Assembly: GCA_938010435.1 (NCBI GenBank)
Contig: CALLUS010000002.1
Location: 124,001-188,000, forward strand
DNA: 64,000 bases
Direction: 5' to 3'
Origin: an uncultured Rhizobiaceae group bacterium
Lineage (GTDB): Bacteria > Pseudomonadota > Alphaproteobacteria > Rhizobiales > Rhizobiaceae
Shown: positions 1 to 64,000 of the stretch, piece after piece
Position numbering within the stretch: the stretch's first letter is position 1
How the letters are laid out: every line of letters begins with the position of its first letter
Translations under genes and position numbers: made by a program
Notes under the pieces: generated by a model
The model's input: only the letters and a program-made list of their open reading frames with translations
Told to the model about the DNA's origin: nothing
Database searches by the model: none

Positions 1-665
1 AGCAATGAGATCACTCTCGATCTGGTGATGCCCGATAAAAACGTACCGTTTGCAGCAGGTGTATAAACGACATCATCTTTGACCATAAAAATATTCGCAG
101 TTGCCAGTTCGGCAACATTACCAAGAAAATCCAGCAAGACCGCATTTCCAAATCCACGACCTGCAGCTTCCGTTAATGCACGTGCATTGTTGGGATAAAG
201 ACACCCGGCTTTTGCATCCAGTGGCATACATTCTTGTGTTGGCCGACGAAACGGTGAAACTGTCACCCCAAAGCCAGTGGGTGCAGGCATTGGTGTCACG
301 TAAATACTCAGAACAAACTTAGTTGATTCGGGCAGTGGTGCGACGGCTTGCGCGTTTCCGTGTTCAGCGAAATACATAGGGCGGATATAAAGCGCAGCAT
401 CCTCTGCAAACTTGGCAACCCCCTCAAGACACAGAGCCTCAATCTCCTCAGGTGTCTTTGTGGGTTGAAGACCCAGCGCCAATGCAGACTTATTGACACG
501 GGCGCAGTGCAAATCCAGATCCGGCGTCACACCTTCAAATGCGCGCGCTCCATCAAAAACGTTAGACCCCAGCCAAAAACCGTGCTCACGCGCGCCAACG
601 ATGGGCACGTTTCCTTCGTGCCATTCGTCATTAATATACGTCCAGGTTTCACTAAACTCTGTCAT
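1..665 (-). CDS. ilvE: Branched-chain amino acid aminotransferase (fold-type IV PLP enzyme), C-terminus cut by window edge
   Basis: Reading the minus strand from the ATG at 665 gives an uninterrupted frame that runs off the left edge, so about 221 N-terminal residues are visible. It starts MTEFSETWTYINDEW and has the class IV features: a GSNVFDGARAFEG segment, DAKAGCLYPNN carrying the lysine expected to bind PLP, and NVAELATANIF followed by GTFLSGITRSRVI, the glutamate and cofactor-phosphate regions of the family. Members reversibly transaminate leucine, isoleucine and valine with 2-oxoglutarate in the cytosol. D-amino acid transaminase and ADC lyase share the fold, but the NVAELATANIF stretch resembles rhizobial BCATs. 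It diverges from the dehalogenase at 773; the roughly 107 bp between must hold both promoters. Confidence 0.85.
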   Translation of the reverse strand, partial: MTEFSETWTYINDEWHEGNVPIVGAREHGFWLGSNVFDGARAFEGVTPDLDLHCARVNKSALALGLQPTKTPEEIEALCLEGVAKFAEDAALYIRPMYFAEHGNAQAVAPLPESTKFVLSIYVTPMPAPTGFGVTVSPFRRPTQECMPLDAKAGCLYPNNARALTEAAGRGFGNAVLLDFLGNVAELATANIFMVKDDVVYTPAANGTFLSGITRSRVISL

Positions 666-772
666 TGCTAGGTCCGTTCAAAATACGATCTCAAATCACA
701 TTCACCCGAACTTTCTCTTGACGCAATCATATTCCTGCGGTGCACTCATTTTTCTCAATCAAGGAGCCTGTC

Positions 773-1426
773 ATGACCAAAGCCTTTGTTTTCGACGCTT
801 ATGGAACATTGTTCGATGTACATTCTGCCGTCAGAAAACACGCTGAACTGGTCGGTCCTGATGCAGACATCGTCTCTGAAGTATGGAGACAAAAACAGCT
901 GGAATATTCTTGGACACGCACCTTGATGGATCGCTACCTCGATTTTTGGCAATTGACAGAACAGGCACTCGATTTTGCCTTATCCAAAGTTCCAAGTGCT
1001 AACAAAGATGCCAAAAAAGACCTGCTGGAAGCTTATTGGAACTTGGAATGCTTTGCCGAAGTGCCAAGCGTTTTAGCCAAGCTTAAAAGTTCCGACAAAA
1101 AAGTGGCCATTTTGTCCAATGGGTCAAGTGATATGTTGGATGCTGCTGTGAGTTCTTCAGGACTTACTGATTTGATTGATGATGTAATTTCCGTAGATCG
1201 GATTGGTCGGTTCAAAGCCGTTCCTGAAGTCTATCAGATGATATTGGACGATTATCAGATAACGGCCAGCGACGTTTCATTTCAATCGTCCAACCGGTGG
1301 GACATAGCCGCTGCCAATTCGGTTGGCTTCCAAACAATTTGGTGCAATCGGGGCACCCAGCCGGATGAATATTCCGACTTGCCACCAGACCGCATTGTGA
1401 CAGACCTGAACGGGTTGATTGTCTAG
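773..1426 (+). CDS. L-2-haloacid dehalogenase-type HAD hydrolase
   Basis: A 217-residue HAD-superfamily protein. I chose the ATG at 773 because AAGGAG lies at 761-766 with ideal spacing and the protein then starts directly with MTKAFVFDAYGTLFDV. Family landmarks in order: nucleophile Asp in FDAYGTLFD, an Arg in EYSWTRTLM matching the halide/carboxylate-binding arginine of L-DEX enzymes, SNGSSDML (motif II), the lysine in RFKAVPEVY (motif III), and SSNRWDIAAANSVGF followed by WCNR, typical of L-2-haloacid dehalogenases. These enzymes hydrolyse L-2-haloalkanoates to D-2-hydroxyacids. The real substrate here is unknown, since many chromosomal homologues have no proven dehalogenase role. It converges on the next gene with 7 bp between. 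Confidence 0.85.
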   Translation: MTKAFVFDAYGTLFDVHSAVRKHAELVGPDADIVSEVWRQKQLEYSWTRTLMDRYLDFWQLTEQALDFALSKVPSANKDAKKDLLEAYWNLECFAEVPSVLAKLKSSDKKVAILSNGSSDMLDAAVSSSGLTDLIDDVISVDRIGRFKAVPEVYQMILDDYQITASDVSFQSSNRWDIAAANSVGFQTIWCNRGTQPDEYSDLPPDRIVTDLNGLIV

Positions 1427-1433
1427 ACGAGAC

Positions 1434-2945
1434 TTAAAAGCCCCGTTTCAAACTTCCCAATATCCCACGCACCAATGCACGACCAAGTGACGATGCAATC
1501 GACCTCGTCACGGATTTCATAGCTGCTTCGCCAACGCTTTGGCGACTAGATCGACGTGACCTTCCACGCGCGCGACTGCCGGTTTTGCGCTTCTTTTCTG
1601 CATCCTCGCGCTTACGTTCGGCTTCTTCCGCTTTGGCTTGCTCCTCAGTGCGCTCCTGTAGAATTTCAAATGCTGACTCACGATCAAGCGTTTCGTCATA
1701 TTGCCCGGCAACCGGGCTGACACCGATGATTTTCTTTCGCTCGGCTTTGGTCAAAGGGCCAAGGCGCGATTGCGGTGGGCGGATCAATGTCCGCTGAACC
1801 ATGGACGGCACACCCTTCTTTGCAAGGGTAGAAACCAGCGCTTCACCTACGCCAAGGTTTTTGATCGTATCGATCGCTTCAAAATCCGGGTTCGGTCGGA
1901 ATGTTTCTGCTGCAGACTTTACCGCCTTTTGCTCACGCGGTGTATAAGCGCGCAGGGCATGTTGCACACGGTTACCCAACTGAGCCAAAACACCATCGGG
2001 AACATCCAGTGGATTTTGCGTAACAAAATAAACACCAACACCTTTGGAACGAATGAGCTTCACCACTTGCTCCACACGGTCGACCAGAATTTTCGGTGCC
2101 CCATCGAACAACAAGTGAGCTTCATCGAAGAAGAACACCAATTTCGGTTTGTCGGCATCGCCGACTTCCGGCAGTTCTTCGAATAACTCAGACAACAACC
2201 AAAGAAGGAAAGTTGCATATAAGCGCGGCGACATCATCAACTTGTCGGCAGCCAAAATGTTGACGGAGCCGCGGCCATCACGGGTCGTACGCATAAGGTC
2301 AGCAATGCGCAAAGCGGGTTCACCAAAGAAGTAGTCGCCCCCCTGCTCTTCCAACACAAGAAGTGACCGTTGAATGGCTGACACGGATTGTTTAGACACA
2401 TTGCCCAAACGGGTCGAAATCTCTTTCGACCGCTCAGCAATGTTAGACAACATCGCTTGCAAGTCTTTCATGTCGAGAAGAAGCAAACCCTCTTCATCGG
2501 CAATTCGGAAAGCGATATTCAAAACACCTTCTTGTGCATCGGTCAGGTCCATCAAACGTGAGAGCAACAAAGGCCCCATTTCAGAAACAGTGGTGCGGAT
2601 GGGATGACCTTGCTCCCCAAAGAGATCCCAGAAGATTGCGGGAAAATCCTGGTACTCATAATCTTCGAGACCAATATCTTGAGCTCGTTTTTCAAGAAAA
2701 TCTTTTCCTTTGCCAGCCATGGCAAGGCCGGAAAGGTCACCCTTCACATCGGCACAAAACACGGGAACGCCAGCGTTTGAAAAGCCTTCTGTCAAAATCT
2801 GTAACGACACTGTTTTACCAGTACCCGTAGCACCCGTGATCAGGCCATGGCGGTTCGCCAGTTTGAGCTCAAGGTATTCAGCTTTTTGCAAACTGTCATC
2901 GGGATTGCGGCTCGTACCAAGATAGATTTTACCATCTTCAAGCAT
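1434..2945 (-). CDS. HerA-like ATPase, DUF853 (YjgR) family
   Basis: A 503-residue protein close in length to E. coli YjgR (about 500). Walker A GATGTGKT sits near residue 38, and LVFFFDEAHLLF near residue 270 is the Walker B strand. Both belong to a HerA/FtsK-type P-loop. The C-terminus is a low-complexity, Lys/Arg/Glu-rich stretch (KREDAEKKRKTGSRARGRSRR), probably disordered and nucleic-acid binding, then a short hydrophobic tail. The start at 2945 is supported by AGGA upstream on the minus strand. The cellular role of DUF853 is not established; HerA proteins are DNA-translocating ATPases that often work with a nuclease, but no NurA-like partner is visible here. Confidence 0.85.
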   Translation of the reverse strand: MLEDGKIYLGTSRNPDDSLQKAEYLELKLANRHGLITGATGTGKTVSLQILTEGFSNAGVPVFCADVKGDLSGLAMAGKGKDFLEKRAQDIGLEDYEYQDFPAIFWDLFGEQGHPIRTTVSEMGPLLLSRLMDLTDAQEGVLNIAFRIADEEGLLLLDMKDLQAMLSNIAERSKEISTRLGNVSKQSVSAIQRSLLVLEEQGGDYFFGEPALRIADLMRTTRDGRGSVNILAADKLMMSPRLYATFLLWLLSELFEELPEVGDADKPKLVFFFDEAHLLFDGAPKILVDRVEQVVKLIRSKGVGVYFVTQNPLDVPDGVLAQLGNRVQHALRAYTPREQKAVKSAAETFRPNPDFEAIDTIKNLGVGEALVSTLAKKGVPSMVQRTLIRPPQSRLGPLTKAERKKIIGVSPVAGQYDETLDRESAFEILQERTEEQAKAEEAERKREDAEKKRKTGSRARGRSRRSSRQSVGEAAMKSVTRSIASSLGRALVRGILGSLKRGF

Positions 2946-3121
2946 ATTGTTTTCCTGCCAAATAATGCTGATGTTTCAACGCTTATAAAGTGGGTGCGTG
3001 GCGGGTGCAAACCTTCAATTTCGGTGATGCTCGTCCCATTTTAGAACAATTCGTTTGCTAAATCGTGGCACGAAATATGCATCACAATAAATAAGTGAAC
3101 CTCAGTCTTTGGATGAAACAC

Positions 3122-4483
3122 ATGAACCGTCGCGGATTTTTGGGAAGTTTATTGGCGACAACGCTCATCGCTCCTGCGTTTGCTGCGACACGTAAAACTC
3201 AGTTTGCTGGTTTGCGCGGCAGTCTTGATGTGTCCAATTTTGGAGTCCGCCCAGATATTTACGACGATCAAAGCAAACTTTTACAAGAGATCCTGAACAC
3301 AGCTTCTAATGAAAACAAACCTGTATTTTTGCCGTCGGGTACCTATGTTGTTTCCCGTTTAGAGCTTCCAGCTCGCACTCGTTTGATTGGGATACGAGGC
3401 GCCTCACGCATCGTTTATGGAGGTGGCGGGACTATGATGTCAGCCACAGGAACTGAGCTGGTTCATATAGAAGGTATCGCGTTTGACGGTGCCAACCAGA
3501 ATTTCGAAGATACGCTTGGTGGTCTTTTGCATATTCGTGCCTGCCCGAATGTGGTCATTGAAAAGTGTGATTTTCTAGGCAGCAACGGCACCGCGATCAC
3601 CCTCGACACATGCGGCGGACGTTTGGACCGCAACAAAATTTCAGGCGCGGCGGGGCTTGCAGCCGTCTACAGTGTCAATGCAACGGGACTTGCGATCACT
3701 AACAACGTTGTCAGCGATTGTTCCAATGGTGGCTTGTTGGTTCACCGCTGGGAGGTTGGCGAAGACAACACAATTGTATCAGGAAATCGAATTTCAAAGA
3801 TATCTGCCCGTGGCGGCGGCACAGGCCAACGCGGCAACGGAATCAACCTCTTTCGCACAAACGGTGTAATTGTCTCCAACAACCACATCAGCGATTGTGC
3901 ATTTTCTGCCGTGCGCGCCAACAGCGCAAGCAATGCGCAGATTTTAGGGAACACTTGTTTGCGTTCTGGTGAAACAGCGCTCTATGCTGAGTTCAAGTTT
4001 GAAGGATCTATCATCAACAACAACATTGTTGATGGTGGAACAATTGGCATTTCCATCGCCAATTTTAACGAAGGAGGTCGTTTGGCTATTTGCTCAAACA
4101 ATCTCATCAGAAACCTCACCAAAAAAGGTCCCTATCCCGCAGAATATGGTGGTTTCGGTATCGGCATATCAGTTGAAGCCGATACATCCGTTACAGGTAA
4201 TGTGATTGAAGGTGCACCTGAATACGGCATTGGAATGGGTTGGGGGCCGTATTTGCGCAATGTCATCGCGGCAAATAACATTATCCGAAAATCTCCCAAA
4301 GGCATTGCCGTTTCGGTGGTCAAAGGCGCTGGTGCTGCATCTATCACCGGCAATACCATTGAGGGAGCCACCAAAGGTGCCATTATCGGTCATCGATGGG
4401 TGGATGCCGTCACAAAAGATTTGGCTCTGGGCTCACGCAAGCCATTCCCTCACTTAACCGTGGAGAGAAATGTGATCGCGTGA
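3122..4483 (+). CDS. Tat-exported right-handed beta-helix repeat protein (TIGR03808-like)
   Basis: About 453 residues beginning MNRRGFLGSLLATTLIAPAFAA, a twin-arginine signal (RRGFLG) with an AxA-type cleavage site. The mature part shows the repeating NxI/NxV pattern of a parallel beta-helix, with many short turns such as ITNNVVSDCSNGG and VSNNHISDCAF, similar to pectate lyase-fold proteins. It matches my recollection of the alphaproteobacterial family annotated as twin-arg-translocated uncharacterized repeat protein. In-frame starts at 3095 (GTG) and 3113 (ATG) would lengthen the n-region. I prefer 3122 because a GGATGA lies just upstream and the signal peptide is then canonical. A periplasmic or surface role in polysaccharide binding or cleavage is inference only. 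Confidence 0.75.
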   Translation: MNRRGFLGSLLATTLIAPAFAATRKTQFAGLRGSLDVSNFGVRPDIYDDQSKLLQEILNTASNENKPVFLPSGTYVVSRLELPARTRLIGIRGASRIVYGGGGTMMSATGTELVHIEGIAFDGANQNFEDTLGGLLHIRACPNVVIEKCDFLGSNGTAITLDTCGGRLDRNKISGAAGLAAVYSVNATGLAITNNVVSDCSNGGLLVHRWEVGEDNTIVSGNRISKISARGGGTGQRGNGINLFRTNGVIVSNNHISDCAFSAVRANSASNAQILGNTCLRSGETALYAEFKFEGSIINNNIVDGGTIGISIANFNEGGRLAICSNNLIRNLTKKGPYPAEYGGFGIGISVEADTSVTGNVIEGAPEYGIGMGWGPYLRNVIAANNIIRKSPKGIAVSVVKGAGAASITGNTIEGATKGAIIGHRWVDAVTKDLALGSRKPFPHLTVERNVIA

Positions 4484-4553
4484 TTGTGAGCGCAATATGC
4501 CCATAATTTTGATTACGATGCCTCGGTGAATACTTTTCAGGGCGATCCATTTC

Positions 4554-5288
4554 ATGAACTGGTTGAAGCGAATAATTCTGTTTTTACTGGTAATTTTCAT
4601 TTTACCTGCGCTTGCCCATGCCGGTCTTTGGATCACGAAACCTCGCCCTTCTTCTTGGAGTACGGCTGACTGGTCAAGCGCCGATATTCTGCCTAAAATA
4701 CCAGCATTGAGTACAGCTGCAATATATGTCTTCTCTGCACGAACAGGCGGATTAAAGGGCGCGTTTGCAACCCATTCCTGGATCGTTACCAAGCAGGCCG
4801 GAAGTCAAAAGTACACCCGCTACGATGTGGTCGGCTGGGGCACTCCGGTTCGCAGAAACCTGCGCCCGCCCGATGGGAAATGGTATTCAAACCATCCCGT
4901 CATTCACCATGAGATACACGGTGATGAAGCGCAGGAATTGATTCCGGTCGTGGAAAACAAAATCTCAAATTACCGATGGAGCAAATACGGTGACTACATC
5001 GTTTGGCCGGGGCCAAATTCAAATACATTCGTATCCACAATTTTGTCCCAAATTCCGCAATTGGCCACATCGACACCTGCCACCGCGGTTGGAAGGGATT
5101 ACCCCTCCAGCAATCGTTGGGTCTCATTTAAAAACGGTATATTTCGCATCACACTAGGCGGTTATGCAGGAATGGTCATTGGCAAAGATGTGGGTTTAGA
5201 GCTCAATTTTCTTGGACTGGTTGCCGGCGCAAATCACACGACTGGGGCGATAAAAATTCCGGCGTTTGGAACTTATTCATTCATTTAA
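4554..5288 (+). CDS. DUF3750 family membrane-anchored or exported protein
   Basis: A 244-residue protein beginning MNWLKRIILFLLVIFILPA, a strong hydrophobic signal or anchor of about 20 residues. Conserved-looking segments follow: FSARTGGLKGAFATHSWIV, YDVVGWGTPVRRN, HHEIHGDEAQELIP, WPGPNSNTFVSTIL and ELNFLGLVAG. I recognise this pattern as DUF3750, widespread in alpha- and betaproteobacteria and of unknown function. The conserved His, Asn and Thr residues in ATHSW and GPNSNTF recall cysteine-protease-like or amidase-like folds, but no catalytic assignment is justified. The gene follows the beta-helix gene by 70 bp on the same strand and may be cotranscribed with it. It ends 4 bp before the convergent thiolase. 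Confidence 0.75.
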   Translation: MNWLKRIILFLLVIFILPALAHAGLWITKPRPSSWSTADWSSADILPKIPALSTAAIYVFSARTGGLKGAFATHSWIVTKQAGSQKYTRYDVVGWGTPVRRNLRPPDGKWYSNHPVIHHEIHGDEAQELIPVVENKISNYRWSKYGDYIVWPGPNSNTFVSTILSQIPQLATSTPATAVGRDYPSSNRWVSFKNGIFRITLGGYAGMVIGKDVGLELNFLGLVAGANHTTGAIKIPAFGTYSFI

Positions 5289-5292
5289 ATGT

Positions 5293-6462
5293 CTACTTAA
5301 TACGCTCAAGAATAGACACGTAGTTTGCGACCGCAGCACCACCCATGTTGAATATTCCGGCAATTTCCGGCGCCGCCAATTGCATTCCTTGCGGAGCAGT
5401 TCCGCACAATTGCATGGCCGACAATGCATGCATGGAAACACCTGTTGCACCAATCGGATGACCTTTTGCCTTCAAACCTCCCGAAGGATTGATCGGTAGA
5501 CGGCCTGTTTTTTGCGTTTCACCGCTGAGTGCTAATTCAGCACCCTTCCCGGGTTCAGCCAATCCCATCGCTTCGTATTCTATCAATTCAGCGATGGTAA
5601 AACAGTCGTGAGTTTCCACGAAAGAGAGATCATTCAAAGTGAGTTTGGCGTCTCGCAGAGCCGACTGCCATGCTTGGGTACATCCTTCGAATTTCAGGAT
5701 ATCCCGTTTTGACATAGGCAGAAAATCCTGCGCATGAGCGGTCGCACGGAATGCAACTGCTTTGTTCATAGTCAGAGCAGATTGAACATCGCTCAACACA
5801 ATTGCCGCCGCCCCATCCGACACCAAGGAACAGTCCGTTCGTTTTAAGGGGCCAGCAACAAACGGGTTCTTTTCACTTTCGGCTCGGCAAAAGTCATATC
5901 CCAAATCTTTTTGCATTTGGGCATAGGGATTCGACACGCCATTCTTGTGATTTTTTGCGGCAATTGTTGCCAATGCGTCAGACTGATCGCCATAGCGTTG
6001 GTAATAAGCTTGAGCGATATTCCCAAACACACCTGCAAACCCTGCTGGCGTTTCTCCATCTTCCGGTAAATAGGATGCCTTGAGAAGGTTTTGACCAATT
6101 TCTTTGCCCGGAGTCGTCGTCATTTGCTCAACGCCAACCACCAGCACATGTCGGGCGCGTTTGGCTTCGATTGCTTTTACACCTTGCTGGACAGCCGCAG
6201 ACCCTGTTGCGCAGGCATTCTCAACACGTGTTGCCGGTTTGAAACGGAATTTATCAGATGCTTGAAACACAAGGCTTGCGGTGAAATCTTGTTTGGAAAA
6301 CCCTGCATTGAAATGACCTAAGTAAATTTCATCCACATCAGCGGCATCTAATTGGGCATCTTGCAAGGCGTCTTGTACGACAGAAACAATAAGACTTTCA
6401 ACGGTCTCTCCTTCCAATTTTCCAAACTGAGAATGGGACCAGCCGGTGATGCATGCTGTCAT
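5293..6462 (-). CDS. Thiolase family protein (acetyl-CoA acetyltransferase-like)
   Basis: A 389-residue thiolase-fold enzyme. The start at 6462 gives MTACITGWSHSQFGKLEGE, the usual beginning of this subfamily; the open frame extends upstream to 6549 but that part has no family resemblance. The nucleophilic Cys is in VENACATGSAAVQ, the C-terminal active site has NPSGGLKAKGHPIGATG (His), and the glycine-rich end is NMGGAAVANYVSILE. These enzymes carry out Claisen condensation or thiolysis of acyl-CoAs. The subfamily is the SCP-x-like or short thiolases often found next to zinc-ribbon OB proteins, and its true substrate is often unknown. No beta-oxidation partner lies beside it. It diverges from gap with about 200 bp between. 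Confidence 0.85.
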   Translation of the reverse strand: MTACITGWSHSQFGKLEGETVESLIVSVVQDALQDAQLDAADVDEIYLGHFNAGFSKQDFTASLVFQASDKFRFKPATRVENACATGSAAVQQGVKAIEAKRARHVLVVGVEQMTTTPGKEIGQNLLKASYLPEDGETPAGFAGVFGNIAQAYYQRYGDQSDALATIAAKNHKNGVSNPYAQMQKDLGYDFCRAESEKNPFVAGPLKRTDCSLVSDGAAAIVLSDVQSALTMNKAVAFRATAHAQDFLPMSKRDILKFEGCTQAWQSALRDAKLTLNDLSFVETHDCFTIAELIEYEAMGLAEPGKGAELALSGETQKTGRLPINPSGGLKAKGHPIGATGVSMHALSAMQLCGTAPQGMQLAAPEIAGIFNMGGAAVANYVSILERIK

Positions 6463-6663
6463 CTTGAAAATCCATCGATTAGAATACAATTGAAGCGTAA
6501 TGCGTGTGGATTTTTTTGAAAAGGCCTCGATCCTTAATTGAAAGATCATCTCAAACTAATTTTACTTAAGAGTTGGTCCATAGTGATTGACACCAGTGCT
6601 TAGAGCGCTATCTAATCGATTTAATTCCCCTATTTTAATGCTCAGCACATTTCGGAGATCGTC

Positions 6664-7665
6664 ATGGTTTTAAAAGTTGCAATCAATGGATTTGGTCGAA
6701 TTGGCCGCAATACACTTCGTGCTATTATCGAATCTGGTCGTACCGACATTGAAGTCGTTGCCATAAACGACCTTGCTCCAATTGAAACCAATGCGCACCT
6801 TTTGCAGTACGACAGTGTTCATGGTCGCTTCCCCGCACCGGTCTCTATCGATGGAGACACGATAAATGTCGGGCGAGGCCCCATCCGTGTCACGTCCATT
6901 CGAGATCCTAAAGAACTTCCTTGGGGCGATGTGGACATTGCTATGGAATGTACAGGAATATTCACGGCCAAAGATAAAGCAGCCATGCATTTGGAAAATG
7001 GCTCCAAACGCGTGCTAATTTCTGCGCCGGGAAAAGATGCCGATAAAACAATCGTATTTGGCGTCAACGACAACACGCTAACGGGCAAAGACATCATCGT
7101 TTCCAACGCATCTTGCACTACCAACTGCCTCGCTCCATTGGCTAAAGTGATGAATGACAATATCGGTATTGAAAAAGGATATATGACAACGATCCACTCC
7201 TATACCGGAGATCAACCAACGCTCGACACTGTGCATAAAGACTTACACCGTGCGCGTGCTGCAGCCATGTCGATGATCCCCACATCCACAGGTGCTGCCA
7301 AAGCTGTTGGTCTTGTATTGCCGGAACTTGCCGGAAAACTCGACGGTTCCGCTGTTCGAGTGCCGACACCAAACGTATCTTGCGTCGATCTAAAATTTAT
7401 TTCCAGCCGTGATTGTACGGTTGAAGAAGTCAACGCTGCGGTCAAAAAATCAGCAGAAGGCGCAATGAAGGGCGTGTTGGACTATGTAACGGCCCCTCTC
7501 GTTTCCGTTGACTTCAACCATGATATTCATTCTTCCAACTTTGCTGCTGAACAAACGCAAGTGACTGGCGGCAATCTTGTGCGTGTGCTGAGCTGGTATG
7601 ACAATGAATGGGGTTTCTCCAGCCGTATGGGCGACACTGCCGTTGCTATGGGTAAATTGCTATAG
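6664..7665 (+). CDS. gap: Glyceraldehyde-3-phosphate dehydrogenase, type I
   Basis: A 333-residue enzyme of the normal length for GapA/Gap1. It has the Rossmann start [12 protein letters not shown], the catalytic Cys in [12 protein letters not shown], the catalytic His region [11 protein letters not shown], and [12 protein letters not shown] at the C-terminus. It oxidises glyceraldehyde 3-phosphate to 1,3-bisphosphoglycerate in glycolysis or the reverse in gluconeogenesis. The residue after the first strand region is ND (VVAINDLAP), a combination typical of NAD-preferring enzymes. It is not clustered with pgk, tkt or fba in this window, unlike many relatives. A 14-bp hairpin follows the stop. 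Confidence 0.97.
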
Positions 7666-7722
7666 CATCGGGCGCTGGGACGACCCTGCTGTCAAACAAA
7701 TTTTGGGAACCGTGTAGTGAGC

Positions 7723-7753
7723 CACGGACTTTGATACCATATCAAAGTCCGTG
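7723..7753 (+). terminator. Perfect 14-bp hairpin after gap (possible terminator)
   Basis: CACGGACTTTGATA at 7723-7736 is the exact reverse complement of 7740-7753, with a 3-nt loop. It lies about 60 bp past the gap stop. The following DNA is AT-rich but has no run of T, so it is either a weak intrinsic terminator, an mRNA-stabilising 3' hairpin, or a dispersed palindromic repeat. Confidence 0.5.
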
Positions 7754-7845
7754 ATATATTTAGCATGGCACGTTTGTCATATCCAAAAATGCTGCACAGT
7801 CATTATCCGCAGACCGAAGCTCTGTCGTCACACAACGAGAGACCG

Positions 7846-7929
7846 GTAAGACACAAATTGGGTGAAAACGAACCTCACTGCTGAATTGCAATATATATAA
7901 CAAAGCAATTGACTTGGTTTGTGTCTTAC
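7846..7929. promoter_or_regulatory. Spaced 12-bp inverted repeat around the putative TAXI-TRAP promoter (operator pair)
   Basis: GTAAGACACAAA at 7846-7857 is the exact reverse complement of TTTGTGTCTTAC at 7918-7929. Arm centres are 72 bp apart, about seven helical turns, so two bound regulators would face the same side of the DNA. The right arm lies within the palindromic element GTGTCTTACAC (7921-7931). The AT-rich DNA between includes a TTGACT at 7909-7914 that could be a -35 box. The translation start is 40 bp downstream. The regulator is not encoded nearby. The site class (GntR-like) is a guess. Confidence 0.45.
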
Positions 7930-7969
7930 ACCCACACTCCCAACTTGAATTGATCCATGGGAGGAAAAC

Positions 7970-9016
7970 ATGTTCAAAAGTCTTTTGGCAGGCACAGTTG
8001 TTGCCGCATCACTCGTAAGTGCTCCCGCACTTGCGCAAGTTAACCTAACCGCAGAAACAGCATCGCCGGGTGGTGCTGTTCATTTAGCACCAACTCATTT
8101 AACAGCAGTAGCTGGCAAACAGGGTATTGCCAATATTCAGCTCACCGATGGTCAAACACTGACCAATTCGTTGCAAAATGTGGCTGAGGGCAAAACCGAC
8201 ATTGCATCCACACCTTACATTTTGCCTTTCTTGATGAACCGTGGCGTTGGCCCTTATGGCAAACTTGGCAAAGAAAAAGGGGCTGAACTTGCGAGTAATC
8301 TGCGCGCGATTTATCCTTACACTTTGGGCGTGTTCTACCTTTTTGCTTACGACGCTAAAGGCATCAAAGGCTGGGACGATCTAAAAGGCAAAACAATCTA
8401 CAATGGTCCGCCACGCGGCGGCGCATTGACCAACGCACGTTCCATTTTACAAATTGTCTCCGGCATTAAAGAAGGCGATGGCTATAAAGGTATGCAGGCT
8501 AACTGGGGCCAAGCAACATCCGTTATTTCCGGTGGCGAACCGGATGCCGTTGTTCTGCCCGAACTTTTCCCGAGTGGACGGGTTTCAACACTGGGTGCTG
8601 CAGGGAAAATGACAGGCTGGTCAATTCCTAAAGACATCTACGAAAGCGAACCGATGCAAAAATACATGAAAGCACCGGGGTCGGCTCCTTTCATCGCTAA
8701 GTTAGCTGATGTTCAAAAGAAGATGGGCGACAATTGGACCTACATTTCTGAAGACGACACATTCCGTGGCATGGCCACTGTTGGTGGTGATATTGTGAAT
8801 AAGAACATGGACGAAGAGCTCGTTTACAAGTTGGTTAAAGCCTATGTCGGCACAATGGATGAGTTGATGAAGAAAGCTCCATTTGCAGACAGTGTGTCTT
8901 ACAACAATCCAGCACAAGGCATGTGCGGTGCAAACCCGATTAAATATCACAAAGGTGCGGTTCGCGCCTGGGAAGAAGCCGGGTACGAAATTCCGGATTG
9001 CGCCAAAGACATGTAA
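7970..9016 (+). CDS. TAXI-family TRAP transporter solute-binding protein
   Basis: A 348-residue periplasmic receptor. The signal peptide is MFKSLLAGTVVAASLVSAPALAQ with an ALA-Q cleavage site. GGGAGG lies just upstream of the ATG. Segments such as NLRAIYPYTLGVFYLFA, DLKGKTIYNGPPRGGALTNAR and GWSIPKDIYESEPMQKYM fit the TAXI (TRAP-associated extracytoplasmic immunogenic) receptors rather than DctP. It would capture an organic acid and deliver it to the fused permease at 9126, with uptake driven by an ion gradient. The ligand cannot be read from the sequence; the downstream sulfatase hints at a sulfated or sulfonated compound. A strong terminator separates it from the permease gene, which would give excess receptor. 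Confidence 0.9.
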   Translation: MFKSLLAGTVVAASLVSAPALAQVNLTAETASPGGAVHLAPTHLTAVAGKQGIANIQLTDGQTLTNSLQNVAEGKTDIASTPYILPFLMNRGVGPYGKLGKEKGAELASNLRAIYPYTLGVFYLFAYDAKGIKGWDDLKGKTIYNGPPRGGALTNARSILQIVSGIKEGDGYKGMQANWGQATSVISGGEPDAVVLPELFPSGRVSTLGAAGKMTGWSIPKDIYESEPMQKYMKAPGSAPFIAKLADVQKKMGDNWTYISEDDTFRGMATVGGDIVNKNMDEELVYKLVKAYVGTMDELMKKAPFADSVSYNNPAQGMCGANPIKYHKGAVRAWEEAGYEIPDCAKDM

Positions 9017-9039
9017 TGGTCTGACGTTATACTAAAACT

Positions 9040-9071
9040 AAGTGCCGCCTTTTAAAGGGCGGCACTTTTTT
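9040..9071 (+). terminator. Rho-independent terminator or attenuator between receptor and permease genes
   Basis: AAGTGCCGCC (9040-9049) pairs perfectly with GGCGGCACTT (9058-9067) over an 8-nt loop, and is followed by six T residues ending at 9071. It lies 24 bp after the receptor stop and 55 bp before the permease ATG. Partial readthrough is the usual explanation for a terminator inside a binding-protein operon. Confidence 0.85.
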
Positions 9072-9125
9072 CGACGTTTGCCACTGGCTGTTCCTCATCA
9101 ATATTGCAAGAAGCAAGGTGTTCTA

Positions 9126-11495
9126 ATGTCTGACACCACAGATAGCGTTGACGCCGCAATCGACGACAACACAAATTCAGTGTTTCCAACACGCACGCTT
9201 TATTGGTGCGCGCTGGTATTCGTCATCATTGGAATTATCAACAGCACCCCCACTATACCCGGCTGGGATTCCATGTGGCGGAATTTGACAGGTATTGAAG
9301 ACTTGCGCGTCAGAGCATTCCCGACTGAATGGTTCTATCCAATTGTCTTTTCGCTCATGATGTTCGTGGTCGTGCTTAAACACTCAATTTGGCGCGCTTG
9401 GCGCAACACCAAAGGCGCGGGTCTAGGTCTCTTTCTCGACATCGCATTGATAGCATCTGCAATTGCGATCTCACTAACTTATTTGATTGAAATCGACAGT
9501 GTGTGTCTCATCGATACGCTCAATGGCGATCGCGCGCGTATCATCGCCGCAACGCTAGCTGAAGAAATTCAATTTGCCGAAGATTATGGCTTACCTGTGC
9601 CTGATTCAGTGGACGATCCCCAATGCGTCAACACAACAGGCATTTGGCTTGTGGCCATTGTCGGCATCTCAATGCTCGTCTTCTTGGCTTATAATATCAA
9701 AGTGTGGGGCATGCCTTTGGTTATGGTGTCCCTTGCGATCGCAATTTACACCATCGCCACTGTTTTGGTTTGGTATTTTCACGGCCCCGAGGACATCAAC
9801 AAATATCTGATGACTAAATTGGGAGGGGAACCACGTACTTTTCTCGATGGGCGACCGAACGTTCACGATGCTTTGGTGAACAATGCATCTGGCATGTTGG
9901 GGCGCTTCATGAACGTCATCATGAACATTGTATTTCCGTACATCATTATGGGCGCCATGTTCGGAAAATCAGCTGGTGGTCAATCACTGATCAAGTTGGC
10001 ATTCCGATGGACACGCAATTTGCGTGGCGGGCCGGCTCACGCAGCAATCGTATCTTCGGCGATGTTTGGCACAATCACTGGCGGCCCTGTAACCAACGTA
10101 TTGTCCACTGGCGTGTTGACAATTCCCATGATGTTGAAGCGCGGATTCTCACGGGTGTTTGCAGGCGGAATGGAAGCCGCGGCATCGTCCGGCGGTTCTG
10201 TTATGCCCCCTGTGATGGGCGTTGCCGCATTCATTATGGCGGCTCTGACCGCAGTTCCTTATGGCGACATCATTGTCGCTGCCATCATTCCGGCAGTCGC
10301 CTATTTCTTTTGTCTTTTCCTCTCTGCAATTTTCCAATCGCGAAAACAAGGAATTGAAGCTTATGGAGAGTTCACCGAAGACATGCGGCTGACCCGCACG
10401 GATATTTTGCATCTGATGCAAATTTTCTTGCCGATTATTTTGATCTTGGTTCTACTTTTAACCCCCAAAGACGGCGTGGGTTGTGGACCACTTGGTTGGT
10501 TGTTGGGTGTTGAAACGATCATTGATGGTGAAAAATGCACCGCAACTAACTTGCCTTGGGTGATGCAAATTTTTCAAAACGCTGCTGGTGACGCTGGTGC
10601 CACAGGTTGGTGGGCAGCTGCTTTAGTGATCGTGTTGTTGTTTTTGGACAAAGCATTCCGAGCTAATCCGAGATTGTTGCTCGATGGATTGGCTGAGGCT
10701 GGCATAACAATTTGCACGCTCTATCTCATGTTCCTCGCCGTTACCGTCATCGACGTGTGCCTGAATTTCACGGGCCTTTCCAAATTCGTTGCTATCGACG
10801 TTTTAAGCTTCCTTGAAAACTTGGACATGGGTGGTTCCGGCTCTGCCACATTCCAATTCGTGGCGTTATTTATCACAATGTTCTTGGCAATCTTGTTGGG
10901 CATGGGCATGCCTGCAGTTCCCGCCTACATCAATGTGGCTTTGTTGATGGGACCATTGTTGATCGGATTGGGCATCGCTACATTTACAGCCCACATGTTT
11001 ATCTTCTATTTCGCAGTCGCTTCGGCCATCACACCGCCCGTTGCACTCGCCGCTTTTGCAGCTAGCACCATCACCAAGGCGGAGCCAATGGCGACCGGAT
11101 TCAGTGCAGTTCGATCAGGAATTGTGATGTTCATGATACCGTTTGTGTTTGCGTTTTACCCGGAGCTGCTACTCATTGATCAAGCACTCATCGATCCTGC
11201 AAGTGCAAATGGCGCGCCATTGCCGGGATACGAGAACGGCGTGAGTTATGGTGCACTCGCATGGCTAATGGTGCGATTGATTGTTGCACTTTATTTGATC
11301 GCAAGTGCACTAGCACGATTTGATTCTGCCCGATTGAGTGTGGCTTGGGTTTTCATTCGCATTGGACTCGCGGTTGCAATATTATTCCGCCCGGAAGCAA
11401 TTCACATAAGCGCTTTCGTTGTCGCCGTTGCTCTTTTGATTTGGCACAATATTACAAACCGGAATTCCAACGGTCCTATTACTGCCAGCCCATGA
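9126..11495 (+). CDS. TRAP transporter permease, fused small and large membrane subunits (4TM/12TM)
   Basis: A 789-residue polytopic membrane protein. I start it at 9126 (MSDTTDSVDAAIDDN), preceded by AAGG at proper spacing; the open frame upstream overlaps the terminator and is not plausible. The N-terminal third holds the DctQ-like segments (for example TLYWCALVFVIIGIINS, WLVAIVGISMLVFLAY). The rest is the DctM part with GGQSLIKLAFRWTRNLRGGPAHAA, MFGTITGGPVTNVLSTG, MEAAASSGGSVMPPVMG and LLGMGMPAVPAYI, the glycine-rich hairpin motifs of fused TAXI-TRAP permeases. It imports the receptor's ligand across the inner membrane, probably with Na+. The sulfatase gene follows by 59 bp. Confidence 0.92.
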   Translation: MSDTTDSVDAAIDDNTNSVFPTRTLYWCALVFVIIGIINSTPTIPGWDSMWRNLTGIEDLRVRAFPTEWFYPIVFSLMMFVVVLKHSIWRAWRNTKGAGLGLFLDIALIASAIAISLTYLIEIDSVCLIDTLNGDRARIIAATLAEEIQFAEDYGLPVPDSVDDPQCVNTTGIWLVAIVGISMLVFLAYNIKVWGMPLVMVSLAIAIYTIATVLVWYFHGPEDINKYLMTKLGGEPRTFLDGRPNVHDALVNNASGMLGRFMNVIMNIVFPYIIMGAMFGKSAGGQSLIKLAFRWTRNLRGGPAHAAIVSSAMFGTITGGPVTNVLSTGVLTIPMMLKRGFSRVFAGGMEAAASSGGSVMPPVMGVAAFIMAALTAVPYGDIIVAAIIPAVAYFFCLFLSAIFQSRKQGIEAYGEFTEDMRLTRTDILHLMQIFLPIILILVLLLTPKDGVGCGPLGWLLGVETIIDGEKCTATNLPWVMQIFQNAAGDAGATGWWAAALVIVLLFLDKAFRANPRLLLDGLAEAGITICTLYLMFLAVTVIDVCLNFTGLSKFVAIDVLSFLENLDMGGSGSATFQFVALFITMFLAILLGMGMPAVPAYINVALLMGPLLIGLGIATFTAHMFIFYFAVASAITPPVALAAFAASTITKAEPMATGFSAVRSGIVMFMIPFVFAFYPELLLIDQALIDPASANGAPLPGYENGVSYGALAWLMVRLIVALYLIASALARFDSARLSVAWVFIRIGLAVAILFRPEAIHISAFVVAVALLIWHNITNRNSNGPITASP

Positions 11496-11554
11496 AGCGG
11501 GTTCAAAACTATCGGACGAACCTAAATGACCAATTGTAAAAAGAGCTGATTATT

Positions 11555-13117
11555 TTGTCGAAACGCCCGAACTTTGTTTTCTTTATCACCGATCAACAAC
11601 GCGCCGATTGGTTGGGGTGTTACGGTCACCCAGTGGTTAAAACACCTCACATTGATGCCATCGCAGCGCGTGGAACAAAGTTCGAGAATTTTCATGTGGC
11701 GTCACCCGTTTGTATGCCAAACCGGGCTTCACTGATGACAGGCCGTTATCCGACCCAACACGGTTTACGATACAATGGATGTATCCTTCCGCAACGCGCC
11801 AACACATTTGTGAATGTCTTGGCAGCCAGTGGTTATTCGACGGCTGCAATCGGCAAAAGTCATCTACAACCTATGACCGAAACTGCCCCCATGCGAAAAG
11901 CTGCCAAGCAAACAGGCCCAATTGCCGAGGCTTGGAAGCCGGAACAAGGCGACTATTCACAAGAAGAACCCAGACAGTATCAACCGGATGGGCGCTATGC
12001 ATTTAAAACGCCTTACTACGGGTATCAGCATGTGGATATGGTCACAGGCCATGGCGATAAATGCGGCGGTCACTACGGGCAATGGTTTAGAGAAAATGTG
12101 CCCAACTGGCGCGAGTTGGCGTTGCCTGAAAGTGAGCTTCCTCACAATTATTCCTGCCCCCAAGCATTCCGAACACCAATTCCTGAAGAGTTTTATCCGA
12201 CCGCTTACATTCGTGATCGAACTGTCGATTATCTTACAGCTCACGCTGAAGACGATGAACCTTTTTTCTTGTTTGTTTCATTTCCTGACCCTCACCATCC
12301 GTTCAATCCGCCCGGACGTTATTGGGATATGTATTCGCCTGACGAATTTGATGTAAATTTGCCATTTGAAGCGCACCAAAATCCATCTCCTCCCATGCGC
12401 TGGTTGAAAGAAGGTTGGGAGACGGATCGTCCACAAATCAACCCACAGACAGCAACCATGACTGACAACAGCAAGTTGCAAGAAATTATGGCCTTAACCG
12501 CAGGCATGGTCACCATGATCGACGATGCTGTTGGAGCTGTGACAGCGAAGTTGAAAGAGCTGGGCTTGGACGACAATACAGTGGTGGCCTTCAACTCGGA
12601 CCACGGCGATTATCTCGGTGATTTCAACATGATTTTGAAAGGCGCGTTACCATTTAAGTCCATCACGAGAGTGCCCTTTATTTGGTCAGACCCCGATATA
12701 CAAAAAGCTCATTCAAATCATGCGCTTGCTTCAACAACTGATATCGCAACAACCGTTTTGGCGAGAGCCGGCATCGAACCCTATAACGGAATTATGGGAC
12801 AATCGCTCCTAGACAATCTGGAAGGTTCGTCCGATCTTCGTGATGAACTGCTGATCGAATACAATGATGGCGGCCCTCGCCTCGGCTTTGAAAAACCAGC
12901 TCGAGTACGTTCTTTGTTGACGAAAAAATATCGCTACACCCATTATCGTGATGAAGATTGGGGGGAACTTTACGATCTTAAAGCTGATCCGAACGAAACA
13001 CACAATCTGTGGAATGACCCTGACTTGCTTGCTGAAAAATTACGTTTGTCAGTTCAATTGAACAACCAATTGAGCCATCTGATGGATGATAGTCCCCTCT
13101 CCAATCGATTGGCTTAA
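11555..13117 (+). CDS. Sulfatase (formylglycine-dependent, alkaline phosphatase superfamily)
   Basis: A 520-residue type I sulfatase with a TTG start at 11555 after AAGAG. Key residues: metal-binding Asp in FFITDQQRADWLGCYG (near 13), the modification motif CMPNR (Cys53, consensus CxPxR) that must be converted to formylglycine by a maturase, the second part of the sulfatase signature near TGRYPTQHG, FPDPHHPFNPP, and NSDHGDYLGD with the second metal ligands. No signal peptide is visible, so it is probably cytoplasmic. That fits hydrolysis of a small sulfate ester brought in by the TRAP system upstream. It resembles arylsulfatase A or choline-sulfatase types. No formylglycine-generating enzyme is encoded in the window. 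Substrate unknown. Confidence 0.88.
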   Translation: MSKRPNFVFFITDQQRADWLGCYGHPVVKTPHIDAIAARGTKFENFHVASPVCMPNRASLMTGRYPTQHGLRYNGCILPQRANTFVNVLAASGYSTAAIGKSHLQPMTETAPMRKAAKQTGPIAEAWKPEQGDYSQEEPRQYQPDGRYAFKTPYYGYQHVDMVTGHGDKCGGHYGQWFRENVPNWRELALPESELPHNYSCPQAFRTPIPEEFYPTAYIRDRTVDYLTAHAEDDEPFFLFVSFPDPHHPFNPPGRYWDMYSPDEFDVNLPFEAHQNPSPPMRWLKEGWETDRPQINPQTATMTDNSKLQEIMALTAGMVTMIDDAVGAVTAKLKELGLDDNTVVAFNSDHGDYLGDFNMILKGALPFKSITRVPFIWSDPDIQKAHSNHALASTTDIATTVLARAGIEPYNGIMGQSLLDNLEGSSDLRDELLIEYNDGGPRLGFEKPARVRSLLTKKYRYTHYRDEDWGELYDLKADPNETHNLWNDPDLLAEKLRLSVQLNNQLSHLMDDSPLSNRLA

Positions 13118-13441
13118 TCTGTTGATATCATTTCAACTTAATACTGACTGTCATAAACTATCTGCATGATAAAAGGTTCAGCATTTAGAGATACAATGTG
13201 AGAATTCGATTATTGAATTTTGGCCTTTTTGAAATGTGCGTACAGCATTTGCAGACGTTACCGCATTTAGCCAGATTCGGGATTGTTTCAAAACTCTCCT
13301 TCATCATCAACGCGAACAGCTCTGTGTCGCAGCCGTGCGCTACAGTTGTGTGCAACAAAACGCATTCGTGTATCGCACAAGGAGCTCCAGCTAGAATGAA
13401 TAAGCTTTAGAACCAATGTGTTATACAATATTTTTAAAACT

Positions 13442-13458
13442 TGGCTGGGGCGGCAGGG
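13442..13458 (+). repeat. Left attachment-site repeat
   Basis: TGGCTGGGGCGGCAGGG duplicates, in the same orientation, the last 17 bases of the tRNA-Gln gene at 22440-22456. Identity stops right after it (CC here, AT there). It lies 112 bp before the integrase start. The 300 bp to its left, back to the sulfatase stop, shows no convincing gene. Confidence 0.85.
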
Positions 13459-13569
13459 CCAAAAAAGGAGCAAGCGGCAACGACTTGATCTCATTACGTT
13501 ATTGTTTTTTCTATCCTTTTTAAGTTCATTGTAACGACTTGTTGTTACAAGAAACCGATGGAAGATAGT

Positions 13570-15420
13570 ATGCCCACCAACCTTGCAAAACGACCTGACA
13601 GTCAATCGTACTACGCTCGAATTGCAGTTCCAATTGAGTTCCAAAACACCATAGGCAAGAAAGAAGTTTGGCGATCACTGCGTACCAACGATTTTAAACA
13701 GGCAAAGCAACGGTTGCCAAAAGCACTGGCAGACATTCAGCAATCTTGGCGCGCAGCAAAAAACCGTTCGGTCAATCTCGTAGTTGAAAATGAAATTGAC
13801 GAGCATGAAGCGGGCGAACTGACAGACGAACTTCAAGCGTTGATTGTGGGAATGGTTTACGAAAACGACCTTACCGCCGATATGGAACAACGAAATCGCG
13901 CACCTTCATTCAAAGACCTCATTCAAGCATCAGGTGGAAGTTTATCTACCTCAAGTTCACTTGACGATCTGGCAGGACAGTTAGCCAGCGGCGAATGCGC
14001 AGACCTTGAAGGAGTTCTGTTTGAGCGAGCAAACGTCAGCAATCCCGTTCATCGCGATGCTCGCCGCACCCTCTTGCGGTTGAGCCTTTCAGCCAATGAC
14101 GCTTCGCTTGTGCATGCGCAAATCGACAAGTTCTTGAAAGTTCTGAATATAGAATTGGACCAAGACGCGGAGCGCTACAAAGTTCTCGCAAACCATGTTG
14201 TGCGAGCCAAACTTGCAGCGCTACAAAAGATGGATGAGCGCGATGAAGGTCTATGGAATGCACAGCCATCTGATCCAGTTGTAAACGTCTTTCGTGAACA
14301 ATTCACGCCGAGGCATAAACAATCACTGGCACTCGCCGACAGCACCCCAACAAATTTTCTGGATGCGATGTCCTTTTATGAAACATACGCCGACGACAAC
14401 CCTAGGGGTGTCAGCGCCGATACACTTCATGAAGGGCGTAAATCCGTAGCAATGCTGCTTGAGTTCAAAGGCGCGGCAGATGTAGAGAACATTTTTGATC
14501 GCCAAACGCTCCGAGACTGGCGAAATTTGTTAAGGAACCTTCCGCTACGTGCAAATGAAAAATCATGCTTCAAAGGGATGACAATTGCAGAAATCGTCGA
14601 AGCCAACCGCTCGCTTGGCCAACCTGTTGTTACCGCACGGGTAGTCAACAAGCACCTCAACCACGTTAGTGCGTTCTGCAACTGGTTGGTGGATGAAGGC
14701 CACCTGACTTCAAACCCAATGAATGGCCTCCGCATTCACGAAAAATTCGATCCCGAAAACCGACTCCCGTTTACCACCACTCAACTAAACCAAATATTTG
14801 CATCACCACTTTTTCATAGGTGCAAAAGTCGGTCCAAGTCTCACTTGATTGGCGAGGTAATGATCCGCGACCACTGGTATTGGTTGCCGTTGTTGGCACT
14901 CTTCACAGGTGCGCGTCTTGGTGAACTTGCTCAACTATTGGTCAGTGACGTTGAAAAATTTGGAGACCGCTGGATTATCCACATTACTGAAAAGGGTGGA
15001 TGCGGGAAGGTTATCAAGAACAAATCTTCCGAGCGCATGATCCCCGTGCATAGGAGATTGATCGATCTCGGTCTTCTCAACCACATCAAGAGCCTCAATC
15101 GCAAAACTAGCACGCAATTGTTTCCAGAAGTTACGCGTAACAGTCGAGGACAAATCGCGGCGACGTTCTCTCGCTCCTGGGGGAAGCACCTCGAAAACAT
15201 TGGTGTAAAGTCGGACGCATCAGTCAACTTTCACTCTTTCCGCCACACAGTTGCCGACGAACTGCGGCGCGCGGGCTTTGCCGACGATCAAATAGGCACA
15301 CTTTTGGGACACAGTAAGCAGGGAATGACCTCTCGCTACGGAGTTTTGAACGAAGGAACTGTCGAACAGCGAGCAAAGATGGTGGACGCACTCGAATACA
15401 AAGGCTTGGCACTCCCATAG
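13570..15420 (+). CDS. Tyrosine recombinase / integrase with DUF6538-like N-terminus
   Basis: About 616 residues, long for the family. I prefer the ATG at 13570 (MPTNLAKRPDSQSYYARIAVP) because GGAAG lies just upstream; an ATG at 13558 adds four residues. The N-terminus, with YYARIAVPIEFQNTIGKKEVWRSL and TNDFKQAKQ, resembles the DUF6538 or AP2-like arm-binding domain. A core-binding region follows at about 260-400. The catalytic domain has Arg449 in TGARLGELAQL, a lysine in ITEKGG, His555-x-x-Arg558 in HSFRH, His581 in LLGHSKQ and the nucleophile Tyr590 in MTSRYG. All catalytic residues are present, so it is likely active. It sits beside the left att repeat and should catalyse insertion into the tRNA-Gln 3' end. 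Confidence 0.93.
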   Translation: MPTNLAKRPDSQSYYARIAVPIEFQNTIGKKEVWRSLRTNDFKQAKQRLPKALADIQQSWRAAKNRSVNLVVENEIDEHEAGELTDELQALIVGMVYENDLTADMEQRNRAPSFKDLIQASGGSLSTSSSLDDLAGQLASGECADLEGVLFERANVSNPVHRDARRTLLRLSLSANDASLVHAQIDKFLKVLNIELDQDAERYKVLANHVVRAKLAALQKMDERDEGLWNAQPSDPVVNVFREQFTPRHKQSLALADSTPTNFLDAMSFYETYADDNPRGVSADTLHEGRKSVAMLLEFKGAADVENIFDRQTLRDWRNLLRNLPLRANEKSCFKGMTIAEIVEANRSLGQPVVTARVVNKHLNHVSAFCNWLVDEGHLTSNPMNGLRIHEKFDPENRLPFTTTQLNQIFASPLFHRCKSRSKSHLIGEVMIRDHWYWLPLLALFTGARLGELAQLLVSDVEKFGDRWIIHITEKGGCGKVIKNKSSERMIPVHRRLIDLGLLNHIKSLNRKTSTQLFPEVTRNSRGQIAATFSRSWGKHLENIGVKSDASVNFHSFRHTVADELRRAGFADDQIGTLLGHSKQGMTSRYGVLNEGTVEQRAKMVDALEYKGLALP

Positions 15421-16422
15421 TCTGCCTAACCGTTATGAGCCAACAGATCAGCCCGACTAAAGCGCAGACCAGCGCACCGAAAGTTTAGTTCTGTGAACAA
15501 GTGTCGGCAGAAAATTTTATATTTGGCGTGTCGTTTTTGAAGGTTTTCAGACGGCTTTACGTTCAACCTACGTCAGTTTTTCCATTCAAAATGGTAGAGA
15601 TTCCTTTCAAAAAAACTCTCGAACAAATGTGTCAAAACACCCCTGTTGAGAGCCTATTTTCTACCCCTTTGAAAACTGCGTTTTTGGAGAAGAAAATTTC
15701 AATGACCGTTCGTCCAATCACTAGAATGAGAGTTCGCGTCGCAAATTTATATCAATGATTTCAAAACACTATTTAAATGGCGATAGATTTCGCAGATTTT
15801 CGATTCGAACCAAATTCCTCAAAATCTATTTCGAAATTGACTGACCTATCATGATTTGTTGTTGGTAGATTTATGATATGGGGTCAAAATTGTGATATAA
15901 ATTCGATAGATTGAGCCAAATCTACCAAAATATAACATCCATTTATCACGCATCTACCACAAATTAACAGTTGAATATTTGGTATACTTGTGTCTGTAGC
16001 GTTGTCGCAAATGGACTTGAATTGCCATTGTATTGAGACCAATCGAGGTGCTTGAACTTCCCCTTTCCAAATTCAATTCGTGTGATGGCGAGGTGTTCTT
16101 TTAAGCCTCTCGCTCATCCAAGCCATCAACTTCACATCAAAGAATCGACAGAGGACACCACACAGAGCAGATTGTTACTTTTGGCATAACAACTAGATGC
16201 TCGCTCACGAACGCTCCCTATGGCTCTATGAGACCTCAAACTGGCCTTTTCATACACGACCTGAACTTATCCATGATAATGGTTCAATATCCGACTTATA
16301 GAAAATGCAGGACAGACGTTCTGCTTACGAAATCGCATACCGATGTCGGTATTCACCATTGATGACAAATAGCATTAAAGCACCGCCGCTCATGCTCCTG
16401 CGTCTAATTGGAAAAGGTAACT
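15421..16422. other. Gene-free AT-rich region of the element with ATCTACCA repeats
   Basis: About 1 kb without a convincing coding frame; the longest candidate, an 85-codon frame at 15501-15758, has no ribosome site and no recognisable composition. The octamer ATCTACCA occurs at 15920-15927 and 15952-15959 and, inverted, at 15863-15870, in an otherwise AT-rich setting. The two direct copies are 32 bp apart, about three helical turns. This could be a binding region for an element-encoded protein (excisionase, Rep or regulator) or an origin. No function is shown. Position next to the integrase is the only context clue. Confidence 0.4.
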
Positions 16423-16926
16423 TCAAGGGCACGATAACTCGACAACACGAACCTTAAACTCTGCGTCTTTTCTGACAGGCGCCTGCATCAGATGCATTAT
16501 TAAGCCACCAACTTCGCAATTTCCTGCATTGAACGGCTGACCTTGAGAAATCGTCCCGTTCCAAGTTCGTCCAGAACTTGAAGACATGGTGGCAGTGACG
16601 ACCTGTTGCATTAACACAACAATTTCATTGGTCTCGGCGTGCCTCGTAGTAAGTTTTGAATCGCCCCAACTCAACGAAATCAACGTACCATTTTGGAATT
16701 TTGGATCATCAATCGGATAACTGCGTTTTTCTTTTATAGAATACGTTGATCCAAGTGATATGCCGCGATCGGGAGAAGGGATGATCGAATCATTGTAAAA
16801 GCCTCCCCACAACATCGGCAAGGAATATGCAAATACAGCAACAATCGCGCCACCAACGATGATCTTGAACCATTCGTCGTATATCACCTTCAGTGCTTTG
16901 TTTTTCAGCTTTGTTAAGTCCTGCAT
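16423..16926 (-). CDS. Unknown single-pass membrane protein downstream of the restriction gene
   Basis: A 167-residue protein I do not recognise. It begins MQDLTKLKNKALKVIYDEW (basic, helical), followed by one membrane segment IIVGGAIVAVFAYSLPMLWGG at about residues 22-42, then a roughly 120-residue beta-rich soluble domain with GTLISLSWGD, LMQQVVTATMSSSSGRTW and a C-terminal VRVVELSCP. Two cysteines near the end (CEVGG and SCP) suggest a periplasmic domain with a possible disulfide. It is on the same strand as the methylase and nuclease and starts 97 bp after the nuclease stop, so it may be a third gene of that operon. A role in defence, superinfection exclusion or element maintenance is speculation. 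Confidence 0.6.
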   Translation of the reverse strand: MQDLTKLKNKALKVIYDEWFKIIVGGAIVAVFAYSLPMLWGGFYNDSIIPSPDRGISLGSTYSIKEKRSYPIDDPKFQNGTLISLSWGDSKLTTRHAETNEIVVLMQQVVTATMSSSSGRTWNGTISQGQPFNAGNCEVGGLIMHLMQAPVRKDAEFKVRVVELSCP

Positions 16927-17023
16927 ACTTCAACGCTCAATGAAGGTTTAGACCGACCACCAATATCAACAAGCGGAAAATTGAAATTCGGTGAACTATT
17001 GTTTAACCTCAAATAGGCGACCA

Positions 17024-17941
17024 TTATTGTTTGTTCTCCCACCATTGCAGTGTGTGCGGGATTTCATTGCCGAAGAAATCTTCAAAATCCATGATATTTG
17101 TGAATTTGGGAAACTTCTGTTTTATCTCCTTGTAGGTCACAAGAGTCATATTGTGATTCTTCATCAAGGTAAGAACGTTTTCCGTAATGCTTTCATCCAG
17201 TGTCAGCAGATGAATGCTTGGAATATTTGTTCTGTTCAGTTCTTCTACAACTTCTTGCCAACGCTCGCGAATGGTCGTCTTCATTGTGGCGATTATGCAG
17301 CGCGCGCGATTTTCGTTGAAGGCCTCCATACTTGGGACGACCCCATCTACCTTTTTGCCCAGTCCTTTTTTTGCAAACGTCTTCTGCCCTAAATGTGATT
17401 GTGAGTCGTAAGGAATATCCAATCGTCTCATAAGTTGGTCGATTATGGCTTCAAATTCGCTGCCAGCACGTGAGCGACGTGAGTTGGTTTGGCTTTTGGA
17501 CAGTTCGTAGAAATAAGGAAAAATTCGACCAGAATAATCTTGAAATATTTCCGCAATGACTTTTTGATAAGAGCCATCTTCTATGGATTCTGACAGTTTT
17601 TTTACAACGTCTTCTGTCAACATCGCTTCTAAAATTTCGTGAGGTACATCCCGTTCTTCAATTAAAACGCCAATGATTTCAGCGAAAAAGGTGATTTCAT
17701 ATTCAACAAAAGTTTTCCAAACGCCTTCCCGTACTCGGCCGATGAAACTCGAAACTGAATTAATGTCGATTATTTCATTGTGCCGATCGATCTCTTCTTT
17801 GAAGAAGTATTCTACGGACTCTGTAGGAGACGGAATCGTTTTCTTGCGTACAATTCCAATTTGCTTACGCCACCATTTTATTTCGTCTTTATCGAGTTCC
17901 AGAACAGCCTTAAGACCGTCTGCTGTTTGGACAATTTGCAA
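17024..17941 (-). CDS. Type II restriction endonuclease, EcoRII C-terminal / PspGI-like
   Basis: About 305 residues from a TTG at 17941 that has GAGG eight bases upstream; this puts the start 45 bp after the methylase stop. An in-frame ATG at 18130 would give 368 residues but needs 145 bp of overlap inside the methylase. The diagnostic block is SRRSRAG (154-160), as in EcoRII and PspGI, followed by a PD-(D/E)xK-like core: Asp199 in GKKVDGVVPS and TMKTTIRERWQEV (Lys221), equivalent to KTTCKDRW of EcoRII. HLLTLDESITENVLTLM and KFPKF complete the domain. PspGI is 272 residues, so the shorter form fits. The family cleaves CCWGG or CCNGG-type sites, consistent with the adjacent Dcm-like methylase. 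Confidence 0.85.
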   Translation of the reverse strand: MQIVQTADGLKAVLELDKDEIKWWRKQIGIVRKKTIPSPTESVEYFFKEEIDRHNEIIDINSVSSFIGRVREGVWKTFVEYEITFFAEIIGVLIEERDVPHEILEAMLTEDVVKKLSESIEDGSYQKVIAEIFQDYSGRIFPYFYELSKSQTNSRRSRAGSEFEAIIDQLMRRLDIPYDSQSHLGQKTFAKKGLGKKVDGVVPSMEAFNENRARCIIATMKTTIRERWQEVVEELNRTNIPSIHLLTLDESITENVLTLMKNHNMTLVTYKEIKQKFPKFTNIMDFEDFFGNEIPHTLQWWENKQ

Positions 17942-17985
17942 TTGATTGGCCTCAAAACAAATGGAGATTTGATCAGACTTATATC

Positions 17986-19242
17986 TTATGTTTTGATATA
18001 GGGCAGCATTTCTTTTGAGATTGCCGAGATTACTGGAACGGCAACGGAATTTCCAAATTGTCGATAGTTTTGCACATCCGAAACCGCATCCAATACGAAA
18101 TTCTTGGGAAACCCTTGGATCGCGGCACATTCCTTTGGCGTTAATTTTCGCGGATTTCTATTTATGTCGCTCTGATCGATTAAAATTTCACTACCGTCCT
18201 TATAATAGCGAGCACTTATTGTGTTACACGACAGGCTATCATGATTGAATAGACTATATCCAAATCCGTTTCCTTTTGCTCTGTGCTCACTCTTTCGGCG
18301 TTTGTGGCCATTCCAAAGGCGGTCTGAAAGTGTGTATTTGGGATCAACTGACTGATTTTTTTCCAAGACATCACCCAGCTTAGTACTCGCTGTACGCTTT
18401 TCAAGTTTGTCTAATATTTGTTTGGCCAATCCGCATTTTTCAGCAGCACTGACTTTGTTCCGATTGAAGCCAATAATGTAGACTCGCTCTCGATTTTGGG
18501 GGACTCCAAAATTTGACGCTTTTAGAACTCGATAATCAACATCGTAATCAAGTTTCGTGGACAGGCTAGAGCGCGCGCTGTCGGACATTGGAACATCGAC
18601 TGGGATGTCTGGCAAATCATCACCACGTAAAATCGAAAGGATTGTTTTTAGTGTATTTCCCTTATCATGCCCTTTCAATTGCTTTACGTTTTCCAACAGA
18701 AAGGCCTTGGGCTGATGGTGTGAAATAATTCTTTGAATTTCAAAAAACATCGTTCCACGAGTGTCGAAAAACCCTCGTTTTAGACCGGCTTGAGAAAATG
18801 CTTGGCAAGGAAAGCCTGCCAGTAGCAAGTCATGCTGCGGAATGGCTTCGGATGGAAATTGGGTGATGTCTCCGTCAGGCAGTTCACCAAAATTTGCAGC
18901 ATACGTTTTCTTGGAAAACTTATCCCACTCGGATGTAAAAACGCACTTCCCACCAATCTGTTGAAACGGCAATCGAATACCACCGATCCCTGCAAATAGG
19001 TCTATAAACGAAAAAACATGAGGTTTGGATGAGCGTTTAAACGGAACTTTTAAATGAAGGCTTTCTATGGCAGATAATTTTGCAGGCGAGGGTTGATGCT
19101 CTCCTCGTTCCCAACCACCTACCGTCCGCTCTCCCCCTTCTCGCAATCCCAAAAACTCTGCAAACTCTCTTTGATTTAAACCTAACGCTTCACGTCTTTT
19201 TTTAATTGTTGCGCCGAAATCATCAATGCACGTTGTTTTCAT
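17986..19242 (-). CDS. DNA (cytosine-5) methyltransferase with N-terminal HTH (Dcm / SsoII-like)
   Basis: A 418-residue methylase starting MKTTCIDDFGATIKKRREA. Residues 10-60 form an XRE-type helix-turn-helix (GLNQREFAEFLGLREGGERTV). The methylase follows: motif I DLFAGIGG (81-88), motif IV GFPCQAFSQAG with catalytic Cys146, motif VI FLLENVKQLK, motif VIII QNRERV, target region with GFGYSLF and ARYYKDGSEILI, and motif X RQFGNSVAVPV. The target region resembles Dcm and M.EcoRII, so CCWGG or CCNGG is the predicted site. In M.SsoII the N-terminal HTH represses the methylase's own promoter; here GGATAAACTCC (19294-19304), about 50 bp upstream, is a possible operator. It protects the element's host from the nuclease at 17024. 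Confidence 0.93.
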   Translation of the reverse strand: MKTTCIDDFGATIKKRREALGLNQREFAEFLGLREGGERTVGGWERGEHQPSPAKLSAIESLHLKVPFKRSSKPHVFSFIDLFAGIGGIRLPFQQIGGKCVFTSEWDKFSKKTYAANFGELPDGDITQFPSEAIPQHDLLLAGFPCQAFSQAGLKRGFFDTRGTMFFEIQRIISHHQPKAFLLENVKQLKGHDKGNTLKTILSILRGDDLPDIPVDVPMSDSARSSLSTKLDYDVDYRVLKASNFGVPQNRERVYIIGFNRNKVSAAEKCGLAKQILDKLEKRTASTKLGDVLEKNQSVDPKYTLSDRLWNGHKRRKSEHRAKGNGFGYSLFNHDSLSCNTISARYYKDGSEILIDQSDINRNPRKLTPKECAAIQGFPKNFVLDAVSDVQNYRQFGNSVAVPVISAISKEMLPYIKT

Positions 19243-19670
19243 CCGGCCCGCCAATTTTAAGAATCCTGCCCACAAATCGCAGGGCACGTTATAGGATAAA
19301 CTCCAAATTAGGTAAAGTACCACCTGCTATCGGTGCATCGCTTTGAAAACCCTTCACTCAAGCCAATTTTCGGCAATCCTACCTCTGGCCACAATGAAAA
19401 AATTCACTCCCTACGCGACGTAAGCGACAAAATGCATAGGACTTGAGTTATCTAACAAACTGGAGGGTGTGGATTAGGCTCGTGAGACAACATTTCTTTG
19501 GCATCAAGGTGTTCTTAGTAAGCACATACACCTCTAGGGCTTCCTTATTGTTCACCTTGGAGCCAAATTGGGATGCTCATCCAAACTCTGATTTTGGGAT
19601 CGGTCGATTCAGTCGCGATTGCCGCGAACTCTATATGCAGTGTCTTGCCCTCAAATATCGATTAAGACCG
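19243..19670. other. Gene-free spacer holding the R-M promoter region
   Basis: This 428-bp stretch lies between the methylase start and the HUH-like gene's stop. A 98-codon plus-strand frame (19443-19739) overlaps the HUH-like gene on the opposite strand and lacks a ribosome site. I see the imperfect palindrome GGATAAACTCC at 19294-19304 in the expected place for autoregulation by the methylase HTH, and nothing else of note. Confidence 0.4.
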
Positions 19671-20579
19671 CTACAGATGATCACTTTTGATCTGATGGTC
19701 GGCAATTTGCGCGCCCTTTCTGATCAGGCGCTCCGCTGACGAGGGTTCTATTTCGCGCATCAATCGCGCGACCTTCTTCCATTCCAACGACGAAAAGTCT
19801 CTCGATTGCCGTAGTGCATTCTCCGAACCAATTTCGTCGAACAATTTTCGCCCCTTTGCCGGTAGTGCATGGGATGAGTTCATGATCGATTTGAAATACT
19901 GATGGTTGCGATCAGCACTGTCTGGAAAGCGCCGCTGTACCTCTGAACCGTTGTACCACGCCGGAATATCTTTGTCGGTTAGGTTTAGAAGCCGCTTGGT
20001 CTTCCCCACATGCTTGGTACTATATTCCATTGCCCCCATCGCATGGCCTACCACAGTGAACTTTGATCCCGTCGCTCTATTGTGCGCGTCACAAGCAATA
20101 ACCTTCACGGCATATTCATCCTGCCACGTTCGCTGGCTGGGTATTGATCGATCAATTCGACCTGTAAAAACTGCTTTCAATCTGGCTTCAAGATCACTTG
20201 CTTTGAACTCTGTGCCGTTCAACGCCAAAACTCCGTGTGCGTGAACAAGCACATCATTGTAGCCGATTTTCTGGTTAGCGTTCGGATTTTGCTTGGGATT
20301 AGCCTCAAACACCAGTACGCGTGGTACCCCCCTCAAGTGTTCGCTGAATGCCTTGTTGAGCCAAGTACGTGGGTCATTGTTGGCTCCCAGTGAGTTAAGG
20401 TCTGCGACTGAAATTCCACACGAGAAAAAATGACAGTTACCAATTCGCTTCAAGGCTCCTGCCATAAACCACAATTTGGTTCTTGTAGGTTGTTTGTTCC
20501 AAGTCTTCCCAAAGCAGATGGGTAACGCTTCTCCCGCGACTATCGCTCCATTATTTCGTTGGATGTCGAGTGTGGTCAT
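19671..20579 (-). CDS. Putative HUH-type replication initiator / relaxase-like protein
   Basis: About 302 residues from the ATG at 20579 (MTTLDIQRNNGAIVAGE); a frame to 20630 exists but has no ribosome site. The N-terminal half has the layout of rolling-circle Rep or relaxase domains: FFSCGISVADLN as a possible first strand motif, NDVLVHAHGVLAL with a His-x-His (113-115) like the HUH metal-binding pair, and GAMEYSTKHVGKTK with Tyr186 and Lys189, matching the catalytic YxxK. The C-terminal third is charged and unassigned. If real, the protein would nick the element's origin and could support rolling-circle replication or mobilisation. The family assignment rests on three short motifs read by eye, so it is tentative. 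Confidence 0.55.
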   Translation of the reverse strand: MTTLDIQRNNGAIVAGEALPICFGKTWNKQPTRTKLWFMAGALKRIGNCHFFSCGISVADLNSLGANNDPRTWLNKAFSEHLRGVPRVLVFEANPKQNPNANQKIGYNDVLVHAHGVLALNGTEFKASDLEARLKAVFTGRIDRSIPSQRTWQDEYAVKVIACDAHNRATGSKFTVVGHAMGAMEYSTKHVGKTKRLLNLTDKDIPAWYNGSEVQRRFPDSADRNHQYFKSIMNSSHALPAKGRKLFDEIGSENALRQSRDFSSLEWKKVARLMREIEPSSAERLIRKGAQIADHQIKSDHL

Positions 20580-20713
20580 GTTTCCAAACGCCTCATAAAC
20601 AAAGGCCCATCTGACCCACCATAATTGCACTTAAGAACAAACCTTGTGAATAGCCTATGAAGGTGAATATTTCATTATGCATTTCAACGGATTACTGGTT
20701 TCGCGGCAGTTAT

Positions 20714-20748
20714 TTTTGGAGTGAGTGCCGGTAGAACAATCTCCAAAA
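20714..20748. repeat. Inverted repeat upstream of the HUH-like gene
   Basis: TTTTGGAG (20714-20721) and CTCCAAAA (20741-20748) form an 8-bp stem with a 19-nt loop. It lies between the resolvase stop and the HUH-like gene start. It could be a weak terminator for the resolvase or a stem at a nicking origin; no known nick-site consensus is visible. Confidence 0.35.
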
Positions 20749-20781
20749 TAAATAGGGCGAAAAAATTTGTTCGACTTTAGG

Positions 20782-21351
20782 TCACGCTGCATCTTTCAAA
20801 ATTCGAAACACGCTTGCTCTGCTGATGCCAGTGGCAACGACAATCTGCGGAACTGTGTTTCCTTGCCGTTTTAGTTCAATCACTTCCTCACTCTTGGCGC
20901 GGGCTGTTGGCGCCCTCCCCTTATATTTGCCAGCGGCTTTGGCCTTTGCAATTCCTTCGCGTTGGCGTTCGAGCATTAGGTCGCGTTCAAACTCTGCTAT
21001 TGCGCCGAGCACCGTTAGCATTAATTTCCCATTTGCCGTGTCGGTACTCAATTCAGGATTGGCAAGGAAGCACAATTGAACGCCAGCGCTGCGAAGCCTT
21101 GTTGTAATATCAACAAGATCGCCGACAGAACGTGCTAACCGATCAATTTTGGTGACAATCAACTTGTCACCTTCACGAAGGTAGTCGAATGCTGCCTCTA
21201 GTTGCGGCCTTTCTCTGGCCACTGATGACAGTTCTTCTTGGAATATCTTCGCGCAGCCATATGCCTTGAGATCGCGCAACTGCGCGTCCAAGCCCGCTGA
21301 TTGGTCGGTTGTACTAACACGAGCGTATCCGACGATTGCCGAGGTGGTCAT
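20782..21351 (-). CDS. Serine recombinase (resolvase/invertase family)
   Basis: A 189-residue small serine recombinase. The ATG at 21351 has AAGGA seven bases upstream and gives MTTSAIVGYARVSTTDQSAG, with the catalytic Ser in GYARVST. ELSSVARERPQLEAAFDYLREGDKLIVTKIDRLARSVGDL carries the conserved arginines, and EFERDLMLERQREGIAKAKAAGKYKGR leads into a C-terminal HTH (VPQIVVATGISRASVFRIL). Length and order match Tn3-type resolvases and Pin/Gin invertases. It probably resolves element multimers or cointegrates, or inverts a segment, acting on the repeats just upstream at 21390-21481. No transposase accompanies it. Confidence 0.92.
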   Translation of the reverse strand: MTTSAIVGYARVSTTDQSAGLDAQLRDLKAYGCAKIFQEELSSVARERPQLEAAFDYLREGDKLIVTKIDRLARSVGDLVDITTRLRSAGVQLCFLANPELSTDTANGKLMLTVLGAIAEFERDLMLERQREGIAKAKAAGKYKGRAPTARAKSEEVIELKRQGNTVPQIVVATGISRASVFRILKDAA

Positions 21352-21389
21352 TTTTGCATCCTTGAGTGTCATTGTTGTCTTAGACTTTG

Positions 21390-21481
21390 TGAGACACACA
21401 GTCTCAAATAGCAAGGACACTCATGTGAGACCTATCCGTCTGGTTAATCAGTAGTGTCACACAGGCTTGGTCTAGTGAGAC
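21390..21481. promoter_or_regulatory. Res-like repeat region upstream of the resolvase gene
   Basis: TGAGAC recurs at 21390-21395, 21426-21431 and 21476-21481, with an inverted copy GTCTCA at 21401-21406, so the first site is TGAGAC-N5-GTCTCA. Multiple inverted half-sites within about 90 bp directly upstream of a small serine recombinase gene is the layout of a res site, which also autoregulates the gene. The crossover dinucleotide cannot be assigned by eye. Confidence 0.5.
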
Positions 21482-21623
21482 TGCCAGCCGCGTCCGCATG
21501 GGTACTGTCCTTAGAATGGACCCACCCACAGACGAAACCGACTTCAACGGTCAGGACATCAATGGCGTGGCTGCTGACCGTATTGTCATAGGCCTGCGGA
21601 CAATCAGAAGGTGTTGCAATGAA

Positions 21624-22022
21624 TCAACGTATTGGATTCCATCCCTTGCATTTATGCTCATGCATTTCGATGTCGTCCACATCATTGGCGACCCATACTG
21701 TCTCTCCACGAAAATGAAGGACGTGGGTTTTCAGACCTGTGTAGGCGCCATATCTATTTTTTGCATTGAAACGAGCACAGACGTGCCAGGCTGGTACGCG
21801 GCCTTTGTTGATCAAACCCGTCCAAACACTACCTTTCATCGATTCTGATAAAGCGAAACTCTGCACGCTGTAGGGATCAAACAAAGTTTTTTCCATCCAA
21901 GCACGAGTAGCCTTCTCTGGTTCTGCCGGAGCGGCAGCATAAGTAACAGCCGTTTTCGTGGAGGTGGTGGCGTTGCACGCGGCAAGCGAAATCATCGCGA
22001 CAAAAATGAAACATTTCCTCAA
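21624..22022 (-). CDS. Small predicted lipoprotein of the element
   Basis: About 132 residues with a TTG start at 22022, chosen because GGAG lies eight bases upstream and the protein then begins MRKCFIFVAMISLAACN, a short type II signal with lipobox LAAC (Cys16); a GTG at 22043 is an alternative. The mature part has an Ala/Thr-rich linker followed by a compact domain with WMEKTLFDPYSVQSFALS, GRVPAWHVCARFNAKNRYGAYTG and VWVANDVDDIEMHEHKC. The phrase FDPYSVQ...VCARFNAKNRYGAYTG recalls small proteobacterial lipoproteins of unknown function. It lies inside the att boundaries, so it is either element cargo or was captured from elsewhere. Role unknown. Confidence 0.65.
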   Translation of the reverse strand: MRKCFIFVAMISLAACNATTSTKTAVTYAAAPAEPEKATRAWMEKTLFDPYSVQSFALSESMKGSVWTGLINKGRVPAWHVCARFNAKNRYGAYTGLKTHVLHFRGETVWVANDVDDIEMHEHKCKGWNPIR

Positions 22023-22439
22023 TTCGAAGTCTCCTAGATACACAACGCAACTTGTATCGGACTTAAGGTTGAAAATTTCTTAATTACATACGTTTTAATT
22101 GCTTAAATATTACTTTATCAATTTTTTGCTTCATTATTTTGATTATTATGCATCTATAAATTGATTATAGACTTCTGATGGTCCACCATCATGCGAAATA
22201 TTCGTTATTGCATTGAACCGCAAGAATATACTTGACCAAATGACAGACTAGTCGAGGTATCGCGACGACACACGCCCCAAACCAAGACAACTATATTCTT
22301 TTCGGCTTTGATGATTTCATGCACAGAAAATTTGTTACGTCAGACTGTTACGAACCAAGAATGCAGACTCTAAGAAGAACAGCATCAAGCAATTGATATA
22401 AAACAGAATTTATCACTATTCGCTGTAGGCGAGAATAAC
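22023..22439. other. AT-rich gene-free segment before tRNA-Gln, with a 16-bp palindrome
   Basis: No coding frame is convincing. TGATGGTCCACCATCA at 22176-22191 is a perfect inverted repeat (7-bp arms, 2-bp centre), a typical operator shape. The rest is strongly AT-rich. This is the right end of the element, next to the att copy in the tRNA gene. Confidence 0.4.
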
Positions 22440-22456
22440 TGGCTGGGGCGGCAGGG
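22440..22456 (+). repeat. Right attachment-site repeat within the tRNA-Gln 3' end
   Basis: TGGCTGGGGCGGCAGGG covers the encoded CCA end, the 3' acceptor strand and the 3' side of the T stem of the minus-strand tRNA. It is identical to 13442-13458. Integration therefore left the tRNA gene complete. Confidence 0.85.
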
Positions 22457-22514
22457 ATCGAACCTGCGAATGGCGCTACCAAAAAGCGCTGCCTTACCAC
22501 TTGGCCACGCCCCA
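22440..22514 (-). tRNA. tRNA-Gln (anticodon TTG)
   Basis: The minus strand folds as a 75-nt tRNA: acceptor TGGGGCG with CGCCCCA, D arm GCC/GGC, anticodon stem GCGCT/AGCGC around loop TTTTGGT (anticodon TTG, reading CAA), five-base variable region, T arm GCAGG-TTCGATC-CCTGC, discriminator G and encoded CCA. It is transcribed leftwards into the integrated element, whose right att copy is its 3' end. Confidence 0.97.
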
Positions 22515-22662
22515 GCATGTTGCAATCGCTCATATAAGCGCTAGGCAACGGCGTTTCTATAGGCGATGAAAAGCAAGCCCGCAACTCGTGGATGGCAAGA
22601 AAATCACTTTTTCTTCGTTGAAGTGAACTTCCTCTGAACTTGAACAGAATTCAGACCGAAAA

Positions 22663-24999
22663 TCAGCTTGCCACACGCGCTTTCATATCTTCGACTGCAA
22701 ACAAAACCCGTTCAGGTGTGGCCGGAGCATCCAAATTGGCGCACAACTTCCCTTCAGAAATTGAAGACACTGCATCGCGCAGTGCCAACCAAACCGAAAT
22801 GGCCAACATGAGAGGTGGTTCACCAATCGCTTTAGATCTGAAAACGGTTTCTTCCCGATTGGGTTGATCATCCAAAATTTCCACATTGAACTGCGGTGGT
22901 ACGTCGCGCGAACCGGGAATTTTGTAGGTAGAAGGCCCAACTGTTTTCAATCGACCGGCATCGTCCCACCATAACTCTTCGCAGGTGAGCCAACCCATGC
23001 CTTGCACAAATGCACCTTCCACTTGCCCAAGGTCAATCGTTGGATTGAGCGGCTTTCCGCAATCTTGAACAATATCGGCGCGGAGGCATCTGTTTTCGCC
23101 AGTCAGCGTATCGATAACAACTTCTGCAACCGCCGCACCGTAAGTAAAATAGTAGAAAGGTCTTCCCTTGAGTTTCTCACCATCCCAATGGATTTTTGGC
23201 GTGGCGTAGAATCCCGTTGCAGAGAGCGAGATGCGTTTCATCCAACATAATTTTGCAAGTGCAGCAAAGCTGATAGATTTTCCCTTCGCTGAGACTGTTC
23301 CGTTCCCGAAAACAACATCAGTCTCTCGAGCGGCCAGTTCCGTGGCTGCAACTTCGACCATGCGTTGGCGGATTTCTGATGCTGCGTTGAAGGCGGCAGC
23401 GCCGTTTAAATCAGACCCAGACGAAGCAGCTGTCGCAGATGTATTTGGGACTTTGCTGGTGGTGGTGGCCGTAATTTTTATGCCCGCCAAAGCAATGCCG
23501 AATACATCAGCGACGACCTGAGCAACCTTTGTATAAAGCCCCTGCCCCATTTCTGTACCGCCGTGGTTCAAGTGAACTGATCCATCGGTATAGACATGAA
23601 CCAGCGATCCGGCCTGATTGAGTGTCGGTAGGTTGAACGAAATTCCAAACTTGACCGGCATCATTGCCAGTCCCTTTTTCAGAATTTTATTTTCTGCATT
23701 GAACTTATCGATTGCGGCGCGGCGTTCATCCCATTCCGCATTTTCCATCACCTGTGCAACCACATCTGCAATTCGATTGTCTTCAACAAGTTGTTCGTAA
23801 GGTGTTTGCTCGCCAGTATCCGGTCCATAATAATTGGCAGCACGTACAGTATTGGGATCTAGCCCCAATTCCCTTGCTGTGCGGTCTATTATGGCTTCAA
23901 TCGCGAGAATGCCTTGAGGGCCACCAAACCCGCGAAATGCAGTGTTTGAAACAGTATTGGTTTTAGCTGCAAACCCTGTGAAATCTGAACTCGGTATATG
24001 GTAGCAATTCTCCAAGTGGGTGAGCGCGCGAGTAACAACCGGGCCGGATAAATCTGCCACGTGGCCGGAATTTGCGATGGCATCCACTTTCAACCCTGTG
24101 AAGCGACCGTTTTTTTCAACACCGACCTCGTAGTTCATGACAAACCCATGACGTTTTCCGGTTGCCGCCATATCCACATCGCGGCGCATTCTGAAGCGGC
24201 AGGGTTTACCCGTTCTCTGCGCTGCAAGTGCAGCAATTGCCGCAATAATAGTCGCCTGACTTTCCTTGCCACCAAATGCACCGCCCATACGACGGACTTG
24301 CACATCCACATTATGGTTATTCACGTCCAAGGCGAGTGCCACGTGGCTTTGAACTTCCGTTGGGTGCTGGGTCGAAGACCAGACAGTCATCTCGTCGTCT
24401 TCACCGGGCAGTGCATAAGCCACATGGCCTTCTAAATAGAAATGATCTTGCCCGCCCATTTCGACCCTGCCGGACAGTTTATGAGGCGCTGCATCTATTG
24501 CTGTTTTTGCATCGCCGTCTTTGAGATTTTGTGTGGCGCAGGTTTTTAAATCATTGGCGAAAGCCTCTTCGATATCAAAACACGGTTCGACGGGTTCAAT
24601 ATCCAGCTCTACCAATCGAGCTGCTCGCACTGCTTCCGCGAAAGAAGTGGCGGCCACGGCTCCCACAATTTGCCCCACATGCTCCACAATTTCTTCTGCG
24701 AAAATAGGTTCATTTTTGAGAATAGGCGCGACTTCGTTTTTACCGGGAATGTCGTCAGCAGATAGAAAACACACGGCTCCCGAGGTGGCAAAGGCCTTTG
24801 AAGCGTCTATTGATTTGATTTTTCCTGCCGCAACAGGCGACAGCACAGGCGCAATATGAAGCGTATTAGGTAAATCCGGCATGTCATCGATATAGATCGC
24901 TTCGCCGCGCACGTGGCGGCGTGCACTGTCATGGGCATGCCCTTTTCCGACCTCCGAGCGTTCAACCTTGAGGCTGTTCAATTTCCCGGCGACACTCAT
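22663..24999 (-). CDS. xdhB: Xanthine dehydrogenase, molybdopterin-binding subunit
   Basis: A 778-residue XdhB of normal length. It has the aldehyde oxidase/xanthine dehydrogenase hammerhead domain at the N-terminus (HVRGEAIYIDDMPDLPNTLH) and molybdopterin-binding motifs RRMGGAFGGKESQ, NTAFRGFGGPQG, GGTEMGQGLYTKV and AIGEPPLMLAIS, the last with the catalytic Glu region. With XdhA it oxidises hypoxanthine to xanthine and xanthine to urate in purine breakdown. Its ATG overlaps the xdhA stop in an ATGA, so translation is coupled. The xdhC maturation gene that often follows is absent; the next feature downstream is tRNA-Gln and then the integrated element. Confidence 0.96.
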   Translation of the reverse strand: MSVAGKLNSLKVERSEVGKGHAHDSARRHVRGEAIYIDDMPDLPNTLHIAPVLSPVAAGKIKSIDASKAFATSGAVCFLSADDIPGKNEVAPILKNEPIFAEEIVEHVGQIVGAVAATSFAEAVRAARLVELDIEPVEPCFDIEEAFANDLKTCATQNLKDGDAKTAIDAAPHKLSGRVEMGGQDHFYLEGHVAYALPGEDDEMTVWSSTQHPTEVQSHVALALDVNNHNVDVQVRRMGGAFGGKESQATIIAAIAALAAQRTGKPCRFRMRRDVDMAATGKRHGFVMNYEVGVEKNGRFTGLKVDAIANSGHVADLSGPVVTRALTHLENCYHIPSSDFTGFAAKTNTVSNTAFRGFGGPQGILAIEAIIDRTARELGLDPNTVRAANYYGPDTGEQTPYEQLVEDNRIADVVAQVMENAEWDERRAAIDKFNAENKILKKGLAMMPVKFGISFNLPTLNQAGSLVHVYTDGSVHLNHGGTEMGQGLYTKVAQVVADVFGIALAGIKITATTTSKVPNTSATAASSGSDLNGAAAFNAASEIRQRMVEVAATELAARETDVVFGNGTVSAKGKSISFAALAKLCWMKRISLSATGFYATPKIHWDGEKLKGRPFYYFTYGAAVAEVVIDTLTGENRCLRADIVQDCGKPLNPTIDLGQVEGAFVQGMGWLTCEELWWDDAGRLKTVGPSTYKIPGSRDVPPQFNVEILDDQPNREETVFRSKAIGEPPLMLAISVWLALRDAVSSISEGKLCANLDAPATPERVLFAVEDMKARVAS

Positions 25000-26411
25000 A
25001 GGGCCATCACCTCAACCACATCACCAGATAGGTCTGCAAACAAACGGTCAACCAGATTGCTTGCCACCAACAGGCGATAGTCTGCAGTACCGCGCATATC
25101 CGACATGGGTTTGAAAGATGTTTCGATCGCTGCTTTAGCGGCAGTCAACGTTATTTCATTTATTTCCAGTCCAACGATTGCATCTTCGGCCTGTTTGCAG
25201 CGCACCGGCGTTGCAGCCATACCGCCAAATGCGATGCGTGCGTCAGAAACTAATCCGTTTTCGAGTGTGACAGAAAAGGTGCCGCAAACTGTTGAAATAT
25301 CTTGGTCGTAGCGTTTTGAAATTTTATAAGCCCTAAATTCTTGGTCCATCTTTGGAAGTGGAATATTGATCGCTTCGATCACTTCGCCAGCCAACAGATC
25401 ACATTTGCGATAGTACGTGAAAAACTCATCGAGTGGTACTTCTCGTTTTCCGGTCTTACTTGCCAGCGTAAGGTTAGTGTTCAAAGCGATCAATGAAGGG
25501 GCGCCATCGCCAATGGGGCTGGCCGTGGCCAGATTGCCGGCAAGTGTGCCCATGGACCTGATTTGAGTAGACCCGAAACGACGAACCAGAGTGGCGAAGC
25601 TAGGCCAATATGTTTCCAGATGAGGTAAGGCGGCTTGCCAAGATACGGCACCTCCTACGATCAACTTGTCATCTGAAATTTGAAGTATCTGCAATTCTTC
25701 CACATCGCGCGTACAGATCACGCGTTCCCACCTAGCGCGGGCATGAGCCACGTCTAGAGAGAGATCCGTCCCTCCCGCTAAAAGAACTGCATCGGGATAT
25801 TTATTTTTCAATTCCAGCAATTCGGCTAGAGTTTTGGGGAGGTGAAAAACGCTTTCTTCTTGCACACCAACCAAGTCTTTACCGATATCCGCATCTGCTT
25901 CCGGCAATTGGTTGTTTGCACTTTGGGCCGCCGACACAGCCGCCTCAACGATCGGACGATAGCCCGTGCATCTGCACAAATTTCCAGCAAGCGCATCATG
26001 AATGTCGCTTTCTTCTGGCGAGCCATTTTGATCCAACACCCCAGCCAGCGAAGTAACAATTCCCGGTGTGCAAAAGCCGCACTGGGAAGAGCCATTCTCA
26101 GCCATGTGTTGTTGAATAGAATGACCATCAGGCGCAGATTGAGCCAGACCTTCTACAGTCAACAACGCAGCACCTTCGATTTGCCCCATCAACAATATGC
26201 AGGAATTGGCGGCTTGATATCTTGCGCCCTGTTTTGAGGGCATCCCTTGCTTCAACAAAACAGAACACGCACCGCAATCACCTTCCGCGCAACCTTCTTT
26301 GGTGCCACGCAATAAAGCATCCCCACGCAACCATTCGAGAACAGTTGTATCCGGGCGACATCTGGTGCTGACGGGCTGCCCGTTTAGGACAAAATCAATT
26401 GAAGTGTTCAT
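24996..26411 (-). CDS. xdhA: Xanthine dehydrogenase small subunit (2Fe-2S and FAD)
   Basis: A 471-residue XdhA. The N-terminal plant-ferredoxin-type cluster site CAEGDCGACSVLL and the second cluster CGFCTPG with LCRCTGYRPI lie in the first 150 residues. The FAD domain follows (LAGGTDLSLDVAH, STQIRSMGTLAGNLATASPIGD) and then the CO dehydrogenase flavoprotein C-terminal domain. It passes electrons from the Mo site to FAD and NAD+. It lies 61 bp downstream of the SAF-domain oxidoreductase on the same strand and overlaps xdhB by 4 bp, so the three may form one transcript. Confidence 0.95.
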   Translation of the reverse strand: MNTSIDFVLNGQPVSTRCRPDTTVLEWLRGDALLRGTKEGCAEGDCGACSVLLKQGMPSKQGARYQAANSCILLMGQIEGAALLTVEGLAQSAPDGHSIQQHMAENGSSQCGFCTPGIVTSLAGVLDQNGSPEESDIHDALAGNLCRCTGYRPIVEAAVSAAQSANNQLPEADADIGKDLVGVQEESVFHLPKTLAELLELKNKYPDAVLLAGGTDLSLDVAHARARWERVICTRDVEELQILQISDDKLIVGGAVSWQAALPHLETYWPSFATLVRRFGSTQIRSMGTLAGNLATASPIGDGAPSLIALNTNLTLASKTGKREVPLDEFFTYYRKCDLLAGEVIEAINIPLPKMDQEFRAYKISKRYDQDISTVCGTFSVTLENGLVSDARIAFGGMAATPVRCKQAEDAIVGLEINEITLTAAKAAIETSFKPMSDMRGTADYRLLVASNLVDRLFADLSGDVVEVMAL

Positions 26412-26472
26412 TTCTGAATCTTTGCAGCTTTAGCGCGAAGGTCAAGTATTTTAAGACTGCCTGTTACAGTGC

Positions 26473-27816
26473 TTAGCTTGCATAACCCAACCATTCGTCT
26501 TGTTTGGCACGCAACTTGTAAAGCGCAGTGTCCGTTCGAACATCCACATCGTGCCGGGTGATTAAACTGCCTTTTGGTATATCGTTGAGAACTTTGCCTT
26601 TGTTAAGCAACCCAACAGGAATGGCTTTCTTTTCTCGTGCTTCATCCGCCCGCATAGCCCATGAACGGTACGATGTTTCGCCTATAAAATCGAGTGTGTC
26701 ACCCGCTTTCAAATCCCGTTTTGCAAGCGCACATACTTCAGCAACAGGCCTTGGCAAAGGTTTCATATCGCTGGTGCCATACATAACTGCACGGGCTGCT
26801 GAGAGAGGTACTTCTAAACTGGTGAGGTGATAGGGGCGATAGAACGTATAATATGCTCCCTCACCCAAATGAAGATCATTCATTCGCTCTCGCACGCGAT
26901 GGTGCCTCATTTCCGCAATGACAAATATGCCAGGTGCTACGCCTTTGCCCACTGTGAAATCCACGCACCCCTTTTGAGACAGCACACCACCATCTTCCAC
27001 AGGACAGAGTGTCTTGTGAAGATCGTCCAACGCACAATCTGGCCCATGCATCCCTGCAATATCCGGAACGAGACCCGTCGCATTGGCAATACAGGTCATT
27101 TCAACCATTGTTTTTGAACCGTCAACGAATTCAACCAACATACGTGGGTTCATATTCCGGCGTTCTGCTTCTGCGCGATAATCATCCGGCACAGCATCAA
27201 TATTGAACGCATTGTTTTTGCCCTTGCCAGCGGCAACAACAGGATAGCCCAGCGCGGTGACAAAATCATAAAGCTCCATCACGGAACTGGGTTCATCACC
27301 AGCGCCAACCGTATAGACAACCCCTTTCTTTGCAGCCATGTCTTGCAGCACTGCGCCAACCGTTACATCCGCTTCCACATTCATCATGACAAGATGCTTC
27401 CCGGCATCGATTGTGGCTTGACCGATTTCAGCACCAGCCTCAGGACTACCAGTGGCATCGATCACCACATCTACATTTTCATGGGTGATGGCCTCGAACG
27501 TGTCTTGTACAATCGGAATCCGTCCGGCTTCGAACGTTTTTGAAATTTGAGAGGGCGTTTCACAAATGACGCCCATGTCGGCTTCATAGCCCGCAATCTC
27601 AATTGCCTTTGGTGCGTTGACCAATCGACGGTCAACAATTGAGCTCACCACCATGCCCGGCATTTGTTTTATGGCAGTGACAAGATCGGTGCCCATCTCG
27701 CCGGACCCGACAATGCAGGCCCTCACCGGATTTCCGGCTTCAGCACGTTTGGCCAAATCTGCCGCCAATCCATTGGCTGCAATTTTGGGATGATTTGGCA
27801 CTCTCGTGTCGCTCAA
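26473..27816 (-). CDS. Homoserine dehydrogenase-like oxidoreductase with C-terminal SAF domain
   Basis: About 447 residues. I choose the TTG at 27816 because GGAG lies eight bases upstream; a GTG at 27825 adds three residues. The N-terminal Rossmann fold has VRACIVGSGEMGTDLV and VDVVIDATGSPEAGAEIG; the middle resembles the homoserine dehydrogenase or Gfo/Idh catalytic region (GAGDEPSSVMELYDF, HHRVRERMNDL). The C-terminus (about 350-420) is an SAF-like domain (AKRDLKAGDTLDFIGE, IPKGSLITRHDV). Such fused proteins act on small sugar acids or related polar substrates in carbohydrate operons, but the substrate here is unknown. The xdhAB genes follow. A bioY terminator separates it from the gene upstream. 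Confidence 0.75.
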   Translation of the reverse strand: MSDTRVPNHPKIAANGLAADLAKRAEAGNPVRACIVGSGEMGTDLVTAIKQMPGMVVSSIVDRRLVNAPKAIEIAGYEADMGVICETPSQISKTFEAGRIPIVQDTFEAITHENVDVVIDATGSPEAGAEIGQATIDAGKHLVMMNVEADVTVGAVLQDMAAKKGVVYTVGAGDEPSSVMELYDFVTALGYPVVAAGKGKNNAFNIDAVPDDYRAEAERRNMNPRMLVEFVDGSKTMVEMTCIANATGLVPDIAGMHGPDCALDDLHKTLCPVEDGGVLSQKGCVDFTVGKGVAPGIFVIAEMRHHRVRERMNDLHLGEGAYYTFYRPYHLTSLEVPLSAARAVMYGTSDMKPLPRPVAEVCALAKRDLKAGDTLDFIGETSYRSWAMRADEAREKKAIPVGLLNKGKVLNDIPKGSLITRHDVDVRTDTALYKLRAKQDEWLGYAS

Positions 27817-27839
27817 AATCAGCACTCCGTTTTCTTTAA

Positions 27840-27879
27840 GTAAAATAAAAGCCGTGCAATCAGTTTGATTGCACGGCTT
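27840..27879 (-). terminator. Rho-independent terminator after bioY
   Basis: AAGCCGTGCAATCA at 27849-27862 pairs exactly with 27866-27879 across a 3-nt loop. On the minus strand the stem is followed by TTTTATTTTA. It lies 28 bp past the bioY stop and just before the oxidoreductase start, so it separates the two transcripts. Confidence 0.9.
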
Positions 27880-27906
27880 GAATCATTATTCGAAATGTTT
27901 CGCAAA

Positions 27907-28482
27907 TTACGCTTTGCGGAAGAACTGCCACAACGCAGCAACCAAGCTGGATGCTAGAGCGATTTTTATCAGATCAGCCACAACGAAGGGAACAACGCCA
28001 CCAAAGAACGCTTTTTCTGGGCCGATGATTGTCGCCAACCAAGCAAACCCAAGAGCAAAAATGGCAACATCGGCAACGAAAATTGCTCCCGCCATTTTGA
28101 AAGGGTTCTTGCTCCAGCCTTTGTCAGCTGCTCCGCCGATTATGTATGCCGCAACAACGAACCCGACCAAGTAACCAGCAGTTCCCCCAGCCATATACGT
28201 TGGACCTGCAACAGGGCCGGCGAAAACAGGCAGACCAACTAAACCTTCGGCAAGATAAAGGAGAACGGTTGCCACAGCCAGTTTACGACCAAAGGCTGCT
28301 GCTATTGCGAAGATAGCCAATGTTTGCAGAGTGATCGGAACCGGTAATTGTACTACCTGTGTCTTTGCGGAAATGGTCAAAACCAAAGTGCCAAGCACTG
28401 CCAAGACAACATATCTGATCATTTTGTTGGCGTTTTCAGACACCAGATGGGTTTCTGCGAAAGATGCGGAAGACGTATTCAT
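27907..28482 (-). CDS. bioY: Biotin transporter BioY (ECF S component)
   Basis: A 191-residue integral membrane protein with about six hydrophobic segments. Family marks are VVQLPVPITLQTLAIF near the N-terminus, AEGLVGLPVFAG, YMAGGTAGYLVGF and the C-terminal ADLIKIALASSLV. The ATG at 28482 (MNTSSASFAETH) is preferred over an upstream alternative without a ribosome site. BioY binds biotin in the inner membrane and works alone or with the BioM/BioN energising unit; bioMN is not in this window. A strong terminator follows. Confidence 0.92.
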   Translation of the reverse strand: MNTSSASFAETHLVSENANKMIRYVVLAVLGTLVLTISAKTQVVQLPVPITLQTLAIFAIAAAFGRKLAVATVLLYLAEGLVGLPVFAGPVAGPTYMAGGTAGYLVGFVVAAYIIGGAADKGWSKNPFKMAGAIFVADVAIFALGFAWLATIIGPEKAFFGGVVPFVVADLIKIALASSLVAALWQFFRKA

Positions 28483-28578
28483 GAACTTAAAACCTGTGTT
28501 TTGGAATTGGCCGCGAAGCAACCTTTGTCCAATCTATATTGACTCCCAACGCAGGTAACAAGAAGTTCACACCAAGCA

Positions 28579-29517
28579 ATGCACAATTTTGATGGAATAC
28601 CCACTATGGTCAGCCCGAGCTTTCGAACAGATTTTGATCCGCGCTATGGTGAAGCCATTGGAATGGCCGATGGCATTTCACGCATGACGGTGAACAACCC
28701 ATCTCCTTTTACATTTCATGGAACCAATACCTACCTTCTGGGAACGAACAGTCTGGCAATCATTGACCCGGGACCAGACGACAGCCAGCATTTGAATGCC
28801 TTGGTGAAAGCAATTGACGGTCGCCCGGTGAGTCATATTGTGGTTACTCACACTCATGTAGATCATTCCCCGTTGTCCCGACGACTTCAAGATATTGTTG
28901 GCGCACCTATTGTTGCAGAAGGCCCTCATCGCTCTGCTCGCGCGCTTAACCTTGGAGAGACCAATGCACTCGACGCCAGCGGTGACGATGATTTTCAACC
29001 CGACATAAAAGTTTCAGACGGCGATGTGGTCTCCGGTCACGATTGGGCTTTGACCGCGCATTTCACGCCCGGGCACACTGCAAACCACATGGCGTTTTCG
29101 TTGAACGACACAGACTATTTGTTTTCGGGTGACCACGTTATGGCATGGGCCACAAGTATCGTTGCACCACCTGACGGGTCAATGAAAGATTATATGGCGT
29201 CACTTGATGTGCTTCTCGCCCAACCACAGCAAACCTATTTTCCAGGTCACGGCGGACGGTTGGAAAATGCCCACGCATTTGTTCGCGCCCTTAGAGCACA
29301 TCGCAAAATGCGCGAGAAGGCAATTTACGAACAGGTAAAAGCCGGAAAGGCAACCATTCAAGAGATGGTTGCAGTCATTTACCGAACCACAGACCCTCGA
29401 TTGCACGGGGCGGCAGGGTTATCAGTCTTTGCACAATTGGAAGAATTGGTGGCAAAAGGCGCAGTTCGATCTGATGGCCCACCATCACTTGACGGAAACT
29501 ATTATTTGTCTAGCTAG
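28579..29517 (+). CDS. Metallo-beta-lactamase-fold hydrolase (LACTB2-like)
   Basis: A 312-residue MBL-fold protein. The metal site is THTHVDHS (HxHxDH), then PGHTANH, SGDHVM (Asp) and PGHGG (His). It begins with NPSPFTFHGTNTYLLG, as in the RNase/LACTB2-type hydrolases, and ends with a winged-helix-like domain (IYRTTDPRLHGAAGLSVFAQLEELVAKGAV). Members act on RNA or on small thioesters or lactones; which applies here is unknown. An ATG at 28606 is an alternative start. The last codon's TAG shares the CTAG at 29514-29517 with the stop of the convergent DUF1499 gene. Confidence 0.88.
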   Translation: MHNFDGIPTMVSPSFRTDFDPRYGEAIGMADGISRMTVNNPSPFTFHGTNTYLLGTNSLAIIDPGPDDSQHLNALVKAIDGRPVSHIVVTHTHVDHSPLSRRLQDIVGAPIVAEGPHRSARALNLGETNALDASGDDDFQPDIKVSDGDVVSGHDWALTAHFTPGHTANHMAFSLNDTDYLFSGDHVMAWATSIVAPPDGSMKDYMASLDVLLAQPQQTYFPGHGGRLENAHAFVRALRAHRKMREKAIYEQVKAGKATIQEMVAVIYRTTDPRLHGAAGLSVFAQLEELVAKGAVRSDGPPSLDGNYYLSS

Positions 29518-30503
29518 GTGCCTTCACCTAAACCCTGCAACGTGGTGTCTAACTCCGACATAAAGTCGATTATGATGGAGGCATTTGCACCTAAATCATG
29601 TGGCCCAAAACGGGAATTAGACCGCATGTCCACAAGAGTGCCCTCTTCTTCTTCGATCAGCCTGATCACCACATCGCTTTCAAACCCAAACAGCAGCGAC
29701 GATGCAACGGCTTCGACATAACGCTCTTGTTGAGCATCTTCAGATTCAACATCTTGGCGGCCAACGGGCGATATCTGTTGGCTTTCGAAAGTGTCGGCTG
29801 AAGGGGTGATTTGAATGCGTTTTGCCGGGCGGTAATTGGGCAATGTCAATCGCAGGGGCAAGCCGTTGGAATCAGAAGTCGGTTTGGCGACCAAACCAGA
29901 CCCTTCATCATCGATTGGCGCTTTCCCTTGTTCCGTATTGGTCGTCAAAATTGTCCAATCCTTATCCCCAATCAATTCGACAACGGCCTTAAAAACCCGC
30001 GCTTCGCCAAGGGGATATCGCCGTGCTGATATTTTAGGATATGCGCGCAACTGCAAATCCCTTGCTTGGTCGGTCGGGCCGCCAATTGCATTCATGCTCT
30101 CAGTACGAAGTTCCAACACTGTGTCGTATTGCGGCGCGTCTTCAAGATCGCTGGAAATATCGTAAAGTGGTGGCAAAATCAGCGATTTCCCTCCGAAATA
30201 GAGAAATGGAAGCAAAAGCAAAATAGCAACGAACATGCCTTGCGCTGAATTCAGCCCCGCTTCGTGACCATTGTTCCACAGGTCTAAAAACCCCCTCGCC
30301 CCCAGAGCAAGAGCTGCGACCAGAATGAGAACACCAACGCCCAACATCCAGAAAACAGGAATGGTATCAATGTTGCCTGTTCGGTGCGCAAGAACGACGA
30401 TTACAAAATATGGAATTGCAAAAAAGGACAAACGTTTGCACCACACTCCGGCATTGGAGCGCGGTCTTTCAACACGAGCAAGCCTTTCATCAATCGTCGC
30501 CAT
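29514..30503 (-). CDS. DUF1499 domain membrane protein
   Basis: A 329-residue protein with three membrane segments in the first 110 residues (LSFFAIPYFVIVVLA, FWMLGVGVLILVAALAL, MFVAILLLLPFLYFG), followed by a soluble DUF1499 domain: YPLGEARVFKAVVELIGDKDW, ASSLLFGFESDVVIRL and VDMRSNSRFGPHDLGANA, the last being the family hallmark. Function unknown; the fold is thought to be an alpha-beta domain related to lipid or steroid-binding folds. It is convergent with the MBL hydrolase, overlapping by 4 bp, and lies 40 bp downstream of no same-strand partner except the acyl-CoA ligase, whose gene ends further left of its own start region at 30544. Confidence 0.8.
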   Translation of the reverse strand: MATIDERLARVERPRSNAGVWCKRLSFFAIPYFVIVVLAHRTGNIDTIPVFWMLGVGVLILVAALALGARGFLDLWNNGHEAGLNSAQGMFVAILLLLPFLYFGGKSLILPPLYDISSDLEDAPQYDTVLELRTESMNAIGGPTDQARDLQLRAYPKISARRYPLGEARVFKAVVELIGDKDWTILTTNTEQGKAPIDDEGSGLVAKPTSDSNGLPLRLTLPNYRPAKRIQITPSADTFESQQISPVGRQDVESEDAQQERYVEAVASSLLFGFESDVVIRLIEEEEGTLVDMRSNSRFGPHDLGANASIIIDFMSELDTTLQGLGEGT

Positions 30504-30543
30504 AACAAGCGAACACCCTAATCTTCTCTAACCGATTTACATT

Positions 30544-32172
30544 TCACGCAGTTGGCAAAACATATTCTGAGAATTGCTGACGCAGTTCCATCTTCTGAAT
30601 TTTCCCAGTAGCCGTGTGCGGGATTTCATCAACAAAAGCAACATCATCAGGCATCCACCACTTAGCGATCTTGCCTTCCATGAACTCCAATATTTCGCTG
30701 GCTTTAGGGTCTTTCCCCTCTTTGCGAACCACGATTAAAAGCGGACGTTCATCCCATTTGGGATGAACAATACCAATGACAGCAGCTTCTTGAACGTCGG
30801 GGTGCCCTACTGCCAGGTTTTCAAGATCGATTGTGGAAATCCATTCACCACCCGACTTGATCACATCCTTGGCGCGGTCTGTGATTTGCATGTAGCCGTT
30901 TTCATCGATGTGAGCGACATCACCTGTATCGAACCAGTTTTCTTCGTCAAAGTTCTCAGCACCGGCACCACCATAATAGGCTTTCGCAACAGCTGGTCCA
31001 CGGACCTTCAAACGTCCGAATGTTTCGCCATTCCATGGCCGGTCTTCATTCTCATCGCCTGTAACCTTCATTTCGACGCCGAACGGGGCATAGCCTTGCT
31101 TTTCTTGGATATCGAGACGTTCACCTCCTTCCAATGAAGCGTATTCGGGCTTCAACGAGCCCAGTGAACCAAGAGGGCTCATTTCGGTCATGCCCCAAGC
31201 GTGAACAACTTCAACGCCATAAACATCCTGGAACTTTTGGGTCATGGCACGTGGACAAGCTGAACCACCAATCACCACACGTTTGAGATGCGGCAGCATT
31301 TTTCCAGTTTCCTCCAAATAGCTCAAAAGCATCAACCAAACCGTCGGAACAGCCGCTGTGAACGATACTTTTTCTGTGTCCAGCAATTCATAGATCGATG
31401 CCCCATCCATCATCCCACCGGGATTGACTACTTTTGCGCCCGTTAAAGGCGCCGCCATAGCAATGCCCCAAGCATTAGCATGGAACATGGGCACAACTGG
31501 CATGATGGATTCATTGCATGAAATATCCAGCGCATCCGGCAGACTCGCAATCATTGCATGAAGCACATTGGAACGATGAGAGTAAACGACGCCTTTTGGG
31601 TCGCCCGTTGTTCCTGATGTATAACACATGCCCGCAGCGGTGTTTTCATCGAACTCTTTCCACCGAAAATCGCCGTCAACCGAGGACACCCAGTCTTCAT
31701 AACATGTAAGTTCAAGCTTACTGTCCTTCGGCATATTAGCCGCATCGGTCATGACGACAATTTTCTTGAGCGAGGAAACTTTGTCCGCCACCGCTTCAAC
31801 AATGGGCATGAAAGTCAAATCGACAAATATGGCCTGATCTTCAGCATGGTTCATGATCCATGCAATTTGCTCCGGAAAAAGACGCGGGTTGAGCGTGTGA
31901 TAAACTGCTCCGATCCCCATTGCCCCATACCAAACTTCCATGTGGCGGGCCGTGTTCCAACCCAATGTGGCAATACGGTCACCAAGCTTAAAGCTATCGC
32001 GCTCAAGCGCCTGCGCTACCTTTTTGGCGCGCAAATGAATTTCAGCATAATTAGTTCGAACGATTGGTCCTTCAACAGACCGGGAAACGACTTCTCGCTT
32101 GCCATGTTGAGCAGCAGCGTAATCGATAATTTTGTGGCACAGAAGTGGCCAATCTTGCATGAGTCCGAGCAT
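30544..32172 (-). CDS. AMP-dependent acyl-CoA ligase (fatty acid or 3-methylthiopropionate type)
   Basis: A 542-residue ANL-superfamily enzyme. The ATG at 32172 has GGGAGG directly upstream and gives [20 protein letters not shown]. Motifs: [19 protein letters not shown] (P-loop, A3), WGMTEMSP (A5), [16 protein letters not shown] (A7), [15 protein letters not shown] (A8, hinge) and the catalytic lysine in [11 protein letters not shown] (A10). It activates a carboxylate with ATP and CoA. Starts of this kind are seen both in medium/long-chain fatty acyl-CoA synthetases and in DmdB, the 3-(methylthio)propionyl-CoA ligase of marine alphaproteobacteria. No dmdA, dmdC or dmdD gene is visible nearby, so the substrate stays open. 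Confidence 0.88.
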
Positions 32173-32339
32173 AAAACCTCCCAAATTATTAATCTATTAT
32201 TGGTCTATCCAACGCGTTGGGTAAAGACCGGAAACTGCAAATAGATTTTAAGAAATGGATCCTCGGCATGCCCAATTCTGGCCACTCTTCCCATACACAT
32301 TTTTCAACGGGAGTTGGGGCAACAATATTGGAGTTCCAG

Positions 32340-32786
32340 ATGGCTATAGGGATTGAGTTAAATACCCAAGATGCATCTCAAAATACGACAACAGGCTTTG
32401 CATCCAAAACTGATTTCGATCGGGATTTTTCACTAGAGATCGCCGAACTGGAAATTGTTCTTGAAACCAAATGCGACACCGATCTCGGTTTCGAAGCGGC
32501 ATTGCGCAGCGCTTTGGGGGCTTCCGGAAACAGTTACCTTTTTCCCTTCCCCGCTAACAACTTTCACAAAAAGGCATCTCACGTCGCTGCTGTTCGCATT
32601 GATGCGCTTGATGAAGCAACAATCGCTTATGCGTATGAATGCGAAGAAGGCGGGCAACGTGCGTTTCGTCTGGCAACGGCTGAAACACTGCCAGAGGATC
32701 TTTTGGTTTTCGCCGCGAATTATGCGGCGCTTATCGTTACGTTGCGCCCTATGGTCAAAGCTCCAAGCCGTGGATTGATACATTGA
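32340..32786 (+). CDS. Conserved-looking hypothetical protein
   Basis: A 148-residue protein I do not recognise. The ATG at 32340 has GGAG at ideal spacing, giving MAIGIELNTQDASQNTTTG. The sequence has no signal peptide or membrane segment. It is acidic and alpha-beta in character, with FSLEIAELEIVLETK, GNSYLFPFPANNFHKKASH and LPEDLLVFAANYAALIVTLRPM. It lies alone between the divergent acyl-CoA ligase and the aminotransferase. Codon use and ribosome site support a real gene. No function is proposed. Confidence 0.65.
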   Translation: MAIGIELNTQDASQNTTTGFASKTDFDRDFSLEIAELEIVLETKCDTDLGFEAALRSALGASGNSYLFPFPANNFHKKASHVAAVRIDALDEATIAYAYECEEGGQRAFRLATAETLPEDLLVFAANYAALIVTLRPMVKAPSRGLIH

Positions 32787-32897
32787 GTAATTGATTCCGC
32801 TCAACTCTCTAACAGGTACGAATTAAACGCTTTTTGCTTGCCAGATTATAACAACTGTTCCTAATGTTGGTTCAACTGACACAGGGATATTGCGATC

Positions 32898-34289
32898 ATG
32901 ACCAAACCACTTAGCAACCTGCAAACCCGCGATTTGGATTCCGTTCTTCATCCGTATTCCCCGCTTCATAAACTGCGGGAAATAGGGCCGACTATCATGG
33001 CAAGTGGCAAAGGTGTGTTCATTACGGACACCCAAGGAAATGAATATATCGAAGGCATGGCGGGGCTTTGGTGCACGGGTCTTGGTTTTGGTGATGAAGA
33101 AATGATCGATGCTGCTGACAAGCAAATGCGGTCTCTCCCCTACTATCATCAGTTCAGTGGACGGGGAACAGAACCGGCCATTGAACTTGCCGAGAAGTTG
33201 AAAGAAATCGCGCCTGTCCCGATCTCACAAGTTTTCTACACATCCAGCGGGTCCGAGGCCAATGACACTCAGATCAAGTTGGTTTGGTACTACAACAACG
33301 CGATGGGCCGCCCGAAGAAAAAGAAGATCATTTCCCGTATGAAAGCCTATCATGGCGTAACCATGATGGCCGCTTCTCTGACTGGCCTTCCCTACAATCA
33401 CATTGATTTTGATCTGCCGTTTGACGGCATTCTTCATACGGATTGTCCTCATCACTATCGTTTTAGCGAAGCGGACGAATCTGAAGCTGAATTTGTCGCC
33501 CGGTTGGCGCAATCACTTGAGGCGATGATTGAGCGTGAAGGCGGGGACACGATCGCGGCCATGATTGCAGAACCTGTCATGGGCGCCGGCGGGGTTATCG
33601 TTCCACCAGCGGGATATTTTGAAGCCATCCAACCAATTCTGAAGAAGCACGATATTTTGTTGATCGATGATGAAGTGATCAACGGTTTTGGCCGTACAGG
33701 CGAATGGTGGGGCTGTCAAAGCCACGGCATGGTGCCCGATATGATCTCGGCCGCCAAACAATTAACCTCCGCGTATGCACCACTTGGCGCGGTCATGCTG
33801 CCACAGTTCATGATTGATGCTTTGGAATCCCAATCTGAAAAACTGGGGGCGTTTGGCCATGGCTACACTTATGGTGGGCACCCCCTTGGTTGCGCGCTCG
33901 GTGTGAAAGCCATTGAGATTTATCAACGCCGCAATATTGTTGACCATGTGCGCGATCTCACACCAACATTTGAAAAACGCCTTGCCCAACTTGCCGAACA
34001 TCCGTTGGTGGGCGAAGTGCGCAATTCCGGACTGATGGGAGGAGTTGAGATTGTTGCCGACAAAGCAAGCCGCAAAAGCTTCAATCCCAAACAAGGTGTT
34101 GGTGCTCAATGTGCTGTTTTCATTCAAGAACATGGCGCAATATTGCGCCCAATCGGCGATACAATCGCGCTGTGCCCCCCAATGATCATCACTGAAGATG
34201 AATTGAACGAATTGTTCAACAGACTGGAAAAAGCACTGGATGATACGGAGAGCTGGGTGCGCCGCGATAAATTAAGAGAGGCTGTTTAA
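32898..34289 (+). CDS. Class III (omega) aminotransferase
   Basis: A 463-residue fold-type I PLP enzyme. The aspartate that holds the pyridine N is in LLIDDEVINGFGRTGEWWG and the Schiff-base lysine is Lys287 in SAAKQLTSAYAPLGAV. Others: YTSSGSEANDTQIKLVWYY (phosphate-binding), KAYHGVTMMAASLTG, and GYTYGGHPLGCALG. Pattern and length match omega-amino acid:pyruvate transaminases and taurine- or putrescine-pyruvate types, which move an amino group from an omega-amine to pyruvate. The donor cannot be fixed by eye. Next downstream, convergent with 53 bp between, is the PPDK-like gene. Confidence 0.92.
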   Translation: MTKPLSNLQTRDLDSVLHPYSPLHKLREIGPTIMASGKGVFITDTQGNEYIEGMAGLWCTGLGFGDEEMIDAADKQMRSLPYYHQFSGRGTEPAIELAEKLKEIAPVPISQVFYTSSGSEANDTQIKLVWYYNNAMGRPKKKKIISRMKAYHGVTMMAASLTGLPYNHIDFDLPFDGILHTDCPHHYRFSEADESEAEFVARLAQSLEAMIEREGGDTIAAMIAEPVMGAGGVIVPPAGYFEAIQPILKKHDILLIDDEVINGFGRTGEWWGCQSHGMVPDMISAAKQLTSAYAPLGAVMLPQFMIDALESQSEKLGAFGHGYTYGGHPLGCALGVKAIEIYQRRNIVDHVRDLTPTFEKRLAQLAEHPLVGEVRNSGLMGGVEIVADKASRKSFNPKQGVGAQCAVFIQEHGAILRPIGDTIALCPPMIITEDELNELFNRLEKALDDTESWVRRDKLREAV

Positions 34290-34342
34290 TCAGCAGTGCA
34301 AACGCTTGTTCTATCTGACCTATATATGAAATAGGATTGCCG

Positions 34343-35986
34343 CTAACTCGAGGCTTCTTTCATCCAATCCATCATCTTCAAAATATTCCCATCAGGTTCA
34401 GGTTTTTCGATCGGTTGGGCGCCAACAAAAACCTGTCCACTGCTACCGTCTAGCGTGACCACATCACCTGCGTTCAGAATAACTCCCGCGCAACTACAGC
34501 TTTCTTGCTCTTGATCAATTTTCATGGTCATTGCAGCGGTGATGCAAGGTTTGCCCATACCTCTGGCAACCACGGCGGCATGGCTGGTCATTCCGCCTTT
34601 AGTGGTTAAAATACCTGCGGCTACGTCCATACCTTTGATATCGCGCGGGTCCGTTTCAGGCCTAACCAGAATGACAGACCGCCCTTCCGCTTTTGCAGAT
34701 ACTGCAGCTTGCGATGAGAAAACCAATTCTCCCACCAACGCACCTGGAGACGCCGGAAGACCTTTCGTGAAAGGGCGCATACCGGGTTTAGGCACCGCTT
34801 TTGAAATCAACATTGCGCTCATTGAACGCGCATCAATTCGGTCGACAGCCTCACTTTTGGAAATCAATCCGGCTTCGCTCATCTCCACAGCCATGCGCAA
34901 TCCGGCTTTCGGATTTCGTTTGCCCGTGCGCGTTTGCAGCAAAAACAACTTTCCCGCTTCCACAGTGAATTCGATCTCTTGCATGTCTTTGAATCTGGTT
35001 TCCAGCACTTCACCTGTTTTCAACAGGCTTTCAAAAGCTTCCGGTTGAGCGCTCTCCATAGATGGATTATCGGAAAACGCTTGGGCGCGGCCTTTATCTG
35101 TCAATTCCATGGGCGTGCGAATACCAGAGACCACATCCTCACCTTGGGCTTGCGGCATGTATTCGCCATAAGGTTCGTTCAGCCCGGTTGATGGATTACG
35201 GGTGAAATAAACACCAGTGCAAGAGTTTTTATCGCGATTGCCGAACACCATGGTCTGTACAATGGCGGCTGTACCGCCTTGGTCGCTCATGCCATGCATT
35301 TTACGAAAGTGCTTAGCGCGATCTGAATTCCATGATCCGAAAACAGCCATCAAAGCCAGGTCCAACTGTTCCCAAACGTCTTGCGGAAAAGGCCTTTCTG
35401 CTTCTCGCTCAAATATTTTCAAGAAACTTGCGGTCAACGACTTTAGATCATCTGCCGCCAATTCATGATCATTTTCAAAACCATGTTTCTCGCGGAGATC
35501 GTTCAGTTCGTCTTCAAAACCATCTGGGTTCAGGTCAAAAACCACATGGGTTATGGATTGGATGAAGCGTCGGTAACTGTCCCAAGCGAAATGAGCATCA
35601 CCGGTTTCTTCTTCCAGCGCCAAGACGGTTTGGTCATTCATTCCGAGATTCAAAATTGTATCCATCATACCGGGCATAGAAACCGCAGCACCAGAACGTA
35701 CTGACAGCAGTAACGGGTGGTCTGCGCCGCCAAATATGCGGTTCATGCGTCGCTCCAGATCAGCAATGGATTGCTTCACTTCTGATTGCACTTGCTCACC
35801 AATGCCCTTAGCACCCTCGGCAATGTTTGATCCGATTTGGGTGTTGATGATGAAAGCTGGCGGAACGGGTAGCCCCATTGAGGCCATGGAGACCAAATTT
35901 GCGCCTTTGACGCCAAGAAGTTTAGAATCCGGATTTGCAACGACAGTCTCATTAACCGGAAAGGTAATCGAGTTAGACACTTTCAA
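34343..35986 (-). CDS. PPDK-like protein with N-terminal and phosphohistidine domains only
   Basis: A 547-residue protein that aligns with the first two thirds of pyruvate phosphate dikinase (normally about 880). The ATP-grasp domain has LLGVKGANLVSMASMGLPVPPAF, LLSVRSGAAVSMPGMMDTILNLG, MVFGNRDKNSCTGVYFTRNPSTG and LFLLQTRTGKR. The mobile domain has KGLPASPGALVG and the phosphoryl-carrying His469 in GGMTSHAAVVARGMG. The C-terminal PEP/pyruvate-binding barrel is missing and the frame stops cleanly, followed directly by the aminotransferase's convergent end, so this is not a visible frameshift. It should still be able to phosphorylate its own histidine from ATP; the acceptor is unknown. It shares its strand with smc, 12 bp upstream. 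Confidence 0.85.
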   Translation of the reverse strand: MKVSNSITFPVNETVVANPDSKLLGVKGANLVSMASMGLPVPPAFIINTQIGSNIAEGAKGIGEQVQSEVKQSIADLERRMNRIFGGADHPLLLSVRSGAAVSMPGMMDTILNLGMNDQTVLALEEETGDAHFAWDSYRRFIQSITHVVFDLNPDGFEDELNDLREKHGFENDHELAADDLKSLTASFLKIFEREAERPFPQDVWEQLDLALMAVFGSWNSDRAKHFRKMHGMSDQGGTAAIVQTMVFGNRDKNSCTGVYFTRNPSTGLNEPYGEYMPQAQGEDVVSGIRTPMELTDKGRAQAFSDNPSMESAQPEAFESLLKTGEVLETRFKDMQEIEFTVEAGKLFLLQTRTGKRNPKAGLRMAVEMSEAGLISKSEAVDRIDARSMSAMLISKAVPKPGMRPFTKGLPASPGALVGELVFSSQAAVSAKAEGRSVILVRPETDPRDIKGMDVAAGILTTKGGMTSHAAVVARGMGKPCITAAMTMKIDQEQESCSCAGVILNAGDVVTLDGSSGQVFVGAQPIEKPEPDGNILKMMDWMKEASS

Positions 35987-35998
35987 TGCCCCCCCGAA

Positions 35999-38900
35999 CT
36001 AACCGGCATCGCGGAATGATTCAGCCGTTTGAAGATCAACAGAAACGAGTTGGCTCACGCCGCGTTCAGCCATGGTAACACCGAACAAACGGTCCATACG
36101 TGCCATTGTGATCGGGTTATGGGTGATAATCACGAAACGCGTGTCCGTGTCACTGCTCATTTGGTCCATCAAATTGCAAAAGCGTTCCACGTTGTGATCA
36201 TCGAGAGGAGCATCGACCTCATCAAGCACACAAATGGGTGCCGGGTTTGTGAGGAACACGGCGAAGATCAAGGCCATAGCTGTCAACGCCTGTTCACCCC
36301 CGGACAACAATGTCATGGTTTGTGGCTTTTTACCGGGAGGTCGAGCCAAAATCTCAAGACCAGCTTCCAGCGGATCATCAGATTCAACAAGTTGCAGTTC
36401 TGCCGTCCCGCCTCCGAACAGATGCGTGAATAATTTTTGGAATTGACCATTCACTTCATCAAAAGCCACAAGCAGGCGCTCACGCCCTTCTTTATTCAAG
36501 CTTTGAATTCCAGTGCGTAACTCTTTGATCGCTTCGATCAAATCATCCCGTTCCGAGACGAGTGTATCGCGCTGTTCCAGAACTTCGTTTTGCTCTTCCT
36601 CTGCACGCAAATTCACCGCACCAAGACGCTCACGTTCGCCTTTCAGCCGTTCAAGCTTACGCTCAACACTCTCCACGTCGGGAAGTTTGCTTTCGTCATC
36701 AACACCTGTTTGCTCAAGCGCCTTATGAGGTTCGCATTCCAGCACTTCTCGAATGCGGGCTTCAACTTCGTGGCGACGTTCTTTCGCACCAGCAACCCGC
36801 TCTTCTGCGCGAGCACTTGTCTGTTTCGTGTCCGACAGCGCATTGAGTGCACTTGTGGCCACTCGGTCTGCTTCACGCTGATCGTTTTCCATAGCAACCA
36901 GAACATCAGCCGCTTGTTTGCGAATAGATTCTGCCGCATCGATTTCATCAATCATAACAACACGGCGTTGTTCTATATCTTGCGGCGCGGACGCCGCAGC
37001 TTCTTTTTCAGATACAGCTTGCTGCAATCGTTCTTTCAAAGACTTGATCTGCCGATCCGCATTCACAGCACGGTCGTTCCAAGCAGTGCGCTCACGGGCA
37101 ATGGCCAGAAGTCGCTCTTCGCGCAACTTATTCTCGCGGGCAAAGCCTTCATATTCTGCGCGCGTTTCCGCCATAACAGCACGTTGCTGAGACGTTCGAG
37201 TGCGGGCGACCTGAACTTTGCTTTCCAAACCGTCGAGCGCCGGAAGCGTGGCTTGAGTCGCCTGAGCCTCACGCAAGACTTCTAACGTTTCATCCAAACT
37301 TGAGGACAAACGCAGTTTTGCTTCTTCCAAGGCCGATTGGCGGTTGGAAAGATCGGTGACAGACCGTTCGGCTTCCGACAGAGCTTTTCGCGCATTACCA
37401 AGTTCGTTTTGCTGTTCGCGTAATTGATCACGGGCCACACGTTCATGTTCGCGTGTTGCCGAAGCTTCCGATTTTGCGGCTTCAAACCCAACTTCCAATT
37501 CACGCAAACGTTTTGTTGCAGCAACAGCTTCGGCATCAAGCTCTGCAAGACGGTTTTTCTGTTCAAGTTTCAATGCGGCAGCAGTTGGCGCTTCGGCAGA
37601 TGCCTGATAGCCATCCCAACGCCATAGATCACCTTCTAAAGTCACAAGTCTTTGGCCCGGTAAAAGATGGGATGCTAATTCGACACCTTGGTCAGCAGAC
37701 ACGACGCCGATTTGGTTGAGCCTACGCGTCAGTTCTTTTGGGGCGGAAACATATTCAGCCAAAGAAGGAACACCAGCAGGAAGTTTGGCATCGTCACTCC
37801 CCTGAACTTCCGACCAATGCGCTGCCGCGGCTGCATCTGTCGGCACATCAAGGTCTTCCCCCATGGCAGCGCCCAGCGCTTTTTCATAGCCCTGTTTGGC
37901 ACGGGTGTTCTCAATCACAGGTGCAAACAAGTCTTGTCCGCCACTGTTCAAAATACGCGATAGGGTTTTTGCCTCAGTCTCAATACGGTTGATTTCAGCA
38001 TGCGCTTCATTCAACGGCTCACGACCAGCTTGTTCTGCTTGTCGTGCGGTCTCTGCCTTGGTCTCTGCAATTCGCGCAGTTTCCTCAGCGGTAATTAACG
38101 TGCCTTCTAACAAGGCAACTCTGGCAGACTTTTCTTGAACGCCTGACTGACTACCAATTTTGGTAGCTAATTCAGCCAAGTCGTTTTCAACCGTCGAAAC
38201 CTGTCCTTCAAGGCGCGACTTGCGTTCTTCACTTTCGCGTAGACTGCGTTGCGTTTGCGAGTGTTGAGCCTGATTGAGCGCCAATTCTTGCGTCAGAGCA
38301 TTCAACTCTTGTTCATTTTCAGCCAAGGTTGCTGCCGCCGCATCAAGTTTTTCTTTGACCTGTTTCTCGCGGTCGACACGCCCTTCGCTTTCTTTTGAAA
38401 GTTGAGCTTCTTCACGATCAAGGTGCGAAATGATATCACTGTTTTCCGACACCATCTGCTCTTCGCGTTGAATATCCGCTTCCAACTGAGCTTGACGCGC
38501 TTCCAATTCTTGCTTGCGCTTTTCTGCCCGACGGCCTTCTTGATCCAGCTGGTCGCGCGCAATTTTCTTGTGTTGAAGAGCCGCCGCCGCTTTAGCTTCG
38601 GATTCACGAAGCTGGGGAAGCTTTGACGCAATAATCGCTTGCGCTTTTGCGGCTTCGGTCTGAACCAATTGGGTTTCGCCAACCTGCATAGTTGCTTCTG
38701 TCAAAGCTTTTTCAGCTTCCGCCAAAGCGCCTTTGGCAGCTGACCAACGCAGGTGAAGAATTGTCGCCTCTGCGCGACGAATATCACCTGCAATGTTGCG
38801 GTAGCGGTTGGCTTGGCGTGCCTGACGTTTGAGGCTATCCAACTGTGTTTCCAGTTGAGACACCACATCATCCAAACGTTCTAGATTGGTTTCAGCAGCG

Positions 38901-39454
38901 CGAAGACGCAATTCAGCTTCATGACGTCTTGAATGCAAACCAGAAATGCCGGCCGCCTCTTCCAATAAAGCGCGGCGTGCCTGCGGTTTGGCGGAAATCA
39001 ATTCGCCAATCCGGCCCTGCCCAATCATGGACGGCGATCGTGCACCGGTTGACACATCGGCAAACAGAAGTTGCACATCTTTGGCGCGAACGTCTTTGCC
39101 ATTGATACGGTAAACAGAGCCCGCTTCGCGCTCGATACGACGAGACACCTGCAATTCGTCGGCATCATTGAAAGCTGCTGGTGCCACATGATCTTGGTTG
39201 TCCAAGAAAAGCGCCACTTCGGCCATATTTCGCGATGGACGATTGCCGGACCCCGAGAAAATAACGTCATCCATCGAGGAAGCGCGCATATTTTTGTAAG
39301 AATTTTCGCCCATCACCCAGCGAAGGGCTTCTACGAGATTGGATTTTCCGCACCCATTGGGACCAACAACGCCTGTCAAACCACGCTCAATGGCAAACTC
39401 CGTTGGTTCAACGAAGGACTTAAACCCCAAAAGACGTAGTTTGTTGAACTTCAT
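35999..39454 (-). CDS. smc: Chromosome segregation protein SMC
   Basis: An 1151-residue SMC ATPase. I start it at 39454 (MKFNKLRLLGFKSFVEP), the canonical N-terminus; frame upstream is not conserved. N-terminal head: Walker A GVVGPNGCGKSNLVEALRWVMGE and the conserved QGRIGELISAKPQARR. Two long coiled coils flank a hinge near residues 500-620 (VPSLAEYVSAPKELTRRL). The C-terminal head has the signature LLSGGEQALTAMAL and Walker B PICVLDEVDAPLDDHNVERF. It condenses and separates chromosomes with ScpA/ScpB, encoded elsewhere. The order smc-dsbA-DUF721-mutY is the standard Rhizobiales arrangement. Confidence 0.98.
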   Translation of the reverse strand: MKFNKLRLLGFKSFVEPTEFAIERGLTGVVGPNGCGKSNLVEALRWVMGENSYKNMRASSMDDVIFSGSGNRPSRNMAEVALFLDNQDHVAPAAFNDADELQVSRRIEREAGSVYRINGKDVRAKDVQLLFADVSTGARSPSMIGQGRIGELISAKPQARRALLEEAAGISGLHSRRHEAELRLRAAETNLERLDDVVSQLETQLDSLKRQARQANRYRNIAGDIRRAEATILHLRWSAAKGALAEAEKALTEATMQVGETQLVQTEAAKAQAIIASKLPQLRESEAKAAAALQHKKIARDQLDQEGRRAEKRKQELEARQAQLEADIQREEQMVSENSDIISHLDREEAQLSKESEGRVDREKQVKEKLDAAAATLAENEQELNALTQELALNQAQHSQTQRSLRESEERKSRLEGQVSTVENDLAELATKIGSQSGVQEKSARVALLEGTLITAEETARIAETKAETARQAEQAGREPLNEAHAEINRIETEAKTLSRILNSGGQDLFAPVIENTRAKQGYEKALGAAMGEDLDVPTDAAAAAHWSEVQGSDDAKLPAGVPSLAEYVSAPKELTRRLNQIGVVSADQGVELASHLLPGQRLVTLEGDLWRWDGYQASAEAPTAAALKLEQKNRLAELDAEAVAATKRLRELEVGFEAAKSEASATREHERVARDQLREQQNELGNARKALSEAERSVTDLSNRQSALEEAKLRLSSSLDETLEVLREAQATQATLPALDGLESKVQVARTRTSQQRAVMAETRAEYEGFARENKLREERLLAIARERTAWNDRAVNADRQIKSLKERLQQAVSEKEAAASAPQDIEQRRVVMIDEIDAAESIRKQAADVLVAMENDQREADRVATSALNALSDTKQTSARAEERVAGAKERRHEVEARIREVLECEPHKALEQTGVDDESKLPDVESVERKLERLKGERERLGAVNLRAEEEQNEVLEQRDTLVSERDDLIEAIKELRTGIQSLNKEGRERLLVAFDEVNGQFQKLFTHLFGGGTAELQLVESDDPLEAGLEILARPPGKKPQTMTLLSGGEQALTAMALIFAVFLTNPAPICVLDEVDAPLDDHNVERFCNLMDQMSSDTDTRFVIITHNPITMARMDRLFGVTMAERGVSQLVSVDLQTAESFRDAG

Positions 39455-39549
39455 AGTCGCGATCCAATTGCCCGCCAAGGTGTTGAATTTATGGCGGTCC
39501 CTTGGACAATTGCTTGCCCAAAGGTCAGTTTTCCAGATCGCTTATAGCA

Positions 39550-40197
39550 CTAGAGAGCTGCTTCGATGGCTTTCTTCAGCGTTTCCGGCGAAGAATCCCC
39601 AAGTTTCTCATTGTTCACGAAAACCGTCGGAGTCGCGCGTACGTCGAAATCTTTGACCGCTTTGTTACGTCCTTCAATCACTTTGGTCAGCAACTCTTGG
39701 TTTCCAAGGCATTCTTTGAATGAAGCTTCGGACATACCCGCAAGCTTCGACAATCTCAGAAGTTCAGGTACGGGATTTCCTTTTCCACCCCAAGATTGCT
39801 GGGTTGAGAACAGTGCATCAACCATCGCGTAGTAGTTTCCATTAGGAGCACATAGAGCAAGCATGAATGCTGCTTCTCCGCGACGGTCTCCATCAAACGG
39901 GAATGGGCGCAAAATATATTTGACTTTTCCTGTATCAATATAAGTTTTCTTGATCTCGGGCATCACTTCTTCATGGAAGCGTTTGCAATGAGGACATGTC
40001 ATTGACGCGTATTCAACGATCGTCACCGGAGCATCTTCTTTGCCCATGACAACGTCATCAACGGGAATATCTTTCATCAAATCCGGAAAACTTTGGGCTT
40101 GGACAGCGCTGACGCTGCCAAATGCAAGAACGGAAGCACCGGACAGGCCAGCGGCCATAAGAGTGCGTCTGTTGATTTGAATTTTTTGAAAGCTCAT
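39550..40197 (-). CDS. DsbA-family thiol:disulfide oxidoreductase
   Basis: A 215-residue exported thioredoxin-fold protein. The ATG at 40197 (MSFQKIQINRRTLMAAGL) follows GGAG nine bases upstream. The leader contains RR followed by a hydrophobic segment ending AVQA-Q, so export may be by Tat or Sec. The redox site is CPHC in YASMTCPHCKRFHEEVMP and the cis-Pro loop is RATPTVFVNNEKLG. It belongs to the DsbA/BdbD-type branch common upstream of smc in Rhizobiales and probably oxidises or isomerises cysteines of periplasmic proteins. No DsbB is visible. Confidence 0.9.
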   Translation of the reverse strand: MSFQKIQINRRTLMAAGLSGASVLAFGSVSAVQAQSFPDLMKDIPVDDVVMGKEDAPVTIVEYASMTCPHCKRFHEEVMPEIKKTYIDTGKVKYILRPFPFDGDRRGEAAFMLALCAPNGNYYAMVDALFSTQQSWGGKGNPVPELLRLSKLAGMSEASFKECLGNQELLTKVIEGRNKAVKDFDVRATPTVFVNNEKLGDSSPETLKKAIEAAL

Positions 40198-40344
40198 AAA
40201 TTTGGTCTCCGTCGATGTTTCCGAGATGCCTCGACCAGAATCGTGGCGTTTGTGAGTATTTAGCATCAAGTTGTTTTCAGCAATCATCATAATCTTGTGA
40301 AACGCCTGCGACAAACTGTTTTCAATATTACGATGTCAGCTTGG

Positions 40345-40857
40345 CTATGAACCTTCGCTGAACACGCCTCTGCCCATCTTTTCAAGAGCATTTCTCAAAT
40401 CAGGGTCATCAACGGTCTCAAGCAATGAAGTTAACCGGTCTTGTTTTTCAGGCGAAACCTCGCGTTTTTGCAAAGGTTGTTTGCGTTCAAGAGGCACGAT
40501 TGGTTGCTGGTGCAATTTCAGTTTGTTCACCGCACTGAATCCGAAATATGTGTTAATGCGTTCGATGATGGCACTGCTGTCATGTTGGAAAAACAGTGCG
40601 TGACTTCCTTCACATGCCACAACCAAGGTTGCAGGTTCAAAGAGATCTTCATCACTGGCTTGTCTTGGCCAATTCAGTTTCTCAGGACGAGAATGTTCGG
40701 CGTGGGTTTCGCCAACGATTTCAACCCATGACTGGATCATATCCATGGTCATGCCCGCGCGACGTTCGATGACCGGGTTGAGCAATCGAGACACCAGATC
40801 ACCAACAGGCGTTGCCCCCCGCTTGAAACCGCCTTGCTTTTTTGGTGTTTGCGACAA
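40345..40857 (-). CDS. DUF721 (DciA-like) protein
   Basis: A 170-residue protein. The N-terminal half matches DUF721: PVGDLVSRLLNPVIERRAGMTMDMIQSWVEIVGE, followed by LVVACEGSHALFFQHDSSAIIERINTYFG. The C-terminal part is charged and probably disordered up to LLETVDDPDLRNALEKMGRGVF. DUF721 includes DciA, the loader of DnaB in many bacteria lacking DnaC; that role is known for the family and inferred here. The start is TTG at 40857 with GAGG eight bases upstream. Only 12 bp separate it from the divergent mutY ATG, and the two ribosome sites fall inside that gap and the opposite gene's first codons. Confidence 0.85.
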   Translation of the reverse strand: MSQTPKKQGGFKRGATPVGDLVSRLLNPVIERRAGMTMDMIQSWVEIVGETHAEHSRPEKLNWPRQASDEDLFEPATLVVACEGSHALFFQHDSSAIIERINTYFGFSAVNKLKLHQQPIVPLERKQPLQKREVSPEKQDRLTSLLETVDDPDLRNALEKMGRGVFSEGS

Positions 40858-40869
40858 AAGGTCGGCCTC

Positions 40870-41922
40870 ATGGAATCATTTCATTCAAATTTACTCACTT
40901 GGTACGATACGAACGCACGTAAATTGCCGTGGCGCATTGAACCGGAATTGAGCAAATCAGGGGTTCTGCCCGACCCTTATCACATTTGGTTGTCGGAAGT
41001 CATGCTGCAACAAACCACTGTTGCAGCAGTGAAGGAGTATTTTCTAAAATTCATCACACTTTGGCCGACGGTAAATGATCTTGCTGCGGCATCACAAGAC
41101 GATGTGATGAAAGCTTGGGCGGGCCTTGGGTATTACTCCCGCGCACGCAATTTGAAGAAATGCGCTGATTACGTAACCGAAGAACTTGATGGACAGTTTC
41201 CACAAACACAGCAAGAACTCATGAAACTGCCCGGAATTGGCCCCTACACTTCAGCAGCTGTTTCCACGATTGCATTCCAAAATAAAGCGGCAGTCGTGGA
41301 TGGAAATATTGAGCGCGTGGTGACACGCCATACTGCCAATGCAACTCCGATGCCTGATGTTAAAGCTGATTGCGCAACCTTCATGGATGATGAAATGCCT
41401 GAAAACAGACCAGGCGACTTTGCGCAGGCCATGATGGATTTAGGCGCAACAATTTGCACCCCACGCAATCCACTATGTGCATTATGCCCAGTGCAAAACA
41501 GCTGCAAATCCTATTCGCTTGGCACAATGTTGTCTTTCCCTGTAAAAGCCCCGAAGAAAGAAAAACCGTATCGCAAAGGTGCTGCATTCGTATTGCGGCG
41601 ACCAGATGGCGCTGTTTGGTTGAGAAAGCGCCCTGACAAAGGGTTGTTAGCTGGAATGAGCGAAGTGCCAACGACCTATTGGACCGCCCGCATTGACGGA
41701 GCAACCGGTTCAGAAGCAGGACCAATTAAGGCGGATTGGATTTCAAAAGGAACGATCAACCACACATTCACTCATTTCCATTTGGAACTGGAAGTTTGGT
41801 TGGCAACCGGCCCATCTCCTGACAATCATGGTTGGTGGTCTGAGGAAAATGCGCTTGCTGCCGAAGCTCTTCCGACTGTCATAAAGAAAGTTATTACTGC
41901 AGCAATTCCCAGCGCGTTTTAA
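40870..41922 (+). CDS. mutY: A/G-specific adenine glycosylase MutY
   Basis: A 350-residue MutY. The ATG at 40870 (MESFHSNLLTWYDTNARKLPWR) follows AAAAGG at 40856-40861. Catalytic-domain marks: SEVMLQQTTVAAVKEYF, LGYYSRARNLKKCA, helix-hairpin-helix LPGIGPYTSAAV, and VVDGNIERVV. The 4Fe-4S loop is CTPRNPLCALCPVQNSCKSY (Cx6Cx2Cx5C). A C-terminal NUDIX-like domain that reads 8-oxoG follows. It removes A opposite 8-oxoguanine in base excision repair. The HAD gene follows by 19 bp and is likely cotranscribed. Confidence 0.97.
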   Translation: MESFHSNLLTWYDTNARKLPWRIEPELSKSGVLPDPYHIWLSEVMLQQTTVAAVKEYFLKFITLWPTVNDLAAASQDDVMKAWAGLGYYSRARNLKKCADYVTEELDGQFPQTQQELMKLPGIGPYTSAAVSTIAFQNKAAVVDGNIERVVTRHTANATPMPDVKADCATFMDDEMPENRPGDFAQAMMDLGATICTPRNPLCALCPVQNSCKSYSLGTMLSFPVKAPKKEKPYRKGAAFVLRRPDGAVWLRKRPDKGLLAGMSEVPTTYWTARIDGATGSEAGPIKADWISKGTINHTFTHFHLELEVWLATGPSPDNHGWWSEENALAAEALPTVIKKVITAAIPSAF

Positions 41923-41941
41923 TTTCGGAAGGTCTATCGTC

Positions 41942-42547
41942 ATGAAAATCGAACACATTGTTTTTGATATCGGCCAAGTATTGCTACACTGGGACCCACA
42001 GTACATTTATCAAGACCTTATACCGGATGCATCCGAACGCGCTCATTTTCTCACCAATATTTGCACGCCAGAATGGAACTTAGAGCAAGATAGAGGACGC
42101 GATTGGACCGCTGCCGAAGACCTTCTGATTGCTGAACATCCAGATAAAGAACACTTAATCCGTGCTTTCAAGAAAGACTGGATCAAGAGTATTCCCTATG
42201 CGGTTCAAGGGAGTGTGGACATCTTGATGACCTTTATTGATCAGGGTCGTGACGTGACGATGTTGACCAATTTTAATCAACACACATTCGTTGAAGCTCA
42301 AGAAAAACATCCTTTTCTTCTCAAACCAAGAGGCGTGACGGTTTCGGGTAACGTGAAACTCGTAAAACCAGATCCGGAAATTTACGATCTGCACACGACG
42401 ACATTCGATCTCTCGCCAGAAAAATGCCTTTTCATTGATGACAATCTTCCCAATGTATTGACTGCTAGAAATGCTGGATGGTCAGCTCTTCATTTTGTGG
42501 ACCCAACAAAACTAGCTGCCGAGTTATCAGACCTAGACCTGTTCTAG
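41942..42547 (+). CDS. HAD-superfamily hydrolase (subfamily IA, YihX-like)
   Basis: A 201-residue HAD phosphatase. Motif I is VFDIGQVLLHWD: nucleophile Asp present, but the usual second Asp (DxD) is Gly, as in the YihX-type branch. Motif II is MLTNFNQ, motif III the lysine in GNVKLVKPDPEIY, and motif IV CLFIDDNLPN. The cap insert lies between motifs I and II. Substrate unknown; sugar phosphates are common for relatives. It follows mutY by 19 bp. Its TAG shares the CTAG at 42544-42547 with the stop of the convergent endopeptidase gene. Confidence 0.85.
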   Translation: MKIEHIVFDIGQVLLHWDPQYIYQDLIPDASERAHFLTNICTPEWNLEQDRGRDWTAAEDLLIAEHPDKEHLIRAFKKDWIKSIPYAVQGSVDILMTFIDQGRDVTMLTNFNQHTFVEAQEKHPFLLKPRGVTVSGNVKLVKPDPEIYDLHTTTFDLSPEKCLFIDDNLPNVLTARNAGWSALHFVDPTKLAAELSDLDLF

Positions 42548-43221
42548 TTTCTTGTGCAGGGAAACATAAAATCCACGTGGATATGATCATCGTGGCGCAC
42601 CCAAGACTGTCGCTTGTTGAAGCGAATATCCGACAATGCTCCTGCGTTCGCACCTTTTAATTCTGATTGAAGGTCTGGTGCGAAGAAAATACGCCGTATT
42701 TTACCGCCACGCACTTTGGCTTGCTTGTTCAAAGCAACGATCAATGCATTCAAGCTTGCAAAATCAATTTCTCCTTGATTACCTCTGCCCGACTTATTGA
42801 ACTCCACATCATAACCGTATCGGTTTAGAATATTGGTTTTCATGATCTTACCATCTTTCAACGGCACCATCAGATCGACAGACAACCCTTCGCGATGGGT
42901 TTTATGGGGTCTGAATTGCCCACCATCAGGAAACCCTATTTCGCCATACAGAAATTTGGTTTGAGGGTAGGTTTTGGCGAGGTCATCAAAGGCTGTAACC
43001 ACACTGTCTATCACCGGGCTGCGTGCATAAGTGCGCAGAGCGGCAATGCATGGAAGGCAATAGGACGAAAAATTTTCGCCACTTATAGGCATTGCTTTGG
43101 TAGGGACTGACACACCTTTACAAGTCAGCGAACCAGAATTGGCAGCACCAATATAAAATACACTCGAAACCGCGATGATTGCGCACAAAACAATCGCACG
43201 CTTGTTGAAAAATACGGTCAT
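42544..43221 (-). CDS. MepA-like murein endopeptidase (LAS-type metallopeptidase)
   Basis: A 225-residue exported protein with a signal-like start (MTVFFNKRAIVLCAIIAVSSVFYI). Metal-binding motifs of the penicillin-insensitive murein endopeptidase type are present: HKTHREGLSVDLMVP (His and Asp ligands) and HDDHIHVDFMFP (His-x-His), followed by a Cys near the C-terminus. Family enzymes cut D-Ala-mDAP cross-links in peptidoglycan. The homology is judged from the motifs, since overall it is shorter than E. coli MepA (274). Two further cysteines (YCLPC) near residue 56 could form a disulfide. Confidence 0.75.
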   Translation of the reverse strand: MTVFFNKRAIVLCAIIAVSSVFYIGAANSGSLTCKGVSVPTKAMPISGENFSSYCLPCIAALRTYARSPVIDSVVTAFDDLAKTYPQTKFLYGEIGFPDGGQFRPHKTHREGLSVDLMVPLKDGKIMKTNILNRYGYDVEFNKSGRGNQGEIDFASLNALIVALNKQAKVRGGKIRRIFFAPDLQSELKGANAGALSDIRFNKRQSWVRHDDHIHVDFMFPCTRN

Positions 43222-43224
43222 AAA

Positions 43225-43264
43225 AAAGAGAAAGCCCAGCCCGACATTCGTGTCAGACTGGGTT
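43225..43264 (-). terminator. Probable intrinsic terminator after ccrM
   Basis: On the minus strand a stem formed by AAACCCAG...GTGTC-type arms (43235-43246 with 43251-43262, TTCG/CGAA loop, one internal mismatch bubble) is followed by CTTTCTCTTTTTT. It lies just past the ccrM stop and before the endopeptidase start. Confidence 0.7.
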
Positions 43265-43287
43265 TTAAACTTGTCAAAATTTTGGCT

Positions 43288-44451
<1,164 letters not shown>

Positions 44452-44562
44452 TCAGGTTGACCCCTATGGTTACTGAACAGGGTGAACAATTGCTTAAGCG
44501 CGTTGCGAAAATTTTATTCATCGCATATCGGTGAGTTTAGAAATCAATTGGATTCCATCAAA

Positions 44563-45255
44563 ATGCCCGCATGTGAACTTGTTATTTTTGATTGTGACGG
44601 CACAGTCATGGACACAGAGATGATGATGGCAGAGGTCGAAGTGGAGGCCTTTGCTGAATATGGCGCCGCGATAACAGCAACTGAATTCAACACACGTTTT
44701 GCCGGCACTGCGTCTGAAAAGATCCAAGAAATTATGGAGGAAGAGCTTGGTCGTTCCCTTCCTGAAGATCACGTGGATAAAGTGCGCCAAAAAATGAATG
44801 AGCGCTTGTGGCGCGAGGCGAAAATTGTGCCCGGCATCATGGAAGTGCTGGATGGTTTTGATCAACCGCGTTGCATTTGTTCAAATGCCGGCATGGACAA
44901 ACTGAAAATTGAATTGAGCAAAGGCGAGTTGTGGGATCGTTTTCGCCCATACGTTTATTCAGCACGCGATCTTGAAGGCATTGAAAACAAACCTGCACCA
45001 GACGTGTTTTTACACGCTGCTAAAGAGTTTGATGTGGACCCAAAAGCATGCATCGTGATTGAAGATTCCGTTACAGGCGTCACAGGCGCAAAGGCTGCCG
45101 GGATGCGCGTGATCGGCTTTACAGGCGCGTCGCACACTTATCCCGGTCACAGTGATGATCTCACAAATGCAGGCGCTGAAACGGTTATCAAACACCTCAA
45201 AGATATCCCAGCGCTTATCGAAGTGATGTCCATGTGGGACGGATTGGACACTTAG
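44563..45255 (+). CDS. HAD-superfamily hydrolase (beta-phosphoglucomutase-like)
   Basis: A 230-residue HAD subfamily IA protein. I start it at 44563 (MPACELVIFDCDGTVMDTE); the open frame begins 81 bp earlier without support. All motifs are intact: FDCDGTVMDTE (DxDGT), CSNAGMDK (II), lysine in GIENKPAPDVFL (III), and CIVIEDSVTGVTGAKAAGMRVIGF (IV). The pattern fits the phosphoglycolate phosphatase and beta-phosphoglucomutase group; GFTGASHTYPGHS suggests 6-phosphogluconate phosphatase-like enzymes. Exact substrate unknown. Confidence 0.88.
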   Translation: MPACELVIFDCDGTVMDTEMMMAEVEVEAFAEYGAAITATEFNTRFAGTASEKIQEIMEEELGRSLPEDHVDKVRQKMNERLWREAKIVPGIMEVLDGFDQPRCICSNAGMDKLKIELSKGELWDRFRPYVYSARDLEGIENKPAPDVFLHAAKEFDVDPKACIVIEDSVTGVTGAKAAGMRVIGFTGASHTYPGHSDDLTNAGAETVIKHLKDIPALIEVMSMWDGLDT

Positions 45256-45263
45256 TCAGATTT

Positions 45264-45890
45264 TTAAGGCGTGTTGTACGGGCCTTCGTCAAAACCAATA
45301 TAGACCCGCACATTTGTGTTTCGGGGTGCTGGAATGACCACTTCATTATCGACAAACGAGAATTGCGTGTTGGTAGAACCAGAGGCGATGGTTTCGACCG
45401 GCTTATACAGCTTTGAGTAAACAGTTTCACCGCCTTCGGTAACCGCAACACGAATTGGCATTGTAATATTGCCGGAATCCCCACCCGGGCCCGTGATCAC
45501 GCGACCTCTTGCACCAACTTTAATCGTAAGGTTCTGACCCACATAGGCGCATTCGCGGGCCACTTTGGTAATCGTCGCCTGATAACGCACATTATCTGAA
45601 TTGGTCTTATCTGCACCTTTTGGAAACACGCGGAATGTTTCTGTACCGGCGCGAATACGCACGGCCGGGCAATATTCTGACAAGGCACTGCGCGTGTTTT
45701 TTAACTTTGTGCGCGCGTTCGGATTAATGTTCGGATCTGCGGTTGCAACTTGTTCAGGATTTCCTGGGTTTTCATCTGTAGGTGCAGCTTCCCCAAAAAT
45801 ATTGCCGCCGGAGGTTTGGCAGGAAGCCACAAGCAATCCCAATCCAACAATTGAATATCTTCCGGCGTTCCCAAAAAACTCAAACATCAT
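45264..45890 (-). CDS. Predicted lipoprotein, function unknown
   Basis: A 208-residue exported protein with a short signal ending in VGLGLLVASC, a lipobox with Cys24, then a Gly/Pro/Asn-rich linker. The mature domain begins near SALSEYCPAVRIRAGTETFRVF and contains IRVAVTEGGETVYSKLYKP and SFVDNEVVIPAPRNTNVRVYIGFDEGPY. I remember similar hypothetical proteins in Rhizobiales, but no function. A pair of cysteines (EYCPAV and ARECAYVG) may form a disulfide. It converges on the HAD gene with 8 bp between and diverges from thrC. Confidence 0.7.
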   Translation of the reverse strand: MMFEFFGNAGRYSIVGLGLLVASCQTSGGNIFGEAAPTDENPGNPEQVATADPNINPNARTKLKNTRSALSEYCPAVRIRAGTETFRVFPKGADKTNSDNVRYQATITKVARECAYVGQNLTIKVGARGRVITGPGGDSGNITMPIRVAVTEGGETVYSKLYKPVETIASGSTNTQFSFVDNEVVIPAPRNTNVRVYIGFDEGPYNTP

Positions 45891-46094
45891 ACAGCCCTAT
45901 TGTTGTCCGTCGTGGTCAATTATATGCACCACAATTTAGTGCAAATATGGATATAGCAGGCGAAAAAAGGAAATGCGAGTTCACTTTATGCCTCTCGCAC
46001 AAAGAATACACGCAATAGTGGGTTGGATTTAGCGCTGCGCTCCACTAGGTTCCGCGCAAATTCAATTGCCTTTAAGACAAGTTCTGTTTTCATC

Positions 46095-47495
46095 ATGAAA
46101 TATATCAGCACCAGAGGTGATGCACCTGTTCTCGGCTTCAGCGATGCCGTATTGGCGGGTTTGGCAAGAGATGGCGGGCTATATGTCCCGCAAAGCTGGC
46201 CGAAACTGGACCAGAAAACGCTCAGAAACCTGCAAGGTAAACCCTATGCTGAAGTGGCAAGGGTCGTTTTAGAACCGTTTCTAGGTGGAGAAATTCCGTC
46301 AGCTGACTTCTACAAAATGGTTGATGAAGCCTATGCAACTTTTGAGCATCCCGCTGTCGCACCGCTCGTTCAAACTGGCCCAAATGAATTCATCCAAGAA
46401 CTGTTTCACGGCCCAACAATGGCATTCAAAGATGTCGCCATGCAATTGCTGGCACGTATTGTCGACTATATTTTGGAGCAACGCGGCGAACGTATTACAA
46501 TTGTCGGCGCCACATCAGGCGACACCGGAGGCGCTGCGATTGATGCATTTCGTGGTCGCGAAAACTCGGACATCTTTATCCTTTTTCCTGATGGAAAAGT
46601 GTCTGATGTTCAAAGATGGCAAATGACGGGCGTTCAGGATGAAAACGTCCACGCCCTTGCTCTCAATGGTAATTTTGACGATTGCCAAGCACTCGTGAAA
46701 GCGATGTTCAATCACCATTCTTTCCGCGATGAACTTAACTTGTCTGGTGTGAATTCGATCAACTGGGGGCGGATCATGGCACAAATCGTTTATTACATAA
46801 CTGCAGGCGTTTCGCTTGGTGCACCAGACAGAAAAGTTTCTTTCTGCGTTCCTACAGGAAATTTCGGCGATATTTTTGCCGGCTATGTGGCCAAAGAAAT
46901 GGGTTTGCCAATTGATCAGTTGATTATCGCAACCAATTCTAACGATATTCTCGCGCGCACTTTGGAAACCGGCCGTTATGAAACTGCCGGGGTTCATGCA
47001 ACATCATCACCGAGTATGGACATTCAGGTGTCATCTAATTTCGAACGTTTATTATTCGCCGCCACGGGCCAAGACAGCGAAACGGTTAAACGTTTTATGT
47101 CGTCACTTTCTCAATCAGGCGCATTCACTTTAACCGAAGATGCCGTCACTTTTATTCGCAAAAGTTTTGAGGCCGGACGCGCAGATGAAAACCAAGTGAG
47201 TTCAACCATCAAATCCGTATTGAAAGATTCAGGATATCTGTTGGACCCTCATACGGCGGTTGGCGTGACTGTTGCCCGCGACATGAAACCGTCGACCGCG
47301 CCTATGATTGTTCTTTCAACAGCTCATCCGGCCAAGTTTCCCGATGCTGTGATGAGCGCTTGCGGGCAACATCCTGAACTTCCATTGCGCAACAAAGACT
47401 TGATGAACGGCACCGAACGCTTCACTGTGGTTTCCAATGACCTTGCGGCGGTCGAAAGTTTCATTTCAAACCATAGCCGCGCAGCAAACAGCTAG
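46095..47495 (+). CDS. thrC: Threonine synthase
   Basis: A 466-residue fold-type II PLP enzyme. The ATG at 46095 (MKYISTRGDAPVLGFSDAVLAGLARDGGLYVP) is the family's usual beginning. LFHGPTMAFKDVAMQ carries the PLP lysine, and TIVGATSGDTGGAAIDAFRG the phosphate loop. It converts O-phosphohomoserine to threonine; ThrB, which makes that substrate, is encoded at 55035-55997 in the same window. This is the long two-domain ThrC type. The M16 peptidase gene follows 33 bp later, the common Rhizobiales order. Confidence 0.96.
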   Translation: MKYISTRGDAPVLGFSDAVLAGLARDGGLYVPQSWPKLDQKTLRNLQGKPYAEVARVVLEPFLGGEIPSADFYKMVDEAYATFEHPAVAPLVQTGPNEFIQELFHGPTMAFKDVAMQLLARIVDYILEQRGERITIVGATSGDTGGAAIDAFRGRENSDIFILFPDGKVSDVQRWQMTGVQDENVHALALNGNFDDCQALVKAMFNHHSFRDELNLSGVNSINWGRIMAQIVYYITAGVSLGAPDRKVSFCVPTGNFGDIFAGYVAKEMGLPIDQLIIATNSNDILARTLETGRYETAGVHATSSPSMDIQVSSNFERLLFAATGQDSETVKRFMSSLSQSGAFTLTEDAVTFIRKSFEAGRADENQVSSTIKSVLKDSGYLLDPHTAVGVTVARDMKPSTAPMIVLSTAHPAKFPDAVMSACGQHPELPLRNKDLMNGTERFTVVSNDLAAVESFISNHSRAANS

Positions 47496-47528
47496 TTTAT
47501 AAGGTATATCGTGTTGGGAGGCACTTTA

Positions 47529-48851
47529 ATGAATTTGAGTTCTGCAGAAGACGTGCGCGCTCTTCCCCGCAACATTCGCGTTTCCACGTTGGCCAATGGA
47601 ATGACGATTGTAACCGATCGTATGGACCACTTAGAAAGTGCCGCATTGGGCATTTGGGTCAAAGCGGGTTCCCGCGATGAAACCCCACAAGAACACGGTA
47701 TTGCCCATCTATTGGAGCACATGGCCTTTAAGGGGACAAACTCACGCACGGCACGCGATATTGCGGTGCAAATCGAGAATGTAGGCGGCGATGTAAACGC
47801 GGCCACCAGTGCAGAAACCACGAGTTTTTATGCACGTGTTTTGAAAAACGATGTTCCGCTTGCCATTGATATTCTCGCCGATATTTTAAACAACTCACTA
47901 TTCGACGAGAGCGAATTGGCACGAGAACAGCATGTGATATTGCAAGAAATCGGTGCGGCTCAAGACAGTCCTGAAGATGTGGTTTTTGATAACTTTCAGA
48001 ACGTCGCTTTTGCAAACCAACCGCTGGGACGCCCGATTATGGGAACGCCCACGACTGTTTCATCATTCAAACCCAAGCACATTCGCACCTATCTCGAAGA
48101 TCACTATCACGGCCCCAATATGGTTCTTTCCGCTTCCGGAAATGTTGATCATGATGAAGTTGTGAAAATGGCTGAAACCCGATTTGGAGCCTTTGGCAGC
48201 ACACCAACGCGCCCACCTGAAGAGTGTTTTTACACAGGTGGTGAAAGCCTCGTCTCTAAAGATCTTATGGAAGCCCAGATTGTGATGGGCTTTGAAGGGC
48301 GTGCCTATCACGCCCGTGATTTTTATGCCTCGCAAGTGTTGTCGACGCTACTTGGTGGTGGGATGTCGTCCCGCCTGTTTCAAGAAGTTCGCGAAAAACA
48401 CGGGCTGTGCTATTCGATTTACGCATTTCATTGGGGTTTTTCCGACACAGGCCTGTTTGGTATTCATGCGGCCACTGAAGACGCTGATATTCCAAAACTC
48501 ATTCCTGTGATGTTGGAACAATTGCGGTTGGCCGGTGAAGAAATTCGACAAGATGAACTAGACCGTGCACGCGCTCAAATCAGCGCAGGTCTTATGATGA
48601 GCCTCGAAAGCCCGGCGTCTCGCGCGGGTCAGATTGCACGTCAAATATTGTTATTTGGACGCCCGATTTCCAACGAAGAATTGATGGAACGGTTAAATGC
48701 TTTGACAGCAGAACGCCTTCGCGACCTTTCATCACGATTATTCACCGAAAGTGTACCGACAATTGCTGCCATTGGCCCCGTGTCGCATGTTCCCGGGCAG
48801 AGCGAAATCGCAGATATGCTCGGCGCACCTGCAACGATCGCAGCTCAATAG
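47529..48851 (+). CDS. M16 family zinc metallopeptidase
   Basis: A 440-residue pitrilysin-family protein. The ATG at 47529 has GGGAGG seven bases upstream. The inverted zinc motif is HGIAHLLEHMAFKGT (HxxEH) with the distal Glu in the following helix. DVNAATSAETTSFYARV and the C-terminal inactive-like half (SSRLFQEVREKHGLCYSIYA, RAGQIARQILLFG) complete the two-domain layout, similar to mitochondrial processing peptidase beta and PqqF-like proteins. No signal peptide is visible. Role in Rhizobiales is not established. It follows thrC and is followed by the GNAT gene 10 bp later. Confidence 0.93.
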   Translation: MNLSSAEDVRALPRNIRVSTLANGMTIVTDRMDHLESAALGIWVKAGSRDETPQEHGIAHLLEHMAFKGTNSRTARDIAVQIENVGGDVNAATSAETTSFYARVLKNDVPLAIDILADILNNSLFDESELAREQHVILQEIGAAQDSPEDVVFDNFQNVAFANQPLGRPIMGTPTTVSSFKPKHIRTYLEDHYHGPNMVLSASGNVDHDEVVKMAETRFGAFGSTPTRPPEECFYTGGESLVSKDLMEAQIVMGFEGRAYHARDFYASQVLSTLLGGGMSSRLFQEVREKHGLCYSIYAFHWGFSDTGLFGIHAATEDADIPKLIPVMLEQLRLAGEEIRQDELDRARAQISAGLMMSLESPASRAGQIARQILLFGRPISNEELMERLNALTAERLRDLSSRLFTESVPTIAAIGPVSHVPGQSEIADMLGAPATIAAQ

Positions 48852-48861
48852 GCGTACCTTG

Positions 48862-49446
48862 ATGAAACTGCTCAAGATGTCATCATCAGAATCATACCCC
48901 GAAGATATTTACACAGACAGGCTAATTCTGCGTCGCCCCAAATTGTCTGACTTTGAACAATGGTCAGACTTGCGCCAAATGAGTGCTGATTTTCTGCAAC
49001 CATACGAACCGCGTTGGGCAAATGATGAATTGTCACGCAGCAGCTTTAAAGCACGCTTGCGCCGGCAAGAAGCCGACATCAACAGTGGACGCGGATTGCC
49101 ATGGTTTGTGCTGGCGAACAATTCCAAACCTAAACTTCTAGGTGGCCTCACGCTGAGCAATATTCGCCGTGGCGTAGCTCAAGCAGCCACTCTTGGGTAT
49201 TGGATGGGCGAACCATTTGCCGGCCTTGGCTATATGAGTGAAGCGGTCACAGCGGTAAGTGCATCTGCATTTGAAGTCCACAGATTGCACCGTATTGAAG
49301 CTTCAACCGTTCTCAACAACACTCGTTCCCAAGGCTTGCTGAAGAAATGCGGATTTGAACGTGAAGGTGTGGCCAAATCCTATCTGAAAATCAATGGGCA
49401 ATGGGAAGACCATATTCTCTTTGCACGCATCAACGGTGTTGAGTGA
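48862..49446 (+). CDS. GNAT N-acetyltransferase (RimJ/RimL-like)
   Basis: About 194 residues from the ATG at 48862 (MKLLKMSSSESYPEDIYTDRLILRRPKLSDFE); an ATG at 48877 is nearly as good. The domain has ERLILR-like start (TDRLILRRP), TLGYWMGEPFAGLGYMSEAVTAV for the acetyl-CoA pyrophosphate loop, and HRIEASTVLNNTRSQGLLKKCGFEREG, the hallmark of RimJ/RimL enzymes acting on protein N-termini or amino acids. It likely acetylates a ribosomal protein or an amino acid-like substrate. It overlaps the end of no gene and lies 10 bp after the peptidase stop, so translational coupling is probable. Confidence 0.88.
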   Translation: MKLLKMSSSESYPEDIYTDRLILRRPKLSDFEQWSDLRQMSADFLQPYEPRWANDELSRSSFKARLRRQEADINSGRGLPWFVLANNSKPKLLGGLTLSNIRRGVAQAATLGYWMGEPFAGLGYMSEAVTAVSASAFEVHRLHRIEASTVLNNTRSQGLLKKCGFEREGVAKSYLKINGQWEDHILFARINGVE

Positions 49447-49569
49447 ATTGACTGTTTCCTCACTTTGTAACTCTTCTCAATTTAACGCTGCATGATGATC
49501 GTCTCATATTTACGTTTGAGGCGTTGTCGCGTATCAAATTTAAACAATTATGAATACGAAACGGCACTC

Positions 49570-52470
49570 ATGGCCCGCGGTACAAATCTTAATTTCAGTT
49601 TGAATACGCTGTGCTGTGCGTTCTTAGCGTTGCTGCTGTATTTCGGCGTCTTGTTTCAAGCCAATGCACTCGAGCCAGTGGACGTGAATATCGACAACCC
49701 GGCCATCGACTTGAGTGGTGCTTATGAAGAATACACCAGCGCTGGCGGTGGTATTCGTGTGAAAACCGCACCCGACGCCAATGGTGTTGTGAGCAGGATT
49801 GAAGTGCGTAGCGACAAATCTCAAAGTAGCGGCAGATGGATTGCATTTGCACTGGCAAACAATTCTGAAAGCCAGATTGACCGACTGATCGTTGCCCCAC
49901 ATTTTCGCCTTGCCAATTCAGGGTTCCTTTGGCCTGATCTTGGCAGCGACCGCATTGTTGGCATTACGCCCAGCGAAGGTTTTTCACTCGACCGGCAATC
50001 TTCAAGTGATTCCGATGTTTTCAGAATTACGTTGAACCCTGGGACCGTTGTAACCTTTGTTGCGGAACTGGCTTCCGGTGATTTACCGCAACTCACTGTT
50101 TGGGAGCCAGATGCCTACAAAGATGCGGTTAACAGCTACACGCTTTACGAAGGTATCGTGCTTGGTATTGCAGGACTTTTGGCTTTGTTCTTGACCATTT
50201 TGTTTGTGGTCAAAGGCTCCGCTATGTTTCCCGCAACCGCCGCATTGGCTTGGGCTGTTCTTGCCTATATCTGTGTGGATTTTGGGTTCATCGGCAAGAT
50301 TGTTGCGCTTGAACCCGGTGAGTTGAACATTTGGCGTGCCGGGACAGAAGTGTTTCTAGCCGCAAGCCTATTGGTGTTTCTATATGCCTATCTTCATTTG
50401 AACAGATGGAATACGCGCTACAGTTATCTGGTCACCATTTGGCTTTTGGGTCTTATGGCGCTTTTTGGAACTGCCATTATTTCACCGCCGCAAGCGGCCG
50501 GAATTGCCCGCATTTCATTTGCGGTTTTGTCTGGGCTTGGCCTTCTGCTTATTCTGGGGCTGGCCATTCGCGGGTTTGATCGCGCGATCTTATTGATCCC
50601 CACTTGGATACTCACGCTCACTTGGGTCACGGCAGCATGGATGACCGTGACGGGGCAATTGGACAACGATATTATTCAACCCGCTTTGGGTGGCGGGCTG
50701 GTTTTGATCGTTTTACTGATCTCATTCACTGTAATGCAACATGCCTTTGCGGGCGGCACATTGGTTCAAGGGCTGGTGAGTGATGTAGAGCGCCGTGCAC
50801 TTGCTTTGGTTGGTTCGGGAGACTCCGTTTGGGATTGGGATGTAGACCGCGACAGCATCCATGTGGATAGCGAAATTGAAATGTCTCTGGGCTTAAAACC
50901 CGGAACTTTAAACGGATCTCCAAACAATTGGGATGTATTGCTTCACCCCGAAGACCGTGAGAAATTTAAAAGTACACTGAACATCGTTCTCGATCATCGA
51001 AGGGGCAGATTAGCCCAAGACTTTCGTTTGCGGGGCAGTGACGGCCAGTATCATTGGTATTGCGTCAAAGCGCGCCCGGTTATTGGCAGCGATGGAGAAG
51101 TGTTGCGCTGTGTTGGCACCATAACAGATGTTTCAGATCAGCGGGCGGCTCAAACACGCTTGTTGCATGATGCCGTATTCGACAATCTCACAGGCTTACC
51201 CAATCGGGAGCTTTTTGAAGATCGCTTGGCCAGTTCGATTGTTTTGGCGCAATCAGACGCTGATTTACGTCCATCACTTTTTTTAATCGATTTCGACCGC
51301 TTCACGCAGATTAATGAAACACTTGGTTTAACAACGGGCGATTCCATATTGTTGACCATGGTGCGCAGAATTTCGCGACTGCTCAAACCTCAAGATTCTT
51401 TGGCGCGCCTTAATGGCGATCAATTTGCTCTCATTCTCGTGTCCGAGAAAGAACCAGATAAAATTGCGGTTTTTGCGGATGCTCTCAAACGCGCTATTGC
51501 TTCACCGGTAAATTTCTCCGATCAAGAAATCAGCATCACGGCTTCCATAGGCTTGGCCACGTGGTCCGGCGAACAAACATCATCAGAAGATATGTTCAAA
51601 GACGCAACGATGGCATCGTTTCAAGCAAAGCGTTTGGGTGGAAACCGTATTGAACCATTCCGTCCGGCATTTAGAGGCCAACCAGATACGACAGCGGACT
51701 TAGAAAATGATTTGCGAAACGCCATCGCGCAGAATGAAATTGAGGTTCACTACCAACCGATTGTTGATTTGAACTCAAAAAGTGTGGCAGGTTTTGAAGC
51801 AACATTGCGCTGGCGGCACCCAAAGCGCGGATTGTTACAACCCGCTGATTTTTTCCCCATTGCAGAAAAATCCGATCAAATGCTACCGCTAGGCCTTTTT
51901 GCTTTAGAACGTACTGCAACAGCATTGACATCTTGGCAGAAAAAGCTTGGTGATACGCCCGTCTTCGTTTGCGTCAACATTTTCAGCTCCAAATTGCTGC
52001 GTCAAGATTTGGTAAATGATTTGAGAACCATTGTTTCCAAGCATCCCTTGCAACCCAACACTCTACGTATTGAGCTTGCTGAATCGCTCATAATGCAAAA
52101 CCCTGAACAATCCTCCCACGTGGTTCACAAAGTCAAAGATCTGGGCATTGGTTTATCACTAGATGATTTTGGGATTGGTGTTTCTTCTCTTTCCCACGTC
52201 ACACGCTTTCCTTTTGACTCGATTAAAATCAATAAATCTTTTGTATCCAACAAAGGGGGCAAGGGGCGTCCAACCATATTGCGTTCCATCATAGGCATGG
52301 CACACGACCTTGATATGAATGCAATCGCGGAAGGTGTGGAGACGGAAAATGATGCTTTGGATTTACAACAACTTGGATGCGAGTTCGCCCAAGGCACATT
52401 TTTTGGCGAAGCCGTTCCTGAAAACCAGGCATTGAGCGCGCTGCAAAAAGACCTTCCTCTCAAACGTTAA
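49570..52470 (+). CDS. 7TM-PAS-GGDEF-EAL protein with degenerate catalytic motifs
   Basis: About 966 residues; the frame opens at 49492 but ATG 49570 (MARGTNLNFSLNT) starts just before the signal or first membrane segment. Order: an exported sensor domain (about 40-190), seven membrane segments (about 195-405), a PAS/PAC domain (about 415-535; VLLHPEDREKF and CVGTITDVSDQ), GGDEF (about 555-690) and EAL (about 715-955). The GGDEF site reads NGDQF (615-619) and the EAL site EATL (743-746) instead of EALL or EVLL. LDDFGIGVSS and AEGVE persist, but IKINKSF has Asn for the usual Asp. The cyclase is probably inactive and the phosphodiesterase weakened or inactive, so it may act as a c-di-GMP sensor. 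Confidence 0.88.
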   Translation: MARGTNLNFSLNTLCCAFLALLLYFGVLFQANALEPVDVNIDNPAIDLSGAYEEYTSAGGGIRVKTAPDANGVVSRIEVRSDKSQSSGRWIAFALANNSESQIDRLIVAPHFRLANSGFLWPDLGSDRIVGITPSEGFSLDRQSSSDSDVFRITLNPGTVVTFVAELASGDLPQLTVWEPDAYKDAVNSYTLYEGIVLGIAGLLALFLTILFVVKGSAMFPATAALAWAVLAYICVDFGFIGKIVALEPGELNIWRAGTEVFLAASLLVFLYAYLHLNRWNTRYSYLVTIWLLGLMALFGTAIISPPQAAGIARISFAVLSGLGLLLILGLAIRGFDRAILLIPTWILTLTWVTAAWMTVTGQLDNDIIQPALGGGLVLIVLLISFTVMQHAFAGGTLVQGLVSDVERRALALVGSGDSVWDWDVDRDSIHVDSEIEMSLGLKPGTLNGSPNNWDVLLHPEDREKFKSTLNIVLDHRRGRLAQDFRLRGSDGQYHWYCVKARPVIGSDGEVLRCVGTITDVSDQRAAQTRLLHDAVFDNLTGLPNRELFEDRLASSIVLAQSDADLRPSLFLIDFDRFTQINETLGLTTGDSILLTMVRRISRLLKPQDSLARLNGDQFALILVSEKEPDKIAVFADALKRAIASPVNFSDQEISITASIGLATWSGEQTSSEDMFKDATMASFQAKRLGGNRIEPFRPAFRGQPDTTADLENDLRNAIAQNEIEVHYQPIVDLNSKSVAGFEATLRWRHPKRGLLQPADFFPIAEKSDQMLPLGLFALERTATALTSWQKKLGDTPVFVCVNIFSSKLLRQDLVNDLRTIVSKHPLQPNTLRIELAESLIMQNPEQSSHVVHKVKDLGIGLSLDDFGIGVSSLSHVTRFPFDSIKINKSFVSNKGGKGRPTILRSIIGMAHDLDMNAIAEGVETENDALDLQQLGCEFAQGTFFGEAVPENQALSALQKDLPLKR

Positions 52471-52474
52471 GCTA

Positions 52475-53062
52475 TCATGCGTGCCCTGCATTTGATGATA
52501 AACTGGCTTCAGAAATTCCCATAGCCCTCAGGGATTCTTCATACATCATCTCATAGTCGGTCTGAAATAAAAGCTTTCTGGAGGCAGGCAAAGTCAACCA
52601 CCCATTTTGGGCGATTTCTTGCTCAAGTTGCCCTTTGCCCCAGCCTGAGTACCCCAGCAGCATGACATAGTCTTCCGGTCGTGCTGAGCTTACCAAAGCC
52701 TTCAGCGCGTCCAGCGTTGCTGTCACGCAGGCTAAATCTCCGACACGAACGGATGATTTCGTGCTGAAGTCGAGAGAATGCACGACGAAGCCTCTGCCCT
52801 GTTCAACTGGACCACCTGAAAAGACCCTTACCTCCGGCAAATCGGCATCGAACTCGTTTTCGGGGATGATTTGAGGTTCGACTTCCAACTCTTCAAGAAT
52901 TTCATTGAAGGTAGGGCTTTTAATTTTGTGATTGAGAATAAACCCCATAGCACCATCGGCGTCGTGATTGCAGACAAATATTACGGTTCTGGAAAACCGA
53001 TTGTCTTCCATACCGGGCATTGCCAACAATAAATGGCCTTTAAGATTGAACTCTTTAGTCAT
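52475..53062 (-). CDS. YqgE/AlgH family protein (DUF179)
   Basis: A 195-residue protein. The ATG at 53062 gives MTKEFNLKGHLLLAMPGMEDNRFSRTVIFVCNHD, the standard start of the family; longer frame upstream is not conserved. Other marks: DGAMGFILNHK, VFSGGPVEQGRGFVVH, MLLGYSGWGKGQLEQEIAQNGWL. The family is nearly universal in Gram-negatives. A role in transcriptional regulation of alginate genes was claimed for AlgH, but the biochemical role is unclear. It converges on the c-di-GMP gene with 4 bp between. Confidence 0.93.
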   Translation of the reverse strand: MTKEFNLKGHLLLAMPGMEDNRFSRTVIFVCNHDADGAMGFILNHKIKSPTFNEILEELEVEPQIIPENEFDADLPEVRVFSGGPVEQGRGFVVHSLDFSTKSSVRVGDLACVTATLDALKALVSSARPEDYVMLLGYSGWGKGQLEQEIAQNGWLTLPASRKLLFQTDYEMMYEESLRAMGISEASLSSNAGHA

Positions 53063-53180
53063 AGATTTGCCCGCGCATACATGTCGGTAGTCTAGCAGCC
53101 ACACCGTCCCCTGCAACTAATTTACTTATGCACCCCTCTTCACCGATCACAAGGATATGAGACAAAGTGCGCGACGAAGA

Positions 53181-53201
53181 GTCGATTTTTAATAAATCGA
53201 C
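53181..53201. promoter_or_regulatory. 8-bp hairpin immediately before the DsbD-N-like gene
   Basis: GTCGATTT (53181-53188) pairs with AAATCGAC (53194-53201) across a TTAAT loop. It ends 6 bp before the ATG at 53208, where the ribosome site should be. No Shine-Dalgarno sequence is visible. It could control translation or be an operator. Confidence 0.4.
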
Positions 53202-53207
53202 CGTTAC

Positions 53208-54047
53208 ATGGATATCATGATCAGATTGTTTGCATCTTTGACAGCTGGAACTTTGGTTCTTTTGCTCGCCACCACCTCTGCATCAATTGCGGCATCAAGT
53301 GATTGGCTAACCGTATCCGGTGGCAAAATGCGACTTGTTACCTCACCCTCACCTGACGGCAAAGAACTCAATGCCGGACTTCAAATTAAGTTAGATGATG
53401 GATGGAAGACCTATTGGAGATCACCAGGGGCGTCAGGTATTCCACCTCAGATCAGTTTTTTGGGTTCTCAAAATGTTGCAAACGCGGAATTGATGTTTCC
53501 GGTTCCAAGCATCTTTCCTGATGGGGAAGGCTTGAGTGCCGGATATAAAAAAGAAGTCACGTTTCCAATTCGTCTGAACCGCATGTCCAAAAGTGCACCA
53601 ACGACTTTAAGTGCCAATGGGTTAGTAGGAATTTGCGGCGAAATCTGCATCCCGGTTCAATTCACACTTTCGGTCACTGACAATAACAGCGTCGGATCAC
53701 AATTCGATATTGTGAGCGCATTGAACAAAGCTAAAAATAATCTCATTTCACATTCAACTGATTCTCAACACGTATCCGAGATGAAATTTAGCGCAAAGAT
53801 GACTTCGCATTTCGCAGTCAAAGCACAAGTTCCTACTGGGGTAAAAAATGCAGAACTGCATGTGGAAGGACCTTACAATTGGTATCTCTCGCCTGTTCGT
53901 GCAACGTTGATAGAGGGAACCACAGCTTACTTTGTAGTTCCTCTCAAAAGCTTGCCAAAGGATGCCAATCCTACAGACACAAAACTAAAAGTATCTTTGG
54001 TGGTCGATGGCCATGGAACAGAACAGGAAATCACGCCTTCGCAATAG
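53208..54047 (+). CDS. DsbD N-terminal-like / DsbC_N-type exported protein
   Basis: A 279-residue exported protein: MDIMIRLFASLTAGTLVLLL signal, then a domain like the periplasmic alpha domain of DsbD/ScsB (GLQIKLDDGWKTYWRSPGASGIPPQISF, FPVPSIFPDGEGLSAGYKKEVTFPI). The redox pair is GICGEICIPV (CxxxC-like, Cys-Gly-Glu-Ile-Cys), as in DsbD family members that accept electrons for periplasmic substrates. The membrane and thioredoxin parts of DsbD are absent, so a separate CcdA-like partner would be needed; none is in the window. A peroxiredoxin gene follows 71 bp later on the same strand, giving a possible redox operon. Confidence 0.75.
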   Translation: MDIMIRLFASLTAGTLVLLLATTSASIAASSDWLTVSGGKMRLVTSPSPDGKELNAGLQIKLDDGWKTYWRSPGASGIPPQISFLGSQNVANAELMFPVPSIFPDGEGLSAGYKKEVTFPIRLNRMSKSAPTTLSANGLVGICGEICIPVQFTLSVTDNNSVGSQFDIVSALNKAKNNLISHSTDSQHVSEMKFSAKMTSHFAVKAQVPTGVKNAELHVEGPYNWYLSPVRATLIEGTTAYFVVPLKSLPKDANPTDTKLKVSLVVDGHGTEQEITPSQ

Positions 54048-54118
54048 AAGTGCTTGACCTCATGCCAACAGCCATTGAAACTAAATCTGAACTTACCTCC
54101 CAAAATCAGGATTTTATA

Positions 54119-54604
54119 ATGACCATTTCCGTTGGAGAAAAACTCCCCGATTCCGAATTCACGATTATGAGTGCAGACGGTCCTGCCAAAATGTCGACCG
54201 CCGAACTGAGCGCTGGCAAAAAAATTGTCTTGGTTGCTGTTCCAGGTGCATTCACCCCGACGTGCCATGCAAACCATTTACCCGGTTTCTTAGAACATAT
54301 TGATGCCATCAAAGAAAAAGGTGTCGACAGCATAGCATTCGTAACAGTGAACGACATTCACGTCGTCACCGCATGGGAAAAAGCGTCCAACAACAACGGT
54401 AAAATTCAGTTTCTATCAGATGGTAGCGCGGATTTTGCCAAAGCAATTGGCATGGATATTGACCTGGGTGTGGTTGGTATGGGCGTGCGCTCTAAACGCT
54501 ATTCCATGATCATCGATGACGGTGTCGTTACAGCGATCAATCTGGAAGAAAACCCGGGACAGGCCACCGTCAGTTCAGCGGCCACAGTGCTGGAACAACT
54601 CTAG
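54119..54604 (+). CDS. Peroxiredoxin (Prx5-like)
   Basis: A 161-residue thiol peroxidase. The ATG at 54119 has AGGA seven bases upstream and gives [17 protein letters not shown]. The peroxidatic Cys is in [16 protein letters not shown], with the Thr and the later Arg of the family pattern; [16 protein letters not shown] and [13 protein letters not shown] follow. It matches atypical Prx5/AhpE-like enzymes that reduce H2O2 and organic peroxides with glutaredoxin or thioredoxin. Its TAG shares a CTAG at 54601-54604 with the convergent rnhA stop. The order Prx | rnhA-thrB-ispH is a usual Rhizobiales arrangement. Confidence 0.93.
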
Positions 54605-55038
54605 CTCTTGTAAGGTTCCATACCAGAGCGCGCCAATTCATCGGCGCGCTCGTTTTCTGCATGGCCTGCGTGACCTTTCACCCAGTGCCAGTTGATTTTG
54701 TGGCGTGACACCGCTTCATCAAGCGCGCGCCACAGTTCTTCATTCTTCACTGGTTTCTTCGCTGACGTTTTCCAACCGTTTTTCTTCCAGCCGATAATCC
54801 AACCCGTCATGCCACCCTTCACATATTGAGAATCTGTGTAGAGTTCCACTTGCGAAGGTTGTTTTAGCGCGTTCAACGCTTCAATCGCGGCTTGTAATTC
54901 CATTCGGTTGTTGGTGGTGTTCTCTTCCCCGCCACACAGTTCCTTTTCATGATCACCAGATCGCAACAAGGCTCCCCATCCACCAGGGCCAGGGTTTCCA
55001 GAACAGGCGCCGTCAGTCCAAATCGAAATCTCTTTCAT
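54601..55038 (-). CDS. rnhA: Ribonuclease HI
   Basis: A 145-residue RNase HI, normal length. Catalytic residues are seen in [18 protein letters not shown] (Asp), [16 protein letters not shown] (Glu), [12 protein letters not shown] (Asp) and [16 protein letters not shown] (Asp, His). It degrades RNA in RNA/DNA hybrids. The ATG at 55038 overlaps the thrB stop by 4 bp (ATGA), so it is coupled to thrB. Confidence 0.97.
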
Positions 55039-55997
55039 CTCGCACCATAAGTTGAAGCATCGGCAGCAATTTGATGAAATTTGAGACGCGCGCTGAACTC
55101 TTTGGGATCGTGAGGAACGACAAGAGCACCAGGTGGAACATTCAGCCAATCATTCACGCGGGTCAGCAGAAACCGCAATGCAGCACCACGACACAAGACC
55201 GGCAAAACATCGATTTCCCTCTGATCTAAGGTGCGTTCAGATCCGTAACCGGCCAATAGTGCAGCACTGTGTTCCGGCATAAATTGCAATTTATCATCAA
55301 AGCACCACGCATTGATACCAATCGCCAAATCGTAAGCGAGATAGTCATTGCAGGCGAAATAGAAATCGATCACACCCGACAGTTTTCCATTTAAGAAAAA
55401 CACATTGTCCTTAAACATATCAGCATGAATGACGCCGGCGGGGATATCAGTTGGCCAATTGTCTTGCGCAAATTTCAACTCGTCGCTGATAATTTTTGCT
55501 AATTCAGGTTCCACATTATTGGCGCCTGATTGCGCTTCATTGACCAATTCGGGCCAACCGGTAGGATCAAGCGCATTTTTCCGTTTGATGTGAAACCCAT
55601 CGGCAGAGGCATGCAATGCCGCCATGGTTTGTCCTGCTGCATAACAATGTTCAGGTGTAGGGTGTTTGACTTCCATACCTTCCAGAAAACTCACCATGGC
55701 CGCAGGGCGCCCGCACAACCTTCCAAGAACATTGCCGGAACGGTTTCTGATTGGCGCGGGACAAGGGAAACCTGCGTTCGACAAATGGTCCATGAGCCCT
55801 ACGAAAAACGGCAAGTCTTCTTCCGCAACACGCTTCTCATACAAGGTAAGAATATATGTGCCTCTTTCTGTGTGGAGCATGTAGTTGGTGTTTTCCACAC
55901 CACCTGCAATGCCCTTTAACGACAGAACTTGCCCAAGGTCATAAGCTTTAAGAAACCCGTCCAGAGCCTCATCAGACACTTCAGTATAGACAGCCAT
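55035..55997 (-). CDS. thrB: Homoserine kinase (type II, choline kinase-like fold)
   Basis: A 320-residue ThrB of the aminoglycoside phosphotransferase-like type. Marks: [22 protein letters not shown] start, [25 protein letters not shown] (nucleotide-binding), [28 protein letters not shown] (Brenner motif with catalytic Asp and Asn) and [14 protein letters not shown]. It phosphorylates homoserine for the ThrC step. It starts at the ispH stop (TAATG overlap at 55997) and overlaps rnhA by 4 bp. Confidence 0.96.
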
Positions 55998-57001
55998 TAT
56001 GCGGTACCGTTCACGAACGCCATGTCTTGTGGCAGCAGTTCCACATCGCGCAAATCGCGCATTACCATAAACTCTTCATCTTCGATCACGGTTTCCGCCA
56101 GTGTCAGTTTTAGGTCAAATTTATCTTTGAAAGTTTCAATAATTTCATTGATCAATATTTCCGGTGCAGATGCGCCCGCAGAAAGACCAATGCGAAGGTT
56201 GTCCTGTTTCAACATGTGATCCCAATTGATCTCATTGGCGTTTTGAACAAGTGTTGAGTGTTTTGCTCCTGCCCGTTTGGCAACTTCCACAAGACGTTTC
56301 GAGTTAGAAGAATTGGGAGCGCCAACAATCAAGAAATAGTCTGTGTTTGGCGCGGCAGCTTTGACACTTTCCTGCCTGTTGGTCGTTGCATAGCAAATGG
56401 ATTCAGCCGCAGGCGCTTGAATGTCAGGAAAGCGTTCCTGCATCCGATTGATCACATCAGCAGTGTCATCCACCGACAAAGTGGTTTGCGTCACAAATCC
56501 AAGTGACTTGCCTTCCGGTGCCGTGAATTTATCAACGTCCTCTGTTGTTTCCACCAAAGTAACAGCGCTATCAGGCAGTTGCCCCATAGTGCCAACAACT
56601 TCAGGGTGGCCTTTGTGCCCGACAAGCATAACATGACGGTCGCGTCTATCATGCAGCATGGCTTGCTTGTGAACCTTCGACACCAAAGGGCATGTGGCGT
56701 CGAGAAAAAACAAATTCCGTTCTAGCGCTGCCTTTGGCACAGATTTTGGAACACCGTGCGCTGAAAATATAACTGGTTGTTTTGTATCCGGAATCTCGGA
56801 AAGCTCGGCCACAAAAACCGCGCCAAGTTCCTTTAACCCTTCAACCACATAACGATTGTGCACAATCTCGTGGCGCACATAGACGGGCGCTCCATATTTC
56901 TTGATGGCCAGAACAACAATTTGAATAGCTCTGTCTACACCTGCACAAAAACCACGCGGTCCACAGAGTAACAATTCAGCCTTTGGTTTTTTGGTGTTCA
57001 T
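55997..57001 (-). CDS. ispH: 4-hydroxy-3-methylbut-2-enyl diphosphate reductase
   Basis: A 334-residue IspH (LytB), the last step of the MEP isoprenoid pathway. The three cysteines binding the Fe-S cluster are in GPRGFCAGVDRAI, LDATCPLVSKVHKQ and ESICYATTNRQESV; SSNSKRLVEVAKRAG and AGASAPEILINEII are the substrate motifs. It yields IPP and DMAPP, which are also needed for the heme O farnesyl group made by CtaB in this cluster. Start follows 72 bp after SURF1; the stop overlaps the thrB ATG. Confidence 0.98.
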   Translation of the reverse strand: MNTKKPKAELLLCGPRGFCAGVDRAIQIVVLAIKKYGAPVYVRHEIVHNRYVVEGLKELGAVFVAELSEIPDTKQPVIFSAHGVPKSVPKAALERNLFFLDATCPLVSKVHKQAMLHDRRDRHVMLVGHKGHPEVVGTMGQLPDSAVTLVETTEDVDKFTAPEGKSLGFVTQTTLSVDDTADVINRMQERFPDIQAPAAESICYATTNRQESVKAAAPNTDYFLIVGAPNSSNSKRLVEVAKRAGAKHSTLVQNANEINWDHMLKQDNLRIGLSAGASAPEILINEIIETFKDKFDLKLTLAETVIEDEEFMVMRDLRDVELLPQDMAFVNGTA

Positions 57002-57073
57002 GAGAATCCGTTCAAGATGTTGCGATCTCTATTTAACTTTCAATCGCACAGATTTCCAGCAGGCGCAGCACAA

Positions 57074-57823
57074 TCACTTCGCATTTTTACTGCGTCGGGA
57101 CCACAAGAAGCTTCCCCCGACAAGAAGCAGTGTTCCCCCCAAACCAAACCATGTGAGTGCATATTGTAAATGATTGTTTGGAAAAATGATCAATGTGGTT
57201 CCACCGACCGGATAGGCCTTGCTAACTTGTTTTCCAGTTGGGAGCCCAAGATCAATATACCAGGATGCTAATCTGTTTGCGTCTTTGCTCCAAACCTTTG
57301 CCATTGCTTCGATATCACGCCAATAAAACGTACGTTTTGCTGGTTCATTGTCAAAGGCTGCACTGGGCTGTTCTTTCGGCGGGCTGCGCAAAAGACCAAC
57401 AATCTCGGCGGACCCGACAGGTGGGAGTTTGCTTTCAAACTCCTTGCGCTTCTCGTAGGGAATGAAACCACGATTGATCACCGCATATTCAGCAAGTTGA
57501 TCTGCCACAGGTTGAGGGATCGCCATAATCGAATATATATTCCAACCGGATGCACCTTTGAACGTGGTGAATTCAAATACCGGACTTGTTGGAACATATT
57601 CGCCCGTCAGCTTTACCGGAATGTAATCGAATCCGTCCGTATGTTTTGAAGCTACGCCCAGTGCTTCAATCACCGAAACGGGAGCCTCATCTAAATTGGC
57701 TTCTACTCTCGTAATCAAGCCTTCTTTCCAAGCCAGCCGGTCAAGTTGCCACATGCCTAATCCGCATAAGACAACAAGGCCAGAAACGATGCATGCAATG
57801 AGGAATACCGTTCCACGCGTCAT
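57074..57823 (-). CDS. SURF1 family cytochrome oxidase assembly protein
   Basis: A 249-residue protein with two membrane segments, at about 5-25 (VFLIACIVSGLVVLCGLGMW) and about 220-240 (HLQYALTWFGLGGTLLLVGG), and a soluble domain between them with YIPVKLTGEYVP, NRGFIPYEKRKEF and WYIDLGLPT. This is the SURF1/Shy1 layout. It helps insert heme a into subunit I of aa3-type oxidase. Its ATG overlaps the DUF983 stop (ATGA, 57820-57823). Confidence 0.93.
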   Translation of the reverse strand: MTRGTVFLIACIVSGLVVLCGLGMWQLDRLAWKEGLITRVEANLDEAPVSVIEALGVASKHTDGFDYIPVKLTGEYVPTSPVFEFTTFKGASGWNIYSIMAIPQPVADQLAEYAVINRGFIPYEKRKEFESKLPPVGSAEIVGLLRSPPKEQPSAAFDNEPAKRTFYWRDIEAMAKVWSKDANRLASWYIDLGLPTGKQVSKAYPVGGTTLIIFPNNHLQYALTWFGLGGTLLLVGGSFLWSRRSKNAK

Positions 57824-58224
57824 GTGTGATCTTCCTTATTGCCTTTATCCCAAACGCCTTCTGCAGCCTTATGATGATAAGTGAGTGCGATGAGAGCGCC
57901 CTTGGTCATGCGAAGAGCAGGAAGGCCTAAAAGCAAAATGAGCGGAAACCACAAGACAATATGTAGCCAGGACGGTGGGCCGAAAGTCAATTCCACATAT
58001 AACGCTAAACCGAGTATGATAAAACCGAGCCCCATAATGATGAACACTGTTGGCCCATCTCCTGAATCGTTAAAATCATAATTCAAACGACAGGCCGTGC
58101 ATTCATCCTTGACCGTCAGCATTCCAGAAAACAGCGCCCCTTCCCCACAACGAGGGCACTTGCCGTGCATACCTGTGGGGACAGGGTCCAGATGGGGGTA
58201 GTGTTTTCTCGGTGTGGTGCTCAT
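57820..58224 (-). CDS. DUF983 membrane protein
   Basis: A 134-residue protein with two N-terminal CxxC pairs (GKCPRCGEG and DECTACRLN) that look like a zinc ribbon or rubredoxin-type site, followed by two membrane segments (FIIMGLGFIILGLALYVELTF and HIVLWFPLILLLGLPAL). DUF983 is usual between coxC and surf1 in Alphaproteobacteria. Function unknown; a role in oxidase assembly is inferred from context. Confidence 0.9.
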   Translation of the reverse strand: MSTTPRKHYPHLDPVPTGMHGKCPRCGEGALFSGMLTVKDECTACRLNYDFNDSGDGPTVFIIMGLGFIILGLALYVELTFGPPSWLHIVLWFPLILLLGLPALRMTKGALIALTYHHKAAEGVWDKGNKEDHT

Positions 58225-58234
58225 AAAATCTCTC

Positions 58235-58271
58235 GTAAAAGAAAAAGGCGACTTTCAAATGAAAGCCGCCT
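58235..58271 (-). terminator. Intrinsic terminator after coxC
   Basis: On the minus strand the arms 58261-58271 and 58246-58256 form an 11-bp stem with one mismatch and a 4-nt loop, followed by TTTTTCTTTTA. It lies between the coxC stop and the DUF983 start, so the oxidase transcript and the SURF1-ispH-thrB transcript can be separated. Confidence 0.85.
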
Positions 58272-58297
58272 CTTATGATCTCTATTTCTCTTCTCGG

Positions 58298-59170
58298 CTA
58301 GTGAACCGCGATGGTCGCACCCACCGAAGCCCAGATGTACACAGCAAAGAACAGGAACAACCAAACAACGTCCACGAAATGCCAATACCAAGCAGCCGCT
58401 TCAAAACCGAAGTGCTGTTTCTCGGTGAAGTGGCCGCGCATGGCGCGCACAAGGCAGACAACAAGGAAGATCGTTCCGATCAAAACGTGGAAACCGTGGA
58501 AGCCAGTCGCCAAGAAGAATGTTGCGCCGTAAAGCGAATCTTTGAAATCGAATGGGGCTTCTACATATTCCAAAACTTGAACTGCAGAAAAAATTGCTCC
58601 AAGGATCACTGTCAGTGTAAGCCCCCAGATCAAACCTTTGCGGTCACCTTCCAGCAAGGAATGATGCGCCCAAGTAACAGTTGTTCCAGATAGAAGCAGC
58701 GTCACCGTGTTGAACAATGGCAAGTGCAATGGATCCAGCACTTCAATGTTTGCTGGCGGCCATACACCTCCGGTGTAAGCAACACGCGCTTCTTGAATGG
58801 CTTCTGCAGGGAAAAGCGCAGCATCAAAAAATGCCCAGAACCAAGCAACAAAGAACATCACTTCGGACGCTATGAACATGATCATGCCGTAACGAAGATG
58901 CATGGACACAACAGGCGTATGATCACCAGCATGTGCTTCTTTGATCGTATCAGCCCACCAAGCGTACATTGTATAAAGAACAATGATTAGACCCAGAACA
59001 AAGACCCAAGGGCCGCTCATGCCCATTGTTGTCGCGCCTTCGTTTTGGATAGATTGCATCCAAACAACGCCGCCAATGGCCATAACCAAAGCGCCAATAG
59101 AACCAATAAATGGCCAAGGGCTTGGGTCAATGATGTGATAGTCGTGATTTTTTCCGTGCGCGTCGGCCAT
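58298..59170 (-). CDS. coxC: Cytochrome c oxidase subunit III
   Basis: A 290-residue membrane protein with seven segments. Family marks: YHIIDPSPWPFIGSIGAL, RYGMIMFIASEVMFFVAWFWAFF, LLSGTTVTWAHHSLLEGDRKG, YGATFFLATGFHGFHVLIGTIFL and HFGFEAAAWYWHFVDVVWLFLF. It is a core subunit of aa3-type oxidase, binding lipids near the proton-entry site. The terminator described at 58235-58271 follows. Confidence 0.98.
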   Translation of the reverse strand: MADAHGKNHDYHIIDPSPWPFIGSIGALVMAIGGVVWMQSIQNEGATTMGMSGPWVFVLGLIIVLYTMYAWWADTIKEAHAGDHTPVVSMHLRYGMIMFIASEVMFFVAWFWAFFDAALFPAEAIQEARVAYTGGVWPPANIEVLDPLHLPLFNTVTLLLSGTTVTWAHHSLLEGDRKGLIWGLTLTVILGAIFSAVQVLEYVEAPFDFKDSLYGATFFLATGFHGFHVLIGTIFLVVCLVRAMRGHFTEKQHFGFEAAAWYWHFVDVVWLFLFFAVYIWASVGATIAVH

Positions 59171-59228
59171 TTTGGTCTCCAGCGATTGCTGCCTATTTTA
59201 AGTGTCTTATAACGCTTTGTTGCGATTT

Positions 59229-59855
59229 CTAAAGACTGGATTTCGTTTTTTCACCGACTGCCTGTTTGGACTGAGCCTGAGAAACTTTTGCTTCTTCTTC
59301 CGCATCTTCATCTGCGAAGAACGTATAAGAAAGAGTGATTGTTTTGGTATCTTTCAAAAGTGGATCATTGACGATGTCCGGGTCCACAAAAAATACAACC
59401 GGCATATCGATGCTTTCGCCAGCCGCGAGTTTTTGTTCCGTGAAGCAGAAACACTCCATCTTGTTGAAATAAACACCCGCTGCACCTGGCGATACGTTGA
59501 ATGATGCCGTGCCGAAACTGGTTTCAGTTCCTGTATTTTTCGCAAAATATGCGATCTGTTTGTTTTCACCAATCTTGATTGTGACCTGTCTTTGCTTGGG
59601 AGCGAATTCCCAGTCGAGGTCTGATGAGATATTTGCATCAAATCGAACATTGATTGATTTGTTCAAAACAACATCACTGCCCGCATCTGCACGCTGCGTT
59701 GTGCCACCATAGCCTGTGACTTGGCAGAAAATTTCGTAGAGTGGCACTGCCGCAAACGACATACCCAACATTCCGAACGTTAACCCAAGACAGAGAGTGA
59801 CGGCCGATACATTGTTTCTAGGCGTTGGTGTTTTCGAAGCTTGCGTATCTTCCAT
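59229..59855 (-). CDS. ctaG: Cytochrome c oxidase assembly protein CtaG (Cox11)
   Basis: About 208 residues from the ATG at 59855 ([15 protein letters not shown]). One membrane segment (VTLCLGLTFGMLGMSFAAVPLYEIFCQVTG) contains the conserved Cys in YEIFCQVTGYGGT. The copper-binding CxC-type motif is in MECFCFTEQKLAAGES. It carries copper to the CuB site of subunit I. Its start codon overlaps the coxF stop (TGATG). Confidence 0.95.
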   Translation of the reverse strand: MEDTQASKTPTPRNNVSAVTLCLGLTFGMLGMSFAAVPLYEIFCQVTGYGGTTQRADAGSDVVLNKSINVRFDANISSDLDWEFAPKQRQVTIKIGENKQIAYFAKNTGTETSFGTASFNVSPGAAGVYFNKMECFCFTEQKLAAGESIDMPVVFFVDPDIVNDPLLKDTKTITLSYTFFADEDAEEEAKVSQAQSKQAVGEKTKSSL

Positions 59856-60052
59856 CACTTTGTATCCAAACTGATGATCGGGCGATCCATTAAACGAGGA
59901 CCAAACTTCACGATTGTTGCGGTGTAAAAAACGGCAACTAAAGCAAACAAACAAAGACCAATCGCTATGTTCCGCATACGACGGGCACGGCGTTGTTGCT
60001 CGTTCAGTTCAACAGTTTCGCCATCTACAATTTTGCCTTCGCCAACATCCAT
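59855..60052 (-). CDS. Small membrane protein CoxF-like
   Basis: A 65-residue protein with one membrane segment ([24 protein letters not shown]) after a charged N-terminus ([13 protein letters not shown]). Proteins of this size and sequence lie between ctaB and ctaG in many Alphaproteobacteria and are called CoxF. Function unknown, possibly in oxidase assembly. The stop overlaps the ctaG ATG and the start touches the ctaB stop. Confidence 0.85.
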
Positions 60053-61003
60053 TTAGATCACCATCCAAGAAGACAGAATGTAGGACTCTGTTGTGCGGAA
60101 AACGATTGCATCGATCATAAGGAAGCCGAATATCGCAAAGAGATAAGCAATGGAAAAACCAAACAGTTTTTTCTCAGCGATCAGCTTTTCGTCACGTCCG
60201 GCAACTTGCCAAACTTTGTAGGTGAACCACAAAAATGCCAATCCCAATGCACCACCAAGAATTCCGAACAATGGCCCAGCGAATCCAAGGAAATATGGAG
60301 CGGCACTGAGTGGCGCCAGAACAATCGAGTAGATCAGCATCTGATTGCGTGTTGATTTTTCACCAGCGACATTGGGCATCATTGGAACGTGAGCATCGTC
60401 ATAGTCACGCATTTTCCAAAGCGCCAAAGCCCAAAAATGCGGCGGTGTCCAAATAAAGATGATGGCAAATAATACGATGCCTTCAATGCCGATAGAACCA
60501 GTGACACAAGCCCAACCGATCATAGGGGGAAAAGCGCCTGCTGCTCCACCGATCACAATGTTCTGGGGCGTGGAACGTTTCAGCCACATTGTGTAAATCA
60601 CAGCGTAGAAAAAGATTGTAAATGCCAATAGGCCGCCGGCAACCCAATTGACCAAAAGACCCAGCGTCAAAACGGATAAGACCGACATTACGATGCCATA
60701 GTTCAATGACTGATTGGCAGTCACGTGGCCGGCAGGGACAGGGCGTGATGTGGTACGCGACATAATGGCATCAATATCGGCATCATACCACATGTTCAAA
60801 GCGCCGGAGGCACCCGCACCAACAGCAATCGCAATCACAGCAATCACTGCGAGAAATGGATCAATTGAACCGGGAGCGGCCAACAAACCGGCAACAGCAG
60901 TAAATACGACAAGACGCATAACACGCGGTTTCATCAACGCAAAATAATGCGAAGGCTCTGCCAGTGAAATGGTGTTGTCGAATGTATCGTTGCTCATTGA
61001 CAT
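60053..61003 (-). CDS. ctaB: Protoheme IX farnesyltransferase (heme O synthase)
   Basis: A 316-residue UbiA-family membrane protein with about nine segments. Motifs: ALMKPRVMRLVVFTAVAGLLAAPG, NMWYDADIDAIMSRTTSRPVP (first Asp-rich, NxxxDxxxD) and FWALALWKMRDYDDAHVPMMP (second Asp-rich). It attaches farnesyl to heme b to make heme O for subunit I. An upstream hairpin separates its start from coxA. Confidence 0.96.
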   Translation of the reverse strand: MSMSNDTFDNTISLAEPSHYFALMKPRVMRLVVFTAVAGLLAAPGSIDPFLAVIAVIAIAVGAGASGALNMWYDADIDAIMSRTTSRPVPAGHVTANQSLNYGIVMSVLSVLTLGLLVNWVAGGLLAFTIFFYAVIYTMWLKRSTPQNIVIGGAAGAFPPMIGWACVTGSIGIEGIVLFAIIFIWTPPHFWALALWKMRDYDDAHVPMMPNVAGEKSTRNQMLIYSIVLAPLSAAPYFLGFAGPLFGILGGALGLAFLWFTYKVWQVAGRDEKLIAEKKLFGFSIAYLFAIFGFLMIDAIVFRTTESYILSSWMVI

Positions 61004-61040
61004 GGTGTTTTCCGAAAACTCGTTCTCTTCTGTTGGAACT

Positions 61041-61070
61041 GGTCCCGCAACTCAGAAGAATTGCGGGACC
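61041..61070. repeat. Perfect 10-bp hairpin between coxA and ctaB
   Basis: GGTCCCGCAA (61041-61050) and TTGCGGGACC (61061-61070) with a 10-nt loop. There is no T run on either side in minus orientation, so it is more likely an mRNA processing or stabilising stem than a terminator; it could set higher coxBA than ctaB expression. Confidence 0.6.
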
Positions 61071-61089
61071 AAATTCATTTCCAAATGGG

Positions 61090-62709
<1,620 letters not shown>

Positions 62710-62734
62710 TTACCAATTCCCCAAGGTGCGGCGT

Positions 62735-63655
62735 TTAGTTGCCAGCAACCTCAACTGTTTTTTCTTTTTCAGCGATTGATGCCATCAAAGCGTCGTTGGC
62801 GGCACCAACGTCGTCACCTGCCATATCCTGCCAAACTTCAAAATCGTCTTCAGATACAACGCGGATCGCGATTGGCATGTAAGCATGGTATTTACCACAC
62901 AATTCTGAACACTGGCCGTAGTAAAGACCTTCCTTCGTTGCTTGGAAAAACGTCTCGTTCAAGCGCCCTGGAATGCCATCCATTTTCAAACCGAATGCTG
63001 GAAGGGCAAAATCATGAATAACATCTCCAGCTGTGACCAATACGCGGATCACTTTTCCAACAGGAACGACAACTTCATTGTCCACTGTCAAGAGGTTTGG
63101 GTATTTCTTGAGGTCGGTCTTGCCGCTGTCCTCGCGCTCTTTCAGAGCAGCTTCTTTAGACCCGGCAATAACTTCTGATCCCACAGGGCGAGATTCAAAT
63201 GTTATTTCGACGTCGCCTTGATATTCATATCCCCAATACCACTGATAACCAGTCGCTTTGATCGTGAAAGCAGGCTCTTCAGGCGGATTGAATTGTGCTG
63301 TCAAAAGTTGAAATGATGGAATGGCCAGAGCAATCAAAATTGCCACAGGAGCCAATGTCCACACCACTTCGATCGCCGTGTTGTGGGTCACTTTTGAAGG
63401 CACCGGGTTCGCGCTCGCACGGAACCGGAACATTACATACGCCAACAATGCCATCACAAACAAAGTGATTGGAACGATAAACCAAAGTGTCCAGATATCG
63501 AAAGCTTCAATTGCTTCCATTCCGGGTGAAGCAGCCGGCTGGTGCCATTTCTGCCAAGGTGTTGGTTGTGCTGCAATTGCTTGTGCTGCACCAACCATCA
63601 AAATGCCTGAACTTGCGACTGTCGCACATGCCAGTTTTTTGACCGGATTTAACAT
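62735..63655 (-). CDS. coxB: Cytochrome c oxidase subunit II
   Basis: A 306-residue exported membrane protein. The ATG at 63655 follows GGAG eight bases upstream and gives MLNPVKKLACATVASSGIL, a signal-like start ending near AIAAQ. Two membrane segments (WTLWFIVPITLFVMALLAYVMF and WTLAPVAILIALAIPSFQLL) come next. The CuA site is YYGQCSELCGKYHAYMPI plus VIHDFALPAFGLKMD; GYQWYWGYEY is the electron-entry patch. No fused cytochrome c domain. First gene of the oxidase cluster. Confidence 0.97.
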   Translation of the reverse strand: MLNPVKKLACATVASSGILMVGAAQAIAAQPTPWQKWHQPAASPGMEAIEAFDIWTLWFIVPITLFVMALLAYVMFRFRASANPVPSKVTHNTAIEVVWTLAPVAILIALAIPSFQLLTAQFNPPEEPAFTIKATGYQWYWGYEYQGDVEITFESRPVGSEVIAGSKEAALKEREDSGKTDLKKYPNLLTVDNEVVVPVGKVIRVLVTAGDVIHDFALPAFGLKMDGIPGRLNETFFQATKEGLYYGQCSELCGKYHAYMPIAIRVVSEDDFEVWQDMAGDDVGAANDALMASIAEKEKTVEVAGN

Positions 63656-64000
63656 CCAAAACTCTCCAAAAAATATCAATAATACCGCGGACGGACTCAT
63701 AGCCTGCCCCTTTGGGCTCTTAGAACCACAATGTCGCCGCCGCTGCAAGGATACAAAGGGATAATTCATGCGGCATTTTTTACAATTCGCACGGGTTTTT
63801 GAACAACGCTGATTGGAGTGTTTAGAATCCTGCTTTCCTGCAGCGTTAAGTTCAACTTAGGCATTGCCCCGCCTAATTATGGTCTTTTTGCTTTGAGAAA
63901 CATGTCAAAGCGTCATAATCGCGAAAACCTGAACCCAGAACTCTTTCGTTTCTGTTTGGGCTGATGCAAGAATTGCTTGGGATAAATTTAATGATTCGGT
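63656..64000. other. Region upstream of coxB to window edge
   Basis: These 345 bp hold no convincing gene on either strand. They must contain the oxidase operon promoter on the minus strand. I do not see a clear operator or riboswitch. Confidence 0.5.

Follow-up and report, generated by a model that had tools for sequence, protein, structure and literature searches.

The window, the whole 64,000-nucleotide stretch analysed here, contains a 9.0-kb element integrated at a tRNA gene. The gene, tRNA-Gln(ttg), lies on the minus strand at 22440..22514, so the right-hand copy of a 17-bp direct repeat (TGGCTGGGGCGGCAGGG, 22440-22456) consists of its last 17 nucleotides; the distal attachment repeat, on the plus strand at 13442..13458, is an exact copy. 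These are the only two sites for the repeat in the 3.57-Mb genome with one mismatch allowed. Because about 0.0003 exact copies would be expected from base composition on both strands, a chance origin was rejected. The preliminary description had reported the same pair of exact repeats and had considered that a second attachment copy elsewhere might shift the boundaries; the genome holds none. An integrase gene sits between these direct repeats, one of which is a tRNA 3' end, the arrangement by which tRNA-integrated elements are recognised. Integration at the tRNA-Gln 3' end is well supported.

The reported fall in gene density was also reproduced by hand count, with about 72% coding in the element versus about 94% in the left flank (5293-13117) and about 100% in the right flank (22663-26411). 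The GC content is 0.451 in the element versus 0.485 in the remaining window; as the window minimum over 9 kb is 0.450, GC alone is weak evidence for the element.

Nine same-genus species have tRNA-Gln next to xdhB, and in each of them the final 15 nucleotides of the tRNA occur once per fetched stretch; they occur twice in the window. This comparison of uninterrupted sites is at species level; the flank past the distal repeat is not conserved. The expected empty site, in which sulfatase and tRNA would be about 0.4 kb apart, was not borne out: the neighbour within 1 kb is a GAPDH gene in 7/9 of these species. The TRAP-transporter/sulfatase block of the window (7970-13117) is missing from this position in those relatives and looks like a change separate from the element. 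The GAPDH and TRAP-transporter genes were named by eye with no family scan, as were a PP2C-like gene at locus L079 and genes at L053, L108 and L116. No relative among those examined carries the element's genes in place without repeats, an outcome that had been raised against the insertion.

Genes of the element

The element encodes a DUF6538-type tyrosine integrase, an EcoRII-type restriction-modification pair, a serine resolvase, an HUH-motif protein and two minor genes. The integrase (13558..15420, plus strand, 620 aa; Phage_integrase 2.7e-14, DUF6538 2.9e-14) begins 100 nt inward of the distal repeat and is transcribed toward the tRNA, a position and orientation shared by the integrases of the related loci L088 and L104/L105. 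It was described earlier as having all its catalytic residues, and the motifs TGARLGEL, HSFRH, LGH and RYG are indeed present. An AT-rich non-coding stretch (15421..16422) follows. It contains a perfect inverted repeat of 11 nt (15862-15872 / 15918-15928) and an 18-nt direct repeat (83%, at 15920 and 15952); that it is a replication origin is a speculative possibility.

The remaining genes are on the minus strand. A 167-aa protein (16423..16926) matched no family in the scans. The EcoRII-C type restriction endonuclease (17024..18130; Pfam PF09019 1.2e-21, PADLOC REase_II 6.2e-38) has an uncertain start, and its ORF overlaps the end of a C5 DNA methyltransferase with an N-terminal HTH (17986..19242, 1.6e-95; ORF to 19323, ATG at 19242). 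The HUH-motif gene (19671..20579) is followed, in order of coordinates, by the serine resolvase (20782..21351; ORF to 21420, ATG at 21351), whose earlier assignment is secured by PF00239 (2.8e-43) and phrog_125 (7.3e-60), and by a 139-aa protein of phrog_2320, function unknown (21624..22043, 4e-12). None of the integrase, resolvase and HUH reading frames is interrupted or truncated.

As already noted for conjugation and capsid genes, none of the element ORFs scanned matched a family of capsids, terminases, relaxases or conjugation proteins. There were no PHROGs structural matches among seven element proteins, and six phage query proteins had no tblastn match in the element. A complete prophage was rejected, as these searches found no capsid, portal or terminase genes, and so was an ICE, as the ORFs scanned gave no conjugation family match.

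The HUH-motif protein

The HUH-like ORF spans 19671-20630, with a likely ATG start at 20579. By itself, its product has no match in Pfam, NCBIfam or PADLOC, and its best family match is phrog_12672 (function unknown, 0.0068). Identity between homologues and the window protein is low (about 14-26%). The HAHG and YSTK motifs nevertheless occupy positions conserved in the homologues: among 11, the first H and the Y are found in 11/11, the second H in 10/11 and the K in 9/11, and the G position is shared too; the HUH residues are altered at L110 and L114. Three of the 11, the window protein not among them, weakly matched the replication-protein family PF23343 (best 1.6e-5, under Pfam's cut-off), and the L104 protein matched phrog_3584 (9.8e-6). 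The shared H, G and Y positions and these weak matches uphold the earlier naming of the gene as HUH-like.

The predicted fold of the window protein alone was poor (pLDDT 32); a relative modelled with four rows reached pLDDT 57.6 and gave no significant fold match. The insignificant fold matches included AAV Rep and parvovirus nuclease chains, which were not counted as evidence. Nor was a single tblastn piece on a MobF gene, which is at chance level (E 0.6).

In Rep proteins the tyrosine follows the HxH motif, and the relaxase order differs. The conserved residues support the window protein as a putative HUH-type protein with Rep-type motif order, and the tyrosine after HxH, together with the lack of a relaxase family match among the element ORFs scanned, leans its role toward replication over mobilisation. 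The preliminary description had proposed that the element could replicate or be mobilised; the first half gains from the Rep-order tyrosine and the second loses from the missing relaxase match. An integrative mobilisable element, whose HUH protein would be a relaxase and whose excised circle would be carried by a conjugative helper, suits in general terms an HUH motif and an integrase without transfer genes. The motif order is that of Rep and not of relaxases, however, and such weak family matches as exist are to replication proteins. A divergent relaxase might have escaped the family scans, but the account is unlikely.

Related elements in Alphaproteobacteria

Close relatives of the window HUH protein were found neither in genome contigs, plasmids, phages and viral contigs nor in 347 genomes of the order (E 0.001). 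The bridge to more distant relatives was L073, a single weak match from a search of 385 genomes belonging to the class. The HUH searches yielded 18 matches beyond the genome itself and repeats of G463: six full-length relatives in the same class as the window genome (L079, L087, L088, L089, L102 and L104), two weak or partial ones (L090 and L103) and ten that were dropped. L077 falls, as judged by eye, within a frame resembling DNA polymerase III alpha, L072, L075 and L076 have internal stops, L074 is short and L084/L091 gave no match to a 7-row profile; L078, L086, L100 and L101 were also dropped. Scanning genomes with a 3-row profile yielded only three loci, all of them already known. As a control, the HUH and resolvase profiles matched 0/1471 ORFs (205 kb) and the integrase profile matched one.

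A tyrosine integrase accompanies the HUH gene in all six full-length relatives, and a resolvase domain does so in 4/6; the resolvase catalytic domain is absent from L087 and L102. Repeats of a tRNA 3' end bracket four of the six loci, at tRNA-Gly (7.1 kb), tRNA-Gln (10.5 kb), tRNA-Met (10.5 kb) and tRNA-Gln (15.7 kb). Defence cargo is present in four: a SIR2-kinase, an LmuB/HamC-like pair, DarTG with a type IIG enzyme, and a Cas9 CRISPR system. In this last relative, the CRISPR array, cas1, cas2 and cas9 lie within an element of 10.5 kb whose tRNA repeats are exact over 50 bp; CRISPR immunity may thus itself travel as small mobile cargo. The resolvase-HUH spacing is 190 nt in the window, 185 nt in L079 and 370 nt in L088; the two genes are in reversed order in L102 and not adjacent in L089, where no tRNA and no end repeat were found. 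The fetched stretches of L090 and L103, two of the eight HUH loci examined, contain no integrase or resolvase. An independent set of loci collected by integrase first gave HUH matches in 4/17 stretches.

The integrases of L079, L087 and L102 form a different branch, which a 6-row integrase profile did not match. Those of L087 and L102 match XerC-like and XerD chains and Int and Xer chains, respectively; the L079 integrase, for which no solved structure matched at 0.001, was named from 35% identity to that of L087. The integrase and HUH trees are compatible with one origin or with several. That integrase, resolvase and HUH protein occur together again elsewhere, with different cargo and in some cases at a different tRNA, is well supported. 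The combination had been presented as outside any nameable class; it is not a one-off. No description of the kit was recognised among the matches listed in open-licence PMC, often the top 10-20, and open-licence PMC gave no paper on 'DUF6538'.

An integrating plasmid, a self-replicating circle spread mainly by natural transformation or chance transduction with no specific helper, would suit a Rep-type HUH protein together with a resolvase, a common kit of small plasmids. Against this, three HUH queries found no relative among 72,556 plasmid records, and the relatives with known ends are chromosomal; the account is very unlikely. With the window protein at E 10, the plasmid search returned four unrelated pieces, and the two other queries found no relatives in viral contigs, phages or plasmids.

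Phage-like relatives and a proposed model for transfer

The 15.7-kb tRNA-Gln relative carries phage head and tail genes, and integrase relatives point to more phage-like elements of 16-17 kb at tRNA-Gln, some of which encode an HUH protein. The phage-like relatives of 15.6-17.4 kb have head, packaging, integrase and tape-measure protein genes. The phage genes of L104/L105 have no match in those of L107/L110, and thus no single shared helper lineage is shown.

The integrase family, the tRNA-Gln target and the HUH proteins common to these elements would also fit a reduced prophage, originally of the 16-17-kb kind, now immobile after losing its structural genes and gaining restriction-modification. 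This is improbable: in the element the genes for integrase, resolvase and HUH protein are uninterrupted and full length, and similar small elements recur with other cargo and tRNAs, which is not expected from decay alone.

The explanation judged somewhat better than even is an integrative element with a DUF6538-type integrase at tRNA-Gln, belonging to a loose alphaproteobacterial family that would move by excision, rolling-circle replication and perhaps a phage helper. Its own tyrosine recombinase would have inserted the 9-kb stretch into the tRNA-Gln 3' end. Members of the family would have in common a tyrosine integrase, a small serine recombinase and an HUH protein of Rep type, and their defence cargo, here the EcoRII-type pair, would be exchangeable. 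Judging from protein families and motifs, the integrase would release the element as a circle at its 17-bp core, the HUH protein would nick this circle and drive rolling-circle replication, and the resolvase would resolve circle multimers. The circle might then depart with a helper, hypothetically a tailed phage, proposed because the 16-17-kb phage-like elements likewise show related integrases, repeats of tRNA-Gln and HUH proteins. A bolder form of this model is offered tentatively: a new phage-satellite family of Alphaproteobacteria, with tRNA-integrated circles of 7-10 kb, their own HUH Rep and exchangeable defence up to Cas9 CRISPR, packaged by HUH-bearing 16-17-kb phage-like elements that share the tRNA-Gln core.

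The review PMC11389934 treats as an open question by what means small islands move when they have neither capsid nor conjugation genes. The integrase, resolvase and HUH kit offers a signature by which such islands can be searched for in Alphaproteobacteria, it predicts circles detectable in reads, and the phage-like elements of 16-17 kb that occupy this tRNA are candidate helpers.

Comparison with known systems

Defence islands that sit at a tRNA and have a tyrosine integrase are a general kind; the element resembles them in tRNA site, integrase and defence cargo and differs in its recurring resolvase and HUH kit. pSAM2 and similar actinomycete integrative elements combine a tyrosine integrase at a tRNA with a rolling-circle Rep. 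Unlike pSAM2, the window element has no FtsK-like Tra gene match and belongs to another host phylum.

The 15.6-17.4-kb phage-like relatives, with their head and packaging genes and an integrase, resemble capsid-forming PICIs, which are named in PMC11389934; the window element differs in having no capsid genes, and the phage-like relatives in also having a tape-measure protein. PICMI satellites of Vibrionaceae are described in PMC10803314 with a 6.1-kb prototype, 17-bp direct repeats, an integrase, no capsid-remodelling genes, reported rolling-circle replication, and defence cargo that includes type II restriction-modification; alpA, a primase and a fis site are given as mandatory. Membership in PICMI was rejected, as AlpA had no match in the nine element ORFs scanned (other small ORFs left out), a DUF3987/DUF5906 primase had none among the element ORFs scanned, and the site is tRNA-Gln, not fis. 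The window element further differs in its resolvase, HUH protein and bacterial class. In small size, 17-bp repeats, integrase, type II restriction-modification cargo and freedom from capsid-remodelling genes it resembles PICMI as described there, and these satellites are its closest working counterpart.

Ends and gene content of the element

The 17-bp sequence TGGCTGGGGCGGCAGGG occurs in two exact direct copies, at window positions 13442-13458 and 22440-22456, and the right copy is the final 17 nt of tRNA-Gln(ttg) (22440-22514, minus strand), as the preliminary description had stated. With up to one mismatch allowed, these are the only two sites across the 3.57-Mb genome (chance expectation, ∼0.0003 exact copies); the second att copy elsewhere that had been considered a threat to these boundaries does not occur. 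The intervening DNA encodes a DUF6538-containing tyrosine integrase of 620 aa, an unnamed 167-aa protein, a restriction-modification pair (EcoRII-C endonuclease and C5-methyltransferase, the latter with a helix-turn-helix), a protein with HUH motifs, a serine resolvase and a small phrog_2320 protein. Family searches of the scanned ORFs gave no match to capsid, terminase, portal, relaxase or conjugation families, in line with the earlier report that no conjugation or capsid gene was visible, and six phage structural query proteins likewise had no match in the element.

The insertion site in related genomes

An xdhB match was found in 13 of the 15 genomes of the window's genus, its own included, and the site was compared at the species level, with one genome per species. 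tRNA-Gln lies within the xdhB flank at 9 of 12 loci from other species, the exceptions being L023, L024 and L025. At all nine, the 15-nt 3' end of the tRNA is present in a single copy within the 9-18 kb fetched, versus two copies in the window. This comparison of sequences identifies tRNA-Gln as an insertion site.

The preliminary description had expected a sulfatase gene beside the tRNA at an empty site. Instead, a gene named by eye as GAPDH is the neighbor on the other side, less than 1 kb away, at seven of the nine loci. In genome G356, GAPDH (47% identical) is ∼2 kb away, and the neighborhood differs in G359, the closest species (XdhB 88%). In the window, a block of TRAP-transporter and sulfatase genes (7970-13117) stands between GAPDH and the distal repeat. 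Because this block is missing from this position in the genus relatives examined, where GAPDH adjoins tRNA-Gln, the comparison suggests a second change, an insertion separate from that of the element. No ends were recognized on the block.

The HUH-motif protein

Searched alone, the HUH-motif protein matched no known family, and searches of sequence collections found no close relative. One weak hit in a scan of 385 genomes from its class pointed to G463 (MAG BP5.bin101), whose HUH protein is 26% identical to that of the window, with HxH and Y-xx-K aligned. A search around the G463 protein (seven matching genomes out of 179, itself among them, at E 0.01) and a 5-row HUH profile (7 of 357 genomes, including the window's own and G463) together yielded five further full-length relatives.

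Across 11 homologues, the first histidine, a glycine and the tyrosine are invariant, while the second histidine is conserved in 10 and the lysine in 9. The tyrosine lies C-terminal to HxH in this alignment, which is the order of rolling-circle Rep proteins and not that of relaxases. Pfam REP_ORF2-G2P was matched by three of the 11 homologues, the window protein not among them (best 1.6e-5, under Pfam's own cut-off), and the HUH protein of locus L104 matches phrog_3584, 'replication initiation protein' (9.8e-6). Fold searches with a mediocre predicted model gave no significant match. The window protein is likely a Rep-type HUH protein. Certain copies could be changed or non-functional, since L110 carries E in place of the lysine after the tyrosine, and L114 carries Q at the second histidine and R at that lysine.

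Small relatives sharing the integrase, resolvase and HUH protein

The G463 element (L079) spans 7.1 kb between exact 47-bp repeats of a tRNA-Gly end. Besides the HUH and resolvase genes, it has an integrase gene, a SIR2 + kinase gene and one identified by eye as PP2C-like. Its resolvase and HUH genes are separated by 185 nt, compared with 190 nt for those of the window. In the Alphaproteobacteria MAG Dive100_bin3.50, L088 carries 10.5 kb at tRNA-Gln(ttg), with end repeats of 31 nt (84%) that include an identical 17-nt end. Alongside the HUH and resolvase genes, it has an SMC-type ATPase (LmuB-like), DUF3223 (HamC2-like) and an AbiEii-like gene. Its DUF6538 integrase shares 27% identity with the window integrase and likewise lies at the end distal to the tRNA. 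Just inside both L088 ends (5608-5632 and 15947-15971) is a 25-nt near-repeat (TTGTGTGTGAG twice, 92%), perhaps representing integrase arm sites.

L089 combines HUH, a resolvase and a DUF6538 integrase with DarTG and a type IIG enzyme; a search for its element ends found none. L087, a 5-kb contig of Magnetospirillum sp. UT-4 with no visible cargo, encodes a resolvase-like protein, HUH and an integrase, which adjoins an exact 38-nt fragment limited to the 5' half of tRNA-Arg(ccg) (3412-3449). L102 (G461:C1:1590000-1609900) holds a 10.5-kb element (1851-12422) with an exact 50-bp tRNA-Met repeat, combining a CRISPR array (66-bp period), cas2, cas1 and Cas9 with a resolvase-like protein, HUH and an integrase. 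L104/L105, a single 15.7-kb element at tRNA-Gln(ttg) with an 18-bp repeat, encodes HUH and a resolvase together with phage genes for terminase, head, adaptor and tape-measure proteins and a weak portal match; its integrase has 28% identity to that of the window. Two loci with weaker HUH matches (L090 and L103) had no integrase or resolvase match within the fetched stretch.

Counting the window with its six full-length relatives, an integrase is present in 7/7, a resolvase catalytic domain in 5/7 (exceptions L087 and L102), tRNA-end repeats in 5/7 (exceptions L087 and L089) and defense-type cargo in 5/7 (exceptions L087 and L104). The L079, L087 and L102 integrases are unmatched by a 6-row integrase profile, which assigns them to another branch. 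By this tally and this sequence-based branching, the kit is combined with more than one integrase and with tRNA-Gln, tRNA-Gly and tRNA-Met.

Integrase relatives and phage-like elements

When 397 genomes from the order were searched with the window integrase, 12, its own counted, gave a match at 1e-60 or better. Seventeen further stretches were fetched, comprising strong integrase matches and weaker matches of an earlier search. A 7-row HUH profile matches four of them at 2e-5 or better (L107, L110, L113 and L114), in each case beside portal, capsid and terminase genes. Such genes occur in seven of the 17 (these four, L109, L115 and L117), and portal and capsid genes are also present in L052, outside this set. 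Partial scans of the seven revealed no lysis or tail-fiber genes. In 205 kb of other sequence used as a control, the HUH and resolvase profiles matched 0 of 1471 ORFs and the integrase profile matched one.

tRNA-Gln is present in seven of the 17 stretches, and four of five tested (L107, L109, L110 and L116, not L111) have tRNA-Gln-end repeats 15.6-17.4 kb apart. L107, L109 and L110 are phage-like elements, with 15.9-17.4 kb between the repeats. The L107/L110 structural proteins have no match in L104/L105 at 1e-8, which disfavors a single phage lineage.

Integrases of the window's family were also seen beside other cargo. The 15.6-kb tRNA-Gln element of L116 (2392-18012) has two resolvase-profile matches, a type I restriction-modification system (by eye) and no HUH match. 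In L053 (G363:C7:180000-199000; 8543 onwards), the integrase, ∼34-37% identical to that of the window, adjoins an apparent type I CRISPR-Cas locus (by eye), and no tRNA was found in the 19 kb. In L108 (2216-16877), it adjoins, by eye, a methyltransferase, a Vsr-like nuclease and an AbiE-like pair.

Proposed working and comparison with known satellites

The element stands integrated at tRNA-Gln with a defined set of genes, and its kind recurs in other genomes. In the working we propose, it would be excised by its own integrase, and the HUH protein would drive rolling-circle replication, possibly from the AT-rich stretch at 15421-16422 with its repeats. The resolvase would resolve multimers, and the restriction-modification pair would protect the host. 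Because the integrase, att core and HUH protein are common in kind with the 16-17-kb phage-like elements, the element may travel in phage particles.

PMC10803314 describes the prototype PICMI, a Vibrionaceae phage satellite, as 6.1 kb long, with 17-bp repeats, an integrase, rolling-circle replication, helper packaging and defense cargo. The element shares the 17-bp repeats, integrase and defense cargo. However, alpA and primase, mandatory for PICMIs, were not found among the nine element ORFs scanned, and the PICMI site is fis whereas that of the element is tRNA-Gln; assignment as a PICMI was therefore rejected. It is instead a small integrative defense-carrying element whose kit is unreported in the open-licence literature searched; other satellite families are named in PMC11389934. 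In proposed working, the closest counterparts of the element appear to be the PICMIs.
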